From Alteromonas stellipolaris (lineage in GTDB: Bacteria; Pseudomonadota; Gammaproteobacteria; Enterobacterales; Alteromonadaceae): a stretch of 64,000 bases of DNA. The DNA lies in contig NZ_CP013927.1 in assembly GCF_001562115.1 (NCBI RefSeq), positions 62,001-126,000 of the forward strand, in the 5' to 3' direction. The position numbers and the translations under genes are program-made. Under the pieces are notes generated by a model, which had not been told where the DNA came from, did not search any database, and worked only from the letters and a program-made list of their open reading frames with translations. Positions 1-64,000 of the stretch are shown one piece after another; positions within the stretch are counted from its first letter, which is position 1, and the number at the start of each line of letters is the position of its first letter.

Positions 1-7
1 CTTCTTT

Positions 8-439
8 ATGTCCCATGTTAAACATGGAGCGGCTACAATTAACTCTAAGCTATTACAATCAACGGTTAATGCTCAAGACCAACAATTGAAAGCTAATGGC
101 GCTGTTTTAGATAAAGTCGTCGACACTTTTCTCGCTAAGCAAGAAAACCACCTTTCAAACATTGAGCGAAATAGTGAAAACCTCACGGATAACCTTAAAG
201 CTACTATGAATAAGGACTTTCAGGAGTTTCTTGATATGGGATTTGAGGGGAGTGACTTAAATAAATCGCAACGAGAGAGATTTGAAAATATTGGCAATAG
301 AGCTTCATCATTGAGTAATCAAGATGACTTATTAAATGATGATTTAAAAGAACGCCTATCCGAGCTTGCAGAAAAAGTGAAAGAGCTTATTAAGTCTCTA
401 TTTAAGAAAAATGATGAACAGAGTTTGGAACAATCTTAG
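8..439 (+). CDS. Hypothetical helical protein, possibly 5'-partial
   Basis: I do not recognise this 143-residue protein. It is hydrophilic, has no signal peptide or membrane segment, and looks largely alpha-helical; its last 40 residues form a charged Leu/Lys/Glu-rich segment that could be a coiled coil. The ATG at base 8 has no convincing ribosome-binding site, and the frame stays open to the window edge, so the true start may lie outside. A clear intrinsic terminator follows about 30 bp after the stop, so this gene ends a transcription unit and is not part of the export cluster downstream. Confidence 0.55.
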   Translation: MSHVKHGAATINSKLLQSTVNAQDQQLKANGAVLDKVVDTFLAKQENHLSNIERNSENLTDNLKATMNKDFQEFLDMGFEGSDLNKSQRERFENIGNRASSLSNQDDLLNDDLKERLSELAEKVKELIKSLFKKNDEQSLEQS

Positions 440-470
440 TTATCCTTCTCTGATCTTTATTCTCCGGCTA

Positions 471-490
471 CCCGCTTCGGCGGGTTTTTT
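471..490 (+). terminator. Rho-independent terminator
   Basis: A 5-bp GC stem (CCCGC / GCGGG) closes a TTCG tetraloop and is followed directly by a run of six T. It lies just after the stop of the hypothetical gene ending at 439 and separates it from the peptide-export cluster. Confidence 0.9.
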
Positions 491-881
491 AGTGGAAATT
501 AAAGCCATAAACACAGGTTCTATTAGCTGCACCTGCTTACCATAGTATGGTTTTTAGTGATTGTGGTGTCGTGATTTTAAGAAAAATTCACCTTTAAACG
601 AAAATTCAAGCACTGCCATGTAAAAAAGCCTAAATCTTCCTTTTTTTAATTATTTTCCCCTCAAAAATAAAATCTCTTTAAAAACAGTGACTAATAATCT
701 TGAGTCTGCTGCTGTCGTGTCGCTGTCGTGGTAATGGCGGCTTATCTGACGCGTTTGACATAATTTTGACATGGGCTGTCTATTCGAAAATTGTAAATTT
801 TCGTCAAGAATAACGTCATTAATTTAAAACGTTGCGAAATAGATATACATCGTTCCGATATTGATATTGAGGGTCGTCAAA
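491..881 (+). promoter_or_regulatory. AT-rich leader region of the export/peptide cluster
   Basis: No gene is visible in this stretch. It contains two overlapping TTGACA hexamers (755-760 and 766-771), either of which could be a -35 box, but no convincing -10 hexamer at 17 bp. A short direct repeat (CGCTGTCGTG-like, about 710-730) and the dyad at 785-803 also lie here. It is presumably where transcription of the 0.9-9.1 kb cluster starts. Confidence 0.45.
785..803. promoter_or_regulatory. Candidate operator, 8-3-8 dyad
   Basis: The arms CGAAAATT and AATTTTCG are perfectly complementary around a 3-bp centre. The dyad lies about 14-32 bp downstream of the second TTGACA hexamer, where it could overlap a promoter, and about 80 bp upstream of the first gene of the cluster. 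The binding protein is unknown; the XRE regulator at the far end of the cluster is one candidate. Confidence 0.4.
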
Positions 882-1580
882 ATGTACGCTGTTACTAAAT
901 CAATTTTTACTGATATTTACTCTATATACGTAGAGCCAAGGAAAGTCTTTACTAAATCATCCAGCGATTTCGGTGCTTTTTGGGCGCCAATTCTGTTAAT
1001 ACCTCTATTGATATTCATGGCCAACTACGCTTACTTCGAACGAGTAAGCCCTGAATACTTTGTTGAGGAGCAGCTTGCTCAAAAACAAGACATTTCGCAA
1101 TCAGAATACAACGTCGCTGAAAGTCTATTATTAGATATGCACGGGTCACAGGCGTATATAACATCAACGGTCGAAGTTTTGACATGGATATTAATCGGCT
1201 TATTTTCTGCTGCATATTTGTTTATTGTCGCTAAATGGTTTTCAGGTCAGCAAATGACGTTTAGAAAATCGCTGGTTTGGACTTCGTGGTTACTAATGCC
1301 TGTCTGCATAGCCAAAATCATATCGATTATTTCTATATTCCACTCAAGTACAGGTGAAATCAGTTACACGCTTCTTTCTCCACTGACACTTGCACAAATA
1401 AGTCAGCTTTATACAAGTCTTAACATTGGGTCGACATTAGGAAGTTTGATTTCAGTTTTCACAGTTTGGGAATCAATATTACTGGCAGTATTTCTTAATA
1501 GACTTGGTTTGTCAGGTTTACTCTCTTTTGCCTTTGGAATGGCACCAATTACGACACTAACGTTGCTTGCATTCATCTAA
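882..1580 (+). CDS. Yip1-family integral membrane protein
   Basis: This 232-residue protein has about five hydrophobic segments (roughly residues 30-50, 105-125, 145-165, 185-205 and 212-232). Its layout, with an N-terminal amphipathic stretch before the first membrane segment, matches small Yip1-domain proteins of proteobacteria. I start it at the ATG at 882, preceded by a GAGGGT-like site, rather than at an upstream TTG at 861. Only 25 bp separate it from the HlyD-family gene, so it is probably co-transcribed with the export genes. Yip1-family proteins have no fixed biochemical role; a part in membrane assembly, or in self-protection from the exported peptide, is inference from position. 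Confidence 0.6.
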   Translation: MYAVTKSIFTDIYSIYVEPRKVFTKSSSDFGAFWAPILLIPLLIFMANYAYFERVSPEYFVEEQLAQKQDISQSEYNVAESLLLDMHGSQAYITSTVEVLTWILIGLFSAAYLFIVAKWFSGQQMTFRKSLVWTSWLLMPVCIAKIISIISIFHSSTGEISYTLLSPLTLAQISQLYTSLNIGSTLGSLISVFTVWESILLAVFLNRLGLSGLLSFAFGMAPITTLTLLAFI

Positions 1581-1605
1581 TCACAAGAATTATTGGAGAA
1601 ATCAG

Positions 1606-2751
1606 ATGCGAGCACGTCACATAATCCCAATATTGTTAATTGCTTCTATAAGCGTTGCTGCTTCAGTAATTAATCCAGTTGATAAAACTATTGCTGTCAG
1701 AGTTGAAAAAGTTCAGCTTGGAAGCGTACAAGACCTGATTGTGGCAAACGGAACGATTGAACTTGAAAAACGTGTATCTATCAGCCCTTACGTTTCTGCA
1801 AGAGTAGTAAAGGTATTTGTAAAAGAGGGAGAACTCGTCAACAAAGGTGACATTTTAGCGACTTTAGATTCTACAGATGAGTTAACAAAACTACAAAGCA
1901 GAATGTCAGATTACGAGATACAAAAATTGCAAACTGAAAAGGCGAGTATTGACCTTAAAAAGCAGGTTGCAAACCAAAAACGTTTATCTTCAATGCTGCA
2001 AAGCGGTCATATTAATATTTCTCAATTTGAGGAGTCGCAGCATGATTTGAGAGTTGCTGAAATAAACTTACTAGAAGCAAAACAAAGAGAAAAACAATTG
2101 TTTCAACTGGTTGAGGAACAGAAAGAAATATTAACCAAGGTTAATATTGTAGCTCCATTTAACGGCTTAATCACGAGTGTAGATGCATTACCCGGTGAAT
2201 ATGTGATTGGGCAAAATTACTACAACAATGGCAGTAATCTATTTGGTCTCGCTTCCATTGAAAATTCATTTGTAGATGTTTCTTTAACTCAAGCTGAAGT
2301 AGCTAAAGTTTCGATCGGGCAAGAAGTAAAGATCTTTCCCTCGGCATACAGAGACAATGTGCTAATGGGGTCTATTGCATACATTAACCCAATAGCTAAA
2401 AAAAATAATACATCTGGGCATCCTATGTTTTCCGTGAAAGTGCAATTACCAAAACTTCCAAGAGGCTTACTTTCGGGTATGACTTGTAGAGCCGAAATAG
2501 TCGACAATCAAAACGAAAATTCACTGCATGTACCTATAGCCGCTGTTGTCCGGACCGAAGAGAACCCTTTCGTTTGGTTGGTGACAGAAAAAGGAAAAAT
2601 CGAAAAACGCTTTATTACTCTCGCTGAATCGTCTGATGTTAGTCAAATTATTAAGACAGGGATATTAGAAGGGGAAAATGTAGTAGTTGGGCCACTTAGG
2701 CTAATGAATCAACTTGAACCTGGCAAGTTTGTTGAGATGTTAGGAGATTGA
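1606..2751 (+). CDS. HlyD/MacA-family periplasmic adaptor
   Basis: This 381-residue protein has the usual membrane-fusion layout: an N-terminal membrane anchor (residues 5-22), a biotinyl/lipoyl-like half (near VSARVVKVFVKEGELVNKGD), a coiled-coil hairpin (about residues 95-180), the second lipoyl half (IVAPFNGLITSVDALPGEYV) and beta-barrel and membrane-proximal domains. It would link the inner-membrane ABC permease to an outer-membrane TolC-type channel. The start is the ATG at 1606 with TTGGAGAA just upstream; the open frame extends further upstream only to a TTG. The next gene begins 2 bp after its stop. No TolC homologue lies in this cluster, so the channel is probably supplied by the host. 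Confidence 0.85.
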   Translation: MRARHIIPILLIASISVAASVINPVDKTIAVRVEKVQLGSVQDLIVANGTIELEKRVSISPYVSARVVKVFVKEGELVNKGDILATLDSTDELTKLQSRMSDYEIQKLQTEKASIDLKKQVANQKRLSSMLQSGHINISQFEESQHDLRVAEINLLEAKQREKQLFQLVEEQKEILTKVNIVAPFNGLITSVDALPGEYVIGQNYYNNGSNLFGLASIENSFVDVSLTQAEVAKVSIGQEVKIFPSAYRDNVLMGSIAYINPIAKKNNTSGHPMFSVKVQLPKLPRGLLSGMTCRAEIVDNQNENSLHVPIAAVVRTEENPFVWLVTEKGKIEKRFITLAESSDVSQIIKTGILEGENVVVGPLRLMNQLEPGKFVEMLGD

Positions 2752-2753
2752 TA

Positions 2754-3440
2754 ATGGAACTGTTATTGAACCTAAAAAACATCGTAAAAACATACCACGG
2801 TGCAGAGACTAATTTGAAAGTCCTCTCAGAACTTAGTTTCGAAATGGCTATAGGGGATATGGTTAGTATCGTGGGACCCTCTGGTGAAGGTAAATCTACG
2901 CTACTAAATATCATTGGGTGTTTGGATACGCCTGACTCAGGCAGTTATACCCTTAAAGGGCAAAATATATATGGCAAGTCACAAGAAGAGCTTGCTGGCC
3001 TGAGAAGCCAATATATAGGTTTTGTGTTTCAGCAGTTTCACCTGTATCAACGACTAACCACCCTTGAAAATGTGATGCTTCCTCTCGTTTATCAAGGCAT
3101 AAATCGTAGAAACCGGATCAAGCGAAGCGAAGAAATCTTGAAATCTGTGGGACTTGGGAAAAAGCTTCAACATAAACCATGTGAGTTGAGTGGTGGCCAA
3201 CGTCAACGAGTTTCAATAGCTAGAGCTCTGGTTGGGAATCCATCTATGTTGCTCGCTGATGAGCCCACTGGAAACCTGGATGCCTCAACAACTGAAGACA
3301 TACTCCAACTTTTTGAATCCTTAAATAGAGAAGGCCTTTCTATTTTAACGATTACACACGAACAATCAGTTGCAAATAGGGCTAACTCTGTCTTCAAGCT
3401 CACTTCTGGAAAGCTTATAGAGCAGAGGTATGCAGCATGA
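2754..3440 (+). CDS. MacB-type ABC transporter ATPase
   Basis: This 228-residue nucleotide-binding protein energises the adjacent FtsX-like permease. It shows Walker A (GPSGEGKST, about residues 39-47), a Q-loop (FVFQQF), the signature LSGGQRQR, Walker B with catalytic Glu (MLLADEP), the D-loop and the H-loop (TITHE). This is the LolD/MacB subfamily, in which the ATPase and permease are often separate polypeptides, as here. The stop overlaps the permease start by 4 bp (ATGA), so the two are translationally coupled. Confidence 0.9.
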   Translation: MELLLNLKNIVKTYHGAETNLKVLSELSFEMAIGDMVSIVGPSGEGKSTLLNIIGCLDTPDSGSYTLKGQNIYGKSQEELAGLRSQYIGFVFQQFHLYQRLTTLENVMLPLVYQGINRRNRIKRSEEILKSVGLGKKLQHKPCELSGGQRQRVSIARALVGNPSMLLADEPTGNLDASTTEDILQLFESLNREGLSILTITHEQSVANRANSVFKLTSGKLIEQRYAA

Positions 3441-4672
3441 CACCTTTTCAATTCACAATTGCGGTATTTGGTGAAGCGTTCAAGGCCATCCGAGAGAATA
3501 TGGTGCGTTGTATTTTGGCGGTTGTAGGAATAGGTATCGGAGTCTTTAGTGTGACGGCAATAATGATCGTAGTTTTAGGGTTTAAAACGAAACTAGATAA
3601 CCAACTTAACACAATTGCTCCCAATTTAATTGTTGTTGAATATAAACAAAGTATTAAAGATAAGCTCATTGGCAAAATGGAGTCATTATCTTTCCAAGAT
3701 TATATTGATATCAGCAACGACAACTTAGATATATCTAATCTAATGGCTACGGTTCACCCAGTTGGCTTTGTAGGAAAAATTAGCTTTGAAGATAGATTTC
3801 ACTCGACAAGAGTGGTCGGCACAGGGGCAAACTACCTGTCTGCCTATAAGTCCTTTCCCCAATATGGTCGCTATTTTTTAGAGCAAGATTATGCTGAAAA
3901 AAGGCGCGTTGCATTCCTCGGTGCAACTGTAGCTTCAGAGTTGAACGTGGGCCCAGAAAATATTGGTGATTTTTTTCTTTTCAATGATGAATGGTTCCGA
4001 CTGATTGGCATAGGTGAGGAAAAAGGGCGACTCTTTGGGATAGATCAAGATGACTATATTCATATTCCAAACAACACACTCAATTCCATGATTGGCGATG
4101 AGTATAACTCAGATACCTCTATATCATTCTCTTTCAATGACTCAGGAAATGCGCAGAACATCAAATCTACAATTAAAACTTTAATTTCTGAGAATCATTT
4201 TTCATCTCCAGAATTTGTAAAAAATGTCAAATTCACTGACACAAAACAGTCTGTGAAAGAGTTTGATTCGATTAGTTCTGGAGTTACATACATAGCTTTA
4301 ATCATCGTGTCGATTAGTATCGTTGTGGGTGCTATAGGCGTGACCAACACGATGATGGCTTCTTATAAAGAACGCATCCGCGAAATAGGTATATCAAAGG
4401 CAATAGGCGCTACCAACACGTTCATTATGTGGCAATACATGGTAGAGGGTGCCTCTCTCACATTACTTGGTGGAGCTGTTGGTGCAGTGTTTGGTTACAT
4501 GCTTGGGGTAGGGTTAACCACAGTAGTGCCTGGCTTAGTTACTCCACAAGTTAATTTTTTATATTTAGTGCTATTTACAATGGCTTTTATCGTGCTTGGG
4601 CTTACCGTTGGATATATGCCGGCGAAGAAAGCCAGTAGTTTAACGCCAATTGAAGCGTTAGACACACACTGA
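3437..4672 (+). CDS. MacB/FtsX-type ABC transporter permease
   Basis: This 411-residue permease has one N-terminal membrane helix (about 20-45), a large extracytoplasmic domain (about 50-275) and three C-terminal helices (about 280-305, 335-360 and 375-400), with the conserved segment MMASYKERIREIGISKAIGA of FtsX-type permeases. Together with the adaptor and ATPase it forms a mechanotransmission pump that acts on periplasmic substrates. MacAB-type pumps often export peptides, toxins or siderophores. The two tiny peptide genes start 70 bp after its stop, which makes their products, or damage from them, the likely substrate or reason for this pump; that link is inference. Confidence 0.88.
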   Translation: MTPFQFTIAVFGEAFKAIRENMVRCILAVVGIGIGVFSVTAIMIVVLGFKTKLDNQLNTIAPNLIVVEYKQSIKDKLIGKMESLSFQDYIDISNDNLDISNLMATVHPVGFVGKISFEDRFHSTRVVGTGANYLSAYKSFPQYGRYFLEQDYAEKRRVAFLGATVASELNVGPENIGDFFLFNDEWFRLIGIGEEKGRLFGIDQDDYIHIPNNTLNSMIGDEYNSDTSISFSFNDSGNAQNIKSTIKTLISENHFSSPEFVKNVKFTDTKQSVKEFDSISSGVTYIALIIVSISIVVGAIGVTNTMMASYKERIREIGISKAIGATNTFIMWQYMVEGASLTLLGGAVGAVFGYMLGVGLTTVVPGLVTPQVNFLYLVLFTMAFIVLGLTVGYMPAKKASSLTPIEALDTH

Positions 4673-4741
4673 ATTTGTGGGGCATTCCCACAGATATCTC
4701 TCGTAATTTTGCGTGAGATTAATTTAAAAAAGGAAATAACT

Positions 4742-4858
4742 ATGAAATCGCTTTATTTGAAAAATGAACCTGTAGTAACAAGCAACGTGGATAGCGTCAT
4801 TGAGCCGGTATCTACAATTGTAATGATTGTTGTTGCTATAGGTCCAAAAATTAAATAA
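4742..4858 (+). CDS. Candidate precursor peptide A (38 aa)
   Basis: This 38-codon gene has a good ribosome-binding site (AAAGGAAAT, about 8 bp before ATG). The N-terminal half is polar and shares the pattern MK-x3-LKNE and a later VD pair with the next small gene. The C-terminal half is hydrophobic (STIVMIVVAIGPKIK), rich in Ile and Val, with one Gly and one Pro. A conserved leader with an unrelated core is the hallmark of ribosomally made, modified peptides (RiPPs) and of two-component bacteriocins. A 12-bp perfect stem-loop overlaps the stop codon. There is no Gly-Gly leader-cleavage site and no Cys, Ser/Thr-rich or His-rich core, so known RiPP classes do not fit. The gene is real with good confidence; the function is inference. 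Confidence 0.7.
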   Translation: MKSLYLKNEPVVTSNVDSVIEPVSTIVMIVVAIGPKIK

Positions 4859-4881
4859 GCAGGCTGCAACCTGCTTATTTA
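4852..4881 (+). terminator. 12-bp stem-loop overlapping the stop of peptide A
   Basis: A perfect 12-bp inverted repeat (TAAATAAGCAGG / CCTGCTTATTTA) has a 6-nt loop and includes the TAA stop codon of peptide A. It has no long T tract of its own, so it is better read as an mRNA-stabilising or attenuating hairpin that keeps peptide mRNA more abundant than the downstream genes. Confidence 0.6.
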
Positions 4882-4886
4882 TAGAG

Positions 4887-4915
4887 CGGCTATCCATTAG
4901 GTAGCCGAAATTTTT
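4887..4915 (+). terminator. Partial terminator/attenuator between the peptide genes
   Basis: The arms CGGCTA and TAGCCG, extended by two G-C pairs across a bulged T, close an ATTA loop; AAATTTTT follows. This is intrinsic-terminator-like and would reduce read-through from peptide A into peptide B. Confidence 0.6.
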
Positions 4916-4956
4916 AGTCAACTTTAAATTTAGTATAAGTAAAAGGAAGTTACAAG

Positions 4957-5082
4957 ATGAAAATTCCAAAACTTAAAAACGAGGCTAAACACGCAGTTGG
5001 AACAAGCGTTGACGAAACAGTAGGCGCAGCTTGTTTTGGCATCGGCATGGCAGTTGGTGTTTACCTTAATCAATTAAGATAA
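4957..5082 (+). CDS. Candidate precursor peptide B (41 aa)
   Basis: This 41-codon gene has a ribosome-binding site (AAGGAAG, 8 bp before ATG). The N-terminus repeats the MK-x3-LKNE pattern at the same residues (6-9) as peptide A, followed by a SVDE segment that aligns with NVDS of A. The C-terminal part (GAACFGIGMAVGVYLNQLR) is Gly- and Ala-rich, contains one Cys, and has GxxxG-like spacing (G30-G34) of the kind known from helix-helix contacts in two-peptide bacteriocins. A GC-rich hairpin lies between it and the cupin-like genes. Interpretation: second precursor of the same system, perhaps acting with peptide A. Gene confidence is good; activity is unproven. Confidence 0.7.
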   Translation: MKIPKLKNEAKHAVGTSVDETVGAACFGIGMAVGVYLNQLR

Positions 5083-5091
5083 ATCGGTTCG

Positions 5092-5117
5092 CTCCCGTGC
5101 TTTTTTTAGCACGGGAG
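5092..5117 (+). terminator. GC-rich stem-loop after peptide B
   Basis: A perfect 10-bp stem (CTCCCGTGCT / AGCACGGGAG) surrounds a loop of six T. No T tract follows it on the + strand, so it is more likely an attenuator or RNA-stability element than a full terminator. The ribosome-binding site of the next gene starts about 10 bp later. Confidence 0.6.
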
Positions 5118-5138
5118 TATCTTATCAGGAGAATAAAA

Positions 5139-6134
5139 ATGAAGGATTTTCAAAACCATATTGATGCGGTAAATGATCCTAGAGCGCAGCAAAAACTCGC
5201 AAAGTACTACGAGGATAATCCAAGTATTACAGCCTCTATCAAAAATGCTGAGGTAATGCCTTGGGTTCGAGAGATTGAAGAGCGGCTAGTAAGGACACAA
5301 AACTCAGATTTTCTCGACTCTGCTTGGTTTGCCGCGAACAAGAGCAAGCTGCTTAGTGATGTAAATGAAATCCTTCAAAAACTATGTTTTGAAGTAGAGC
5401 TGATAAAAAAAAACAAGCTGTATTATTCAGCTATTTATTCTTTATCAGGCCCTGCGACAAAAGGCATCGCGCTTTATCAAAGTGACGCTTTAGATGTTTC
5501 GCTTATCGTTGTAAGCAAAACAGAGCTTCAACTAGAAAAGAAAGCGAGAAAAGGCGTAAGAGGGATAACCATCCTAGAAAATACCATGCATATGTTCACG
5601 GTAAAAGGTTCCGGCACAATGGAAAAGTATTGTTTGGATGAACCTATAGACAATGATCAATCTGTGCCAGATATGTTTCAAGGACGCAAACAAGAATTTC
5701 AATATCGACCGGGTGATTTAATTTCCATTCATGGTGGATATGATGGGTTGACGTACAAATCATGTGAGATTAATTCTCTTTTTCTTTGTGTAACTCCTAA
5801 AGTTAATTCACGAATTGTTCGGCCTCAATATGATGTCGATTCCGGCAAACTTCTCGCATGTATTGCGTCAGATAGTCTGGCTCCAAGAATCCAAATGGTA
5901 ACAATTTTATTGCGAGAGTTTGGTGTTACCAATAGTGCAGAAATAATAAAGCCTTTGTTGGAGCATAAAAATCCATACGTGAGGTGGCACGTCGCGCGTG
6001 AACTTTATTTTACGGACAAAGAAGGGGCAAGGGAAGTATTCGAAATGCTTGCGAATGATAAGAGCCCTGTTTTGAGAGAAGGAGCGCAAGAGTGTCTTAA
6101 AGAAATTTATGGAGAAGAAACATGCCATATGTAA
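5139..6134 (+). CDS. Cupin-like/HEAT-repeat protein, paralogue 1
   Basis: This 331-residue protein (start chosen at the ATG at 5139, with AGGAG 7-9 bp upstream; the frame extends upstream into the hairpin) has three parts. These are an N-terminal helical part (1-90), a beta-rich middle (about 95-225) that resembles a cupin barrel, and a C-terminal HEAT-like helical repeat part (about 255-325, including PLLEHKNPYVRWHVARELYF). It has the same order and similar size as the next gene, so the two are probably paralogues. Here the HxH metal-binding pair seen in the partner is not present; only scattered His residues (H151 and H198) remain. It may be a non-catalytic partner that binds the leader peptide. 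No family name is assigned with certainty. Confidence 0.6.
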   Translation: MKDFQNHIDAVNDPRAQQKLAKYYEDNPSITASIKNAEVMPWVREIEERLVRTQNSDFLDSAWFAANKSKLLSDVNEILQKLCFEVELIKKNKLYYSAIYSLSGPATKGIALYQSDALDVSLIVVSKTELQLEKKARKGVRGITILENTMHMFTVKGSGTMEKYCLDEPIDNDQSVPDMFQGRKQEFQYRPGDLISIHGGYDGLTYKSCEINSLFLCVTPKVNSRIVRPQYDVDSGKLLACIASDSLAPRIQMVTILLREFGVTNSAEIIKPLLEHKNPYVRWHVARELYFTDKEGAREVFEMLANDKSPVLREGAQECLKEIYGEETCHM

Positions 6135-7045
6135 TTGAACACGAAGAAAAAGAAGCAATATCACTAGAGGAATTGGTTGAGTACCTAGTTGATAACAACA
6201 TTGAAACAGCCAAACATGAAGAAATGATCGAAGCGGCGCCTATGCTTGCAAAGTTAGGTAATAATCCTACTTTTCTTTCTGATATGGTTACAAAAGAACT
6301 TCATAATTACAGTGAATTCCAAGACGAGAATACTTATTCTTCACAGGTTATTCTCTTGCATCCACCAAGGCCTGATATACGGTTTTTCGTAAGAGCCAAC
6401 ATATGGCCTGGAAAGGCAGATTACCTAACTGCATTAAATGGAACAGATGCTTTCTTCTACCATCGTCCTCACGATCACAACTTTAACTTCTTAACTGTAG
6501 GGTATCACGGACCAGGTTATTGGAGTGATTACTATGAATATGACTATGGCGATATTGATGGTTATGCAGGTGAAGATGCACAGTTACGCTTTATTGAGCG
6601 CTCTAGGTTGGATAAAGGCAAATTAATGCTGTATCGAGCTCACGTTGATGTACACGATCAACTTCCAGCAGACTCATTCTCTGTATCGTTAAATATTATG
6701 GAAAATTCCATAAAAAACCCGTTTTTAGACCAGTATTCTTACGATTTGAAAAACAAAACAATCAAAGGGATCATCAACCAAAACAACACAGACTCACTAT
6801 TTCAACTTGCATTAATGAGTGATAGCGGCAACTCCAGAGATGTAATTGAACACATTGCCAAAAATCACGAATTTAGCCGAGTAAGGCTAAATGCTATCCA
6901 TGCACTCGCAAGTAGGCAATATTCGGTGGAACAAGCTGTGTCGGTTCTCAACAGTTATTTAGCTGCTCCTTCTGCTCTAGTCAGAAAAACGGTGGAGCAG
7001 TCTATTAGAAGAATGGAGCAACACAATGCCAAAGTTAAAGCTTGA
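6122..7045 (+). CDS. Cupin-like/HEAT-repeat protein, paralogue 2 (putative modifying enzyme)
   Basis: This 307-residue protein overlaps the preceding gene by 13 bp. The N-terminus (1-75) is helical and acidic. The middle (about 75-195) is beta-rich and holds a plausible metal site: H114, then H117-D-H119 (HxH of cupin motif 1), and H174/H178 in the position of motif 2. A very aromatic Tyr-rich segment (about 133-143) lies between them. The C-terminus (about 220-300) is HEAT-like. The likely role is a metal-dependent oxygenase or other modifying enzyme acting on peptides A and B, with the helical repeats binding the substrate. That is inferred from motif and position. The start overlap suggests coupled synthesis with paralogue 1. 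Confidence 0.6.
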   Translation: MPYVIEHEEKEAISLEELVEYLVDNNIETAKHEEMIEAAPMLAKLGNNPTFLSDMVTKELHNYSEFQDENTYSSQVILLHPPRPDIRFFVRANIWPGKADYLTALNGTDAFFYHRPHDHNFNFLTVGYHGPGYWSDYYEYDYGDIDGYAGEDAQLRFIERSRLDKGKLMLYRAHVDVHDQLPADSFSVSLNIMENSIKNPFLDQYSYDLKNKTIKGIINQNNTDSLFQLALMSDSGNSRDVIEHIAKNHEFSRVRLNAIHALASRQYSVEQAVSVLNSYLAAPSALVRKTVEQSIRRMEQHNAKVKA

Positions 7046-7907
7046 TCACATCAATAGGTCTTATGGATCAAATCATGTCCTCAATGACTTGTCACTGAGT
7101 CTAGAATTTGATGAAGGTGCCATTGTAGGCATTGTAGGAAAAAACGGTGCTGGGAAATCAACATTACTTCGCATTCTGGCTAATATTGACGACCAGCACA
7201 CAGGAACATTTAAAGTTGAAGTTCAAAATTCTGAAATAGCAACAAAATATGACGTTGGCTTTCTTCCAGAAGAAAGAAGCCTTCCTAAATTTGGTACTGT
7301 TTTTAATGTTTTGATGTTGTGGGCTGAACTAAGGGGTTATAAAGGCCCGCACTGTAAAAAATTGGTTGAAACGTGGTTATCTAAAGTTAATTTGGAAGAT
7401 GTTGCTGGAACGCCAATAAAGAAATTAAGTAAAGGCAACAACCAAAAACTCCAACTTGCATGCTGTTTGTTGCATTCTCCCAAGTTTATTATTTTCGACG
7501 AACCATTTTCCGGACTAGACCCCGCGAACCAGGAGTTGGTGATGGAGCTTTTAATTGAACAGAAGCAAAATGGCTCGTTGATAATTATCAGCGCACATCA
7601 ACTTGAGCTCTTAGAGCGTCTATGTGATGTGTCATATCTTATGGTTCATGGCACATTGAAAATGTTTGAAAAAAATAACCTAAGTAAAAAGGTAAAACGA
7701 CTTTCTTACAATGGAGACTTAGATGAAAGGCTTTCGTTTCTTAAACCTTATACCGGTGATTTACAAGGTATAAGTCCCGATGATTTAAGGCAGCTCAATT
7801 CTCGGGAGAAAACTCAATTTCTTGAGGCCTTATTGTCTGGCGAGGTCGTTCTTAATCAAAGTAAAAGTGAGACGCTTCGGGACCACTACTTCGCCAACCA
7901 AGCTTAA
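7026..7907 (+). CDS. ABC-2 type transporter ATPase
   Basis: This 293-residue ATPase overlaps the preceding gene by 20 bp. Walker A is GKNGAGKST (about 38-46). The signature is the divergent LSKGNNQK, as in the NatA/CcmA-like group. Walker B is FIIFDEP, and the H-loop histidine is in SAHQ. A C-terminal extension of about 85 residues follows the nucleotide-binding core. It pairs with the permease encoded 12 bp downstream. In peptide clusters such ABC-2 pairs either export the product or give self-immunity; with a separate MacAB pump present, immunity is a reasonable guess. Confidence 0.85.
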   Translation: MPKLKLDHINRSYGSNHVLNDLSLSLEFDEGAIVGIVGKNGAGKSTLLRILANIDDQHTGTFKVEVQNSEIATKYDVGFLPEERSLPKFGTVFNVLMLWAELRGYKGPHCKKLVETWLSKVNLEDVAGTPIKKLSKGNNQKLQLACCLLHSPKFIIFDEPFSGLDPANQELVMELLIEQKQNGSLIIISAHQLELLERLCDVSYLMVHGTLKMFEKNNLSKKVKRLSYNGDLDERLSFLKPYTGDLQGISPDDLRQLNSREKTQFLEALLSGEVVLNQSKSETLRDHYFANQA

Positions 7908-7919
7908 AAGGAGATCATC

Positions 7920-9050
7920 ATGCAAAAGGTTATTTCGCTTGCTAAATTTGAATTTCTTGAGCAACTCAACCTTAAAGCTGATGCTATCAGTATCGCCATC
8001 ATCGGTGCTATTTTAGCTGCAAGGTTTTTTACTGTTGAGTTTTTCAATGCTACAACACCCGTTCATTTGGCCGCAGTCGTTGGGAGCTATGATGAACAAG
8101 TTATCGATTTTGATCGATGGAAAGACAATGAGACACTTTATAATATTCCTCTTTTGAATTCAGAAGCAGAAGCTAAGAGGATGATGGAGCAGCAGGAAAT
8201 AGATGGGTATCTAACGTTTTGCTTTACTTGTGATGCTCGTAGTATGACTCTTCATTCCATGCAGGAGTTTCATTCGCAAGCATATATCTATGATTTATCA
8301 TCACATATTAGTGAAATTGCTCTACCGGCCTTGTTAAACATATCCGATGTTGACTTTGAGCTCATCAAAAATGGCCTTGCAATAGACTATGACATCAATA
8401 ATGAAGTCGTGAGTCCCTCGGCTTCTATGCTCAACACCATATTTATGTTCCTTACCGTTTTAGGGATATTAAGTGCATTTTCTCTTTTGCTTCAGGCAAT
8501 AACCGCCGAGAAGGAGGAGAAAATTACTCAGATGTATATATCTTGCATGAATGTAAATGAGTGGGTTGATGCTAAGGTTCTCGCATCTCTTGGCGTTTCA
8601 GTTAAGGCCTTTGCACTATACTTCGTGTTCACTGCTTTAATTCTAAGTATGTTTGGACTTTTACAGCTCGAAGGTAATGATGTTACTCAGTTCATTATGT
8701 ATAAAGTTCCTATTTTAATACTTGTATTCGCTGTGGGATTTGTGTTTTGGTCTTATCTATTTGCGCTAGTTAGCGTGTTAATTCGAGATCAGTCAAGTTC
8801 GATAAAAAATGCTGCGATTATGTTACCTATGGCAGCTTTTGGAATTGTGGTTTCTTTGGGTGACTACATAGCAACCTTAGGTTATAAGGCCTTATCTTTC
8901 TTTCCTATAACATTCGTGTTCGCTATGCCTAATAGAATTATTACTACGGACGTGGGTTATCTGGAGCCTATGATGGCATCGGCTTTCGTGTTACTTGCAG
9001 CCTATGGTGTGAGACATCTCACATACCGATATTTAAGGTTCGTCGATTAA
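7920..9050 (+). CDS. ABC-2 type transporter permease
   Basis: This 376-residue membrane protein has one N-terminal membrane helix (about 22-38), an extracytoplasmic domain (about 45-165) and about five C-terminal helices (residues 170-370), the NatB/YhaP-like arrangement of ABC-2 permeases. A good ribosome-binding site (AAAAGGAGAT) precedes its ATG. It is the last gene of the cluster; repeats and a convergent regulator gene follow. Confidence 0.82.
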   Translation: MQKVISLAKFEFLEQLNLKADAISIAIIGAILAARFFTVEFFNATTPVHLAAVVGSYDEQVIDFDRWKDNETLYNIPLLNSEAEAKRMMEQQEIDGYLTFCFTCDARSMTLHSMQEFHSQAYIYDLSSHISEIALPALLNISDVDFELIKNGLAIDYDINNEVVSPSASMLNTIFMFLTVLGILSAFSLLLQAITAEKEEKITQMYISCMNVNEWVDAKVLASLGVSVKAFALYFVFTALILSMFGLLQLEGNDVTQFIMYKVPILILVFAVGFVFWSYLFALVSVLIRDQSSSIKNAAIMLPMAAFGIVVSLGDYIATLGYKALSFFPITFVFAMPNRIITTDVGYLEPMMASAFVLLAAYGVRHLTYRYLRFVD

Positions 9051-9069
9051 AAGTTTTAATTGCATAGAG

Positions 9070-9133
9070 TATAAGCTTACACTCACTTGTATTAGTATGA
9101 GCTTATACTCACCTGTATTAATATAAGCTTTCT
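9070..9133. repeat. 26-bp direct repeats (2.4 copies) between convergent genes
   Basis: Two 26-bp units (9070-9095 and 9096-9121) match at 22 positions, and a third starts with TATAAGCTT before diverging. Within them GAGTATAAGCT (9067-9077) and AGCTTATACTC (9100-9110) form an 11-bp inverted repeat. The array lies exactly between the stop codons of the permease and the XRE gene, so it may act as a bidirectional terminator or a protein-binding array. Confidence 0.7.
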
Positions 9134-9542
9134 ACCATAACCCTTTAGAATCTGCGTGGCGAATTGAAAGTGAAACTCCATACGCGATAATGAATAATGA
9201 AGGGGTCGCTAAAGTGTCAGGCCCGATTATCCAAGTTGCTAAGCCGAAGAATGCAGCTATAAGCTCAACGCGAATCAGCGACTCCCTACTCTTGACGCCC
9301 CAATAAGCCAACCTAACTAATAGAGGCTGCTTTTTCCATTTCTGGCTTTCTTTATCAAGTGTTTGCCCTGACGCTATTATTGAGCTATCGAGTTCAAAAA
9401 CAGCCGCTAACGCACTCCGCGTTTCAAGACTACTAGAGTGACCATTCTCGACTCTTTGTATCGTCCTAACACTTACTCCGCTAATTTTGCTTAAGTGCTC
9501 TTGGGACCAACCATTTTCAATTCTTAGCCTCTTTACGTTCAT
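9132..9542 (-). CDS. XRE-family regulator with C-terminal membrane helices
   Basis: This 136-residue protein has an N-terminal Cro/CI-type helix-turn-helix (about residues 5-55; WSQEHLSKISGVSVRTIQRVENG) joined to two hydrophobic helices (about 90-106 and 112-125). That makes a membrane-tethered DNA-binding protein. It is convergent with the peptide/ABC cluster and divergent from nothing nearby. Membrane-anchored XRE proteins of this type often sit next to transporters or bacteriocin genes. Control of the upstream cluster is an inference; the dyad at 785-803 is a possible target. Confidence 0.8.
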   Translation of the reverse strand: MNVKRLRIENGWSQEHLSKISGVSVRTIQRVENGHSSSLETRSALAAVFELDSSIIASGQTLDKESQKWKKQPLLVRLAYWGVKSRESLIRVELIAAFFGLATWIIGPDTLATPSLFIIAYGVSLSIRHADSKGLW

Positions 9543-9730
9543 TACTCAATCCCTAAATAAGAAACAATAAAAATATGATTGTTTAATCAATACCAAAAGT
9601 CAAAATTAAATGCCTGATTTTCGTACATTACGTAAGGTGTCCACTACTTGCTATCTCACTGGCAATCTTACCTTTGCACAACAGTAATCGGCAGAGTTTG
9701 AATATTGTTTCAACCTGGCTTCTATTGACA

Positions 9731-12157
9731 TCAACGCTCTTTATTTTTTCCCGAATTAAGTAATGCATCCCACATAATCGAGGCATCTTGTTCAGTTTTT
9801 TCGACTTCCTTACTTGTATACTTCATAGATTCAGCAACTTTTTCTACCTGCATTTTACTCTCAGCTTCTGCAAATTCTTTAGTAACTCCTGACTGTTTAG
9901 CCAGTGCTGCAATACTGTCAGCCAGCGCCTTTGGGTTAGCTAAGTTAGGACTTGTTTTAAAACCATAGACCCATGTGTTGGATTTATTTTGGACAACTCT
10001 GCCCGCTTGGCTATCACGCGTCTTTTTCTTAGGGGGGGTTATGTGTAAAGTTTTTGTCTCATCAACATCGCTATGAGTCTCACGTGGCTCACTTTCTGTT
10101 CGAGTGGCGCTAGCAGGTTCAGATGTGGGATAAACGCTCACATCATCTTCTGTGGGCTCAAAATCTGCCGCTTTAAGTAATTGTTCTATCCAATCATTGG
10201 GCTTTTGGCTTGGCAGATTGAAATCAGAAGACCCCACTGTTGGATATTCAGATTTATCAAGCATATTGGTGATAACAACTTTCGACATCAGCTTTTGGCG
10301 CATAGCCATTACAGATTGATTGGTAGGTGGTAACACTTCCAATTGTCGGACATGCACAAAGTTGTCATTCTTAATTTCTGGCAAGCCGTGATAAAACATT
10401 TTAGAGCGGATTACTTTACCATTTTGAATTATGTGGGCTAAGCCTTCGGTTTGTTCAAATAAATCCCGAAATTCTACAGCTTCGACTTCTTGTATCGTTG
10501 CTTCTTCATTCACGTTTTGAAAAGTACGTACTACCCCTCGCTTTAAGTTATTGGCCATCAAAACACGGCGCTTACCCGTTAATTTATTGATGTAATCCAT
10601 AGTTTCGTTTGAGTCATAAAGTTTAAGTACAATCTTTAAACCGGTATTACCCCATATCTTATTGGTTTCATCTTTACTAGATTCCAACAGCGAAGCTAAT
10701 TCTTGGTTACTAAAAATCATGCTCATCCCCAAGCCCCTGGCTTGGCTGGTAGTAATAGCAAAGTTACCTGCTTTAGCCGCCTCTGCGTACTCGTCAACTG
10801 TGCACGTTGATATATACCTTAAGTCAATAGGTAGATTATGAATAACATCATCCGCATCACCTTCTGCATTCGGACCTAGGCCGAGTGAAATTGAAGCTTT
10901 GACTAATGATAGCCCTATTTTACCTTGGGTTAGTTTCGCATCATCTGACGCTTCCATTGCAGGGATGAAAATAAGAAAAACATGGTTATTTTGAATAATA
11001 TCCGTGGTATCAATTTCACCCAACTCACATTCAAATATGTGCCCATAGGTAGATTGAAAATCAGTTAGCGGTTTGACTACATAACCATCAGCATAGCTGA
11101 ATTGCTTGGCAACTTCTGAAGGCTGTTTAGACGTATCTTTAAGCGCTTTTTCGGTTTCTTGTATTCCCAATTTAATAAGCACGGAACGTAGTGCGTTTCT
11201 TTTTCTAGCAGAAATTAGGTTTGGAATAACGACATCTTCACCCGTATCTTGGTGGATGTAGGTGATTTGATTATCATAATATTGAGGGTATGCCATTTGA
11301 ACCATGATCTTAATCGACATGAATTCGCCAATTAGGTAGGGCGTGATATTAACTACTTCTTTATCCCTCAACTCTACAGCGCAAGGCATACACCCTTTTA
11401 AGATTACTAACGCTTTATCTTTAAATACTTGGTTCTGGCCACCTTCCGGCATCATGCTTTCAATGATATTTGTACATAACTCTGCTGAACCACTATTTAA
11501 GATTGCTAAAGTATTTGAGTTCTTATGCCAGCTTTGTGGATCAACACTTCTGTTACCTGTTTTGAAGGAAAGTACTTTAAGGCTGTCTTCACGACCAACA
11601 ATGCGTAATAGTTGGTTGTATCGAAAGCTAGTATTCATCGCAGCTTTTGCGTCCAAATAGATAGAAGCGCCCCCAAGGAGAATTGAACTGGCCGCATTAA
11701 TTGACAATAACGCTTCGGTTTTACCTGCCCCAGTTCCGCCTAGCACAAGTAAATGCAAAAGCATGTCAGGGGCAATGCCCCATAATTCTTTTTTATTAAA
11801 CCTCTCATTGCCAAGGTGAATGGTAGCACCAGCTTTATCGAATTGGTGAGGCCTACCTACCTTTGGGTTGTGCTTATCGACAAGTTTCTTGAGCAAGATT
11901 GGGAGTTTCATCGGAAGTGTTTTATATTTGTCAGAATTAACGAAGAAGTTAATTGAAAACACACCGTATATAATCATGAGCAATATGAGTGCTGCAGGAT
12001 AAACAAATGCGAACGCGCAAAATATGATAAGAACTGGTGTGCTGATTTCTATACGAGCGCAAGCGTCCATTGTAAGTTGAAATGCGCTACGCGACTCAAG
12101 GTAATAACGTGTTACCTCACTATCGGCATTAACGGGGGCATGTAATCTATTACTCAT
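9731..12157 (-). CDS. dotL: Type IV coupling protein, DotL/IcmO (TrbC) family
   Basis: This 808-residue hexameric ATPase is expected to recruit the DNA-relaxase complex to the type IVB secretion channel. Two membrane helices lie at about 38-72. Walker A is GGTGAGKT (140-147), followed by the conserved region of the VirD4/TraD superfamily. The C-terminal 200 residues are charged and poorly ordered, as in DotL, where this tail binds adaptor proteins. Length is close to Legionella DotL (about 780). The start is taken at 12157, where ATG overlaps the upstream stop (ATGA) and AAGGGAG precedes it; the open frame runs to 12187. It is the last gene of the minus-strand transfer operon, directly after dotM, as expected for partners. 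Confidence 0.9.
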   Translation of the reverse strand: MSNRLHAPVNADSEVTRYYLESRSAFQLTMDACARIEISTPVLIIFCAFAFVYPAALILLMIIYGVFSINFFVNSDKYKTLPMKLPILLKKLVDKHNPKVGRPHQFDKAGATIHLGNERFNKKELWGIAPDMLLHLLVLGGTGAGKTEALLSINAASSILLGGASIYLDAKAAMNTSFRYNQLLRIVGREDSLKVLSFKTGNRSVDPQSWHKNSNTLAILNSGSAELCTNIIESMMPEGGQNQVFKDKALVILKGCMPCAVELRDKEVVNITPYLIGEFMSIKIMVQMAYPQYYDNQITYIHQDTGEDVVIPNLISARKRNALRSVLIKLGIQETEKALKDTSKQPSEVAKQFSYADGYVVKPLTDFQSTYGHIFECELGEIDTTDIIQNNHVFLIFIPAMEASDDAKLTQGKIGLSLVKASISLGLGPNAEGDADDVIHNLPIDLRYISTCTVDEYAEAAKAGNFAITTSQARGLGMSMIFSNQELASLLESSKDETNKIWGNTGLKIVLKLYDSNETMDYINKLTGKRRVLMANNLKRGVVRTFQNVNEEATIQEVEAVEFRDLFEQTEGLAHIIQNGKVIRSKMFYHGLPEIKNDNFVHVRQLEVLPPTNQSVMAMRQKLMSKVVITNMLDKSEYPTVGSSDFNLPSQKPNDWIEQLLKAADFEPTEDDVSVYPTSEPASATRTESEPRETHSDVDETKTLHITPPKKKTRDSQAGRVVQNKSNTWVYGFKTSPNLANPKALADSIAALAKQSGVTKEFAEAESKMQVEKVAESMKYTSKEVEKTEQDASIMWDALLNSGKNKER

Positions 12158-13485
12158 CGTGCACTCCCTTCTGGAACATATACCCACGCTTCTGAATTAG
12201 TCATAAAGCGTTTTAAAGCATTCACCGCGCTATCGACTTGCGGCTCTGCAAGTCGAATGTCAGTAATTTGATTTTCCCAATTTTCTTGGTCACGAATTGC
12301 AGCGCATTCTACCCACGCCGTTGGAGTGCCGGTTTGATTAAACGTTAAGAAAAGTTGGCGGTCGAAATACTTCAACCAATAATTGTGAGAGGTGTAAAAC
12401 TTACCTTTGGTACGCGCAATCTTTATCGCTTTAACTAAGAACGTAAGCTCATACATAGAGGTGTTGTATGCCTTCTTAAACTCATAGTCATTGATATGCT
12501 CAGCTATGACTTTATCGGCTTCAAACGCAGCGATGGCACATTTAAAGGTGAAGTTCTTGTATTGTTTCAAAACTTTAAAAGAGCGATTCACTCTATCTTT
12601 ATATTCGTAAGCGCGGTCGATACCACCTGCAGTTCTTCCTTCAGACATTAGCATGCACATAGCCAAAAGAATTTTTCGTGCTTTGGACATGGCCATAACA
12701 TCGTTGAGGGGTTCATCAAGCTGTTTGATGAAGTGTTGTTTTAGCTTTTCATCATCAACTAGAACACAGCGCTTAAAGAGTGAGCTTTGGCCTTGTGGAT
12801 CTCGCATTTTAGGATTTATATAGGCATAGCCTGGCATCGCACCTTTCACTTTAGAAAACGTAGGCTTAAATCGTTTAGTGGTATCAATTTCATTACGATT
12901 ATCTAATCCATAAAACTGGATTAGTTCATGCTCTATACAATAACGAAGTGGGGGCTTAGCTCTTGCAAGTGTGCCTTCATCAGCAGGTAAACTCAGTAAA
13001 TCCACGGACAGTGGTGGAATAAGATGGGGTTCAAATTTTTTGTAAGTATGAGCAAGTCGCTGGAAACTATATTCAGTCTTAAAGTTACGGACTCGCTGCT
13101 TTTTAATATTCCTAACAATGGTAATTAACACCATTAAAAATACAAACGGACGTAAAGGCGAAGATATAAATGCTAACAACTCTAGGTGGTCATATGGGGA
13201 AAGGTCGAAATAGGTAACTCTGTTAAGAATACTTCCATAATCACCTAACTCTGTAAAACTATAAGAGGGTAGAAGTAACCGACCAATATGATGCCCTACT
13301 TCAGGAATGTTATAAACAGCACTCATGAAGCTCACCGTTAAACGACTTAGAGAAATTAAAGCAGTCCCTATATAGTAGTAACTAAGCCAATACATGAGCA
13401 TGAAAAACATAACTATGAGGCCGAATATCGCCATTATCGTGGCGGCGTCGTCGTGATTGTTTAAGTTGTCATGTGAGTTACTCAT
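12154..13485 (-). CDS. dotM: Type IVB secretion protein DotM/IcmP (TrbA) family
   Basis: This 443-residue inner-membrane partner of the coupling protein has membrane helices near residues 20-45 and 100-120 and a soluble C-terminal domain with the family pattern around GGIDRAYEYKDRVNRSF. It is part of the coupling complex and helps present substrates to DotL. It overlaps dotL by 4 bp. The start is the second of two adjacent ATG codons, the better spaced from a GAGG site; it overlaps the preceding gene by 8 bp. It is somewhat longer than Legionella DotM (about 380 residues). Confidence 0.85.
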   Translation of the reverse strand: MSNSHDNLNNHDDAATIMAIFGLIVMFFMLMYWLSYYYIGTALISLSRLTVSFMSAVYNIPEVGHHIGRLLLPSYSFTELGDYGSILNRVTYFDLSPYDHLELLAFISSPLRPFVFLMVLITIVRNIKKQRVRNFKTEYSFQRLAHTYKKFEPHLIPPLSVDLLSLPADEGTLARAKPPLRYCIEHELIQFYGLDNRNEIDTTKRFKPTFSKVKGAMPGYAYINPKMRDPQGQSSLFKRCVLVDDEKLKQHFIKQLDEPLNDVMAMSKARKILLAMCMLMSEGRTAGGIDRAYEYKDRVNRSFKVLKQYKNFTFKCAIAAFEADKVIAEHINDYEFKKAYNTSMYELTFLVKAIKIARTKGKFYTSHNYWLKYFDRQLFLTFNQTGTPTAWVECAAIRDQENWENQITDIRLAEPQVDSAVNALKRFMTNSEAWVYVPEGSAR

Positions 13486-14101
13486 CATAAGCCTCAATTA
13501 GTTTATAAGTTGTCTTGAGCATGACGCAGCACGTAGCGAGAAGCGTTCCTGAAAGTAACCCACCCATTAACGTTAAATTGTCAAAGAGGAATAGATAAAG
13601 TGATAAAAAGACTACAGCAGCGCAGAAGGTGGCTAAGATGAAAAGAATAAATAGAAGCGTTTTTCTACTCGCAACATGGGCTTGCTTTTTTGACTCTGCA
13701 CGGCGTTTTGCAAGGTCTAAAAATATGTCTACTAATAAGGAAAACAAGGCTATGGGAGATTGACCACCAGCATTAAATCCCTTGTCGAAGTTTGACTTAA
13801 CATTAGCAATACCGATCCCATTAGCAGCTACCGTTTTCACAATGCCACGTTTGCCGGTACCTAAATTCTTGTACTTCATACCATACCAACTGTGCTGTTT
13901 GTCTAACCAAATACAGTGGGCGTATCGGTAACTTTCTAGAATACGGTTAGCATGATGCTCGTCTTTTGCGTAAAGGGTGCAGGTATGGCTTTCAGATGTG
14001 TTTTTCACGTTATCGTGAATGGAATAATTACCATCAAATTTCAGGTAGCTTTTGAAAAATGTACGATAGAGCCATTGGCTAAGATGAAAAGATAACGTCA
14101 T
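13478..14101 (-). CDS. Unknown membrane protein of the transfer operon
   Basis: I do not recognise this 207-residue protein. The N-terminal 130 residues are soluble, with a Gly-rich stretch around GTGKRGIVKTVAANGIGIAN. A basic segment (RRAESKKQAH) and two strong membrane helices (about 148-171 and 177-196) follow. It overlaps both neighbours by a few bases, which argues for a stoichiometric role with DotM and DotL, perhaps as an extra coupling-complex subunit. Confidence 0.7.
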   Translation of the reverse strand: MTLSFHLSQWLYRTFFKSYLKFDGNYSIHDNVKNTSESHTCTLYAKDEHHANRILESYRYAHCIWLDKQHSWYGMKYKNLGTGKRGIVKTVAANGIGIANVKSNFDKGFNAGGQSPIALFSLLVDIFLDLAKRRAESKKQAHVASRKTLLFILFILATFCAAVVFLSLYLFLFDNLTLMGGLLSGTLLATCCVMLKTTYKLIEAYDE

Positions 14102-14763
14102 AAATCGCAGTCCACCAGAATTGCAGTAATCGTATTTAATACATCGAGTTCAACACCTTCAAATACAGTCTGAAAATCACCCCCAGAATGACTGCGTAAG
14201 GCATTAATTAACATCACGGGTAACTCAGCAAGTATCGTTTGTGTGCAGGCCATTTCATGGGCGTGGTTCAAATCTGAATTTTTCAATTTTTGAATACAAA
14301 GGTTGATAATTTTTTCAGCGGCAGCGATCCCTTTTTTCCTATGTTCATTTGGAAGGTGGATCGCAATTTTCAGAAGTGCCCCCGATTTTGTGTGTGGGGT
14401 ATGTGTATTAGTTGAGACGTTAACAGGTTCTACCAACGTAACTAATTCACTAAGTACGCGAGCGTCTAACCACTGTTCATTGCTATGTTCAATAGCTTCA
14501 GTCACGGCAAACAAAATCAAATCGTTTTTGTTTGTGACATCAGCTTCATGTTGAAGTAGCAAATTTTCATCAAGTTCCCGAATCTTACCTAACGCTTCCT
14601 TTAGCAACGGAATAGGATCATCTGCAGTGCTTCTAAAGACAGCTCTCAACAAAGGGAAATAAATGTTAGTCGCAGTTAGACAGGCACTTTGCGGTTCAAA
14701 TTCAGGTTCTAATGTTGCGCTAGTGGTATCCATAAGCGCTTGCTCTGCTAAGTCTGTAATCAT
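14098..14763 (-). CDS. Unknown soluble protein of the transfer operon
   Basis: I do not recognise this 221-residue protein. It has no signal peptide or membrane helix, is acidic and Leu-rich, and appears mostly alpha-helical. ATGA overlaps at both ends couple it to the zinc-ribbon protein upstream and the membrane protein downstream. Small acidic cytoplasmic proteins of type IVB systems (for example IcmS, IcmW and LvgA) act as adaptors on the DotL tail. A similar role is possible but not shown by sequence. Confidence 0.65.
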   Translation of the reverse strand: MITDLAEQALMDTTSATLEPEFEPQSACLTATNIYFPLLRAVFRSTADDPIPLLKEALGKIRELDENLLLQHEADVTNKNDLILFAVTEAIEHSNEQWLDARVLSELVTLVEPVNVSTNTHTPHTKSGALLKIAIHLPNEHRKKGIAAAEKIINLCIQKLKNSDLNHAHEMACTQTILAELPVMLINALRSHSGGDFQTVFEGVELDVLNTITAILVDCDL

Positions 14764-15380
14764 CCTAACGACAACTCTTCATCATTTTGATTCGGGGTGC
14801 TTGCCACGTGTGTAGGTGCCATCTGCAATAAAGAACCATGCTCTGGCTGTATGATTGTTTTGGGGTGCAACTTGCCATCACTGAGCGATAACGTTTTCGC
14901 CATATCCAGAGACTCTGTAATGACACTTGTAAACTTGACGACTTCAAGAGTAAGGGAATACATCAAAGCGTCTTTGTCATAGTCATGTTCCGTCACTACA
15001 ACACGCTCAGAAAGCCAGCTGTTTTTATCTGGAACACACTTAAATAAAGGCTCTTTGCCTGAAAGGGGGGTGAATTGGTTGTTATCCACTGAGAGGGCGT
15101 TGGCGCGATTAACTATTAAGGGTAGAAAATGATTACCAACCATCCCTTCGTGTATGGGTATGCTCGTATTTTCATAATCCCAATGTAGAATTTTTTGAGC
15201 TACACAATACTCAGTTAAAGCGGCAGTGATAAAGCTGGTGATGTGCAAACTACCAGCTTTTTCATAGTAGTCACACTCTGAACATCGAGTTGCAATGCGA
15301 CTGTTGTATGCGCCGAAATTAAGCTCGTGGCCACAGATTGGACAAAGTTTCAGTCCTGGATCGACTTGGATAATTTTCAT
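14760..15380 (-). CDS. Zinc-ribbon protein of the transfer operon
   Basis: This 206-residue protein has an N-terminal zinc ribbon with two Cys pairs (CPIC at about 13-16 and CSEC at about 33-36), followed by a domain I do not recognise and a polar tail. The AGGTG site about 9 bp upstream supports the ATG at 15380. It sits 85 bp after the polyvalent-protein gene and overlaps the next gene by 4 bp. It may bind DNA or the product of the long gene upstream. Confidence 0.7.
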   Translation of the reverse strand: MKIIQVDPGLKLCPICGHELNFGAYNSRIATRCSECDYYEKAGSLHITSFITAALTEYCVAQKILHWDYENTSIPIHEGMVGNHFLPLIVNRANALSVDNNQFTPLSGKEPLFKCVPDKNSWLSERVVVTEHDYDKDALMYSLTLEVVKFTSVITESLDMAKTLSLSDGKLHPKTIIQPEHGSLLQMAPTHVASTPNQNDEELSLG

Positions 15381-15465
15381 TTGCTACACCTATGATTAAG
15401 ACATGTATTTTTTCAGTTCTTAATCACAGGTGGCAAATTGTCAGTGTCGCTATATCCAGATTGTT

Positions 15466-18400
15466 TTAGTCATCCAGGCTCATTGACTCGGATAAATCAC
15501 CAAAGTCCTTTGTTTCTGAACTTCCAATATGGCCATTCAGTATTTCTTTCCAATCTGCGACTTCCTCTTCTTTCTGTTCATTTGCTACTTCAACGAGTTC
15601 AGCTTGAAGCTCGGCTTGACGTTTTAAGCTGTTCTTCAATTCATCTTCCCTATCAAAAGAAATGACGGTTAAGGGCTCATAAGTACCAATACGTTTTTCG
15701 AGGTCTTCTTTCTCTTTAATGGATTTTTCTTTTACTTTTGCAAAAGTAGTCTCTATATCCATCAAAGTTCTAGCTACATGCGAAATGTGTTTAGTTTCAC
15801 AAAATGACCTCTCAACACCATCTACATTTATCATTGCATTTAAGATAGGCATCTCTTTTTCTTTTTGATAAATGATATCAATGGAGATTGGCAAGCCTTT
15901 ATACGTACCTACTTCAATGAAATCTTCATTCGATTTAACTGCGACATCTCGTGCTTTTTTCAAAGCTTTCAAGATAGTGTCAGCATCATCTACAAAGGCG
16001 CCATTTAAATCGATATTGTCGCTGTTCTTAGCTGTTACGGCCAAAGTCTTATCGATAAAATCTATGACCTTATCCGCATGGCGAATTTCTTTTTTCGCCA
16101 TGTTTATACGAGAAATTGCGTCAGCTTGTTTATCTTGAGCAAGCCGTCTGGCCCTTTCCAGTTCATCTACCTTCCTATCCAAATCGATTTTCTCTTTGAT
16201 TAATGGGTTGCCGGTGGCGATTGCCATCATTTCTTCAAAGTTCGCATCGACTTCTTCCAAATATTCTCTCGGTGCTGAATTTGGATCGGTTTTAGTTTGC
16301 GCAATGAAAAGTGCTTTACGACGAATGTGTTCCCACTGAAATAAGTCATAACTGTTTTCAGTGCTATACCGGTACATTGAAAGGTCAGTATGTTTATTAC
16401 CTGTGCGCTCAATACGACCAGAACGTTGCTCAATTTCTCGTGGGTTCCACGGGGGAGTAAGTTCGTGCATTGCTTTAAGGTAAGTTTGGATGTTGTTACC
16501 AACGCCAAAGCGCTCTGTTGTACCAATAATTACTTTAAACTTACCTTCATTAGCAGCAGCTTCAAATGCCTTCTTTTTATTTTCGGTGTCGACTTCCCGA
16601 GACGTGATTATCTCTTCCCTTTTACATACCCCTTTTTCAACTAGCTGATTAATCAACTCATCGTAAGGGCTAAATCCTTGCGAAGTCGGGTTGACGTATC
16701 GGTCTATAAACACCAATTGTGTGACCGGCATATCAGTATTCGCATTTTTCAATACGCTCTCGATGTTTCTAACACATGTATTGATTTTGCCATTTTCAGC
16801 AGCGGGTAGTCGTGCATCTATCATACGCAAATCAAATGCTGCTTTTTGCGCATCATGTTGGATACTAAACCATGCTTCGTCCTTCGCCCCATTTCTAAAT
16901 GACTTAGCTCTTAGGGCTATATCATTCATAAATGGTTTGAAGAATTCGCCACCATCAGCTTGAACAGGGATACGAACTGCATGCGGTCTTTGTGCGCCGG
17001 ATTCGTCCGTTGTTAAAACATCAGCAGCTACGCGATATAGCTTTGCGAGTTCTGGTAGGTTATTGAACTTGGCTAATCTAGAGTTTTCACGGTAGCCAGT
17101 CCCTTCCGGTGACGCTTCAATTGCCGTAACCACCTCACCAAATGTTGACATGAAGCTATCAAAATCAAGGATGCCCATTCGTTCTAACTCATTGGGGATC
17201 AAGTAATAGAGATTGGTGTACATATCAGACATTGATTTTCTAATGTCGGTACCCGTCGCAAGGACCAACCCGTTACCGTTGTTTTGCTCTTGAAGATAAC
17301 GAACCATAAACAGTAAGTTAGTAGCCTTATCCGATTCACTCGTATTTACTCCCGCAACGTGAGACATGTTGCTGGGGGTGGGCAGGTTCAAGAAGTTGTC
17401 ACTTTCATCAATAAAGAGGGTATCAATACCCAGCTCATTGATATAAAGCATGTCATCTTTGTTTTCTTGCTTAAGCCGACGTTCAATTTTAGCTTCTAAG
17501 CTTTTAAGCCGTTTCTCGCTACGTTTTAAATTATAACCCCCTATGCCTTCAGCTATTGAGATTGCATGTGAAAGCTCCCCCTTCTGCCTTTCAAGCTGTC
17601 CAATAACAAATTCACTTGGCGCGGCGAGTTTATTAAGAAACGAGTGCGGCACGATAACGGCATCGTAATTTTTCATTGCTATTCTGGCGGTGACTTCTTT
17701 ACGGCCTAACGCAGAAAGCTCTTTTGAATCCATCATAAGAATATTTGCTGAGGGATAATGTTCTTGAAACATTCTAGCCAACTGGCCATAAACATTATTA
17801 GGTGCGGCAATCATTGCCTTGTTATGCACGCCGGCGATACGACCTTCTCTCGCACAAGACACTAATTCAAACGATTTACCAGACCCAACACCGTGAGCAA
17901 AAAGGACGGACTTATCGACAAGATAGCGTGCTAAGGCATCTTTTTGTTTTTCCCTTGGTTCAAAATCATTACCTTTAAATTTAGGGTTAAGTCCGGTGTA
18001 TTGGATCAAGCTGCCATTAAATTGCGGCATATTGATAACATTCACGGTACTGTTGTAAATCTCTGCAATTGCAATCCTGCGTTCGGGATCTTTACCCACC
18101 CAGGCTTTAAACTCTGTCTGGATAGTATCAGCCATATGTTTTGCTTTTGCCGTTTCTTCAGCTAAGACAGTTCGCTTACCATCTATGGTCACAGCAACTT
18201 CAATCTTGTCACCGTTAGCAAGTTTGTTTATTAGGGTTAACGCCGACATTTCAGACGTGCCCCATTCGTTTTCCAACTTCGCTTCATTTTTTCTGGTAAA
18301 GCTATATCTGGCGTTGATATCCCACAGATTTGCGACCTTGCCAACGTGAATATCTTTAACATCGTTGTCATCACGCGGTTCATTACCGGTGCCTAGATAG

Positions 18401-21400
18401 TAAACAAAGTCTTTGAGGTAGCTATGTGGCATCCATTGAGAGCCAATTTTAAATCTAATATCCCCAAAGTTGATTGGCGTTGGCCACGCTTTTTCGATGG
18501 CATTGATATTTTTAGTGGCGTAATCCTCACCTAGCTCTAAGGCAGCTTTCGCATGTTTTAATTTATCTGCCATATCACCAGAAAGGTACTGGCTCGCGTG
18601 AACATAAGATTGTGATTGAGGTTCGATGAACAAGCTATCATGTTCGTTGTATAGGGTTTCCATGCTCTTACCCGTGGCACGTTCAATATAGTCAGGATTT
18701 AATGAGCCAAAACGGCTTAATGAAACTAAGAAAGCGTCATCTTCACTTCTGATAACCGGTTGTGGAGGATTGGCTTGTATAGTGCGCTGCGTAAACGTAT
18801 TGGCTTTTATTGTTTTGCCTGTGTTCGGTGCTTTTGACTCAAGTGCGCAAATTAACATCGCATCTGGATCTGACTTAAATACACTTTTGTTATAGGTGGC
18901 CGATACATCTTTAAAGCGTTTAACAAAGCTATCGTAGATGTTGTTTAGCTTGGTAGCGGATGCTTCAAATTCCTCGTCTGAACATTTCGCGACTTGAATA
19001 GCGATATGCATGCGAGTGGCATCTCTAAGCTCGATAAGCGACATCAAGCGCTCTTTGTTGCTCTCCCTATATTCAAAAGCTTGTGGCGCTAATCGATACG
19101 CCTCCTGCTCACTATCCCATTCGCGTTGCAGACAATAAATGTCATTGTCGACAACCATCAAACTGCCCACCCGATGGTGTGGTTGTAATAGCGCTTCAAT
19201 ATCTGGGCTTGGTTTCGGATCTGCTTTAACTTCAACCGCGGTTATTGGCTCATTAGGTGTGAATTGATTAGCAGGTAACTTTGCTACTTGAGCATCTAAT
19301 TCGCGTTGTATATCACCAGTAAAACTCGTACCCAGCTCTTTACCAAACTGGCCACTAGTTACGATTAAATCCCCAATTACACGGTCTGGATTTTCAAGGA
19401 AATAGTTATTGATAAAGATTTCGCCGTAATTCAGCTTGTCGAAGTAATCGGTATTTACCCATGACGTATTGCCTTGGTTTTCATGGTCGAATCGCTTTCT
19501 AAAAAACAGAATGTCGGCATTGGCTTCTGTGCCTGCATGCTCTTTAAAGACTTTATTCGGTAAACGCATGGCGCTAACTAAATCGCTACTTTGTGCAAAG
19601 TGCTCTCTTGCTTTTGTCGAACGGCTATCCATTGTATAGGTAGAGGTGATGAAAGCTACCATTCCGCCAGGTTTCAACTTGTCCAACGATTTGGCAATGA
19701 AATGGTCGTGGATACTCAAGTTTAAGTGATTGTAATCGGGCTCATGCAACTTGAAGTTTCCAAATGGAATGTTGGAAGTGATGACATCGAAGTAATCATT
19801 TGGCAGTACAGCTTTTTCGTAACCGGTGTTTGTGATCTTCACGTCGGGTTGAAGGTGTTTAGCAATGGCTGCTGTTATGCTATCTAATTCAACACCAGAT
19901 AATGAGGACTTATCGGCAAGAGACGCAGGCATGAGGCCATAGAAATTGCCGGTACCCATTGAGGGGTCGCAAACTTTTCCACCCTTAAAGCCCATCTTGT
20001 GCAATCCCTTCCATACCGTTTGTGTGACAGGTACGGGGGTGAAAAATGCGGTATTAGTGGAAGACTTGATAGCCGCAAGCTCCTGCGGGGTGACTAATTC
20101 CTCTAATTCTTGCTGCTGCTTATTGTACTCCCAATAACTTAGGTACTTTGCGATACCACCCCAACCAGAGTACTTACCGAGTGCGTCAACTTCCGCTTGC
20201 GTGGCTCTTCTTTCAGATTTTTCGAGCTCTTTTACAATTTTAATGGCATCGATATTATGCTGATATTTCTCTTTGAGAGAGAAGGTACTTAAAGCGCTTT
20301 GCTGTGTGAAGTCGAATGGCGTGCTTCGAATTCTGCCATCAAGCTCATCAATGACACTTGGAGTGCTTGTTCCCTCGCGTCTTGTAGGTGATTCCAATGC
20401 GTCAGAATGTCCGTCAGGTCTACGTCCTTCGGTATCTGCTGCTCGTAGATTGGTAGGTTCGTTTCGTACAACTCCCCCATTCTTTGAGAGAGAACTTTCA
20501 TCTCTGCTTCCATTTGATTCGACTGCTCTAACTGTATCGCCAGTTCGGGGTGCATTGCCCCCAGTTGCATTGTTATCTCTTGCTGAAACTCCAGATATTT
20601 CATCATTTTGTTCCTTATCAGGTTGGGTAGCTAAAATAGCTTTTTCAATCGTTTCACCAGTACCAATTAGCTTACCGTTTTTATCAAAATAAGCTGGTGT
20701 ATTTTCTGATGTGCCGAGATTTAAATCGTTTTGGGATAAATGCCCTTCGCCTAAACGCAAATCCATCACGCTTTCAAGCTCTGCAATGGCAAGTTGAGCA
20801 TATCCGCTTTCGGGAAATGCTAACTGATCGGCTTTCTGTACCGCCTTTTCCAATATGGTGATGAACGCGCCATCTTCATTTAGCCCTAAGTTGTTTTTAA
20901 TGCTTTCAAATGCCGCTTCATCATATTCAACAAATTCAGATGTTAGGTTGAGGATTTGGCCTTCATCGGTCATGACTTGAAGGGTGCCGTTATCGCTATA
21001 ACCTTGTACGGTGACTACTTCTACTTGCCCTTTATTATCGGTAAGCAGGGGAGTGCCTTCATCAATACGTTTAGCTTCGACAACCTCGATTGCTGGCTGA
21101 ACAGGTGTAACGATGACATCACCGTCAACAAACGCTATAGAGAGGGGGTGATCCTCATCCAGTTGAATAGTGTCACGCCAGTACGCGTAATCCTTAGACT
21201 CTACTGAAATAATGGTCTCAGCGTCATAGGGGCGCACAATATGGAGATTATCTAACTGCTTACTATCTAATTGATGAACAAGGCCGACTTTTTGTGTCAT
21301 ACCGAAACGTTCACACTCTTTAAGTAGGTTCACATAACGGAAAGCATACAACTGTTTAGCGGTCAGCTTTTTGGCATCCGTAAACCACTTCGTTACCGCA

Positions 21401-24400
21401 TCACTATCTTTAAGATTAACACCAGCGGAAGCCATTTTATTCAGCGTGGTATCTTCATCGACTAAACCAGATAAATGCTCTAGAGCAATCATTCGTAGGT
21501 CAAATTCACGTTCTATTTGCTGTTTTAAAGCGTCAGGTTTTTCGGATTTCTCTAAACCAAATAAGATCGCAAGTGTTGTAATATCTGCGTCAGGGGCATT
21601 CTTTAAATTCTCTAATCCATCTACGTTAGCGGGGGAGTATTTTTCAAAAACATCGACGTTTAAATCACTAAGTTGCACGGTTTCAGAAAAGGCATTCGCA
21701 TTGACGTTTTCAAAGAAAGATAACGGAAGTGAAGAAAGCAGCTTACTGCCTTCATTACGCGCTTGATAAAGCCATTCTGGTACAACAGAAGCTTCATTTT
21801 CGGCAAGCAGGATTATTCTACCTTTAACACTGCCATCCTGTGTCGCAATACGATCACCGACCATTATTGTTTGTTGGCTTGCTGGTTTCGATGGCGTGCT
21901 AGTTTCTAGTGTTGTTGCCGTTGCTTTAGCGGTGATTGTTGCCTCAACTTGGGAGAACCATGCTGGTCTTTCTGCAATGTCGTTATTGATTAATGCCTGT
22001 TTATAATCACCTAATAACGTGGATAGCAAATTTTCCTTAACGAAATTAACCTTCTCATTGGCAAACAAACCTTTCGTCGCACTTTGTTCACCCAATATTT
22101 CTACAACTTCATCTATATTCTGCTCGTTAAAGCTTTCGCCTAAGGCCAATGTTTCATGGATAGATAGTGTTTGCTTAATGCCAAAATCATTCGTTATCGA
22201 ATCTACACTGAAATAGGTTAGCCCTTGGCTTAAAACTGCATCGCTTAGTTCTGACAGAGAATTGTAGATTGCTACCGGTTCGTCCGCGCCTGGTTGGTAG
22301 CACGTAAATTGGTCCTTTTGTTTAGCGATAATTAACGATTCGCCTTCGTCATTATTGGCACCTATTAGACCTGCATCAGAAAGGTATCTATCAATCGCAT
22401 CTAAAGAGAACTCAACAGCATTCTTATTTAATGGGGCGAGGCTATATGTTGATAAATACTCGTTTTCAATAGCGCGAGCTACACCAATACTTCGATCAGA
22501 AAGTACAGTGAAATAGGACACATCAGATGGCAATAGTAGCCCTTCATGTGCCTTCTTGGTGTCACCCAATACTGCATAATGAAAGCGACCTTTTGAAACA
22601 TACTTCGGGTTCTCTATACCCACTACGATTGGGTTTTCATATTCATCGGCTCGAATGTCTACCCGTGTATCGAAATCCAATAACGAGACACTTTGAAGTC
22701 CACTTGCCAATGTATTGATAAATGCCTCACGGTCTTGCCTAGCGTTAATCTCTTCCACACGGGATGCAACGCTTTCAAGCTCGCCCCCTGTGAAAGCATC
22801 AACTTCTCTTAAAATTCGACCAGATATGGGCAATCCCGCGTCCTGAGCATGCGCTATCGTTGCCACAAAGTTCAGTTGTGCCACTTTAACGATTGAAGAA
22901 TCATGCAAAGACTTAGCTTCTTGACGTAATTTACGAGCTGTAACGACAGGTGAACTTGTACTTTCAATACGAAGTGCAGCGGCCATTTGCGCCAATTCTT
23001 CAGGGGGTAGGGCAGAGAGCGAGCCTTCATCTAATAAAGCAATGGTACTTCTGTGTGTAAGGTTCTCTTGAATGATGGTGGCAAGTGCTGCCTTATCTTC
23101 TACACTTTCCGACCCTTTGACTTGGTTTATTTCTGCAAACAGTTTGAATTGAGCTAATGAATACTTATCAATAGCTTCCTTACTGGTTAATTCTCTGTAT
23201 GAAATTGCCTGTATTTCGTTAATCGGGCCCAATGCACTTGGCGTGTTAATGAATTGAGCGAATGGCATGATTGAACTTGAATCTACGGCTAAGCGTGGTA
23301 GTAAGTCAAAACTGCTGATTGCCGTACTCAATTTGTCTTTTTGGGAAGGGTTAATTCCAGCGACACTCACGATTTCATCGTTTCGGATTTGGCTATCTAA
23401 GTTGAGCTCTTTTTTCAATGTGTTGTAGAGGGCTCTGACTGACGTATAGCTATTTTTCTTTAAGTCATTTCTGATGGCTTCGCTATCAATCATCGTGCCG
23501 CTAGGATCATGATAAGGGGACACATCTAGCGCTTCTTTACTTAAATACATCTGATGAAATTCTTCATAAGTCATTTCTGACTCTACCGCAGAGGTTAACA
23601 ACTCTTTCAACTCTGCAAATCGATTATCTTGTAACGGCTTTTCGATGGCGTTAACCAGCTTACTTGCCTCAGAGGTGCTAGAGGGAGTAGGTGCTACTTG
23701 AGAGTCTGTAGCGGGGGCGACTTCTTCTACCTTGGGCAGCATTGAAGAAAAGCGAGCTGAAGCGTATGTGTAATCTTCCGACGCTGTATAGCTGCCATTA
23801 TTTCCGATTAAATAAACATTTCCATAACGAGCAAACTTACATTTTAATAATTGCGCGCTATCTTCACTCCGAAGCGTATCTACTTCACTTTCTTCACGTA
23901 ATTGAGTTGGTAAATCAGATAACTTTTCTAGTTCCTTGTCGGTGAGAGCTTGTCCTTTTACAGTGAGTGAGTCACCCACTTGCGTGACTGATAACACCAA
24001 TATTTCATTTGAAAGTACGCGCAAATATTGCGTGTTTTCACTTTGTTCGTTGGCTTCATTAATTACCTTTTCTAGCAGTTGTTTGCCTTCATCTTTCTTA
24101 CTGCCAAAAACTTGAGCGGCCATCTGTCTGTAAAATTGAGAAAGCACAGTGGTACCATGAACGTAGTCAAGGTCACTTTCAAATAATGCCTTATTATACT
24201 TACCGTCTTCGATGTAAGCATGGCCGCTTTCATGGCCTTTAAGTTTGTTCGCCCCACGAAAATATTCTCTAAAGCGCTTGTCTTCCATTTCTCCCTTAAT
24301 TAATAGGAATGCTTTTGTGTAAGTTTCTGCCGTATCCATACGGCCTTTTGCCGCCTTAATGTATTCACCTACATATGTGTCGATAAACGTTTTTGGAGCG

Positions 24401-27400
24401 TTAGCGTTTAAGCTATGACGCATAGCCATTACATCGGCGTTAAATTGTTGGGTGTCGACTTCTTTCGTCTCGATAGAAAAATACGGCATACCAGGTATTT
24501 CAATACAGTCTGACTCAAATTCGTCAGGGGTAAACCCGTTGTCAGCCATCGTATTCATATACTCAATCAGGCTCATATAACGCTGTGCAGCATCTGTTTC
24601 GATTGCTGGTACAGCATCATCTATCGCAACAGTCTCACCTTCAACCTCGGGCGCAGTGGTTTCAGTTTCTTCAGGTTGTAGTGGCGTCGACTCCATTGTG
24701 TCGGCTACTTGAACTACTTCTTCAACATCTTGTGTGTCTGGAAATAAATCTTGAAACATGAAGTCTATCAACGCATCTTCAGTTATACCTTCTTCGACTT
24801 CCGTTCCTACTACTTCAACCTCGGCTTCAGGAATAACCGTATCGAGTTCTGTAGGATGAATTTCACCCTCGAAGCTCTGGTCTGTTTCACTTTCGGTAGA
24901 CACAGCATCAGGATTAACTTCATTGATATGTAGCTCTGAAAATGTATTCGTAGGGGGTGTCACAAGGTCGTTTGGTTCGAGTGCATCACCAGTCAGTTGT
25001 GCACTTGGCAAAACTTCACTATCAACACTTTCATTGGGTAAATTCTCCGCAATTTGTGGCTCTACTGGCTCAGCAAGTCCAGAGACTGGCATCTCTGCAT
25101 TGATAGAATCTTCGTTATCGGCGTCATTCAAAGGAGCCGATTCAGAAGAGGTGTTAGATTCTGTTGCTTCACCAGTTATGCTCTCAGGGGTTGATTCTAA
25201 GCTACCTTCACTAGCTTGTTTTGCCGTATCATCGTTTTCACTAGGCGCTATATCACTCAGCTCTAGACTTGGTTCTAAATCAAAGAAGTCTGCTATCTCT
25301 CCCTCTGCATCACTGTCCGCGCTCACAGAAGTTGATTCTAACTCGAATTCAATAGGTGCTTGTTCTTCACCTGCCTTATCAGAATCTAAATCAGCAATGC
25401 CTATGCTAGGTTCAAATTCAGCAAAATCAGATAACACATCATCAATATTAAAAAGGTCTGTTTCTTCATTCAGTGCCGTCAGTGTCTCGCTATCTGCATG
25501 CTCAATAGCATTTCTGTCAACTGAGTCTTGTTCTGTTACTGATTCAATGACAGCGGGCTCAGCTTCAATGGCTTCTATATCGTCGTTTTGTTCAAGCTCA
25601 GGCTCTTCAAGTGCAACCACTGTTTGTTCTTCAAGTGTGGCTATTTCAGTTTCAGGAGTTAACGGTGTTTCGCTTTCCAATAGAGCGACTGCACTGGCAG
25701 GGGCAATATCAGCTTCAGTGTTCAGCAGTGATACTTGTTCATCACTATCTACTAAGACAGGAGCTGGGGCAGTGGGTTTAGTCGGTGGAGTCATATACGT
25801 AACACTAGCTGGGGCTTCTACAACCTCTGGTGCTACTATTTCCTGTATAACTTCCTCTGTAGCTTGCTCTTCCTCTTTTGAGGTGGCAGGTAATTCACTA
25901 CTGTCCTTTTTTACTGGCACTTCTTGAGCCTTCACCTCCGGCTCTATGTTCTGATCAGACAACATATCTAATTGCTTCGCTACATGGGTGAAAGCTGTCG
26001 CCCTTGCGATTAAATCGTTATCGTCTTCAAAGAAGTGACCGTTATTTATGAATGCATCTTCAATACTTTCTTTCAGTATTGCTTGGTGTTTTTCAAGGCC
26101 ATTTAGGTGCTGAAATTTCGGTGCATTTTTAGCGTAAAAGGCGGCTAACCAATACTGGTCAGAAGGCATATTTATATCAAAAGACTTAATTAATGCGTTT
26201 GCCTTTTTGATATGAGATACGGACACATTAAGTTGCTGACTCACGCCCTGCATTTCGTTGAGTAATACGTCAGAAGTTCTTGGAGCAGTAGGGTTAAAGT
26301 ACACTGGTGAATTCTGGCTATGCAGCTGGTGCTTTAATGCAGGCTTAAGTAGATTAATGGCTGTTTCGTCTTCAACCACTATGCCGTGTTCGTTTGCATC
26401 GTAACGAAATGGGATTTGGCCCAATGATTTTTGTACTGTATTTCTAACTGCATCAGTTAGATCCCCTCGAATGACAAACCCTGTAGCGCTTTTATCATAT
26501 GGCATCCCAAAATATAGTTGTGGTGCGCCCGTTAGTTCATGTAGAGCAGCCGCTAATGGATTCTTCTGAGCGAAAGGAATGATAAAACCTTTCAGTTTTT
26601 GGTTGAAAATAGGTGCACGACCTTGGGCTAATCTTGCACTGGCTGATTTAATTTTATCGTGGTGTTTACCTTCATGGTCTACTAATAGCAGGTATGCTGT
26701 ATTGGTTTTCGCTGTTACCTTTTCAATGAAATCAATGCCAGTTAATGGTGGGCTCTGTGTCACAGTAGTGGTCACGGTTTCAGCAGGCTTTTGAGTTGGT
26801 GAAGTTTTAGCTTCAGTAATAGGTTTAGCCGGTGGTTTTTGAGCTTGAGCAGTAACCATTTCTTTGATAATAGGTTGTGCCTTCGCTGGTGGTGTTACTG
26901 TGCTTTTTTCGGGTGCCTCCTCGGGAGTTTTAGGCTTCGCTAATACCACCTTTTGTGCGGCGCCATTCAATCTTTGCTCTGCTAAGTAAGCTTCAATCCC
27001 ATTGGGACCAAAAGCTTTGATATCGTCTTCATCATATTCAGATTCTAATGCCGAAATAGCAGTATCAATTTTTGTTTGTAAGTCTTTGTCACCGGAGTGC
27101 CTAACGATGAGCGTATGATATTCAAGAAGAGTGGAAGGCGGCGCGATAACTTCGCTTAATTGTCTTTTTGCTTCTGATGCCCCTTGGGTGACATACAGGT
27201 CACTGAGGTCGTTCAACCCTTTTTCAGGGTTTTCCCCAAAGCTAGGTAGAACATAACCAACTTTACTATCCCATGACGCTTCGATAGCAGATAGTAAACC
27301 GACGTTCCCGAGTGCGTTTTCCCAGTCATTATCTGCAATTTGTACAATTGGGCGTTCAGGATATTTATTACGAAGCATGGAGATAACATGCTTAACATTA

Positions 27401-29760
27401 TCCTTATTCAGACCAACCACACCATAACCACCAGCAAGATAGACTGCGGTTAATGTGTTATTGAACCCTTCACCAACATATATAGTGGATTTGCCATCAT
27501 CATGCCCGATGCGTCCGTGAGCCCCTGTTTTCTCCCCCGTGATAGGATCGCTTAATGGAATGCTGGCACTGAAAACCTTATTCATAGAGCGCCCTTTTTC
27601 ATCTTGCCACGGCGTTCCGTATATTTTTTGCAAACCACCAAAGTTATCTTTCATATCATAGATGGCATACATAAAGGCGGGGTTGCGGCCATCGAGGCGA
27701 CGAACATCACACAAACCTGTCGCTTCACTTAATTTTCTCTTTATAAGCTGCGGGTTATTTCCAGTTTCTTTAGGCGCTGTTTCCCACATTCGCTGCGCAT
27801 CTTTAACATCACTTTTGACTTTTTTGGCATCAGCTATACGTTTAGCTTCCAAACGCTCTTTTTGGCGTTTTAAATTGCTTTCACGCTCCAAACGCTGCTT
27901 TTCTTTTTGTTCCGCGTTTTTCTGACTATACCCACGGCCCATGTCCAGATTGTATTTATCGAGCAATGCATGGAAACTGTTAAACGAAATTTCACCTGCC
28001 CCTGAATCTATCTTTTTGTTGTAGAACTTAAGGGTGATCGTAAGCAGGTCTTCTGTTTTACCTTTGGCTTTGTTCTCACTAGCAAGGTAGCCACTACTCG
28101 CGATAATCTGTGCTGAACCTGCGTGTTTAGTGTTTGACGTCCAGACGCTTTTTGAGCCTTTAAATTGCACCATGTTAGAGCCAGGGGGAGGCATAATAAT
28201 ATTTGGTTGCGTCTTGCTCCAATCAATCCCCATTTGGTCGGCAACATCACTTATCTCACGATCTAGATCTTGCATCATGTGATGTGTGTTACCGTTATAT
28301 TTGTCGTCTAGCCATTCTGCATACGACAAACGTGGGGCTTTGGACGGGCCTGTGTAAGCTTGTTTCAATGGCTGGTTTAGAAGCTCGGCCAAATCGCTTT
28401 CAACATCTAAGCGCTTATCAAGTGGAAAATAGAAGTCTCCACTTAATACTTCTCCTTGATACTTTTCAGTTAACGCTTTTAGCTTGCCACTAAACGGGGC
28501 GACATCGGTATGGCCTGATACTCTAAACTTATCGTTACGAACACTATCAATAGGCGTTGTTTCACTATAAATAGCCGGTGTGCCGAGTAAATCAGAAAGT
28601 GAGCTTAAGACTTGTTGGCGATGTTGTTTAGGGAAGACATATTCTGGCTTATTAGCGGTCTTAATGGGTGTTATCCCTTCGACAGCCTTCATAATTCTAT
28701 CTTCAAATTGTTTTAATTTAGACTCATCTCCAGAAACTTTAACGCCGGTGATTTTACCGGTGCTGTTAAGATGATTACTAAAGCGCAAAGGGTAGCGAAA
28801 TTGATGGTTAATCTCTTGTTGTTGAGCTTCAGTTCGATATTCAATGTTGTAAAAAGCTGAGGTGTCGTGACCATGCACACCTACCGTTCCAGCTACAGAG
28901 TTTTCCTTAGTATCGAAAACGTGTATTTCATTAATGTTGCCATATTTAGGCGAAAAGCTAAGGGCTGCTAAAGTGTATGCTCGACGACTACGTTTTGAGT
29001 CTTCAACATAAGCTGTGTTGTTGCGGTGACGCTCACTACGTTGTTTATTGCCAAAATCATTAATTATGACTCGGCTATAACCTGCTATTTCCAATATTCC
29101 TTGAGGGCTTTGAAGGGCATCTTTGGCAGTATTTAAGGCATTCTTTAGTTCTTTAGAATTTCTAACGAACTCTTTTACTGCCGCTTCAACACCATTTTGT
29201 CGAGGGGCTACAAATTCAATTGGGATAGTATGCTTTTGACCATTAGCTTTGGTATAGCCAACTCTGATAAGTGCCCCACGTTTCGCCCTTTCACCAAATT
29301 GGCTTTCTTTATCGAGAGCACGAAGCATGGCGTTTTCTAATTCACTGAGTTTACGGATGCTTTCATATTCTTCATCCAATACGCTAGCAAATAAGACATC
29401 GTATGTCTTTTGAGTGCCTTTGTTCGTGAGTTGCGTGAATTCTGCGTCCACCTTAATAGGGGCAACTACTGCTTTGTTGGGTTGTGAAGGTTTCGAGAGT
29501 AAATTTGCACTGGTGGCTGCATAAAATTCACCATCCTCAACTAGTTTACGTAAATTACGAGCATGAATGAATGAGCCAATAGGGGCGTGGGATTTAGCGC
29601 TTTCATCAATAAAGGCATCGATAAAGTTGCGAGCTTTAGAATGGCGACTGAACACTAAAGTAATAGGCTTTTCCGGCTTACCTTTCAGTAGACCATAAAT
29701 ACTACCCTTGTCTTTGTTATACCCAGTAATTTGAATGATGGCGTTTTTAGTTTTCTTCAT
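15466..29760 (-). CDS. Giant polyvalent protein: Toprim, DNA methylase and helicase (4764 aa)
   Basis: A single open frame of 14.3 kb encodes one protein. Visible domains by approximate residue: a coiled coil (630-670); a Toprim domain with catalytic EG (VGEG, about 763) and DxD (ADND, about 810), as in plasmid primases; a 450-residue Glu/Ser/Ala/Pro-rich disordered region (about 1280-1720); an HESGH sequence (about 1843); an N6-adenine methylase fold with DPSMGTGNF (about 3275) and NIPF (about 3332, variant of NPPF); and a superfamily-2 helicase with Walker A GVGSGKS (about 3957), DESD in place of DEAH, and motif VI QRSGRIERTG (about 4450). Methylase-helicase fusions resemble phage P1 DarB and the polyvalent proteins of conjugative elements, thought to enter the recipient with the DNA and protect or replicate it. 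Its TAATG start overlap ties it to the gene upstream. Confidence 0.85.
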   Translation of the reverse strand: MKKTKNAIIQITGYNKDKGSIYGLLKGKPEKPITLVFSRHSKARNFIDAFIDESAKSHAPIGSFIHARNLRKLVEDGEFYAATSANLLSKPSQPNKAVVAPIKVDAEFTQLTNKGTQKTYDVLFASVLDEEYESIRKLSELENAMLRALDKESQFGERAKRGALIRVGYTKANGQKHTIPIEFVAPRQNGVEAAVKEFVRNSKELKNALNTAKDALQSPQGILEIAGYSRVIINDFGNKQRSERHRNNTAYVEDSKRSRRAYTLAALSFSPKYGNINEIHVFDTKENSVAGTVGVHGHDTSAFYNIEYRTEAQQQEINHQFRYPLRFSNHLNSTGKITGVKVSGDESKLKQFEDRIMKAVEGITPIKTANKPEYVFPKQHRQQVLSSLSDLLGTPAIYSETTPIDSVRNDKFRVSGHTDVAPFSGKLKALTEKYQGEVLSGDFYFPLDKRLDVESDLAELLNQPLKQAYTGPSKAPRLSYAEWLDDKYNGNTHHMMQDLDREISDVADQMGIDWSKTQPNIIMPPPGSNMVQFKGSKSVWTSNTKHAGSAQIIASSGYLASENKAKGKTEDLLTITLKFYNKKIDSGAGEISFNSFHALLDKYNLDMGRGYSQKNAEQKEKQRLERESNLKRQKERLEAKRIADAKKVKSDVKDAQRMWETAPKETGNNPQLIKRKLSEATGLCDVRRLDGRNPAFMYAIYDMKDNFGGLQKIYGTPWQDEKGRSMNKVFSASIPLSDPITGEKTGAHGRIGHDDGKSTIYVGEGFNNTLTAVYLAGGYGVVGLNKDNVKHVISMLRNKYPERPIVQIADNDWENALGNVGLLSAIEASWDSKVGYVLPSFGENPEKGLNDLSDLYVTQGASEAKRQLSEVIAPPSTLLEYHTLIVRHSGDKDLQTKIDTAISALESEYDEDDIKAFGPNGIEAYLAEQRLNGAAQKVVLAKPKTPEEAPEKSTVTPPAKAQPIIKEMVTAQAQKPPAKPITEAKTSPTQKPAETVTTTVTQSPPLTGIDFIEKVTAKTNTAYLLLVDHEGKHHDKIKSASARLAQGRAPIFNQKLKGFIIPFAQKNPLAAALHELTGAPQLYFGMPYDKSATGFVIRGDLTDAVRNTVQKSLGQIPFRYDANEHGIVVEDETAINLLKPALKHQLHSQNSPVYFNPTAPRTSDVLLNEMQGVSQQLNVSVSHIKKANALIKSFDINMPSDQYWLAAFYAKNAPKFQHLNGLEKHQAILKESIEDAFINNGHFFEDDNDLIARATAFTHVAKQLDMLSDQNIEPEVKAQEVPVKKDSSELPATSKEEEQATEEVIQEIVAPEVVEAPASVTYMTPPTKPTAPAPVLVDSDEQVSLLNTEADIAPASAVALLESETPLTPETEIATLEEQTVVALEEPELEQNDDIEAIEAEPAVIESVTEQDSVDRNAIEHADSETLTALNEETDLFNIDDVLSDFAEFEPSIGIADLDSDKAGEEQAPIEFELESTSVSADSDAEGEIADFFDLEPSLELSDIAPSENDDTAKQASEGSLESTPESITGEATESNTSSESAPLNDADNEDSINAEMPVSGLAEPVEPQIAENLPNESVDSEVLPSAQLTGDALEPNDLVTPPTNTFSELHINEVNPDAVSTESETDQSFEGEIHPTELDTVIPEAEVEVVGTEVEEGITEDALIDFMFQDLFPDTQDVEEVVQVADTMESTPLQPEETETTAPEVEGETVAIDDAVPAIETDAAQRYMSLIEYMNTMADNGFTPDEFESDCIEIPGMPYFSIETKEVDTQQFNADVMAMRHSLNANAPKTFIDTYVGEYIKAAKGRMDTAETYTKAFLLIKGEMEDKRFREYFRGANKLKGHESGHAYIEDGKYNKALFESDLDYVHGTTVLSQFYRQMAAQVFGSKKDEGKQLLEKVINEANEQSENTQYLRVLSNEILVLSVTQVGDSLTVKGQALTDKELEKLSDLPTQLREESEVDTLRSEDSAQLLKCKFARYGNVYLIGNNGSYTASEDYTYASARFSSMLPKVEEVAPATDSQVAPTPSSTSEASKLVNAIEKPLQDNRFAELKELLTSAVESEMTYEEFHQMYLSKEALDVSPYHDPSGTMIDSEAIRNDLKKNSYTSVRALYNTLKKELNLDSQIRNDEIVSVAGINPSQKDKLSTAISSFDLLPRLAVDSSSIMPFAQFINTPSALGPINEIQAISYRELTSKEAIDKYSLAQFKLFAEINQVKGSESVEDKAALATIIQENLTHRSTIALLDEGSLSALPPEELAQMAAALRIESTSSPVVTARKLRQEAKSLHDSSIVKVAQLNFVATIAHAQDAGLPISGRILREVDAFTGGELESVASRVEEINARQDREAFINTLASGLQSVSLLDFDTRVDIRADEYENPIVVGIENPKYVSKGRFHYAVLGDTKKAHEGLLLPSDVSYFTVLSDRSIGVARAIENEYLSTYSLAPLNKNAVEFSLDAIDRYLSDAGLIGANNDEGESLIIAKQKDQFTCYQPGADEPVAIYNSLSELSDAVLSQGLTYFSVDSITNDFGIKQTLSIHETLALGESFNEQNIDEVVEILGEQSATKGLFANEKVNFVKENLLSTLLGDYKQALINNDIAERPAWFSQVEATITAKATATTLETSTPSKPASQQTIMVGDRIATQDGSVKGRIILLAENEASVVPEWLYQARNEGSKLLSSLPLSFFENVNANAFSETVQLSDLNVDVFEKYSPANVDGLENLKNAPDADITTLAILFGLEKSEKPDALKQQIEREFDLRMIALEHLSGLVDEDTTLNKMASAGVNLKDSDAVTKWFTDAKKLTAKQLYAFRYVNLLKECERFGMTQKVGLVHQLDSKQLDNLHIVRPYDAETIISVESKDYAYWRDTIQLDEDHPLSIAFVDGDVIVTPVQPAIEVVEAKRIDEGTPLLTDNKGQVEVVTVQGYSDNGTLQVMTDEGQILNLTSEFVEYDEAAFESIKNNLGLNEDGAFITILEKAVQKADQLAFPESGYAQLAIAELESVMDLRLGEGHLSQNDLNLGTSENTPAYFDKNGKLIGTGETIEKAILATQPDKEQNDEISGVSARDNNATGGNAPRTGDTVRAVESNGSRDESSLSKNGGVVRNEPTNLRAADTEGRRPDGHSDALESPTRREGTSTPSVIDELDGRIRSTPFDFTQQSALSTFSLKEKYQHNIDAIKIVKELEKSERRATQAEVDALGKYSGWGGIAKYLSYWEYNKQQQELEELVTPQELAAIKSSTNTAFFTPVPVTQTVWKGLHKMGFKGGKVCDPSMGTGNFYGLMPASLADKSSLSGVELDSITAAIAKHLQPDVKITNTGYEKAVLPNDYFDVITSNIPFGNFKLHEPDYNHLNLSIHDHFIAKSLDKLKPGGMVAFITSTYTMDSRSTKAREHFAQSSDLVSAMRLPNKVFKEHAGTEANADILFFRKRFDHENQGNTSWVNTDYFDKLNYGEIFINNYFLENPDRVIGDLIVTSGQFGKELGTSFTGDIQRELDAQVAKLPANQFTPNEPITAVEVKADPKPSPDIEALLQPHHRVGSLMVVDNDIYCLQREWDSEQEAYRLAPQAFEYRESNKERLMSLIELRDATRMHIAIQVAKCSDEEFEASATKLNNIYDSFVKRFKDVSATYNKSVFKSDPDAMLICALESKAPNTGKTIKANTFTQRTIQANPPQPVIRSEDDAFLVSLSRFGSLNPDYIERATGKSMETLYNEHDSLFIEPQSQSYVHASQYLSGDMADKLKHAKAALELGEDYATKNINAIEKAWPTPINFGDIRFKIGSQWMPHSYLKDFVYYLGTGNEPRDDNDVKDIHVGKVANLWDINARYSFTRKNEAKLENEWGTSEMSALTLINKLANGDKIEVAVTIDGKRTVLAEETAKAKHMADTIQTEFKAWVGKDPERRIAIAEIYNSTVNVINMPQFNGSLIQYTGLNPKFKGNDFEPREKQKDALARYLVDKSVLFAHGVGSGKSFELVSCAREGRIAGVHNKAMIAAPNNVYGQLARMFQEHYPSANILMMDSKELSALGRKEVTARIAMKNYDAVIVPHSFLNKLAAPSEFVIGQLERQKGELSHAISIAEGIGGYNLKRSEKRLKSLEAKIERRLKQENKDDMLYINELGIDTLFIDESDNFLNLPTPSNMSHVAGVNTSESDKATNLLFMVRYLQEQNNGNGLVLATGTDIRKSMSDMYTNLYYLIPNELERMGILDFDSFMSTFGEVVTAIEASPEGTGYRENSRLAKFNNLPELAKLYRVAADVLTTDESGAQRPHAVRIPVQADGGEFFKPFMNDIALRAKSFRNGAKDEAWFSIQHDAQKAAFDLRMIDARLPAAENGKINTCVRNIESVLKNANTDMPVTQLVFIDRYVNPTSQGFSPYDELINQLVEKGVCKREEIITSREVDTENKKKAFEAAANEGKFKVIIGTTERFGVGNNIQTYLKAMHELTPPWNPREIEQRSGRIERTGNKHTDLSMYRYSTENSYDLFQWEHIRRKALFIAQTKTDPNSAPREYLEEVDANFEEMMAIATGNPLIKEKIDLDRKVDELERARRLAQDKQADAISRINMAKKEIRHADKVIDFIDKTLAVTAKNSDNIDLNGAFVDDADTILKALKKARDVAVKSNEDFIEVGTYKGLPISIDIIYQKEKEMPILNAMINVDGVERSFCETKHISHVARTLMDIETTFAKVKEKSIKEKEDLEKRIGTYEPLTVISFDREDELKNSLKRQAELQAELVEVANEQKEEEVADWKEILNGHIGSSETKDFGDLSESMSLDD
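20289..20606 (-). CDS. Embedded overlapping gene candidate (105 aa)
   Basis: A 105-codon frame lies inside the giant gene, on the same strand but shifted by one base. It begins with two ATGs preceded by AAGGAAC at normal ribosome-binding distance. Its product is a well-formed, acidic, Gln/Leu/Met-rich helical protein with coiled-coil character. In the frame of the giant protein the same DNA encodes a Ser/Gly/Arg/Thr-rich linker with little expected structure (just before the methylase domain). That pattern suggests the embedded frame is the selected one here. Product unknown; an antisense frame also stays open, so codon composition alone could be misleading. Confidence 0.4.
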   Translation of the reverse strand: MMKYLEFQQEITMQLGAMHPELAIQLEQSNQMEAEMKVLSQRMGELYETNLPIYEQQIPKDVDLTDILTHWNHLQDAREQALQVSLMSLMAEFEARHSTSHSKAL

Positions 29761-31223
29761 TAGTTCTGCTCCATCGAATTATCTAGGTCGATTGACCCAT
29801 CAATATCTAGTTGTGGTTGATTGGTTAATTCTTTCGCAATGCTGGTGGTGGCCTCTTCTATGGCGCGAGATGTGCTTTCTTCCAGATTTGAAATGCGCTC
29901 GTGCACTTCTCCACGAGATTGGCCAGTGAAATGGATATGGTTGGATTGGTTCATAAATTCTTTTGAGTCGCCCCCCAGTAGTTCTAGGGTGGTAAGCATT
30001 TTCTCTTTAATAGGCGCGCCGACAGTTTGATAGCCACTTGTATCAATGCCTCTCGCTCTTGCTGCTTTCACTAACCCATCGATGTCGTAGCTAGTTCTAG
30101 AGTAGTTTTCGCGTGGAATGTTTTGTCTATCAAGAAATCGCAACACGCGGTCCGAATCTAATTCTTCACGCTTGCCTATTTTTACTAAGTCGAATACTGA
30201 ATCTAACTTTTGGGGCTGGCCGAAATGGCTTACCGCTTCAATTAATTCAGAACGTGACGCTTCAAAGTTTGCTTCGGCTGATTTATACAGTCTTTGGGCA
30301 GCGGCATACTTTTTCGCCAATGGCTGAAAAACACTTTCTTGTTGGCCATTCAGTCGCTTTACTTCTTCAGGCTGATAATTCAGTGATTCGCCTTGCATCA
30401 TGGAATTCCAATGCTTTACGGAAAGCGAATTTATGTCTTTGAACATTTCCCGTGTACAGAGCACTTTTTCATTTCGAATTTGCATATCTAAGTCATGCTC
30501 ATCGAGGTTACGAAGTGCCTGCATGGCCACTTCATATCCTTGACTACCTGATGAGGCTAATTTGGTAATGAAACGTAATTCATCAGGGTTTATTTGGATG
30601 TTGTACTGAAATGTGGATGCGACTTTGACTTGGCTTTCTAAAAGGCTAAGTATTTTTACATGATGTTTAATTAGATCGGATTGAGTAACGTCTTGATTAA
30701 AATTTACTTTCACATCTAATTGAATTGCCCTGCCGGCTTTGTTCTCTGCCACCAGCGGACTAGATTGATAGAGGTTTGGCTTTCTGGATGTCTCCGTTAC
30801 TCCCTTTGCCAAGCTGACCCGTTCCAATTCATATTTTTCAATAATTAAATTGCTTAACAGTTGCTCGGCTAATAGCGTATCCCTGTCCGTGGGATCGGGA
30901 ACATCAACCGCTTTGAGTTGTTTTAAAGCATAAACTTCTGAAGCATGAAACTTGGATTGGTATTCATTATGCTCATAAGCCCATAAGGCTCTCACATCTC
31001 TGTCTGACAGTCCCTTAGCTGCGTGGATGGCCTTACGTACTTCAATGGCGTTCATGTGTTTAGCGCATACTTCAAGCCATTTATTAGCTTGTGATTCGCT
31101 TACAGTGCCATTGGCGACTTGCGGTAGCGCAAGCACATCATTGAGATGATGATTAAATACCGGCTCCCAGTCTGCTTCGGCAGAAAGTAAAGCTGCATTA
31201 TCTAGATTTGTAATGACTGGCAT
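29760..31223 (-). CDS. Unknown soluble protein upstream of the polyvalent gene
   Basis: I do not recognise this 487-residue protein. It has no signal peptide or membrane helix and is mainly helical, with a likely coiled-coil segment around residues 310-340. The ATG at 31223 is preferred over a TTG at 31244; its ribosome-binding site is weak. Its stop overlaps the giant gene's start (TAATG), so the two are translationally coupled and probably function together, for example as accessory to DNA processing. No relaxase motif (HxH or conserved Tyr pair) was seen. Confidence 0.7.
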   Translation of the reverse strand: MPVITNLDNAALLSAEADWEPVFNHHLNDVLALPQVANGTVSESQANKWLEVCAKHMNAIEVRKAIHAAKGLSDRDVRALWAYEHNEYQSKFHASEVYALKQLKAVDVPDPTDRDTLLAEQLLSNLIIEKYELERVSLAKGVTETSRKPNLYQSSPLVAENKAGRAIQLDVKVNFNQDVTQSDLIKHHVKILSLLESQVKVASTFQYNIQINPDELRFITKLASSGSQGYEVAMQALRNLDEHDLDMQIRNEKVLCTREMFKDINSLSVKHWNSMMQGESLNYQPEEVKRLNGQQESVFQPLAKKYAAAQRLYKSAEANFEASRSELIEAVSHFGQPQKLDSVFDLVKIGKREELDSDRVLRFLDRQNIPRENYSRTSYDIDGLVKAARARGIDTSGYQTVGAPIKEKMLTTLELLGGDSKEFMNQSNHIHFTGQSRGEVHERISNLEESTSRAIEEATTSIAKELTNQPQLDIDGSIDLDNSMEQN

Positions 31224-31289
31224 GATTTCAACTTTTCTTAGCAATGAGATGTCATTAAATGCAAAGTTAATTGGTTACCCAATAGCCTT

Positions 31290-32366
31290 TCACTGTGCTT
31301 GATTCTTTTGTGAGTCAATGCTTTCAATAAGCGAATCTAACGAAGCTTTTCTAAGAGATGCTTGGCCTAAAGCTTTGAAGCGAGGAATACCGTTAACAGT
31401 AAAAACGGCTAAGGGAGTAGCCGGTAAAGGAAGCTTGAAAAACATCAAAGTATTCGCTTTCATCGCGCTGTAACCGCGATTTCTAAGTTCTTGTGCCGCT
31501 TCTTCTTTGATGAGGTCTGTAACAGGGCGCCGATCTAATAACTTGTCGAATAAATACTGCCTACCACTGTTGTTATTGGGGATTAGGGTGTACATCGCCT
31601 TCGCTTGGCTGTCAGTTATATCTTTCCCTTCATCTTCGGGGCGGGTAAGCATGCCTACGGGAATATAATGCAGAGTGACTTCACCCCCGCGAGCTAGTTC
31701 TTGCAATGTCGGCTCAGCAGCCATGCACGCGCTACAATTAAGATCGGCAAACAAGTAAATGTGTTTGCTTCCCTCGCCATAGCTAACACTTTTTAGGTGC
31801 TGAATATCTGCAAACATCTGAGGGCTTATCCCACTGGATTCAGTATTACTGAGCGGCGTCTTACCTATGGTTGATGGTTTGCTCATATCTTCAAAGCCGG
31901 TGTTCATATCCATAGCGGCGGTTCTTTGTGTGAGCACTTCTTTTGGTGAAGATGTTTGTAAGTTTCTAGCTGACGCAAGCACAGTGTTACGAGCCTCATC
32001 TATTGTTTGATTACGCTTTGCATACGTCGTTAATGCTTTAATGCCGTGCGCACTATCAGTATTCACAATAAGGGGGCTATATAACTGCCCATTAATGATG
32101 CTCTGAAGATCACTCAGCAAGTACATCTCTTCTACCTTGCCATTGACCTTAATAATCATTCTAAAAGAGCCAGCAACCGAGGGGGTGAATTCATCTAAGG
32201 TAGCGTTCACACCAAAATAGAGTTGTGTCAGCCCTAATGCTTTCTTGTAAGCCGAATCTTGTAGGGCCTGATAAACCGATTCTGTTTGTTGCGACGGTTC
32301 GTTAGCTGCAAAACCCGATAATGGCACTAACAAACACAAGACTGCAGTTGCGTTTCTAAACAACAT
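31290..32366 (-). CDS. DsbC/DsbG-like thiol oxidoreductase (TrbB-like)
   Basis: This 358-residue periplasmic protein has a signal peptide (cleavage near residue 21, after SGFAA), an N-terminal dimerisation-like region (about 50-110) and a thioredoxin-fold domain with the active site C-S-A-C at about 211-214. The cis-Pro region is near ATPLAVF. TrbB of IncI plasmids is a comparable disulfide isomerase for transfer proteins. As first gene of the minus-strand operon it would be made early and help fold Cys-containing channel proteins. The active-site dipeptide differs from the common CGYC or CPYC. Confidence 0.8.
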   Translation of the reverse strand: MLFRNATAVLCLLVPLSGFAANEPSQQTESVYQALQDSAYKKALGLTQLYFGVNATLDEFTPSVAGSFRMIIKVNGKVEEMYLLSDLQSIINGQLYSPLIVNTDSAHGIKALTTYAKRNQTIDEARNTVLASARNLQTSSPKEVLTQRTAAMDMNTGFEDMSKPSTIGKTPLSNTESSGISPQMFADIQHLKSVSYGEGSKHIYLFADLNCSACMAAEPTLQELARGGEVTLHYIPVGMLTRPEDEGKDITDSQAKAMYTLIPNNNSGRQYLFDKLLDRRPVTDLIKEEAAQELRNRGYSAMKANTLMFFKLPLPATPLAVFTVNGIPRFKALGQASLRKASLDSLIESIDSQKNQAQ

Positions 32367-32514
32367 GGATATCCCACTCGATAAGTTTTTTTTCAGTCTA
32401 ACGGGCTCAATACCTCTGCCACGAAAACTAAATGTCGTGATATCCGGAAACAGATTGGCAAGGGACTTTCAGAAACGGAACATACACCCCACGAACACTT
32501 CACAGGGGTAGGTA
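32367..32514. promoter_or_regulatory. Divergent promoter region of the two transfer operons
   Basis: These 148 bp separate the starts of the minus- and plus-strand transfer operons. They contain an inverted repeat CACGA (32420-32424) / TCGTG (32435-32439) with a 10-bp spacer, roughly central, and two GATATC sites that flank it. A single regulator bound here could control both operons. No clear -35/-10 pair stands out by eye. Confidence 0.55.
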
Positions 32515-32901
32515 ATGCAGCAATTCAATGTTTCAGTTTGTATATCAAAAGGGCCAGAAGGACAGCTCTCTTGTCATTCAGAATTAAGCGACGAATTCTT
32601 GAAGCAACCCCTCATTACAAAGCTTCATGTACTTCGCGCTGTATCTGAAAATCTTCATCAGGTAGCAATAGCGGGAGAGGGAAATACTTCATCTGAATTT
32701 GAAGGGGAAATACATGCAAAGGTACTTATTGTGCCTAACCAAATCGGCCTAGACATTGACCTGTCTAGAACGTTAAAACGCCGCGAAAGCCAAGAAATTA
32801 AAGCCTGTTTATTAGCAGCTGAAAAATACCTACAAAGTATCATCGGCGTGATGGTCGAAACACAAATCACTGAATTAAATAATGCGGATGTATCTGAATG
32901 A
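32515..32901 (+). CDS. Unknown protein, first gene of the plus-strand transfer operon
   Basis: I do not recognise this 128-residue protein. It is soluble, has no signal sequence and is of mixed alpha/beta character. A GGGGTAGG site precedes its ATG, and its stop overlaps the next start (ATGA). IncI plasmids also have small genes (traK and traL) ahead of the DotI homologue, but no similarity could be judged by eye. Confidence 0.65.
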   Translation: MQQFNVSVCISKGPEGQLSCHSELSDEFLKQPLITKLHVLRAVSENLHQVAIAGEGNTSSEFEGEIHAKVLIVPNQIGLDIDLSRTLKRRESQEIKACLLAAEKYLQSIIGVMVETQITELNNADVSE

Positions 32902-33566
32902 AGCCGGTGATCGTTGATAAGACATTGGCTGAGTATATTGAGCGCAATTCAGATGTCATGTTTACCAATCTCTGTCGAAAGTACGCCTTCATATTCGCTG
33001 CGGTCATAGCGATTCTTATAGGGCTAGGGGTAAAGATTGTCGACTTGGGTACCAAGATTAACTATGACGAACCAAGCTTTGTAAAACCAAATGGCGAAAC
33101 AATTACCCTCACGCCTATCTATCGCCCACCGATGTCACTTTCAATCGTTAAAAATATTGCTAGGCAATATACGGCAGAAGTGATGTCGATCGACTTCTCT
33201 CAAATCAAGCTCGATTTAGAGAACAGCAAAAGGCTTTTTTATTCAGAAGAAATCTATGAACGAGATTACCTTGAGCCGCTTATGGGCAGTCATGAAACAG
33301 AAGGCTCATTGCAATGGATAGCCGCTAATAACCTAGTTATTTCAGCTTCATCCGCAGCTTCTCAGCAACCCATCATAAGCGCAGTATATGAAGAGGATGG
33401 CGTGAACTATTACAAAATCAAAGTGGCTTTTCTACAGTCGCTTAAAACACCATCTGGTACTGACCCCATTCGGCGCGGCACAGCCTATCTCACACTGATT
33501 GAGGTTCCCCGTGCAGTCAATATCAACGGTTTACAAATTTATAGTCTAGGAATGAAATCACGATGA
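32898..33566 (+). CDS. DotI/IcmL-family (TraM-like) protein 1
   Basis: This 222-residue protein has a single membrane helix (about 28-48) followed by a periplasmic NTF2/VirB8-like domain with features of DotI: a DxxG-ETITLTP segment after the helix, a central FSQIK...LFYSEEIYERDY segment and the ...KIKVAFLQSL strand. DotI forms part of the inner-membrane ring of the type IVB channel. The gene is followed directly by a second member of the same family; Legionella also has two (DotI and the shorter DotJ), but here both are full length. Confidence 0.75.
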   Translation: MKPVIVDKTLAEYIERNSDVMFTNLCRKYAFIFAAVIAILIGLGVKIVDLGTKINYDEPSFVKPNGETITLTPIYRPPMSLSIVKNIARQYTAEVMSIDFSQIKLDLENSKRLFYSEEIYERDYLEPLMGSHETEGSLQWIAANNLVISASSAASQQPIISAVYEEDGVNYYKIKVAFLQSLKTPSGTDPIRRGTAYLTLIEVPRAVNINGLQIYSLGMKSR

Positions 33567-34285
33567 GTAATACAGAAGAGCGTGACTTAGATAGCGAATT
33601 GCTAACGCTATTGAAAGAGCCCAACAAGAATGTCCTATGGGATAAAAATGTTGGAATGCCAGGAGATATCATTCTCAATAGGAATAGGTCGTTACGCATA
33701 CTTACTAAAGCGACTCTTGGTGGTATCTCGTTATCGCTTATGGTCGGCATGGTTCTGACTTATGGCGTAGTGACTCTCGCAAATCGTGACAATGTAGAAC
33801 TGGCCTATGGCATAGACAGCGACAATCGAATTGTTGAGCTTGCGGAAACTACCGTACCTAATGTCACGGACGCGCAAGTTATGGAAGTTACCGCTGAATT
33901 AGTTCGTAAGTTTCACCTGTACTCGACAAAGGATTGGGAACGCCACGTAGATTCATTCCAAAAAGACTTCGTAGATAAAAAAGCCTTTGAAGACTTCATG
34001 TTTGTTTTAAAACGTTCGCAAGTTATAGAGCGCATTGAAGATGGCATTCAAATGGCGTGGGCAGAGTTGGCCAGTGCCCCCGTTATTGTCGATAAGTCAG
34101 AAGATGGCAATTCATGGGAGCTTGAAGTTGATTTTAAATGGTATGTCGGTGGCGGCTCTTATACATCAGCTGGTACAAGTTTACGCTCACATATAACGTT
34201 ACAAAGAGTAAGTCGCGCTAAGAACTCTAATAGGTTAGCCGTAGCTGAATATGCGGATGAGCCTTTGGGAGTAAAAACACGATGA
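33563..34285 (+). CDS. dotI: DotI/IcmL-family (TraM-like) protein 2
   Basis: This 240-residue protein has a cytoplasmic N-terminus of about 50 residues, one membrane helix (about 52-75) and a periplasmic VirB8-like domain with the post-helix segment IDSDNRIVEL that matches the DotI consensus. ATGA overlaps at both ends place it in the core operon directly before DotH, as in Legionella and IncI plasmids. Of the two DotI-like proteins, this one has the longer cytoplasmic tail and is taken as the DotI equivalent with moderate confidence. Confidence 0.72.
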   Translation: MSNTEERDLDSELLTLLKEPNKNVLWDKNVGMPGDIILNRNRSLRILTKATLGGISLSLMVGMVLTYGVVTLANRDNVELAYGIDSDNRIVELAETTVPNVTDAQVMEVTAELVRKFHLYSTKDWERHVDSFQKDFVDKKAFEDFMFVLKRSQVIERIEDGIQMAWAELASAPVIVDKSEDGNSWELEVDFKWYVGGGSYTSAGTSLRSHITLQRVSRAKNSNRLAVAEYADEPLGVKTR

Positions 34286-35331
34286 AACTATCCATTATTT
34301 ACTTTGCTTTAGCGAGCGTGTTGGTTGTACCTGCGGCCTTAGCTGTTGGTCGAACTTCTTCAACTGAAAAAGCGGAAATACCAGACGGGTTAATTCAGCA
34401 CACTACTGATGCTGATACCATTGATGATTTAACAGATGGAGAATTACTCGAGTGGGCAAAAGAACAAAAGATAAAATCGAAGAAAATTCTAAGCCCAGAA
34501 GAAAGGCGTTTACTGTTAAAGCTTGAGCAACAAAACCTTGATGCAGTTAAAGACCTGCCACCCCCTAAAGCGCTACTCGACATTCTGCCCGTATCCCAAG
34601 ACCCAGCCTCGCCACCGATTAAAATTTACGTTACGCCTGGTTGGGATTCACACCTTTCAATTGTAGATGCCAATGGAGCACCATGGCCGATTCAATACAA
34701 ATCGGTAGGTAATGCCGAATTTGTGGCTACTTTTATTGGTTCTGGTGGGCAAACTGATGAAGAAAACGATTCAAAAGGAAACGATGAAGATAAAAAAGAG
34801 GCGCCGGTATTAAGCGATGCACTCCAATCTAAATTGAAATTAACAACCGATCAGCGAGTAGGTGGAACAAACCTTACTTTAATGCTCCAAGGTTCTGATG
34901 ATGTGATTAACGTGCAGCTTCTCGCCAGTACCACGCAGTTTTATCCCATACCATTACTACAAATGCCAAAGATTGGCCCGAATACCCAGCAACAATATAC
35001 CCCACGTGGCTCACGTTTAATGTCCAACGACAAAGTAATGCGAGCTATTGCCATGGGAGGGTTTGATTTACCCGAGGCCTACCGAGAAATTCAAACTGAT
35101 AATCCAAAAGTGCGTGCTTGGTTGCATGGCGTTGACCTTTACGTGCGTTCCCCTTATCACGCTCGCGTGCCTGAAGCCCAAGATGGTCAAGCAGGCACAG
35201 GGGGCTATAAAGCCTACAAAATGAGATACCTTCCGGCCATCACCATGGTAGGAGATCACAACAACCAAATCATGGTCCGTATTTATAAAAATAAGTTGGT
35301 AGAAAACAATGCTCAAACAGTCAGTTACTAA
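34282..35331 (+). CDS. dotH: Type IVB core complex protein DotH/IcmK (TraN)
   Basis: This 349-residue periplasmic/outer-membrane core protein has a signal peptide (cleavage near residue 21). It has the DotH pattern IYVTPGWDSHLSIVDANGAP with WPI following, at about residues 113-137, and a C-terminal beta-rich domain. With DotG and outer-membrane DotC/DotD it forms the core of the channel. An acidic Asp/Glu/Lys-rich insertion (about 155-175) looks like a loop specific to this element. It overlaps the DotG gene by 23 bp. Length is close to Legionella DotH (about 360). Confidence 0.88.
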   Translation: MKLSIIYFALASVLVVPAALAVGRTSSTEKAEIPDGLIQHTTDADTIDDLTDGELLEWAKEQKIKSKKILSPEERRLLLKLEQQNLDAVKDLPPPKALLDILPVSQDPASPPIKIYVTPGWDSHLSIVDANGAPWPIQYKSVGNAEFVATFIGSGGQTDEENDSKGNDEDKKEAPVLSDALQSKLKLTTDQRVGGTNLTLMLQGSDDVINVQLLASTTQFYPIPLLQMPKIGPNTQQQYTPRGSRLMSNDKVMRAIAMGGFDLPEAYREIQTDNPKVRAWLHGVDLYVRSPYHARVPEAQDGQAGTGGYKAYKMRYLPAITMVGDHNNQIMVRIYKNKLVENNAQTVSY

Positions 35332-38300
35332 ATTCCGTCAGGGGCTTGCCTCTGTGCATAAGCGTCCACTATGGGCAGTCATTTTACTGGGTATAGCAAC
35401 GGCCTTTCTATTGGTGGTAATTGCCTTGTTTGTGCTCTCTTTTTTCTCTGATGAAGAAGATGCATTACAAGGTAAGGTTGCTTTTAGTGAAAGTATTGGC
35501 GAAGCAAAATCGGGCGCTGAATACGATAATGCATATCGCAATTCTATCAACGAACAAAACCAATCGGATTATGAAAGAGCTTCCAAAGTAAAAGGCGGCA
35601 TGCAAATCCCTTTCATCATTGATGATTTACCTAATGCAGGAAGTGATCAAAAGATTGATGGTGGCCTTTGTGGTTGTGAGCCAATGTCTGATGCACAGTT
35701 TAAAGAAATGCTCGCCCGGGCAGGTGTGGATTTTAAAGGTAACACCTTAGTGCGTAGGGTTGGCCAAAGCGATGTGTATATCAATGCTAACCGTTTCCTT
35801 GTGAATGAAGATGGTAGTGGAAACTACAGGTTCTTACGTGAAGATGTGAAGTTGGGTGATGACGGCGCACTGCAAAAAGCTGATGGTTCACTTTTTACCC
35901 TGCCGCATGTTGGCGCTGTTTTCTTATCTACTGATGGTTCATTTATTGATTCTGAAAACCATAACATCCCATTGCAAGGGGCACTATTGACCCTAGAAGG
36001 CCATATCATTTTAGGTAACGGTCAAATCGCTAGTCGCCCAGATAATATGCAACAAGAAGCATTAACGGATATCTACCTCACTGTAGAAGGTCAACTCGCC
36101 ACCGTAGATGCCAAACCTATCATGCATGGCGGATTATTTGTTTTCCGCAACAGAGAGCGTGAATTAGTTGATTTGAATCGTATACCCATTCGCTGGGAAA
36201 ACGACACCGTAGCGCAAAACCGTAACGGGTACATTACTAATTCTAAAGGCGATGTATTTAAAACGCTCGGCGTTCTGTTTAGCTACGATGGCATCCTAAT
36301 CGACAATCATGGGAAATTAACACAGCCATTACTCACCATTAATCGAATCAAAAATAGCGACTTATACCTTGATGAAAAAATGAATCTACTCGATAGATTC
36401 GGTGGGGGTGTTGCTTCATACGGTGAATTGGTAACAGTCAGTGTAGGGGATGCACTGCTGGTTAAAGGCAAAAACCTTGTCAACCATAAAGATGCCCTTG
36501 TAAATATTGACTCGCAAGGAGCACTTAGCGTAGATATTGGGTTGGGTGGTGTTCAATCTGGCTTACTTAAAAACTCTCAAGGCGCAGCGTATGACCGTTT
36601 TGGTCATCTGATTACACGTACGGGTAAACTTACACAACGTGGCGCTAGCGATGTCTACCACACATCGGATGGCTTACTTAGCGCAGTAGATGGCAAACCT
36701 CTTAAATATTATGCCAATAAAGACATATTTTTTGACTTTAATACCTTCCTACCAAATGGCTCAATTGGCCTACGTACCTATGATGATGAAGTCGTACTCG
36801 ACCAAAATAGTGAGCGTGTTTATATTAATGAAGCAGGTGAGTTTGTCACCAAAGATAGCCGCCCAGTTAAATTAGGCGTGGCAATTACCACCACGGCAGG
36901 TGCGGTGGTGAAGCAGAGCGGCAGCGTTCCTAGCCTCGATAATAAGCGTGTCGTACTTACAGCAGAAGGTAAACCACTTCTACATAATGGCAGAGCGGTT
37001 TACCGACGTGAAGATGGTCGACTAGTTTATGCTGATAACACCCCCGTGACAAATGACAGTGGGGCCGCTTTGTATCTTCAAGACAGTGGTGTCATCACTG
37101 ATGAAATTGGAAAGCCTGATGTACTGGAAGGGTTTTCAGTCAATGATGGTACGCGGGTGGGCAACCAATTTGAAACTGTTGAACCCCTTCTAGATAGTCA
37201 GGGTAATCCTATCTTAGTTAATGGTAAGCCAGTCTACAAACGTGGCAATAAGCTTATTTATGCTGATGGTACGGCCGTAACAGATGCCTTTGGCTCTGCT
37301 TTGAAGATAGATAGCGCTACTGGCAAGGTTATCAATGAACATGGCGAAGAACATAAAGCATTAAGCTCTCGCTTAGGGCGTGGAGTATATGGCGATGTTA
37401 CCGCGCTAACTGCGAATGGCGAGCCGGTTTATATTGATGGCAAGAAAGTATTCCGACAAGCGGATGGCTCGCTGGTGGATGAAGATGGCCAAGTCATTAC
37501 CACCGAAGATGGAAAGCTTGTCTATTACGATCAAAGCAAAGGCTTAGTAACAGCTAGTGGTGAAAAGGTTTCAGGCATCAAACTGACCAATCAATCTGGT
37601 GGCCAAGTATCTGTGGCCGAACTCGACCGCTCATCTGCTCCACTGATGAGCAACGGCAAGCCAGTATTTGTTGATGGTAAACGCGCTTTCATGCGGCCAG
37701 ATGGTTCATTAGTAGATGAAAGCGGTCAACCTATTACCAATAAAGACGGTGAAGTTGTTTTTTTTGATCCCGAGGAAGGGCTAGTGACACAAGGCGGCCA
37801 GGTTAGTGCTCTTGTAATGACAAATGCAGCTGGCCAACGCATTGCACCTAAATCTGTCAACACTGCAATGCCGCTATCCGTTAACGGTCTGCCAGTATTT
37901 GTTGATGGTAAACGCGCTTTCATGCGCCCAGATGGTTCTTTAGCAGATGAAAGCGGTCAACCCATTATCAATGAAGACGGTGAAGTTGTGTTCTTTGACC
38001 CAGAGAAGGGATTAGTCACACAACATGGGGAACCTGTTTCTGATATTGCAATGACGAACAGTGCTGGTGAGCAAGTGTCCCCAGAAGATGTTTCTTCATC
38101 AATCCCGTTATCAGCGAATGAAAAGCCAGTTTTTGTAGATGGAAAGCGAGCTTTTTTGCAGCCTGATGGGTCATTAGTAGATGAAAGCGGCAACCCAATC
38201 ACCAATAAAGATGGCGAAATAGTCTTCTTTGATGCTGAGAAAGGTTTAGTTACAAAAGATGGAGCAGTTGTCACTGATATGGCGATGACAGATTCATCAG

Positions 38301-41152
38301 GTAAACGCATAAACTCAAAAGATGTAACAACGTCGATACCCTTATCAACTAAAGGTAAACAAGTATACCTAAATGGGAAGCGTTCGTTTATGCGCTCAGA
38401 TGGTTCATTAGTTGATGAGAATGGCCGTAAAATAACCAACAAAGATGGAGAAGTAATTTACTTTGATGCTGACAAAGGATTAGTGACGAAAGACGGTACT
38501 GCCATCGATGATATGAAACTCAGTACAAAAGACGGTAACTCCCTCAATGCAAGTGATATTGACACAAGTGTAGCAGCTAAAAGACTGACCGGACTTTCTA
38601 AAGATGGTCAATCACTTTTTTACAATGGTAAGAAAGTTTATCAACGCCCCGATGGCACTATTGTTGATGAAAATAATAACCCTATCTTAACCGCTGATGG
38701 TAAAGCCTTACACCTTGATGCCAAAGGGCGACTGTTAGACTCAAGCAATAACATTGTGCCACTGCCTACCTTCACAGATGCCAAGGGCAACTTTGTGAGT
38801 AACGATAATATTAAAACTGGCTTTGCGAACATAGACAAGCAACGAGGGTTACAAGCCGTTACGCGTAATGGCGAGCCTTTGTACTACAACAATAAAAAAG
38901 TGTTTAGAAGAGCTGATGGCACGTTAGTAGATGAAAACGATAATGTGGTCACAACTAAAGACGGCAAAGCGGTAAAGCTTAGCGCTGATGGTGAACTAAC
39001 GACTTTTGATGGTCAGAAAATCGATGAGCCTTTGTTGAAGAATAAGTTAGGGGAGTTGGTACCTAATCAAGACATAGACTCTGCCAGTCCAACGAAATTA
39101 CTTACGGAAAATGGTAAAGCAGTTTACTTCAATGGGCGTAAAGTTCACGTTCGACCTGATGGTATACTCGTCGATGAATTTGACCGTGAGTTAGTAGGCG
39201 ATGACGGTCTACCGCTTCGTTTAAATGAAAATAACCAAGTAGTAGACAGTGCCGGCAACCCCGTTAGCTTAGGTGATAGTGCTGGGCGCCCAGTGATGAA
39301 TGGTAACTTCAAAACACGCGGCAACGGACAGCTAGGTGATTTCACAGAGCAAGATGGTTATATCATTGGAAAAGATGGTAAGCCGCTATTACATAATGGC
39401 CAACGTGTTGTTCGCAAAGCTGATGGATATCTATATACCGAAGACGGTAAGCGAATAGAAAATAAGGACGGGATGCCAATCAAACTCAATGATAAGGGGG
39501 AGTTTGTCGATGCGAAAGGTAATGTCATTGAAGAAGCGCTATTTACTAATGGTGAAGGCGTCTTACTTTACGGAAATGGAAAGCCGGTAACATCATTAAT
39601 GAAGCGAATTGGTGATAGCGACATGTACCTATCGCGTGATGGGCATATCGTTGATGAAAAAGGAAAACCTTATCTAATTGACGGACAACCGGTGTTGGTT
39701 GACCCGCAAACATCCGAATTAGTTGGCCCAGATGGTAAGCCTATTCGAGATGCAGAAGGTAATAGTGTTCTTATATCATCTTCAGGCAAACTCATTTCTC
39801 GCGATAGCAAATTATCAAAAGGTACGTTACTTACATCGTCCGATGGCGAGCTACTTACTACTGAAGGTGTTCTTGCATCGAAAAGTGATGAACTAATCCC
39901 AATACCTGGCACTAGCTATTATCGCACTAAAGATGGAGTCGTGGTGGATGGTAAAGGTCGATTAGTAAATTATGGTGAAGATATTATTCGCATTAACAAA
40001 CAAGGAAAGTTAGTCGATGGCCGTGGTCGTTCACTCCGTTATCGTGGGCAAGCATTGGGTACCGATGCACAAGGCTACATTGTTGATAGCAAGAATGAAC
40101 GAATACTCATTGATGATAAGCCTATCAAGGTCGAGAACCTTTCTACTGTACTTGAAAAACCGAAGGCGTCGACAACACCCCCTATATTGGTCGGTGTCGC
40201 GGAACCAAAGGGCAATGTGACTCAAATCACTCAGAGCAATGGGGCTGAATCCAGCGACAAAGTAGCGCGAGCTCAAGTCGATGTTAACAGTACTACTGAG
40301 GCCTCAGTAACACCTAAGCGTGACGTTGATTTGACCAAAGCCAGCAACGCTGCGCGGGCAAGACTAATTGCGCGATATAATAAACTTTCAACCGCTTTAG
40401 ATACCGAGATTACCTCTATTGAGAGTGCGGCAAAATCCACTTATACATCGGTGTCTGAAATCGCTGACTTAGGTTCAAGCACATCGAGTACACCAAAAAC
40501 CGCAAATGCGGGTGATACGGATAGAGACTCTAATGAACAGCCTAATGCCAAGGGGAAAGCTGGGGGCGAAGATAATCGTGAGTTGCTATTCGGCGCAGGG
40601 GATAACCTCTATGCAGTAACAACCCAACAGATGAATTCTGACCTTAATGACGAGTTGGAAGTGTCCATACTCTCTGGAAAGCGTGGCTCTCTTGTGTACC
40701 TAGCAACTGCATACGCAAAAGTGGAATTACGCTACGACAATGCCGTACTGGCTTTTAATAGAATATGCCCTGTTAAACAAGATTGCTTCGCGCTATCGGG
40801 GATAGGATTAGATCCTGCCACCGGAAGTGCGGCGATAGGCGCTGCAGAAGTTGATACTCATTTCATGTACCGATATGGCAGCTTGTTTTTAGCGAGCTTC
40901 GGTGCTGGAGTTAGTGATGGAATTACCGATTCATTAGATTCGGAAACAGAAACCACTACAGATGGCACATCAACCTCAACGGTCCGCGTTATTAAAGGAC
41001 TTAATTATGGTGAAATTGCAGTTAAAGGCGTAGCTGAGACAGGCAATACGCTTCTACCGCTTTTGACCTCACGAGTTAATCGTCCTGTAACAGTGACTAT
41101 TCCCGCTCAAACCGAGTTGGTTATTAAACTAACTCAGCCTCTATACCACTAA
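35309..41152 (+). CDS. dotG: Type IVB core protein DotG/IcmE (TraO), repeat-expanded (1947 aa)
   Basis: This 1947-residue protein spans both membranes and lines the channel. It has one N-terminal membrane helix (about 19-45), a very long periplasmic region built from degenerate repeats (about 150-1620), a short coiled-coil and Ser/Thr linker (about 1680-1750), and a C-terminal VirB10/TrbI-like beta-barrel domain (about 1755-1945; it starts near LLFGAGDNLYAVT). Legionella DotG is about 1050 residues, so this one is nearly twice as long, all of the difference lying in the repeats. Repeat units contain the pattern G-K-x-x-F/Y-x-R-x-DG-S/T-L/I-VDE and suggest an extended beta structure. No Cys-rich or adhesion domain was seen. 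Confidence 0.88.
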   Translation: MLKQSVTKFRQGLASVHKRPLWAVILLGIATAFLLVVIALFVLSFFSDEEDALQGKVAFSESIGEAKSGAEYDNAYRNSINEQNQSDYERASKVKGGMQIPFIIDDLPNAGSDQKIDGGLCGCEPMSDAQFKEMLARAGVDFKGNTLVRRVGQSDVYINANRFLVNEDGSGNYRFLREDVKLGDDGALQKADGSLFTLPHVGAVFLSTDGSFIDSENHNIPLQGALLTLEGHIILGNGQIASRPDNMQQEALTDIYLTVEGQLATVDAKPIMHGGLFVFRNRERELVDLNRIPIRWENDTVAQNRNGYITNSKGDVFKTLGVLFSYDGILIDNHGKLTQPLLTINRIKNSDLYLDEKMNLLDRFGGGVASYGELVTVSVGDALLVKGKNLVNHKDALVNIDSQGALSVDIGLGGVQSGLLKNSQGAAYDRFGHLITRTGKLTQRGASDVYHTSDGLLSAVDGKPLKYYANKDIFFDFNTFLPNGSIGLRTYDDEVVLDQNSERVYINEAGEFVTKDSRPVKLGVAITTTAGAVVKQSGSVPSLDNKRVVLTAEGKPLLHNGRAVYRREDGRLVYADNTPVTNDSGAALYLQDSGVITDEIGKPDVLEGFSVNDGTRVGNQFETVEPLLDSQGNPILVNGKPVYKRGNKLIYADGTAVTDAFGSALKIDSATGKVINEHGEEHKALSSRLGRGVYGDVTALTANGEPVYIDGKKVFRQADGSLVDEDGQVITTEDGKLVYYDQSKGLVTASGEKVSGIKLTNQSGGQVSVAELDRSSAPLMSNGKPVFVDGKRAFMRPDGSLVDESGQPITNKDGEVVFFDPEEGLVTQGGQVSALVMTNAAGQRIAPKSVNTAMPLSVNGLPVFVDGKRAFMRPDGSLADESGQPIINEDGEVVFFDPEKGLVTQHGEPVSDIAMTNSAGEQVSPEDVSSSIPLSANEKPVFVDGKRAFLQPDGSLVDESGNPITNKDGEIVFFDAEKGLVTKDGAVVTDMAMTDSSGKRINSKDVTTSIPLSTKGKQVYLNGKRSFMRSDGSLVDENGRKITNKDGEVIYFDADKGLVTKDGTAIDDMKLSTKDGNSLNASDIDTSVAAKRLTGLSKDGQSLFYNGKKVYQRPDGTIVDENNNPILTADGKALHLDAKGRLLDSSNNIVPLPTFTDAKGNFVSNDNIKTGFANIDKQRGLQAVTRNGEPLYYNNKKVFRRADGTLVDENDNVVTTKDGKAVKLSADGELTTFDGQKIDEPLLKNKLGELVPNQDIDSASPTKLLTENGKAVYFNGRKVHVRPDGILVDEFDRELVGDDGLPLRLNENNQVVDSAGNPVSLGDSAGRPVMNGNFKTRGNGQLGDFTEQDGYIIGKDGKPLLHNGQRVVRKADGYLYTEDGKRIENKDGMPIKLNDKGEFVDAKGNVIEEALFTNGEGVLLYGNGKPVTSLMKRIGDSDMYLSRDGHIVDEKGKPYLIDGQPVLVDPQTSELVGPDGKPIRDAEGNSVLISSSGKLISRDSKLSKGTLLTSSDGELLTTEGVLASKSDELIPIPGTSYYRTKDGVVVDGKGRLVNYGEDIIRINKQGKLVDGRGRSLRYRGQALGTDAQGYIVDSKNERILIDDKPIKVENLSTVLEKPKASTTPPILVGVAEPKGNVTQITQSNGAESSDKVARAQVDVNSTTEASVTPKRDVDLTKASNAARARLIARYNKLSTALDTEITSIESAAKSTYTSVSEIADLGSSTSSTPKTANAGDTDRDSNEQPNAKGKAGGEDNRELLFGAGDNLYAVTTQQMNSDLNDELEVSILSGKRGSLVYLATAYAKVELRYDNAVLAFNRICPVKQDCFALSGIGLDPATGSAAIGAAEVDTHFMYRYGSLFLASFGAGVSDGITDSLDSETETTTDGTSTSTVRVIKGLNYGEIAVKGVAETGNTLLPLLTSRVNRPVTVTIPAQTELVIKLTQPLYH
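37430..38600 (+). repeat. Near-identical 77-79-codon tandem repeats in dotG
   Basis: Five in-frame copies start at anchor positions 37436, 37673, 37904, 38138 and 38372, so the spacing is 237, 231, 234 and 234 bp. The first part of each unit (VFVDGKRAFMRPDGSL, then VDE) is almost identical between copies 2 and 3, also at the DNA level, while flanking units at 38624 and 38891 are more diverged (spacing 252 and 267 bp). This is the signature of recent tandem duplication inside an older repeat array. Confidence 0.85.
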
Positions 41153-41156
41153 AAAA

Positions 41157-41181
41157 ACGCCCTATTTCCCTACTGGGGCGT
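41157..41181 (+). terminator. Weak hairpin after dotG
   Basis: Arms ACGCCC and GGGCGT are separated by 13 bp, with seven A before and no T run after on the + strand. An ATTTCCCTACT sequence occurs twice here (in the loop and just downstream). It may lower transcription from dotG into dotF rather than stop it, as the next transfer gene is only 124 bp away. Confidence 0.4.
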
Positions 41182-41275
41182 CATTTCCCTACTTTCCTGA
41201 TATGGCAATGTTTAGATTTTGCCATCGCCTAATTAGGTTCGTAAAGTCATCAGTATTACAAATCCGGAGAGTGCT

Positions 41276-42217
41276 ATGTCTGCCATTAATTATGAAGAGT
41301 TAGAGGATGCTTTGCCCAACAGCGAAGAAAGTGCGACACCTACAGTTTCTGAAGTAGAGCCGCCTGAGCCAGAATCAGAGCCTGAACCGATAAAGGTTAG
41401 TGGCCCTTATAAACCAAAGAAGAAAATTTTTACTTTGAAAAGAGCACTGGTTGCGGCGGTCGTCATTACAGCAGCGGGTAGTTATTTCCTCTTCGATAGT
41501 GCAGATATTGAAAACTTCGTCGGTAAATTCCCAACCCTTCAAAATGGGGAAGTTAAAAACACGCTTTTTAACACCAAGCTAGAAGAACTGAGCCGCCAAA
41601 AAGATGAGCAGATTTCTACCATAAATGGACAGCTCAACAACATGCAAGGTGCGTTAAAAAGCGTTGGCAGTGTGAGTGAACAAGCAGCGACTGCATTAAA
41701 CATGGCGAGCCAAAACCAACAAGCGTTAATGATTATCAATTCTAAGCTAACACAGATTTCAATGGACTTGGCTCGCTTAAGTGATGTGAAAAAACAAGCG
41801 CCAGTCATGAATGTTGGCAAAGACTACGGTGCTGATATCAGTGACATAAAAGGCCGAATGTCAGACATTATTTTTAGCCTTTCTAAAGTTACCAATGCGG
41901 TTAAAGAGAACGGTAAGGACATTAGCAGTCTTGATGATAGACACATGCTGATGAAGGCCGAATTAGAACAAAAAGCTATGGATGAGCAGCGTATTGCAGA
42001 AGCCAAATCGAAGACGCCTGCCGTGACTATCAAAGTCCCATGGGTGAACAAGGCGGCTAACTACGATAAGAAAATTGCCGTACTGGTAAGCCCCGTTACC
42101 CATAAAAAAGTCACTGTGGTTGTCGGTACTGATGTGCCTCAGTGTGGAAGAGTGCTCGATATGATTGAAGAGAGCAAAACTATCGTTACTGAACAGTGTT
42201 CGATTGCGAAAGGGTAA
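41276..42217 (+). CDS. dotF: Type IVB protein DotF/IcmG (TraP) family
   Basis: This 313-residue protein has an acidic Pro/Glu-rich N-terminus (about 1-42), a basic stretch, one membrane helix (about 57-74), a long coiled coil (about 90-240) and a small C-terminal domain with two Cys. This layout and its place between DotG and DotE match DotF/TraP, an inner-membrane protein that contacts the core complex. A CCGGAGAG site precedes the ATG. Assignment rests on layout and gene order more than on residue motifs. Confidence 0.72.
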   Translation: MSAINYEELEDALPNSEESATPTVSEVEPPEPESEPEPIKVSGPYKPKKKIFTLKRALVAAVVITAAGSYFLFDSADIENFVGKFPTLQNGEVKNTLFNTKLEELSRQKDEQISTINGQLNNMQGALKSVGSVSEQAATALNMASQNQQALMIINSKLTQISMDLARLSDVKKQAPVMNVGKDYGADISDIKGRMSDIIFSLSKVTNAVKENGKDISSLDDRHMLMKAELEQKAMDEQRIAEAKSKTPAVTIKVPWVNKAANYDKKIAVLVSPVTHKKVTVVVGTDVPQCGRVLDMIEESKTIVTEQCSIAKG

Positions 42218-42220
42218 GAC

Positions 42221-42763
42221 ATGTTAACCGCAGTTGAAGTCATCAACAATTTTGGAAGCCTAGTACCAGCGATTTACCACATAACGCGTGGTTTCTTCGC
42301 ATTGTCTGGGCTGGTGACATTTGCTGTTGCCCTGTCTGCTTATCAATCTGGAAAGCTTGGGGGCCAGCATGTATCGAAAGGCACATGCGTGATGATTGCG
42401 GTGGTCGGCTCTATGATGTTTTCAACTGGGGTTTTATCTCGGGTGGGCGTAGCCTCACTGTTGGAAAGCTCAGTAGACTATTCAATTTTGTCTTCATACT
42501 CAGAGCAATCGAGTGAAGATGCCGCAGATGTAGCATTTTATGTCGTAACGTATTACCTCCGCTTGTTCTCGTATTTCCTATCATTCAGCACTCTCAATAC
42601 CGTTAAAAATGGCCTGATTTATCACAAAGAAGGTTGGGTAAGTAAATCAATCGGAATGTACATACTCAGTATCGGACTTCTTGGAATAGCAACTTTAGCA
42701 AACGTGTTTGGTGGATTATTCGGTTATTCAACCATTGGCACAAATTATTTCACACTCGACTAA
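42221..42763 (+). CDS. dotE: Type IVB membrane protein DotE/IcmC (TraQ) family
   Basis: This 180-residue integral membrane protein has about four hydrophobic helices (about 22-42, 52-72, 105-125 and 145-168). Size, hydrophobicity and position just before the DotP-like gene agree with DotE/TraQ. The start lies 3 bp after the dotF stop. The molecular role of this family is poorly defined. Confidence 0.75.
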   Translation: MLTAVEVINNFGSLVPAIYHITRGFFALSGLVTFAVALSAYQSGKLGGQHVSKGTCVMIAVVGSMMFSTGVLSRVGVASLLESSVDYSILSSYSEQSSEDAADVAFYVVTYYLRLFSYFLSFSTLNTVKNGLIYHKEGWVSKSIGMYILSIGLLGIATLANVFGGLFGYSTIGTNYFTLD

Positions 42764-42777
42764 CTTGGAGAATAGAG

Positions 42778-43143
42778 ATGTCGACAATACAAAAATGGTA
42801 CAAAAAAGCGGCTGCAACAGTCGTTATTGCTGCAACAGACATTGGTATGGCTCAAGCCGCAGATGTAAGTTCTGCAGATGAAATTAAAACAAATTGGAAC
42901 ACCCTATTAAAAATAGTAACAATTGTTATAACCGGTGGCATAGCGCTATGGGGGCTAATTATTTTTATTTCTGCCTTGAGCACAATACTATCTAAAAATC
43001 CTCAAGACTCTAAGTTAATGGCCGTGGGTAAGATTATCATCGGCATTATTATGTTTAGTCCTTTAGCTATTATCTTAGCCTTAAATACCTCGTTACTGGG
43101 TGGTTCTGAGGCGGCAACTTCTTCAGGTTACATCAGAGAATAG
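42778..43143 (+). CDS. dotP: Type IVB membrane protein DotP/IcmD (TraR) family
   Basis: This 121-residue protein has a signal-like N-terminal segment (AQA-type cleavage near residue 27) and two membrane helices (about 43-65 and 80-102). That two-helix, pilin-like layout is seen in the DotP/TraR family and resembles VirB2. The ribosome-binding site is TTGGAGAAT. It lies between DotE and DotN as expected. Confidence 0.75.
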   Translation: MSTIQKWYKKAAATVVIAATDIGMAQAADVSSADEIKTNWNTLLKIVTIVITGGIALWGLIIFISALSTILSKNPQDSKLMAVGKIIIGIIMFSPLAIILALNTSLLGGSEAATSSGYIRE

Positions 43144-43148
43144 TCCCT

Positions 43149-43721
43149 ATGATAGCTAATAATCGCCCAACTATAGCGTTGCCTAGTGATATGAATTACA
43201 CCGTGAACAATGCGGTGTGGGAAACTCTTAAAGCTAGTAACCACACATGCAAGTGCTGTGGCTTCCAAGCAATGCCGAGCAAGGCGGTTCTTAGCGGTTA
43301 TATGCAGGTCATCAATGGAGAGGTGTATTGCGCTATTTGCGCCGCCTCTCAACAACTTCAACAGGCTATTATGAACCGTCAAGACCACGGATTTCTCATA
43401 GCCACAAACGATATGTCTCAATCTGATGTTTCTAACTTGTGCCGTGAAATCGGCTTTATCATGGTTTCGGATGATGACCCACGCCAACAAGTAGCTTCCC
43501 AGACCTATGAGCGATTATTAAAGTCTGAATTAGAATATTCACAATTCCAATTTTTATCAAAGCAAGAGCCTTCAACCGTTGAAGGTTTTGCGAACTGTTT
43601 AGAATACTTGCCCCCAATCAGTGATACCCAAAAACAAAAGCTTTTTGGAAAAATCACCTACGTGCCTAACTTTTCGGTTTTCAGACGCATCTACTCTTTC
43701 TGGAAATCCCATACCTCGTAA
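43149..43721 (+). CDS. dotN: Type IVB coupling-complex protein DotN/IcmJ (TraT)
   Basis: This 190-residue soluble protein carries a zinc-binding cluster typical of DotN: CKCCGF at about 35-40 and CAIC near residue 66. DotN associates with the DotL tail in the coupling complex. The start lies 5 bp after the dotP stop, and it is followed closely by dotO, the same order as IcmJ-IcmB in Legionella. Length is slightly below the roughly 210 residues of Legionella DotN. Confidence 0.85.
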   Translation: MIANNRPTIALPSDMNYTVNNAVWETLKASNHTCKCCGFQAMPSKAVLSGYMQVINGEVYCAICAASQQLQQAIMNRQDHGFLIATNDMSQSDVSNLCREIGFIMVSDDDPRQQVASQTYERLLKSELEYSQFQFLSKQEPSTVEGFANCLEYLPPISDTQKQKLFGKITYVPNFSVFRRIYSFWKSHTS

Positions 43722-43732
43722 TAGGACTTAAT

Positions 43733-46700
43733 ATGTTCCATCAATATAGAAAAACGTTTTCGGATCGTTTGCTGGCAAATGCCGATAATTTTTTTCAACT
43801 TATTTCCAGCCACGTATTAGCGCAATCCCCTACTGATTTTGTTTCTATCGATGCAAAGCATGACCGACATACGTTTATTATGGATGATGGCTCATTAGTA
43901 AGTGCCTTCACGGTACGTGGCGCAACGAAAGCAATGAAAACGGAAGAATATGGCCATGCAGTGAAAGAGTTAGAGCTCGGCCTTAAGAGCTATTTTTCTC
44001 GTGGGGATACTCAGCTCACATGGTCTTTCACACATGACCACGATAAAACGCGAGAAAGCATCGAAGCAGCTTTTGGTAAACAGGCACGTGAAACCGCGAA
44101 AAATATAGGCTTCATTGATACCCAGTTTGTCGATGAGCAGGTGGATGCACTTGAAAAGTATTGCTCTACAGAAACCAATGTTTTGGTCGTTAGAACCACA
44201 CTTCATTCACTCACCAAAGAAGAACGCATTCAGCTTAAAGAGTTAATAAACTTAAAGACAAAAGATGCGCTATCTATGCGTAACGCGCAGAGCCTCTTGC
44301 ATGAAGCTAGTTTTTACGCGCACCGACATGAAGCAACGTTAAAAGCTTTGTCTGCTACGTTTGACCATGCAGGTATTTGGATAGATCTGCAAACTGTTCA
44401 CGAGTTTGCATACACAATGCGAAATGCCTACGACAGTGAGTTTACTGACTTAAATTGGGCCGCTCGCTTACAGGGTGATGGATACACTCATCGACTTCCT
44501 AAAAGTGGGAGTGATGATTATTCTTCTCTCGGCACTCCCCTAATTAAAGACCAGTTAGTACCCAGGATGTGTGAACGACTGACCTATACTTCTATGCAAG
44601 TTGGAAATGTCTTCATCACACCATTTACTGTAAAGCTATTACCGAAACGCGCCGTGCCTTTTGCACAGTTATTTAACGAGTTGAAGTCAGAAGGTATCGC
44701 ATACCGGATCACCTTTGACTTAAGCGCCTCAAGTTCCGGTCTATTAGCTTGGCGCTCAACCCTTGCTAACCTGTTATCTTTTCAACGTCATAATAGTCAA
44801 ATGAGTGGTGCTGCAGAGGCCCTTTATAATTTACAAGACAAAGCCAATGCCGAGTTTGTTTCACTTAAAATTCATTTGGCAACATGGTCACGTGAAAGTG
44901 AGCGTGAAGCACAGCGTCAACGCGAGGTTATTATCAAGCGCCTTTCAAATTGGGGGCAGGTTGAATGTGAGAACGTAGAAGGTGATCCCGTTGAAACATA
45001 CATATCAGGCATTCCTGGTTTATCTCGTGGAAAAGTAGCCGCAGCGAATCCCTATGAATTGAATGAAACCTTACAGATAATGCCCCTTAGCCAACCTGCT
45101 TCAATTTGGGATTCAGGTTCACGCTTATTAAGAACACCTAATGGTAAGCTTTTCCCTACGCAGCCTTTTTCTAAACAAATGAACTACTGGTTAAAGGTCA
45201 TTTTGGGCCCAATGGGATTTGGTAAATCAGGGGAGTTAGCAGCCGATAACTTCTCATTAATATTGCATCCGGATTTTAAAGAGCTTGCCTACCTAAGACA
45301 AATCGACATCGGGTATACCTCAGCAGGGTTTATTGCATACGTAAAAAGCTTACTACCCAGAAACCAAGCTCACCTTGCTCAATTCCACCGTATACAAAAT
45401 ACGGTGGAATACATGGTGAATATTCTAGATACTTTGCCAGTGTTGCGTCGTCCTACCTCTACTCAAATTGGTTTCATTAAGGACATGCTTACTACGCTAA
45501 CACTTCCGGATGATAAAGATTTACCTCATGACGGAACGATGGCCATCATCAATACATTGATCACAACAGCATACAAAAAAACCGCAGACCGTCGTACTGC
45601 ACTAAATTATCGCAGAAACGTTATAAAGGAAGTGGATAGTGAATTAGAGCGCTTAGGCTTCTTTGATACCCCACGCAAACTTGTATTATGGTGGGACGTA
45701 GCAGACTTCTTATATTTAGAAAAAAGCAAAGCCTCAATGTTGGCTCAGCAGCAAGCAGTACCCGATTTACCTTATCTCGCTATGCTCACCAATGATGAGA
45801 GCTTAATTCATGAATTCGGGGAAGACTTAACGCCTCAAGGCAAGTCGTTATTGGCCTATATCGGTCGAAAAATTCAGGCAGCTATGGAGCAATATCCAAT
45901 CCTGTCAGGCCGAACAAGGTGGAACTTGTCAGGCGCAAAAATCATTAGTCTTGATTTGGATGATGTGACCCGAGGGAAGGGGCCTGCAGCTCTAAAGCAG
46001 AATGCGGTATTTTATACTCTCGCTTCCAATTTATTGATGCAAGATATCACCCTATATCCAGACCAGTTAAAGGAAATCCCATCGACAGTCGGTACTTTCG
46101 ATATTGATGCTAAAGCCATATATGCCGAAGAGGTCAAACGTTTACGGCGTTTAGCAAAGCGCTTTTGTGCTGATGAATTGCACAGGGGAGGGAACATACC
46201 TACCTTTGAATCAATGCTCAATACAATGACGCTGGAAGGCCGTAAAGGCGGTATCGACATTGTATTAGCAACGCAGCTAGTTAAGGCAATCCCCGACGAT
46301 ATCGTTGAATTAGCCAACACACTTACAATCCTAGGTGCAGGGAATAGCTCAAACGTAAAAGAGATTGTGAAGAAATTTGCTTTAGAACCATCTCTTGAAT
46401 ATATATTGGCGAATGAAATGCGCTCCCCAAGTGCAGCAGGTGCTATGTCATTGAATATATTTAAAACGAAACGTGGGGTAGTACAGCATCCGCTTATGTC
46501 GACAGTTAGCCCTTCTTTCTTATGGCGTATAAACTCGATACAGGAAGATGACTATGTGCGTCGCGAGCTAGGGAAGGCCATTGGTGAAGATGTTGCTCAT
46601 GCAATTCTCGTTAAGCGTTATCCATCGGGCACAATAGAAAGTGAATTAGAGCGGTTAAGAAAAAATCAATCTTCTGACAAAAAGGATTCTGAAGAGTCAT

Positions 46701-46774
46701 TGCTAGATGAAATAGTAGCGGATTGCCTGCGTTACTTTAAAACACAGTATGTTGCTGAATCGAATTTAAAATAG
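43733..46774 (+). CDS. dotO: Type IVB secretion ATPase DotO/IcmB (TraU)
   Basis: This 1013-residue VirB4-class ATPase powers channel assembly or transport at the inner membrane. Walker A is GPMGFGKS (about 493-500), inside the segment KVILGPMGFGKSGELAADN. A Walker B-like strand with a trailing Thr-Gln motif (GGIDIVLATQLVKAIPDDI) lies near residue 845. Length is essentially that of Legionella DotO (about 1010). It is the last recognisable transfer gene on this strand; what follows is cargo and insertion sequences, so the usual downstream genes (up to DotA/TraY) are displaced or absent here. Confidence 0.93.
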   Translation: MFHQYRKTFSDRLLANADNFFQLISSHVLAQSPTDFVSIDAKHDRHTFIMDDGSLVSAFTVRGATKAMKTEEYGHAVKELELGLKSYFSRGDTQLTWSFTHDHDKTRESIEAAFGKQARETAKNIGFIDTQFVDEQVDALEKYCSTETNVLVVRTTLHSLTKEERIQLKELINLKTKDALSMRNAQSLLHEASFYAHRHEATLKALSATFDHAGIWIDLQTVHEFAYTMRNAYDSEFTDLNWAARLQGDGYTHRLPKSGSDDYSSLGTPLIKDQLVPRMCERLTYTSMQVGNVFITPFTVKLLPKRAVPFAQLFNELKSEGIAYRITFDLSASSSGLLAWRSTLANLLSFQRHNSQMSGAAEALYNLQDKANAEFVSLKIHLATWSRESEREAQRQREVIIKRLSNWGQVECENVEGDPVETYISGIPGLSRGKVAAANPYELNETLQIMPLSQPASIWDSGSRLLRTPNGKLFPTQPFSKQMNYWLKVILGPMGFGKSGELAADNFSLILHPDFKELAYLRQIDIGYTSAGFIAYVKSLLPRNQAHLAQFHRIQNTVEYMVNILDTLPVLRRPTSTQIGFIKDMLTTLTLPDDKDLPHDGTMAIINTLITTAYKKTADRRTALNYRRNVIKEVDSELERLGFFDTPRKLVLWWDVADFLYLEKSKASMLAQQQAVPDLPYLAMLTNDESLIHEFGEDLTPQGKSLLAYIGRKIQAAMEQYPILSGRTRWNLSGAKIISLDLDDVTRGKGPAALKQNAVFYTLASNLLMQDITLYPDQLKEIPSTVGTFDIDAKAIYAEEVKRLRRLAKRFCADELHRGGNIPTFESMLNTMTLEGRKGGIDIVLATQLVKAIPDDIVELANTLTILGAGNSSNVKEIVKKFALEPSLEYILANEMRSPSAAGAMSLNIFKTKRGVVQHPLMSTVSPSFLWRINSIQEDDYVRRELGKAIGEDVAHAILVKRYPSGTIESELERLRKNQSSDKKDSEESLLDEIVADCLRYFKTQYVAESNLK

Positions 46775-47099
46775 GTGATTTTTTCTGGGGGACCCAAGAT
46801 TATTTGAATTTGATTGAATATAAAAACAAAAATTCTTGGGAATACCTATACGAAATATAATTGCCTCAGTTAGTCCTAGTGCCTGTCATCTTAGCTTAAA
46901 GTGGTCGTTGGAGCATAGAGATTCAAAAGACGACAATAAGCGATAACCAGACGTAACCGACATTTAGTTTCGATTGAATTATTTACTCTAAAGCGGGCAT
47001 TAACTTTTCGATAGCGGGCGCAGGCACGTAGGGCATAATGGCGAAGCCGTCCTGCGTGTATGCGATCCAGCGAACGAAGTGAAAGAGTTAATTGAGTTG
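46775..47099. other. Non-coding junction after the transfer operon
   Basis: No gene is visible. An inverted repeat CCCAAGA (46793-46799) / TCTTGGG (46834-46840) follows dotO and could be a transcript-end hairpin. The sequence CCAGCGAACGAAG at 47067-47079 recurs at 47466-47478 inside the adjacent macrodomain remnant. The stretch marks the boundary between conserved transfer genes and cargo. Confidence 0.5.
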
Positions 47100-47517
47100 T
47101 TAGGAGACAAACTGCACCAATGTATGGTCTTCGTTAGCTAATTCTTCACTAATTATTTTAGAAATAACAGTCCAGTCGCCTCCAGCTAGACCAGCCCCGA
47201 TAAGTGGGTATCCGATTTTTTGCCCTGCTAAAGTTTTCCTTAATTAAAGCAAAAACGTTCCTTATAGCTTCGTAGTCTGCTTTGTTTCGACGACCGCGCC
47301 AATGGAAATGGGTATAAGCATTCACGATTGTTAACTTATGATTGTCAATAAGAACCGCCGCTGATGAAAACGAGCCTAGCTTTTCTTCTGAATCTTTCTG
47401 GGTTTCTAGGTCTGCTTGAAAAGCGTTTGGGAAGTGGGACTTAACCTGTTTGGCGATACCAGCTCCCAGCGAACGAAGCGTGAGTGACAATAGCGTATTG
47501 TTATATTTCATACCCAC
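47100..47517 (-). pseudogene. Macrodomain (ADP-ribose-binding) gene remnant
   Basis: The first 95 or so codons (GAGIAKQVKSHFPNAFQADL and onward) match the ADP-ribosyl-binding macrodomain. The conserved end (YPLIGAGLAGGDW, then a stop at 47100-47102) is in another frame. The switch falls in GGAAAAC near 47240; one extra A would restore a continuous protein. The usual N-terminal strand and the Asn-containing loop before GAGIAKQ are also missing, replaced by a short unrelated stretch that ends at a 13-bp repeat. The gene therefore looks both internally deleted and frameshifted. A sequencing error in the A run could explain the frameshift but not the deletion. Confidence 0.75.
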
Positions 47518-47942
47518 AAAACTACAATTAAACCTAGTGCTAATACAAACACTAATGAGTAAAAAGGCATTTTGTAGGTGCGATAGTTCCTTGCATCTCC
47601 AGGAGGGGTTAACCAGGCAAGTAAAGTAGAGGCGTGAGTTATGACCTTAGGCTTCAATAATCCGTTTGAGCTGATTACGTGATATTTCCAGTTCTGAAAC
47701 TCACCTCCATACCTTTGAAGGTCTGATTCCAATTCCTCTTTTACGTCAGATAGAGCTTGTTCTGAATTTTCCAGAAGCCTAGTGATACGAAGAATAACTT
47801 TGCCTTCCTTGGTATAACGGATAGAACATTCTGAGGGGACTGTTCGCTCTTGAATAACCTTAAACCCACTTTCAGCTGATGCGTCTGATTGAAATAAAAA
47901 ACTGTAAGCAACTGTCACTTTATTTTTTCTATTCCGAACCAA
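47508..47942 (-). CDS. Small protein with C-terminal membrane helix, weakly RraB-like
   Basis: This 144-residue protein has a soluble N-terminal domain (about 8-90) and one C-terminal membrane helix (about 124-143). A helix followed by RYGGEFQNWKYHV recalls RraB-like (RNase E regulator) domains, but the match is short. The start is a TTG with AAGGA 8-9 bp upstream; no ATG lies in frame, and the insertion-sequence remnant begins about 30 bp upstream, so the promoter may be lost. It overlaps the macrodomain remnant by 10 bp. Confidence 0.5.
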   Translation of the reverse strand: MVRNRKNKVTVAYSFLFQSDASAESGFKVIQERTVPSECSIRYTKEGKVILRITRLLENSEQALSDVKEELESDLQRYGGEFQNWKYHVISSNGLLKPKVITHASTLLAWLTPPGDARNYRTYKMPFYSLVFVLALGLIVVLWV

Positions 47943-47971
47943 AATTTACATCCTTGCTGTTTGAAAGAAAT

Positions 47972-48885
47972 TGGTCTTACCCACTAAAAGTGGACATCCA
48001 TGTTAAGCGTACATCGCTTCGTATTCATATGGGCTTACGTAACCCAGTGTTGAATGCTGGCGTACGCGATTATAAAAAATCTCAATGTATTCGAAGATAC
48101 AAGATTTGATTTCCTGAAGCGAGTTGAATTTCTCCCCGTATATGAGTTCGACTTTCATACGACTGAAGAATGATTCTATTACGGCATTGTCCCAGCAGTT
48201 GCTTCTTCTACTCATGCTGGATACAGCACCGATGCTCATTATCAGGTCTTGGTATCGCACAGAGCGATATTGAACACCTCTGTCGGAGTGAATGATTAAC
48301 CCAGGCTCAATATCTCGTCGACTAATCGCCATATTGAGGGCTCGTATAATAAGTTCTTCGGTCATATGACTATCAAATGCCCAGCCAACAATAGCTCTTG
48401 AGTACAAGTCCATTACGGTAGCCAAGTAATGCCATTGGCCTTTGAATCGAATGTAAGTAATGTCTGTGACCCACTTCGTGTTGGGCTTTGTCGCCACAAA
48501 TTGCCGGCGCAATACGTTTTGACTTACGCGTACATTACTGTGGCTATATTGCGAATATCGAAACGCTCTACCGTTGCGAGCGCGTAACTGTAACTGCTGC
48601 ATGATTTTCGCTATCGTATTAACGCAGCAGGGCACGTTTTCAGCTTTTAATGCACGCGTTAATCTGGGCGCGCCATAGCGCTTTTGAAATTTCTCAAAGA
48701 GCACCATGGTTTGCTCACGAAGCTGTTTGCGTCGTTGCTGGTGTGCGGATATATCGCGGGTGAGGTACTTGTAATAGCCAGAACGAGAGACTTTAAGTGC
48801 CCGACACATCACGGTTATTCTGAATTGCCCACATACACTTTAATGAGTGCGTACTTTACTCTTGGTCGCTCGCAAAGTACGCGGC
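47972..48885 (-). mobile_element. Truncated IS3-family element
   Basis: One end is preserved: the sequence from 47972 (TGGTCTTACCCACTAAAAG and onward) has the look of an IS3-family terminal repeat. The other end, including all of orfA, is missing because the IS30 element abuts at 48886. What remains is most of orfB. Confidence 0.75.
48003..48885 (-). pseudogene. IS3-family transposase OrfB, 5'-truncated
   Basis: The frame from 48812 to 48003 encodes 269 residues of the OrfB integrase-type transposase. It includes the HTH_21 region (YGAPRLTRAL) and all three catalytic motifs: D in WVTDITYI, D in HSDRGVQYRS, and E in WDNAVIESFFSRMK. Upstream of 48812 the similarity continues as KYALIKVYVG in another frame, with a stop in the main frame, so the N-terminus is frameshifted and then cut off by the IS30 element at 48886. 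OrfA, needed to make the OrfAB fusion transposase, is absent; the copy should not transpose by itself. Confidence 0.8.
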
Positions 48886-48911
48886 TGTAGGTTCAAGTGA
48901 ACATCGCAACA
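48886..48911. repeat. IS30 terminal inverted repeat, transposase 3' side
   Basis: It begins TGTAGGTTCAAGTG and covers the transposase stop codon. It pairs with the repeat at 50090-50115. Confidence 0.85.
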
Positions 48912-50053
48912 CTCCTTTCAATCATGTGTGACGGTGTTTTAAATTTCAATGTTTTTCTTGGTCGTTCATTTAGTTGAGTTGCGACTTCACTGAGTCGTTC
49001 TTGCGAGTGCAGTGATAGATCCGTTTTCTTAGGAAAGTATTGTCGAATAAGGCTATTAGTGTTTTCGTTCGTACCTCGTTGCCATGGACATTGTGGATCG
49101 CAGAAGTAAACTGGCATGCCAAATTCAGCTGTTAAAACGCTATGTTTAGCCAGTTCCATTCCCCTATCCCAAGTAAGCGACCTGCGGTATTTAGAAGGCA
49201 TTTTTTTAAACACCGCCAATAATGCCGTATTCACCGAATCTGCGTCTTTTCCTGCTAACTTCAAGATGATTGTGAAACGCGATTTCCGGTCTACCAATGT
49301 GGCAATATGAGTGTTTTTAGAGCCGGTTACTAAGTCGCCTTCCCAGTGGCCGAGGGAACGTCGATTTTCGATATGTTTAGAGCGTTCGTGAATTGAAATG
49401 CCGTTAACTATGTTGATGGAGCCTCTGTCTCCTTTACGGCTATGAAAGCGGCTGTGCCGCATAGGCCGATTTCTTCGTAAATGTTCAGTCAACGAGTGAT
49501 GAATGATATTCCTTGCTCTAACGTACAATGACTTACAAATGGTTTCGTGTGATACCTGCATTTTCTTACGCCGAGAATACTCGACACGTAACCAACCAGA
49601 TATTTGCTCTGGCGACCACTTCAACTCCAGCTTCTCTATAACCAATTTTTTCAGCTCTGGGTATTTTTCTAAAACACCTGGCTTTGGCCGCTTGGCCATG
49701 CGTTTCGCACGGTTATCAGCATCAACTGCTTTGTAATATCTACGCCCTCTATTTCTGGCGATTTCACGCGATATGGTCGAGGGAGAGCGGCCTAGTTGTT
49801 TAGCTATCGCTCTAATGCTCATCTTTGCAGACAATGAAACACGGATTTCTTCTCGTTCTGAAAGTGTTAGGTGAGAAATATTACGACGCCTTGGTCTAGG
49901 TTTAATGCCACCATCTTCACGTAAAATTGTGAAGACCGAGCCAGGCTTTGCCTCAATGATACGACCAATATCACTGAACCCAGCACCTTGCTTCCATAAA
50001 TCAAAAACAAGTGTTCTCTCATCTTGAGTAAACGTACGTTTTGTTCGCTTCAT
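48893..50053 (-). CDS. IS30-family transposase
   Basis: This 386-residue DDE transposase has an N-terminal helix-turn-helix pair (about 5-40 and 60-90, with the IS30 pattern SIRAIAKQLGRSPSTISREI), then a catalytic core with D in GHWEGDLVTG, D in TWDRGMELA and E in NENTNSLIRQYFPK. All expected motifs are intact, so the element is probably active. The frame ends inside the terminal repeat. Confidence 0.93.
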   Translation of the reverse strand: MKRTKRTFTQDERTLVFDLWKQGAGFSDIGRIIEAKPGSVFTILREDGGIKPRPRRRNISHLTLSEREEIRVSLSAKMSIRAIAKQLGRSPSTISREIARNRGRRYYKAVDADNRAKRMAKRPKPGVLEKYPELKKLVIEKLELKWSPEQISGWLRVEYSRRKKMQVSHETICKSLYVRARNIIHHSLTEHLRRNRPMRHSRFHSRKGDRGSINIVNGISIHERSKHIENRRSLGHWEGDLVTGSKNTHIATLVDRKSRFTIILKLAGKDADSVNTALLAVFKKMPSKYRRSLTWDRGMELAKHSVLTAEFGMPVYFCDPQCPWQRGTNENTNSLIRQYFPKKTDLSLHSQERLSEVATQLNERPRKTLKFKTPSHMIERSVAMFT

Positions 50054-50089
50054 CCAAAGTCCTCATGCAAATCAGTATTTTAGTATAAC

Positions 50090-50115
50090 TGTTGCATTGA
50101 CCACTTGAATCTACA
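50090..50115. repeat. IS30 terminal inverted repeat, transposase 5' side
   Basis: Read on the minus strand it begins TGTAGATTCAAGTG. It lies 36 bp upstream of the transposase start and probably holds part of its promoter. Confidence 0.85.
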
Positions 50116-50799
50116 ATGGGATTCTTCGCGGCAAAGCGGTGGGGGAACGCGCAAGGTGAGCTCTACAGTGAGTTGAGTATCAATCCTTCCTATTTTGCTT
50201 CATCAAGAATAATAGAGGTTTTTCAGACATTGGTTCATGAGATGGTACACGCATGGTAATTTCATTTTGGTCTGCCCAGCGAAGGTCATTACCACAATAA
50301 AGAGTGGGCGCAAAAGATGATGGATGTAGGCTTGATGCCCTCAGATACAGGAGAGCCGGGCGGAGCAATTGTCGGACGCAATATGAGTGACTTCATTATG
50401 AAGCAAGGCCCGTTTATGCAAGCGGCAAACGTACTTCTGCAAGACGATACATTCAATTTAAACTGGGTTGACCGCTTGGCGTTACCGAAACTTTATGAGC
50501 CGGTCATTGTTGATAGCCCAGTATTACAACCAAATGCGTTAGTCGAACAGTGCGCGCATACAAGCGACATGCTAAACGCAAATGTCATATCGCTGAGCGA
50601 TGGATTACAGAACGTTTCATTTTCGTCTGAGCGCGAGGACTTCACGGCTATGCCAGATTCTTTTTTCATCCGTGAAGTTGCCAAGCGCCAAACGCGAACA
50701 AAGCATATCTGCCCGGGTTGCAATACGAAAGTTTATGGGAAGGCGTCATTAAATATCATCTGCGGTGACTGTGAATTGCCTTTTATGATGGATTCATGA
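50116..50799 (+). pseudogene. SprT-like zinc metallopeptidase, truncated and interrupted
   Basis: From the first base after the IS30 end the + frame reads through a SprT-like domain: LVHEMVHAW with the zinc-binding HExxH, then a TAA at 50257-50259, then FHFGLPSEGHYHNKEWA and KMMDVGLMPSDTGEPGG. A Cys4 zinc ribbon (CPGC and CGDC) lies near the end. In SprT-like proteins the residue after the Trp is usually Gln, so the TAA is readily explained by a CAA-to-TAA change. The N-terminus is removed by the IS30 element. The frame after the stop is still open for 180 codons, so decay is recent, or the 3' part is re-initiated at the ATG at 50317. Confidence 0.82.
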
Positions 50800-50916
50800 C
50801 AAGTTCAACAAGATTTTGTGCCAATAGTTGTCACCCCAGTGTTAAGAATTCGATAATAGACAGCTGATCTACTTGACGTCAAACGTAAGTCGTTTTTTAT
50901 CAGCACATTATATTTT

Positions 50917-52326
50917 TTATTTTTTATTTTTCATGAATTTTATAGTGAAGCAGGTGTTTTGGGTTGAAGATTCTGCATAGATATCGCCCCCGTTAACTTT
51001 TATAAACGACTTGGCAATCGTTAAGCCAAGTCCCGCACCTTGCCCATCTCGCTTGCGCGAGAAATCTGTTCGGTAGAAGCGATCAAACAAACGACTCAAA
51101 TGTTCTTCAGGGATGATATCTCCATGGTTAATTATCGAAATGGAGATGGCATCAGTTGAGTCTTTTGTTTGAATAACAATTTCATCATCGTTAGGTGAGT
51201 AACGAATTGCGTTAGATATCAAATTACTAAGTGCCTGGCGAAACATTGTTTTATCACACACTAACTCAATTTGCGGGCCGCGCACGGTAAGCGTTATATC
51301 TTTCTCATCAGAAAGCACTTCAAAATACTCAGTTAAGTCCTTTATCTCTTGGTTAACGGCTATTTTGTCCTTACTGGGTGTAATCAATCCATGCTCGGTT
51401 TGCGCTAGCAACAACATGTCGCTGACCATTTTGCTCATTCTTTCATATTCTTCAAGATGCGAATAAAGTATGTCCGTATACTCGTCGTTGCCTCTTTCTC
51501 GGTTTAAAATTACTTGCGTTTGTGTCGTCAAATTAGTGATTGGGGTTCTTAATTCATGTGCGATATCGGCGGAAAAAAAGGACAGTCTTAAAAAACCATC
51601 TTCCAACTTTTGGATCATAGTATTGAATGAATCGACTAAAACCGTTAATTCAGTTGGGACGCCATTTGTGCTTAATCTCGCATCTAAATGGTCAGCAGAT
51701 ATTGTTTCAATTTTTCTACTTAAGTTTCGAAGTGGCGAATGACCTCTGTAAATCGCGACTCTAGCGGCCAATATCGTCACAATGGCTGCGAAGATAGTAA
51801 TTAGCCATAGCGTCTTCTTAAAACTTTCCATATACGTCATATGGAATTCCATATTTGAAGCAACAATAATGCTGTACGTTTCTTCTAGGCCATTTAAACT
51901 GACACTCGTTGCCAGCTTAGTTGCACGCAACATATGCTGAGTGTCTTCAAACAATATTAAATTATCAGGCGCTACGGTTTCTAAAGTGGGCGAATTCTTA
52001 GGAAAAAAACTAAAATCGGCGTCCTTACTTGAGAAGAGTGTTTCGCCTCGTGCGTTTTCAACATGATAGTAAACACCATGGTGGCCAGAAACCGCTTCAA
52101 ACAAGGTTTCCGAAGGAGGTGTATTGTTCAGTGCTGCTTCTTTAAGCTTGGCATCAACAGCCAGGTAAACTTCGTTGAGTTCAGACGCATCTTGCTCGGT
52201 AAAATGCTGCTCTATTGAATGGATGACAATTGCATGCATCACCGAAAAGCATAATAGGACCGTTATTCCAACTAAGCTGGTTGTGCGAAAAGCAAGAGAG
52301 TTAGGCACAGTAAACCACTTATTCAT
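50917..52326 (-). CDS. cusS: CusS/CopS-like heavy-metal sensor histidine kinase
   Basis: This 469-residue inner-membrane kinase has membrane helices at about 15-37 and 170-192 around a periplasmic sensor domain, then HAMP (about 195-245), a HisKA domain with the H-box [11 protein letters not shown], and HATPase motifs (N-box [12 protein letters not shown]-box [13 protein letters not shown]). It fits the CusS/PcoS group that senses periplasmic copper or silver. I start it at the ATG at 52326, which overlaps the regulator gene by 8 bp, rather than at 52359. The neighbouring Cus and Cop genes support copper/silver as the signal. Confidence 0.88.
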
Positions 52327-52999
52327 TGTCGACCGCTGATAATTTGTAGCCCATACCACGAATAGTTTGGATTAACTTTGGAGAAAATTCATCGTCAATT
52401 TTTGCTCTGAGACGTCTAATAGCCACGTCAATCACGTTGGTGTCGCTGTCAAAATTAATGTCCCAGACTTGTGAGGCAATTAGTGATCGCGGCAGCACTT
52501 CTCCTTGCCGCCTAACCATGAGCTCAAGTAAGGTAAATTCTTTGGTCGTGAGATTAATGGTTTTACCTGCGCGAGTGGCAATGCGAGAGGGTATATCTAG
52601 CTGTAAATCGGCAATTGCGAGGGTATTGGTTGGTACTGCAATGCTTCGCCGTAGCAATGAGCGCACTCGAGCAAGTAATTCTGCAAAGGCAAAAGGCTTT
52701 ACTAGGTAATCGTCAGCGCCTAACTCAAGCCCTTTAACTCTGTCTTTAACACTGTCTCTGGCTGTTAAAAATAATACAGGAGTGGGGTTGTTTGATTCTC
52801 GTAAGGAGCTCATTATTTTCCAACCGTCTATGTCAGGCAACATCACATCCAGAATGACCAGTTCAAAATTACCTGCCATGGCTTTATGGTGACCGTCTAA
52901 ACCGTTTCTAACCAATTCAATAACGAAGCCCGCTTCTGACAGACCTTGTTTGATGTAATCGCCCGTTTTGGGTTCATCTTCAACTACCAGTATTTTCAT
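52319..52999 (-). CDS. cusR: CusR/CopR-like response regulator
   Basis: This 226-residue OmpR-family regulator has a receiver domain with acidic pocket (VVEDEP) and phospho-acceptor D51 ([10 protein letters not shown]), a conserved Lys in VKPF, and a winged-helix DNA-binding domain (about 125-222, ending in TIRGMGYKL). It is transcribed divergently from the efflux genes; the dyad at 53131-53146, and its copy at 62345-62360, are probable binding sites. Confidence 0.9.
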
Positions 53000-53130
53000 T
53001 TAAGCTCCAGTTCATGAGACTAGACTACAGCATCTAATTTTTGTGTGCGCTCGCGTTTTCTACTTAATTTCATAGATGAGCAAATCGCGAACCCGCAGTA
53101 TAAGTTAAAAACGCACTAAATATTGGCTTG

Positions 53131-53146
53131 ATGACAGAATTGTAAT
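53131..53146. promoter_or_regulatory. Candidate CusR/CopR box 1
   Basis: ATGACA and TGTAAT flank a 4-bp centre; one mismatch from the perfect dyad ATTACA-N4-TGTAAT, which resembles the published cop box. It lies in the divergent region between cusR and the efflux operon. Confidence 0.65.
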
Positions 53147-53250
53147 CTGCACGTAATCATCGTGTCAGGTTGAATCTGTAATATAAATTTGCGGTCAGGA
53201 TCATGAATGCAAATTTTGTATTTAATAGAGTATTTTAAATCCTCGAAACT

Positions 53251-53640
53251 TTGGATAAGCTTAAATTGTCAAAACGTTTTATACACATCATTTTCATCAT
53301 CACGATGATTGTATCGCAAAGTGCACAGGCATTTTCTGCTGCTAATATGCCTTGCTCGCAAGACGATATGGTGATGCCTAGTATGAGCGAACTGGATACT
53401 TACAGTTCATCTGACACTAAAAGCGAAATGGATAATGACGAAATAGATAGTCGCGACTTGAATTGTTGCGCTAAGGACTGTTGTTGCCCCGCCGCTTTAT
53501 TAACCATTGCTGTACTTATCGATGACGATCTATCAGTGGAACCAAATTTCACTGAAATAAAAGGGGCTTCTTTTATTTCAGCATTTACAAGTATCTTTCC
53601 CGCGCAACTGCAACGCCCTCCGAAGCGCCTTACTGTTTAG
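53251..53640 (+). CDS. Small secreted Cys-rich protein of the copper island
   Basis: This 129-residue protein has an N-terminal signal peptide or anchor (about 9-28, AQA near the end), a Met/Asp/Ser-rich middle and a Cys cluster (NCC-AKD-CCC, about 70-78). Cys and Met enrichment next to copper genes suggests metal binding in the periplasm. The start is a TTG; no ATG with a ribosome-binding site is visible, so the N-terminus is uncertain. I do not assign a family. Confidence 0.6.
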   Translation: MDKLKLSKRFIHIIFIITMIVSQSAQAFSAANMPCSQDDMVMPSMSELDTYSSSDTKSEMDNDEIDSRDLNCCAKDCCCPAALLTIAVLIDDDLSVEPNFTEIKGASFISAFTSIFPAQLQRPPKRLTV

Positions 53641-53746
53641 TTACTCCCGTTTTTTAATAACAACTTTGTGAAAATAACCTTTTGTAAGCTACTACGGTGT
53701 TTTCGCTTAATCATACTAAACACAATTCATTGAAGAGGAATTCACT

Positions 53747-54274
53747 ATGAAATTTTCTATATTGTTACTAATGAAGGCAAGCATATTTGCATCGGTTTTG
53801 ATAATGACTGCATGCTCAGACGCATCTGATATTGACACACTTGAAATAGCCACAAATGATTCAACACTGGCAACCCCCATTGAGCTGACTGTATTTAAAA
53901 GCAGGACATGCAACTGCTGCCAAAAATGGATAACTCATGCCGAAGAGAGCGGATTTGACATTTCGGCTAACAACATAACATATCTAAACGATCTAAAAGA
54001 AGACAAAGGCATTGCGCCTAACTATCGCTCTTGTCACACAGCAGAGTCAAAAGACGGTTACGTGTTTGAAGGACATGTACCTTCGAAATACATCAAACAA
54101 TACCTAGCTAAAGTGCCTACGAATAGTATTGGCTTATCAGTGCCTGCTATGCCTGTTGGTTCGCCTGGAATGGAAATGGGAGAACGTTTTATGCCTTATC
54201 AAATCCTCCTTTTGCATGCCGACGGTAGCGCAACAGTTTACGCAGAGATAGCGACTTACGAGGAGCAATTTTGA
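53747..54274 (+). CDS. DUF411 metal-binding lipoprotein
   Basis: This 175-residue protein has a signal sequence with lipobox (TACS, Cys at about 23) and a DUF411 domain: the thioredoxin-like start ELTVFKSRTCNCCQKW with CxCC, then a YRSCHTA Cys-His site and the Met-rich VPAMPVGSPGMEMG. The family occurs in copper and silver islands and is thought to bind metal. A GAGGAA site precedes the ATG. It overlaps the next gene by 1 bp. Confidence 0.85.
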   Translation: MKFSILLLMKASIFASVLIMTACSDASDIDTLEIATNDSTLATPIELTVFKSRTCNCCQKWITHAEESGFDISANNITYLNDLKEDKGIAPNYRSCHTAESKDGYVFEGHVPSKYIKQYLAKVPTNSIGLSVPAMPVGSPGMEMGERFMPYQILLLHADGSATVYAEIATYEEQF

Positions 54275-55632
54275 TGAAACCTTTCATAACTTTGATGTCA
54301 ATAGCAACGTTTATATTAGTTGCTGCCCATGCTGTTGCTGCTGACTCAAGTATCTTAACCCTAGAAGAAGCTATAACGGCGGCCGTCAAACAAGACCCTT
54401 GGTTGAAGGGGAGCGAGTATAGTGAGGAAGCAATAATGGCAAACAGCGTTGCGGCATCTAGTTTACCTGACCCAGTTATGTCGATTGGCTTAGCGAACTT
54501 GCCTACCGATGGGTTTGCTTTTGACCAAGAGCCTATGACCCAGCTAAAAGCAGGCGTGTCGCAAATGTTTTCACGGGGAGATAGTTTGGATATCCGTCGT
54601 AAGCAACTGCAAGAGCTTGCCAAACAGCATCCAATAATGCGTCAAGATAGAATAGCTAAAACAACGCTGACAGTATCAATGAAGTGGTTAGAGATATTTC
54701 GCGCACAGCAAACTATTGCATTGATTGAGCAAGACCGAGCCTTGTTCGAACAGTTAGGCGAAATTGCACAAGCCAGTTACTCGTCCGCTGTCGGCAAAGT
54801 ACGCCAGCAGGACATTGTGAGAGCGCAGCTCGAACTGACCAGACTTGAAGATAGACTTACCAAACTGCATTCTCAAAAAGAACAAGCAACAGCAGAACTA
54901 TTAGAATGGTTGTTGGATGACCAGACTTGGTTTACAAATACGCAGCGTTACCAGCAACATGTTGACCTACCTGCAAAAGCACCAACAATCCCGCGCTTAT
55001 ATTTGAATGCCACGAAAGAGTTAGAAAACGGCAATATCCATATATTAGCAGAGTTGCTGAATAATCACCCCGCTGTGCTGGCAATAGAGCAAAAGATTGA
55101 AGCAAGTAATACCGGTATAGACTTAGCCAAACAGCAATACAAACCGCAATGGGGAGTTAATGCAAGTTATGCTTATCGCGAAGACGACCAGCTAGGGCGC
55201 AGCAGACCTGACTTTATCTCTGTTGGAGTAACTTTTGATGTTCCTCTGTTTACAGGCAATAAACAAGACCAAGAAGTGTCCGCGGCCATCAGTCAAACTG
55301 AGGCGATCAAAACTGAAAAAAGGCTCGCCCTAAGGTCACTACTATCGCAACTACAATCAGCCTATGCCGCTCACCGAAGACTGCAGCAACGAGAAGCCTT
55401 GTACCAAACCGATATATTAATACAAATGAGTGACCAAGCAGAGGCTTCATTAACCGCATATACCAACGATGACGGTGATTTTGCTGAAGTTGTTAGGGCG
55501 AGAATAGCTGATCTAAACGCCAGAATAGATGCTCTCAACATTGACGTAGACTTACTCAAGTCCCAATCACAATTAAACTACTTTTTTAGCGATGAGCCAT
55601 CAATCGCCAATACTCGTTTCGGAGAGAAATAA
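54274..55632 (+). CDS. cusC: CusC/CzcC-like outer-membrane efflux protein
   Basis: This 452-residue protein of the TolC/OEP superfamily has a signal peptide (AVAA near residue 23) and two homologous coiled-coil/beta halves (about 30-230 and 245-440). No lipobox Cys is seen, unlike E. coli CusC. It forms the outer-membrane channel of the CusCBA-type pump. GAGGAG precedes the ATG at 54274 with good spacing. The stop overlaps the start of the adaptor gene (TAATG). Confidence 0.85.
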   Translation: MKPFITLMSIATFILVAAHAVAADSSILTLEEAITAAVKQDPWLKGSEYSEEAIMANSVAASSLPDPVMSIGLANLPTDGFAFDQEPMTQLKAGVSQMFSRGDSLDIRRKQLQELAKQHPIMRQDRIAKTTLTVSMKWLEIFRAQQTIALIEQDRALFEQLGEIAQASYSSAVGKVRQQDIVRAQLELTRLEDRLTKLHSQKEQATAELLEWLLDDQTWFTNTQRYQQHVDLPAKAPTIPRLYLNATKELENGNIHILAELLNNHPAVLAIEQKIEASNTGIDLAKQQYKPQWGVNASYAYREDDQLGRSRPDFISVGVTFDVPLFTGNKQDQEVSAAISQTEAIKTEKRLALRSLLSQLQSAYAAHRRLQQREALYQTDILIQMSDQAEASLTAYTNDDGDFAEVVRARIADLNARIDALNIDVDLLKSQSQLNYFFSDEPSIANTRFGEK

Positions 55633-57230
55633 TGAAAAACACTAGCACGCTTGCCATAGGCTTGTTTGCAGGTGCAGTAATTACTGCGCTTGTTTATACC
55701 TACATGATGCCGACAAGCCACAACAGTCCTTCTGATAGTACCGTTGACGCGGACAAACCCTTGTATTGGGTCGCGCCAATGGATCCTAACTATAGAAGAG
55801 ATACGCCTGGAAAGTCTCCGATGGGTATGGACCTGATCCCCGTTTATGACGACGGTGGTAACAATGCTGATAGTCCTGGAACGATAAAAATACATCCTAA
55901 TGTGGAAAATAATTTGGGTGTAAGAACCGCTAAAGTTGAGAAAAAGGCCTTACATGTGCCCATCAGAACAGTGGGCTATGTGCAATACAACGAAGACACC
56001 CTCGTTCACATTCATCCTCGCGTAGAGGGGTGGATTGATAATCTTTACGTTAAAGCCGCCGGTGATTATGTTAAAAAAGGTGAGCCACTATACGCGCTTT
56101 ATTCTCCTGAATTAGTCAACGCGCAAGAAGAGTATTTACTCGCACGCACTCGCAACAATAAGAATCTTATTGAGGCAGCATCATCGCGTTTAGAAGCCCT
56201 ACAAATGCCGGCGTCAGCTATTAAAAAATTGAATAATACTGGTAAAGTGCAACACACAATTACCTTTACTGCCCCACAAACTGGTTTTGTAGATAATCTC
56301 AATGTTAGACAAGGTTTTTATGTAAAACCTGGTATCACTATTTTATCGATTGGTGCCTTAGACGAAGTATGGGTAGATGCTGAAATATTTGAACGTCAAT
56401 CTAATCTGATTGAAGAAGGGTTAGCCGTAACGATGACCTTAGAGTATTTACCAGGCAAAGAATGGCAAGGGCAAGTCGACTACGTTTACCCAACGCTCGA
56501 CGAAAAAACAAGAACATTGAAAGCACGTCTAAGGTTTGAAAATCCAGACTACTTCTTAAAACCAAACATGTTTGCTCAAGTGACCATTCATTCTGACTTA
56601 GACGATGAAAACTTACTGGTTCCTACCGAAGCAGTTATACGCACAGGCACACAAGATAGAGTCGTGTTGGCATTAGGCGAGGGTCGTTTCAAATCAGTTG
56701 AAGTTGAAGTAGGCAATATTGTGAATGAATATACGGAAATTTTAGCGGGCTTGAATAACGATGATCGCATTGTCACCTCGGCGCAGTTCTTGTTGGACTC
56801 AGAAAGCAGTATTTCATCAGATTTCAAACGAATGGAAGAGCCAGATGCTGCGCCTACCATGGTGTGGACAACAGCAACCATAAACAGCGTAATGATAGAA
56901 CACCGTATGGTTAATCTCGATCATGCAGAGATTGAAGATTGGGGCTGGCCTAGCATGACCATGGATTTCAATGTCGCAGATGACATTGATATTTCACAGT
57001 TATCTGCAGGGATGTCACTGCACCTCCAAATTACTAAGTTAGACACTGGTGACTACTTGGTCACTACCATCCATATTGTTGATGAAAATGGCAATATGAT
57101 ACAGATGGAAAACATGGATGATATGGACGGTATGCATGACATGCATAATATGAATGATATGGATAAGTCTGCCAAACCGGATACAACGAAAATGGAAGTC
57201 GATCACTCTAGCCATGGAGGACAACACTAA
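55632..57230 (+). CDS. cusB: CusB-like adaptor with fused CusF domain
   Basis: This 532-residue periplasmic adaptor has an N-terminal anchor (about 7-25) and a heavy-metal-binding domain (about 45-75; YWVAPMDPNYRRDTPGKSPMGMDLIPVY). A CusB core follows with lipoyl halves, helical hairpin and beta-barrel (about 85-410), then a CusF-like metallochaperone domain (about 415-490) with the copper ligands His, Trp, Met, Met in HAEIEDWGWPSMTM. The tail is rich in Met, Asp and His. In E. coli CusF is a separate protein that passes Cu(I)/Ag(I) to CusB; here the chaperone is covalently attached. The stop overlaps the cusA start (TAATG). Confidence 0.9.
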   Translation: MKNTSTLAIGLFAGAVITALVYTYMMPTSHNSPSDSTVDADKPLYWVAPMDPNYRRDTPGKSPMGMDLIPVYDDGGNNADSPGTIKIHPNVENNLGVRTAKVEKKALHVPIRTVGYVQYNEDTLVHIHPRVEGWIDNLYVKAAGDYVKKGEPLYALYSPELVNAQEEYLLARTRNNKNLIEAASSRLEALQMPASAIKKLNNTGKVQHTITFTAPQTGFVDNLNVRQGFYVKPGITILSIGALDEVWVDAEIFERQSNLIEEGLAVTMTLEYLPGKEWQGQVDYVYPTLDEKTRTLKARLRFENPDYFLKPNMFAQVTIHSDLDDENLLVPTEAVIRTGTQDRVVLALGEGRFKSVEVEVGNIVNEYTEILAGLNNDDRIVTSAQFLLDSESSISSDFKRMEEPDAAPTMVWTTATINSVMIEHRMVNLDHAEIEDWGWPSMTMDFNVADDIDISQLSAGMSLHLQITKLDTGDYLVTTIHIVDENGNMIQMENMDDMDGMHDMHNMNDMDKSAKPDTTKMEVDHSSHGGQH

Positions 57231-60200
57231 TGATTGCAGCCATTATAAGATGGTCTGTTACCAATCGATTTTTTGTATTGCTTTTGGCATTAATTATCGT
57301 CGGTGGCGGTCTTGTTACGGTAAAAAATACGCCTGTGGACGCACTTCCTGATTTGTCAGATGTGCAGGTCATCATAAAAACAAGTTACCCTGGACAAGCA
57401 CCACAGGTTGTCGAAGATCAAGTTACCTACCCACTAACCACCGCAATGTTATCGGTTCCTGGGGCTAAAACGGTGCGCGGCTATTCATTTTTTGGTGATT
57501 CTTACGTTTACATTATCTTCGATGATGATACCGATCTGTATTGGGCACGAAGCCGAGTACTCGAGTATTTGTCCCAAGTTGCACCTAATTTACCTGATAA
57601 CGCAAGACCGCAGTTAGGGCCTGACGCGACCGGTGTAGGCTGGGTGTATTTGTATGCTCTGATTGATAAAACCGGCCAACACGATATTAGTCAATTGCGC
57701 AGTTTACAGGATTGGTTTTTAAAATTTGAGTTACAAACAGTATCCGGTGTTTCGGAAGTATCCGCCATTGGCGGCATGGTCAAGCAGTATCAAGTTCGCG
57801 TTGATCCTGAAAAACTAAGGGCGTATGGCATACCCTTATCGCACATACAAATGGCAATTAAGCGAGGTAATCAAGAGGTCGGTGCATCAGTTATTGAAAT
57901 GGCCGAAGCTGAATACATGGTTCGAGCAACAGGTTATATCGAGAACAAAAGTGACATAGAGTTGATCCCACTTGGTGTCAATGACAATGGAACACCACTT
58001 TTAATAAAGGACATTGCCGATGTACAAATTGGCCCACAAATGCGCCGCGGTATAGCCGAGCTTAATGGCGAGGGCGAAACCGTGGGTGGTATTGTTGTCA
58101 TGCGCTATGGCGAAAATGCACAGAAAACGATTGATGGCGTTAAAGCAAAACTCGAGGAACTCAAAAAAGGGCTTCCTGATGGTGTTGAAGTTGTCACTGT
58201 CTACGATCGTTCAGCCTTAATAGAGCGTGCTGTTAACAATCTAGGCTTTAAACTCTTAGAAGAGTTCGCGGTAGTGGCGCTTGTATGTGTGGCTTTCCTA
58301 TTTCATGTGCGGTCGTCACTCGTGGCAATAGTGAGTTTACCGGTAGGTATCTTAGCGGCATTTATTGTGATGTATTTTCAAGGTATCAACGCGAATATTA
58401 TGTCTCTAGGAGGTATCGCGATTGCCATTGGGGCCATGATTGACGGTGCTATTGTCATGATTGAGAATATGCACAAACACATGGAGCGCACGCCACTTAC
58501 GAAAGAAAACCGTTGGCAGATTGTAGTGGACTCGGCTACAGAAGTAGGGCCTGCACTGTTCTTTAGTCTACTTATTATAACGGTAAGTTTTGTGCCTGTG
58601 TTTACCCTCGAAGCGCAAGAAGGGAGAATGTTTGCACCACTGGCCTTTACTAAAACGTACGCGATGGCTGCATCGGCTGCACTAGCGATTACGCTTGTGC
58701 CTGTGTTGATGGGGTATTTTATAAGAGGCAAAGTACTCGCAGAGCACAAAAACCCAGTGAACAAGGGTTTATCGTGGTTGTATATGCCTTCACTCAAAAC
58801 AGTTCTTCGTTTCCCTAAGCTAACGCTTTTAGGTGCATTAGTGGTCTTAGTGATTGGCTTTTGGCCAATTAATAAAATTGGTAGTGAGTTCATTCCACCA
58901 TTGGATGAAGGTGACTTGATGTATATGCCAACCACGTATGCGGGGATATCTATTGGTAAAGCGCGTGAATTGTTACAACAAACCAATAAGTTGATCTACA
59001 CCGTTCCAGAGGTGGAAACGGTGTTTGGCAAAGTGGGCAGAGCGGATACGGCAACTGATCCCGCACCTCTGACTATGATTGAAACCTTCATTCAATTGAA
59101 GCCTCATGATGAATGGCGCGAAGGGCTTACCACCAAAGACCTAATCAAAGAACTTGATGGTTTGATCGACTTTCCGGGTCTGACGAACGCCTGGGTAATG
59201 CCAATCAAAACCCGTATTGACATGCTAGCAACTGGTATCAAAACCCCTGTGGGAATAAAGATTGGCGGTCCCGAACTTACAGAAATACAAGGGATTGGGC
59301 AGCAAATTGAAACAATCTTAACGAAGGTTGATGGGACAGCTTCTGTTTATTCCGAACGCGTTGCAGGCGGTCGTTATGTGAAGGTCGATATTCAGCGCGA
59401 AAGAGCGGCACGATATGGCTTGAATATCGCTGATATTCAGTCGGTTGTGGCAAGCGCTGTAGGCGGCATGAATGTGACGCAAAGCGTTGAAGGGCTAGAG
59501 CGATACCCGGTTAACGTCCGCTACCCTCAGTCATATCGTTCGTCACCTCAAGCATTATCCCTATTGCCAATAATAACGCCACAGGGTAAACGCATCGCTC
59601 TGGCAGATGTTGCCGATGTGTACATTGAAGATGGGCCTCCAGGCATAAAAAGTGAAAACGCGCGCTTAAATGGTTGGGTATTTGTCGATATTGATGGCGT
59701 AGACATTGGCACCTATGTAGTGGCCGCCCAAAAAGCGGTAAGCGATCAATTGGTATTGCCAGCAGGTTACTCAATCACGTGGTCAGGTCAATACGAATAT
59801 ATGCAGCGAGCCAAAGAGAAACTGACTTATGTGGTACCACTCACGCTAGCTATCATTATTATTCTGCTGTATTTGAATTTTAGAAACGTGACTGAGGTTG
59901 CCATTATTATGGGTACATTGCCCTTAGCCATGGTGGGGAGTATTTGGTTGATGTATCTCGAAGGATTTAACTTCTCTGTTGCAGTCGGCGTTGGGTTCAT
60001 TGCACTAGCAGGTGTCGCGGTTGAAATAGGCGTCATTATGCTCGTGTATCTCAACCAAGAGTACAACGCGCTACTTGAGCGTTGCCGAGAGGACAACACC
60101 AAACCAAGTGATGCTGAATTGACAGAAGCAGTGTTGCATGGCGCTGGACTTCGAGTTAGACCTGTGATGATGACAGCGATGGCCATTATTCTGGGCCTAT

Positions 60201-60367
60201 TACCTATATTGTATGGAACCGGCACAGGTGCAGAAGTTATGAGTCGCATTGCCGCACCGATGGTAGGAGGCATGATGAGTGCTGTGTTACTTACCTTGCT
60301 GGTATTGCCCGCTATTTATTTGCTGTGGAAAAGGAGGCAAATACACAAATTAGATGACAACTTTTAA
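57230..60367 (+). CDS. cusA: CusA-like heavy-metal RND efflux pump
   Basis: This 1045-residue proton-driven pump has 12 membrane helices: one N-terminal (about 12-30), a block at about 340-540 and a second block from about 870 to 1035, with two large periplasmic loops. The acidic proton-relay motif lies in helix 4 (IAIGAMIDGAIVMIENMHKH). Met residues in AWVMPIKTRIDMLATGIKTP match the copper/silver subfamily rather than the Czc zinc group. It completes the CusCBA complex with the two genes upstream. Confidence 0.93.
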   Translation: MIAAIIRWSVTNRFFVLLLALIIVGGGLVTVKNTPVDALPDLSDVQVIIKTSYPGQAPQVVEDQVTYPLTTAMLSVPGAKTVRGYSFFGDSYVYIIFDDDTDLYWARSRVLEYLSQVAPNLPDNARPQLGPDATGVGWVYLYALIDKTGQHDISQLRSLQDWFLKFELQTVSGVSEVSAIGGMVKQYQVRVDPEKLRAYGIPLSHIQMAIKRGNQEVGASVIEMAEAEYMVRATGYIENKSDIELIPLGVNDNGTPLLIKDIADVQIGPQMRRGIAELNGEGETVGGIVVMRYGENAQKTIDGVKAKLEELKKGLPDGVEVVTVYDRSALIERAVNNLGFKLLEEFAVVALVCVAFLFHVRSSLVAIVSLPVGILAAFIVMYFQGINANIMSLGGIAIAIGAMIDGAIVMIENMHKHMERTPLTKENRWQIVVDSATEVGPALFFSLLIITVSFVPVFTLEAQEGRMFAPLAFTKTYAMAASAALAITLVPVLMGYFIRGKVLAEHKNPVNKGLSWLYMPSLKTVLRFPKLTLLGALVVLVIGFWPINKIGSEFIPPLDEGDLMYMPTTYAGISIGKARELLQQTNKLIYTVPEVETVFGKVGRADTATDPAPLTMIETFIQLKPHDEWREGLTTKDLIKELDGLIDFPGLTNAWVMPIKTRIDMLATGIKTPVGIKIGGPELTEIQGIGQQIETILTKVDGTASVYSERVAGGRYVKVDIQRERAARYGLNIADIQSVVASAVGGMNVTQSVEGLERYPVNVRYPQSYRSSPQALSLLPIITPQGKRIALADVADVYIEDGPPGIKSENARLNGWVFVDIDGVDIGTYVVAAQKAVSDQLVLPAGYSITWSGQYEYMQRAKEKLTYVVPLTLAIIIILLYLNFRNVTEVAIIMGTLPLAMVGSIWLMYLEGFNFSVAVGVGFIALAGVAVEIGVIMLVYLNQEYNALLERCREDNTKPSDAELTEAVLHGAGLRVRPVMMTAMAIILGLLPILYGTGTGAEVMSRIAAPMVGGMMSAVLLTLLVLPAIYLLWKRRQIHKLDDNF

Positions 60368-60402
60368 CCCTTAAATTTAAACAATAACTAAGTGAGAAAA
60401 AA

Positions 60403-60816
60403 ATGAAAAAATATATCGCAATAATATTCGCAGCAATGACCAGCATGTCTGTTTTAGCGCATACAGGACTAACATCATCTATGCCTGCTAACAATGCCAT
60501 GTTGATGAAAAGTCCTGAAGTGATAGAAGTGACGTTTGGTAATCCTGTTCGTTTGGTGAGCTTATCTATCGCTAATACTAAAGGAGAGCCTATCGAAACA
60601 GCGTTCAAACCAAGCATGGAGGCAAGTGGCACCTTTTCCTACAATTTGCCTATGTTAATGCCAAGTACCTACAAAGTATCTTGGACAATCATGGGTGATG
60701 ATGGGCATAAAATGAAGGGAGACTTTTCGTTTATGGTCCATGCAATGGACAAAATGAAAGGGATGAAAGATATGAAATACAAAAAGATGGATCACTCAGA
60801 GCATAACAACCATTAA
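60403..60816 (+). CDS. copC: CopC-like periplasmic copper-binding protein
   Basis: This 137-residue protein has a signal peptide whose predicted cleavage exposes the His of AHTGLTSSMP at the mature N-terminus, as needed for the Cu(II) site of CopC. A beta-sandwich with DDGHKMKGDFSF follows, then a Met/Lys/His-rich tail. It would deliver copper to CopD, encoded 12 bp downstream. Confidence 0.88.
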   Translation: MKKYIAIIFAAMTSMSVLAHTGLTSSMPANNAMLMKSPEVIEVTFGNPVRLVSLSIANTKGEPIETAFKPSMEASGTFSYNLPMLMPSTYKVSWTIMGDDGHKMKGDFSFMVHAMDKMKGMKDMKYKKMDHSEHNNH

Positions 60817-60828
60817 CAGGGAACTATC

Positions 60829-61758
60829 ATGACACCAGAAATTTGGACAACATTACTCATATTGAATAAATTCCTGGTGTATTTAGGCATAGCGGCGGCC
60901 ATTGGTGGTTTTTCAATGATGCTTTTATTTACGCACCTCGATGCTCTACCAACTCGCTACTATGTTGTTAGACAATGGCAAACAAGCATTAGCCAGTATG
61001 GTGTTTTATTTATTACTGTTGGATTGATCGCTAACATTTTTGACTTTTTCGTGCAAGTGGGAAACATGTCCGAAACAGGTTTAAAAGGAATGACTGAACC
61101 CATTATGCTTAATATGCTTTGGGTTAGCTCAGTTGGCACATTGACCCTTGTTAGAGCAATAGCGTTTGTCTTAGCAGCAGCTATGATGATTTATATATTA
61201 AGGCTAACTAATCCTCTGAATAGTAAGACCGAGTTAGTTTTATTTGGGCTCTTTGCTCTTATAGTAATATTGCTGCTCAGCGCTTCATTTACCCTTTCTG
61301 GACATACCAATACGCTTGGGTTTGGAAGTATCGCCCTTATTACCCTGCATGTTGTGGTGGCCTTTGCATGGCTTGGTTCCCTCTTGCCATTGATAAATGC
61401 ATGTACCTCCTTTAACAGAAACGAACTTTATGTATTGATGGACAGGTTTGGTCGTTTTGCGTCATGGGGAGTGACTATATTGCTGATTGTCGGTTCAGGA
61501 ATGTTGGTGCAGCTATTGCCAAACATCGATGCGCTTTTTTATAGCCCCTATGGTCAACTTTTCATGCTCAAAATTTCCGGCGTTTTGATGCTGCTCGTCT
61601 TTGCGTTCGCGCATAAGTTTTTTCTCGTACCTCACATAGTACAAAAAGAAAATGGACACATAAAATTAAGACATTCTATATTTGCTGAAGCGTGTGTAGG
61701 TCTGCTCGTATTAATCACTACTAGCGTTGTCACAACAGCAGTTGGGCCACCGATGTAA
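60829..61758 (+). CDS. copD: CopD-like copper transport membrane protein
   Basis: This 309-residue protein has about eight membrane helices spread over its length, with the CopD-family region FTLSGHTNTLGFGSIALITLHVVVAF where a helix His lies. CopD moves copper across the inner membrane in partnership with CopC. The pair follows the RND pump in the same direction and is probably co-regulated. Confidence 0.88.
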   Translation: MTPEIWTTLLILNKFLVYLGIAAAIGGFSMMLLFTHLDALPTRYYVVRQWQTSISQYGVLFITVGLIANIFDFFVQVGNMSETGLKGMTEPIMLNMLWVSSVGTLTLVRAIAFVLAAAMMIYILRLTNPLNSKTELVLFGLFALIVILLLSASFTLSGHTNTLGFGSIALITLHVVVAFAWLGSLLPLINACTSFNRNELYVLMDRFGRFASWGVTILLIVGSGMLVQLLPNIDALFYSPYGQLFMLKISGVLMLLVFAFAHKFFLVPHIVQKENGHIKLRHSIFAEACVGLLVLITTSVVTTAVGPPM

Positions 61759-61806
61759 TCGGGTGCCACTGTTAACTTATTAATTTATTTATTAAAGGTC
61801 ATATAT

Positions 61807-62292
61807 ATGAAACACATTATTCAACCCAAGCTCCTTACAATTTTCACTCTTATTCTGTTGAGTGGGTCAGTATTTTCTCATGAAAATGACGCGGATAAAG
61901 ATACAAAATCGACGATGTTCACTGGTCTTGAAACGTCAGCTGGCAAGACTGTGTTAGCGTTTCATAAAGCTCTCGAAACCGGTGATGCGCAAACCGCCCG
62001 TGGTTTGCTTGCTGATGACGTATTGATACTCGAAGGAAAGGGCGTTGAAAGAAGCGCACAGGAGTATGCGAGTCATCATATGCTATCTGATATGAAATAT
62101 TTAAAAGCAATGACAATTGAGTCTATTGAACACCATGTTACTCAATTCGATGTTGTAGCAATATCGATATCAAGAAGCAGCGTAAAAGGGACCTACAAAG
62201 ATAAAAATATTGACCGAATAGGTAATGAAACGATTACGCTGAAGAAGCACGACGATAAATGGAAAATTACGCATATACATTGGTCCAATTGA
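61807..62292 (+). CDS. SnoaL/DUF4440-like periplasmic protein
   Basis: This 161-residue protein has a signal peptide (cleavage near residue 24) and one NTF2-like domain: an FHKALETGDAQTARGLLADDVLILEG start and a WKITHIHWS end are typical of SnoaL/DUF4440. It has two His residues in the C-terminal strand. It is often found in metal-resistance islands; the reaction, if any, is unknown. Confidence 0.78.
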   Translation: MKHIIQPKLLTIFTLILLSGSVFSHENDADKDTKSTMFTGLETSAGKTVLAFHKALETGDAQTARGLLADDVLILEGKGVERSAQEYASHHMLSDMKYLKAMTIESIEHHVTQFDVVAISISRSSVKGTYKDKNIDRIGNETITLKKHDDKWKITHIHWSN

Positions 62293-62344
62293 TTGTAGGT
62301 AACATGGTTCGTTACGCTAGCTAGATATTTATCACGATGTTTTC

Positions 62345-62360
62345 ATTACAAAAATGTAAT
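62345..62360. promoter_or_regulatory. Candidate CusR/CopR box 2
   Basis: A perfect dyad, ATTACA-AAAA-TGTAAT, has the same 6-4-6 layout as the box at 53131-53146. It lies 144 bp upstream of the lipoprotein start at 62504, so that gene is a likely member of the copper regulon. Confidence 0.7.
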
Positions 62361-62503
62361 TGAATGGTAATGCAATTGCCGTAAATCATTGATGTAGATC
62401 ATGTAAGTTGACAGCCACCTCAGTATGCTTGCTTTCGCGATGTATAAGATTTTTACAACGTACACTTAACGAAATTTTTATCAGCATTAGCGAGGAAAGG
62501 TTC

Positions 62504-62860
62504 ATGAAAAATAGCACTAAAATACTAACGGTATTAACAGTTTCTTTATTCTTTTTAGGAGGCTGTGCAAGTCAAATTTATCATGATTACATCATGAGCG
62601 GTCAGGTTGTATCAACCAACGGAAACGAGTTGGTAGTTTGCGTTTCGAATACTAACAATCTGCAAGTGGATAAGATCTTTAGCGTCTATCGCGCTGTTTA
62701 TGATGAAAGCGTGATCACAGAAGGTGAATCAGGTTACTCCAGAGAGTATGTGGGGAAAGTAAGATTAGGAGGCATAAAAAATGAGCATTTTGCTGACGCC
62801 ACTATCGTAAGTGGGAATGTTCTTGCAAATGATATCGTTGAGTTTGAACCTAAATCGTAA
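62504..62860 (+). CDS. Small lipoprotein of the copper island
   Basis: This 118-residue protein has a lipobox (LGGC, Cys at about 21) after a hydrophobic signal, then a small beta-rich domain that I do not recognise. The start at 62504 is chosen for GAGGAAAGG just upstream; the open frame runs back to 62408. Its promoter region carries the copper-type dyad. Confidence 0.75.
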   Translation: MKNSTKILTVLTVSLFFLGGCASQIYHDYIMSGQVVSTNGNELVVCVSNTNNLQVDKIFSVYRAVYDESVITEGESGYSREYVGKVRLGGIKNEHFADATIVSGNVLANDIVEFEPKS

Positions 62861-63135
62861 AGTTCATCTGCGCGAGTAACGGAGTGCTCTAAATGCTTTT
62901 TAATGAGGTTGCAATCACGTCGACATTGATAGTTGGTTGGGTTTTGTAGCAAGCGGATCAGGCCGTCGAATCAGTGGTGTGCCACCGTAACTCCTCTAGC
63001 ATCTTGTTTATTGGTAAAACGTAAAAACAAAGTTTCTGATGATTGGTTCAAGCCTCCGGTTCAATAATCCTTTCAGAAATTTGAGTGCTAGTGGTTGTTT
63101 GGTCGATGTCAGCACCATAAGGTTAAAAATAAATA
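62861..63135. other. Non-coding stretch before the MerR promoter
   Basis: I see no gene, RNA or repeat in this stretch. It ends at the MerR-type promoter and may hold the end of the lipoprotein transcript; no clear terminator hairpin was seen. Confidence 0.5.
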
Positions 63136-63166
63136 TTGACCTGTGAGCAACTCACAGGTTTATCCT
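63136..63166 (+). promoter_or_regulatory. MerR-type promoter and operator
   Basis: The -35 box TTGACC (63136-63141) and -10 box TATCCT (63161-63166) are 19 bp apart. This is the long spacer that MerR-family activators untwist. The perfect 9-3-9 dyad with arms ACCTGTGAG and CTCACAGGT (63139-63159) fills the spacer. Confidence 0.88.
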
Positions 63167-63238
63167 GCAGCAACAGTACCTAAGACAAGCATTATTTCTT
63201 GAATTGGAGATGTAAACAAAGTTCAAAAGGAGCCTGAT

Positions 63239-63667
63239 ATGCAAGTGACAGAATTAGCTGACACATTCCGCATAAAAAAAGACACCGTCCGATATTACAC
63301 GAGGATTGGCTTACTTCGTCCATCAAAGGCATTGAAGAATGGTTATAAATTCTATGATAGGTCTGAACAAAGTCGTCTTCGATTCATTCTAAGCGCCCGC
63401 GATTTAGGCTTCTCCATTGGTGATATAGCAAAAATCTTTTCCGAGTCGGATGAAGGTAAAACACCTTGCCCAACGGTTAGAGTGTTAATTGAAAAAAGGC
63501 TGCAGGAAACGGAACAACGATTTATTGAAATGGCCAAGCTGCGAGACCGAATGCAGGACGCAGTCAAGACATGGGAAAAAATGCCGGACAAAGCGCCCTG
63601 TAATAATGTTGTCTGCCATTTGATTGAAGATTTCGGGCTTATGCAAAATGAAAAACAGAACCAGTAA
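63239..63667 (+). CDS. MerR-family metal-responsive regulator
   Basis: This 142-residue regulator has a winged-helix N-terminus (about 1-70, with TVRYYTRIGLLRPS), a dimerisation helix and three Cys (C77, C121 and C126) placed as in Pb/Cd/Zn/Hg-sensing MerR proteins (PbrR/CadR/ZntR group). The CueR-type C-x7-C copper loop is not evident. It most likely acts on its own 19-bp-spacer promoter and on the ATPase gene downstream. AAAAGGAG precedes its ATG. Confidence 0.85.
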   Translation: MQVTELADTFRIKKDTVRYYTRIGLLRPSKALKNGYKFYDRSEQSRLRFILSARDLGFSIGDIAKIFSESDEGKTPCPTVRVLIEKRLQETEQRFIEMAKLRDRMQDAVKTWEKMPDKAPCNNVVCHLIEDFGLMQNEKQNQ

Positions 63668-63711
63668 TCTATATAAATAAAAACACTTAACCGTTTTAAA
63701 TGGAGGGTTTA

Positions 63712-64000
63712 ATGAGTAAAACAAACAATGCCGAGAGTGAAGCTAAACACTCATGCTGCAGCAATAAAAAAGACCCCAGCGGAGAAGTCACACCTAATAA
63801 AGACGAGATTCAGCAAGGTAAGGTTGACGCGCTTAACAGTGTTAACGCCGCTGAAACAGAAGAACACCAATTAATTATTGATGGTGCTAGTTGTGCTAGC
63901 TGCGTGACTAAAATTGAAAAAGCACTGCGCGCTGTTAAGGGCGTGAAAAGTGCAGATATGAACTTCGCACAACGCAGTGTAATTGTTACTGGCAACGTTA
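63712..64000 (+). CDS. Heavy-metal P-type ATPase, N-terminal part
   Basis: The first 96 codons of a P1B-type ATPase run off the window. A Cys-rich start (HSCCSNKK), a polar linker and a heavy-metal-associated domain with a degenerate metal site (GASCASCVTKIEKAL, with Ser in place of Met before CxxC) are visible. GGAGGG precedes the ATG. The Cys-pair start, together with the PbrR/CadR-like regulator, fits either a Cu+ or a Pb/Cd/Zn ATPase; the membrane CPC motif needed to decide is outside the window. Confidence 0.82.
   Translation, partial: MSKTNNAESEAKHSCCSNKKDPSGEVTPNKDEIQQGKVDALNSVNAAETEEHQLIIDGASCASCVTKIEKALRAVKGVKSADMNFAQRSVIVTGNV

Follow-up and report, generated by a model that had tools for sequence, protein, structure and literature searches.

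A recurrent unit of short peptides and paired cupin–HEAT proteins, found in Alteromonas stellipolaris and dozens of other bacteria, suggests a type of modified peptide not yet described

We analysed a stretch of 64,000 nucleotides from Alteromonas stellipolaris (contig NZ_CP013927.1, positions 62,001 to 126,000 of the forward strand; hereafter the window), which harbours a probably plasmid-borne operon coding for two tiny peptides and a pair of proteins called A and B. The operon comprises ten ORFs, all on the + strand and each with an ATG start codon and a Shine-Dalgarno (SD)-like purine run (Table 1). They code, in order, for a Yip1 protein, a periplasmic adaptor (MFP), an ABC ATPase, an FtsX/MacB permease, peptides 1 and 2, A, B, and the ATPase and the permease of an ABC-2 system. 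The ATPase and permease genes of the first module overlap, as do those of A and B and those of B and the ABC-2 ATPase. All elements listed in a first-pass annotation of this DNA are present on that strand where it placed them, except that it counted nine genes. A search of positions 440-9200 yielded no Rfam match to a known regulatory RNA at gathering scores. In tblastn searches, A and B had no match in the plasmid database PLSDB and B had none in phage records, collections from which close kin of the window's genome are possibly missing.

Table 1. Genes and RNA features of the operon (positions within the window)
Feature	Position	Strand	Evidence
Membrane protein of the Yip1 family (YknW-like), start of the YknWXYZ-like module	882..1580	+	Pfam Yip1 E 9.6e-9, above cut-off
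Periplasmic adaptor (MFP, MacA/YknX-like)	1606..2751	+	HlyD_D23 E 2.5e-18; RND_mfp above cut-off (NCBIfam)
ABC ATPase, MacB/LolD type (YknY-like)	2754..3440	+	ABC_tran E 2e-31
MacB/FtsX-type permease (YknZ-like)	3437..4672	+	MacB_PCD E 2.2e-24, FtsX E 4.7e-15
Two hairpins, permease-peptide 1 gap	4673..4719	+	Fold z -3.67; equal stability in 0/200 shuffles
Peptide 1, 38 aa, putative type I precursor (..DSVIEPVS..)	4742..4858	+	ORF with SD; precursor profile 27.3 bits
Two hairpins, end of peptide 1 and 3' of it, the second terminator-like	4852..4907	+	Fold z -5.63; 0/200 shuffles
Peptide 2, 41 aa, putative type II precursor (..VGAACFGIGMAVGVYLNQLR)	4957..5082	+	ORF with SD; precursor profile 38.8 bits
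Strong hairpin, peptide 2-A gap	5091..5118	+	Fold z -5.50; 0/200 shuffles
A, degenerate cupin + HEAT partner, 331 aa	5139..6134	+	
B, predicted thiol-dioxygenase-fold cupin (about 1-219) + HEAT (about 220-306), 307 aa, candidate catalytic member of the pair	6122..7045	+	
ABC-2 system ATPase	7026..7907	+	ABC_tran E 3.1e-25
ABC-2 permease	7920..9050	+	ABC2_membrane_3 E 7.7e-15

The two ABC systems proposed in the first-pass annotation are both present, but a YknWXYZ-like module describes genes one to four better than a generic MacAB system with a stray Yip1 gene. Yip1, MFP, ATPase and permease genes lie together in one module, although the Yip1 protein scores below the curated cut-off of the NCBIfam YknW_fam model (E 1.6e-6, 27.8 bits versus 110). 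The ATPase of this module matches the NCBIfam models LolD, MacB and DarD below their own cut-offs. A YknWXYZ-like order is found in 7 of the 13 gammaproteobacterial A/B pairs collected (see below), two of them with a Yip1 gene joined by clustering only; in gammaproteobacterial loci, A and B are repeatedly accompanied by export systems and by LytS/LytTR regulators. The proposal of a complete set of precursor, modifier, exporter and immunity genes fits the gammaproteobacterial loci. Among the 71 alphaproteobacterial stretches, however, we detected no homologue of the window's six transporter proteins in 60, of which 44 are at least 15 kb long; this counts against the proposal made below, weakens 'bacteriocin' as a general function and leaves it as one option only.

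As stated in the first-pass annotation, no lanthionine synthetase, YcaO, radical SAM, DUF692 or C39 protein was detected with Pfam (E up to 1) or NCBIfam (best 25 families each for the MFP and the two ATPases); by Pfam, both ATPases and both permeases lack a C39 peptidase. No protease family above the Pfam cut-off was found among the ten products, which likewise counts against that proposal. Anti-phage defence was also considered and rejected: PADLOC, run on seven of the ten products, matched only the ABC-2 ATPase, with 46 families (the best 25 of the 46 being listed) that we read as generic ATPase matches.

A and B, described at first pass as two related cupin-like/HEAT proteins, are indeed homologues, as a profile-profile comparison of the two shows (E 1.4e-6, probability 90.5), but the HDH...DxH set is kept only in B. 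Modelling predicts with good confidence that B is a thiol-dioxygenase-fold cupin followed by HEAT repeats. The PDB fold matches of the model are headed by thiol dioxygenases and include plant PCO and human ADO; a re-alignment of the same matches is not independent of that result. The candidate metal site, read from the sequence, consists of H117, H119 and H178, which align with the metal ligands of cysteine dioxygenase (CDO) in a weak profile alignment. These residues, together with D118, D176, R91, W95, Y133 and Q180, are kept in 89 of 89 homologues. The 89-row alignment of B leaves out L048, a locus with a merged ORF of 606 aa that we do not regard as a natural A-B fusion, since it crosses an apparently frame-shifted stretch and the near relative L056 has separate genes. 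Profile comparison of B with eight CDO-like proteins (hhalign) was not significant (E 0.14, probability 0.4%), and CDO_I (PF05995) gave no match, either to the B protein of the window (E up to 1) or to the 20 A1 members (E up to 0.1). PF05995 itself has no match across 40 genomes of the genus and is matched in 8 of 150 genomes of a phylum sample. Among A homologues, most lack a metal motif, H.H occurring in 13 of 88, and Foldseek places auxin-binding protein (E 6.6e-7) rather than a thiol dioxygenase at the head of the matches of A.

Neither A nor B belongs to a Pfam or NCBIfam enzyme family at cut-off. B has 2960 homologues at E 1e-3, the named ones among the 120 listed being called 'transposase' or 'hypothetical', so that the class could be mined at once. 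The transposase label comes only from the NCBI names of several homologues, and we discarded it as no transposase domain was found. A winged-helix match of the B N-terminus to E2F8 (E 4.7e-5) is absent from the listed fold matches and was read as helix similarity.

In 88 of 90 A/B pairs, from 84 stretches, the gene immediately upstream of A is a short ORF, all of these ORFs belonging to a single precursor family, and the remaining two pairs are truncated by contig ends; one more locus (L063), whose B gene runs off the contig, is not part of the 90. The first-pass annotation had named A/B homologues devoid of adjacent small ORFs as evidence against it, and the opposite is seen. The pairs come from Alteromonadales, Xanthomonadales and mostly Sphingomonadales. 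In the window, the dedicated A/B pair has two precursors of this family, both of which combine a leader-like N-terminus with a tail rich in V, I and G. B is present in 73 of 199 genomes of one family, apparently Sphingomonadaceae, picked because its centre has a match; the window's own genome is counted in our genome tallies.

Searching with the precursor profile alone detected a peptide upstream of 82 of 90 A/B pairs versus 7 of 90 control stretches; six of the control matches are genuine, belonging to a second A/B pair in tandem, and the other is marginal (8.1 bits). As the 41 seed peptides, which include peptides 1 and 2 (whose bit scores in Table 1 are therefore not independent of the profile), stem from the searched loci, the figure of 82 is partly circular, and we turned to lineage hold-out and to 16 further loci. 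A model built from alphaproteobacterial peptides only found 11 of 13 gammaproteobacterial pairs (controls 0/13) and 69 of 77 alphaproteobacterial ones (controls 8/77). The gammaproteobacterial model found all 13 pairs of its own lineage (controls 0/13) but only 32 of 77 alphaproteobacterial pairs (controls 7/77), which counts against the proposal. Precursors scoring at least 8 bits were found in 13 of the 16 further loci, with low scores for L109 (8.0), L104 (9.8) and L110 (12.0); one of the 16, L096, has a peptide identical to that of L067, a locus already in the searched set. The precursors of L107 and L108, accepted by eye only, are outside the 13. One further genome (L094/L120) has A and B without a clear same-strand precursor, which also counts against the proposal.

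Gene-encoded precursors with a conserved leader and a variable core, as expected of RiPPs, are seen in the 101 unique peptides of the family. They share the leader-like motif (I/L)PxLxTxVGxxGS, followed by a variable V/I/G-rich tail. The part bearing the motif is presumably the leader, its columns being conserved (L 95/101, G 83/99, P 71/99) and the tails far less so. Hydrophobicity is higher in the tails than in the N-terminal halves. No target residue is common to all of them, which counts against the modification model, and Cys occurs within the last 28 residues of only 38 of the 101 peptides, so that thiol oxidation cannot be general and Cys is ruled out as the universal substrate. The resemblance between the N-termini of peptides 1 and 2 (MK-x3-LKNE) noted at first pass holds: their ungapped score over residues 2-12 is matched by 422 of 100,000 shuffles, and both counterpart peptides of Alteromonas halophila retain L-x-NE. 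Sorted by eye, type I and type II peptides occur together in the window and in L010, L011 and L021. Tandem precursors are found in L078 (five, three of them identical) and L089 (five, three nearly identical). A profile of 39 peptides matches 291 predicted proteins in public data. In scans of 39 peptides, no Pfam or NCBIfam enzyme family reached its cut-off and no known bacteriocin model was matched.

It could be argued that the small ORFs are chance ORFs or pieces of 5' leader RNAs, since they are short and flanked by strong hairpins. We give this almost no credence: position and sequence are conserved family-wide, the 39-peptide profile recovers predicted proteins, and recurrence upstream of A together with dN < dS rules it out. 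Among 72 comparisons of equal-length peptides from different loci (at least 55% identical, not mutually independent, some of the ORFs overlapped by other open frames), dN was lower than dS in all 59 with a defined dS, dS being undefined in 13. Differences at the first, second and third codon positions number 893, 525 and 1684. By this measure the small ORFs evolve as coding sequence under purifying selection, in line with the first-pass view of them as genes.

That the peptide and A/B unit recurs in these dozens of bacteria beyond the window suggests a type of modified peptide not yet described. We consider it somewhat more likely than not that the operon makes a RiPP-type peptide and represents a class without a description so far, in which A and B would bind the leader and B would oxidise the core. 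A and B may associate, with the leader bound on the HEAT surfaces of the complex and the hydrophobic core directed into the metal site of B; the modification, probably oxidative, need not be on Cys. The hairpins around each precursor gene could keep precursor mRNA high relative to that of the enzymes. The YknWXYZ-like complex, the ABC-2 transporter or both would export the product or protect the producer. The leader might be removed by a protease encoded outside the operon; removal by unlinked proteases is common among RiPPs. In gammaproteobacteria, the product would most likely be either a signal or a bacteriocin-like pair of membrane-active peptides. A more specific version is possible but remains tentative: a new RiPP class marked by a heterodimer in which a catalytic and a degenerate cupin-HEAT protein of the thiol-dioxygenase fold are joined, whose three-His site oxidises aliphatic, non-Cys residues of the V/I/G-rich core, and which is widespread in sphingomonads, partly hidden as 'transposase'.

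A and B might instead be a non-enzymatic binding or escort pair, acting as chaperone or in self-protection, that keeps a hydrophobic peptide, unmodified and either class II-like or leaderless, in solution and passes it to the exporters. The absence of a metal motif from most A homologues, the hydrophobic tails devoid of a common target residue and the HEAT repeats, which are usual binding modules, agree with such a role. PH-domain proteins have reportedly been linked to the transport of a leaderless two-peptide bacteriocin (PMC8657885). However, the nine invariant residues of B resemble an active site more than a binding surface, and we find this explanation unlikely. We judge it similarly improbable that the unit is an intracellular regulatory, sensory or toxin-antitoxin-like module, with a short membrane-seeking peptide under the control of an oxygen- or redox-sensing cupin pair and export genes added in some lineages only. 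It would account for the frequency of B in the family sampled and for the alphaproteobacterial stretches devoid of window-type transporters; moreover, plant PCO and human ADO, both among the fold matches of B, act on N-terminal Cys as O2 sensors. The tandem precursors, the two-type sets and the export systems and LytS/LytTR regulators of the gammaproteobacterial loci nevertheless look more like the marks of a secreted product.

If the RiPP reading is correct, it would add a type of peptide-maturation enzyme, namely a HEAT-repeat cupin that has a three-His site and is paired with a pseudoenzyme twin, as well as a family of precursors that can be searched for by a simple motif. Should a non-Cys aliphatic residue be oxidised, the chemistry would also be new for the thiol-dioxygenase fold. 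In the literature covered, from which most subscription papers and all bioRxiv preprints were missing, we found no paper on such a peptide class or its parts, in keeping with the first-pass statement that no named class has this composition.

No hallmark enzyme of the named RiPP classes (lanthipeptide, YcaO, radical SAM, MNIO) was detected among the ten products with Pfam or among the NCBIfam families listed. Like class IIb two-peptide and leaderless bacteriocins, the window combines ABC transporters with a pair of short peptides whose hydrophobic tails are rich in Gly; unlike them, it has a dedicated A/B pair, no match to a bacteriocin model and, by Pfam, no C39 peptidase-containing ABC transporter of the kind typical of class II (double-glycine) bacteriocins. 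In the biphenomycin-type RiPP cluster, a cupin-fold enzyme also works on a ribosomal peptide, the role predicted for B: PMC12257519 describes PbsQ as a hydroxylase related to a JmjC-domain protein, its partners being an MNIO, an arginase and a B12-radical SAM enzyme. Among the window's ten products, no such protein is found. The YknWXYZ genes of Bacillus follow the order Yip1 protein, MFP, ATPase, permease. The window has these components as adjacent genes in the same order, the complex being described as an efflux pump for the SDP toxin (PMC4887032). In contrast with that of Bacillus, the module in the window is Gram-negative, lies beside precursors and A/B, and stays below the curated cut-off of the YknW model. 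Thiol dioxygenases feature a Ser-His-Tyr second-shell triad, invariant in the eight CDO-like proteins compared, whereas B has S189, N191 and M/L193 at these places and does not keep the triad; this difference and the non-significant profile comparison with CDO-like proteins count against the proposal. Compared with cysteine dioxygenase, 3-mercaptopropionate dioxygenase and PCO/ADO, B adds a C-terminal HEAT domain, a degenerate partner, A, and adjacent putative precursor peptides.

The operon comprises ten ORFs in the same direction, each with a Shine-Dalgarno-like sequence (see table). Its two putative precursors, peptide 1 (MKSLYLKNEPVVTSNVDSVIEPVSTIVMIVVAIGPKIK, type I) and peptide 2 (MKIPKLKNEAKHAVGTSVDETVGAACFGIGMAVGVYLNQLR, type II), precede the genes for A, a degenerate cupin with HEAT repeats, and B, a predicted cupin of the thiol dioxygenase fold with HEAT repeats. 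The N-terminal likeness of the peptides exceeds chance, being reached in 422 of 100,000 shuffles. Hairpins are predicted 5' of peptide 1, 3' of peptide 1 and 3' of peptide 2 (z = -3.67, -5.63 and -5.50, respectively), each region being more stable than 200/200 shuffles; of the hairpins 3' of peptide 1, the second is terminator-like. Their spacing would be expected if precursor transcripts outnumbered enzyme transcripts.

Coordinates of features in the window and other stretches (L-numbers)
Stretch	Feature	Position	Strand
Window	Yip1	882-1580	+
Window	MFP	1606-2751	+
Window	ATPase (Yip1-MFP-ATPase-permease set)	2754-3440	+
Window	Permease (same set)	3437-4672	+
Window	Peptide 1	4742-4858	+
Window	Peptide 2	4957-5082	+
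Window	A	5139-6134	+
Window	B	6122-7045	+
Window	ABC-2 ATPase	7026-7907	+
Window	ABC-2 permease	7920-9050	+
Window	HTH_3 regulator, convergent, just 3' of operon	9132-9542	-
Window	dot/icm (I-type) genes: TraG/TraD coupling protein, DotM, DotI/IcmL, DotH/IcmK	9731-13440 and 33563-35328	- and +, respectively
Window	4764-aa single ORF within conjugation region	15466-29760	-
Window	1947-aa ORF immediately 3' of DotH gene	35309-41152	+
L003	Chromosomal second copy	8968-10822	-
L028	Sigma-70-family factor	7498-8043	+
L120	A/B pair	3573-4520	+
L120	50-aa ORF with leader-like sequence	4650-4802	-

The window corresponds to bases 62,001-126,000 of a 252-kb contig accompanied by a 4.65-Mb chromosome. 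Because the window also carries dot/icm (I-type) conjugation genes, this contig is probably a conjugative plasmid.

Our searches yielded 2,960 B homologues at E 1e-3 or better from 3,779 candidates (120 listed). Including the window's own genome, B or its relatives occur in 7/59 genomes of the genus, 2/274 of the class sample and 15/398 of the phylum sample; 12 of the latter come from one family, in which 73 of 199 genomes are positive and which, judging by its relatives, appears to be Sphingomonadaceae. In a scan across species genomes, 277 of 315 pattern matches were confirmed, and 78 loci were retained. L063 was then excluded, its B extending past the contig end; together with the window, a second copy on the chromosome and five further loci from the genus, the remaining loci amounted to 84 stretches with 90 A/B pairs. 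A separate A is present in 88, the exceptions being L023, which begins at a contig end, and L048, which appears frame-shifted. In the chromosomal copy, a shortened B accompanies A and the peptide MKIAKLKN..., next to apparent Sfp-type phosphopantetheinyl transferase, thioesterase and RND transporter genes (named by eye).

A profile built from 41 peptides detected a short ORF 5' of A in 82/90 pairs, against 7/90 in the controls (reverse strand of the same stretch and stretch 3' of B), six of which belong as precursors to a second pair in tandem. In six of the eight pairs missed, A had been called too long, and an ORF scoring 44-57 bits is present; the two that remain, L023 and L074, are each cut short by a contig end. 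An alphaproteobacteria-only model matched 11/13 gammaproteobacterial pairs (controls 0/13), and the reverse model 32/77 alphaproteobacterial pairs (controls 7/77). Among 16 further loci, 13 had precursor scores of at least 8 bits. In L107 and L108, which fall below that score, inspection by eye shows a short ORF whose tail is rich in V/I, and the remaining one (L094/L120) has no precursor-like ORF on the same strand. The L120 pair, without a clear same-strand precursor, has a minus-strand ORF nearby and adjoins an ORF resembling a JmjC-type cupin (by eye).

The aligned peptides share (I/L)PxLxTxVGxxGS, beyond which the tails are hydrophobic and vary in sequence. Sequences of type I (..EPV..) and of type II (..G(G/A)xC..) co-occur in the window, L010 (Alteromonas halophila), L011 and L021 (by eye). 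Five tandem precursors are found in L078 (three identical, a fourth nearly so) and in L089 (three nearly identical). dN was below dS in all 59 comparisons with defined dS (undefined in 13 more), with 893, 525 and 1,684 differences at codon positions 1, 2 and 3. None of 39 peptides (peptides 1 and 2 and 37 relatives) matched Pfam at E 0.1, and NCBIfam gave two weak, chance-like matches of one member each.

That peptide, A and B form a dedicated unit is strongly supported. On balance, this unit is best read as a RiPP system with an oxidative step, since B retains all residues of a candidate metal site and is itself far more strongly conserved than A. A and B as an escort for the peptide, or the three as a regulatory module, remain as alternatives. 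We found no account of such a class in the literature searched for it or its parts.

Regarding regulation, clustering groups ORFs for a LytS-type kinase and a LytTR regulator from L010, L011, L078, L088, L090 and L091, with Pfam confirming both in L078 and the kinase in L088. L028 encodes an ECF-like factor (regions 2 and 4 only) 5' of the pair, with similar ORFs in 14 loci (clustering).

Six alphaproteobacterial loci (L014, L015, L017, L019, L032 and L051) harbour two tandem pairs followed by a type I ABC exporter, Pfam-checked in L014 and clustered in the others. No homologue of the window's transporters was detected in 60 of the 71 stretches from alphaproteobacteria, and 44 of these 60 span at least 15 kb. 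ABC-2 permeases accompany 7/13 gammaproteobacterial pairs (clustering; Pfam-confirmed in the window and L089). The Yip1-MFP-ATPase-permease order accompanies the gammaproteobacterial unit in the window, L010, L011, L078 (phmmer match), L080, L089 and L092. Yip1 is Pfam-confirmed in the window, L010, L011, L091 and L092, and without such confirmation in L080 and L089, both grouped by BLAST clustering only. The module resembles Bacillus YknWXYZ, described as an SDP efflux pump that includes the Yip1 protein YknW (PMC4887032).
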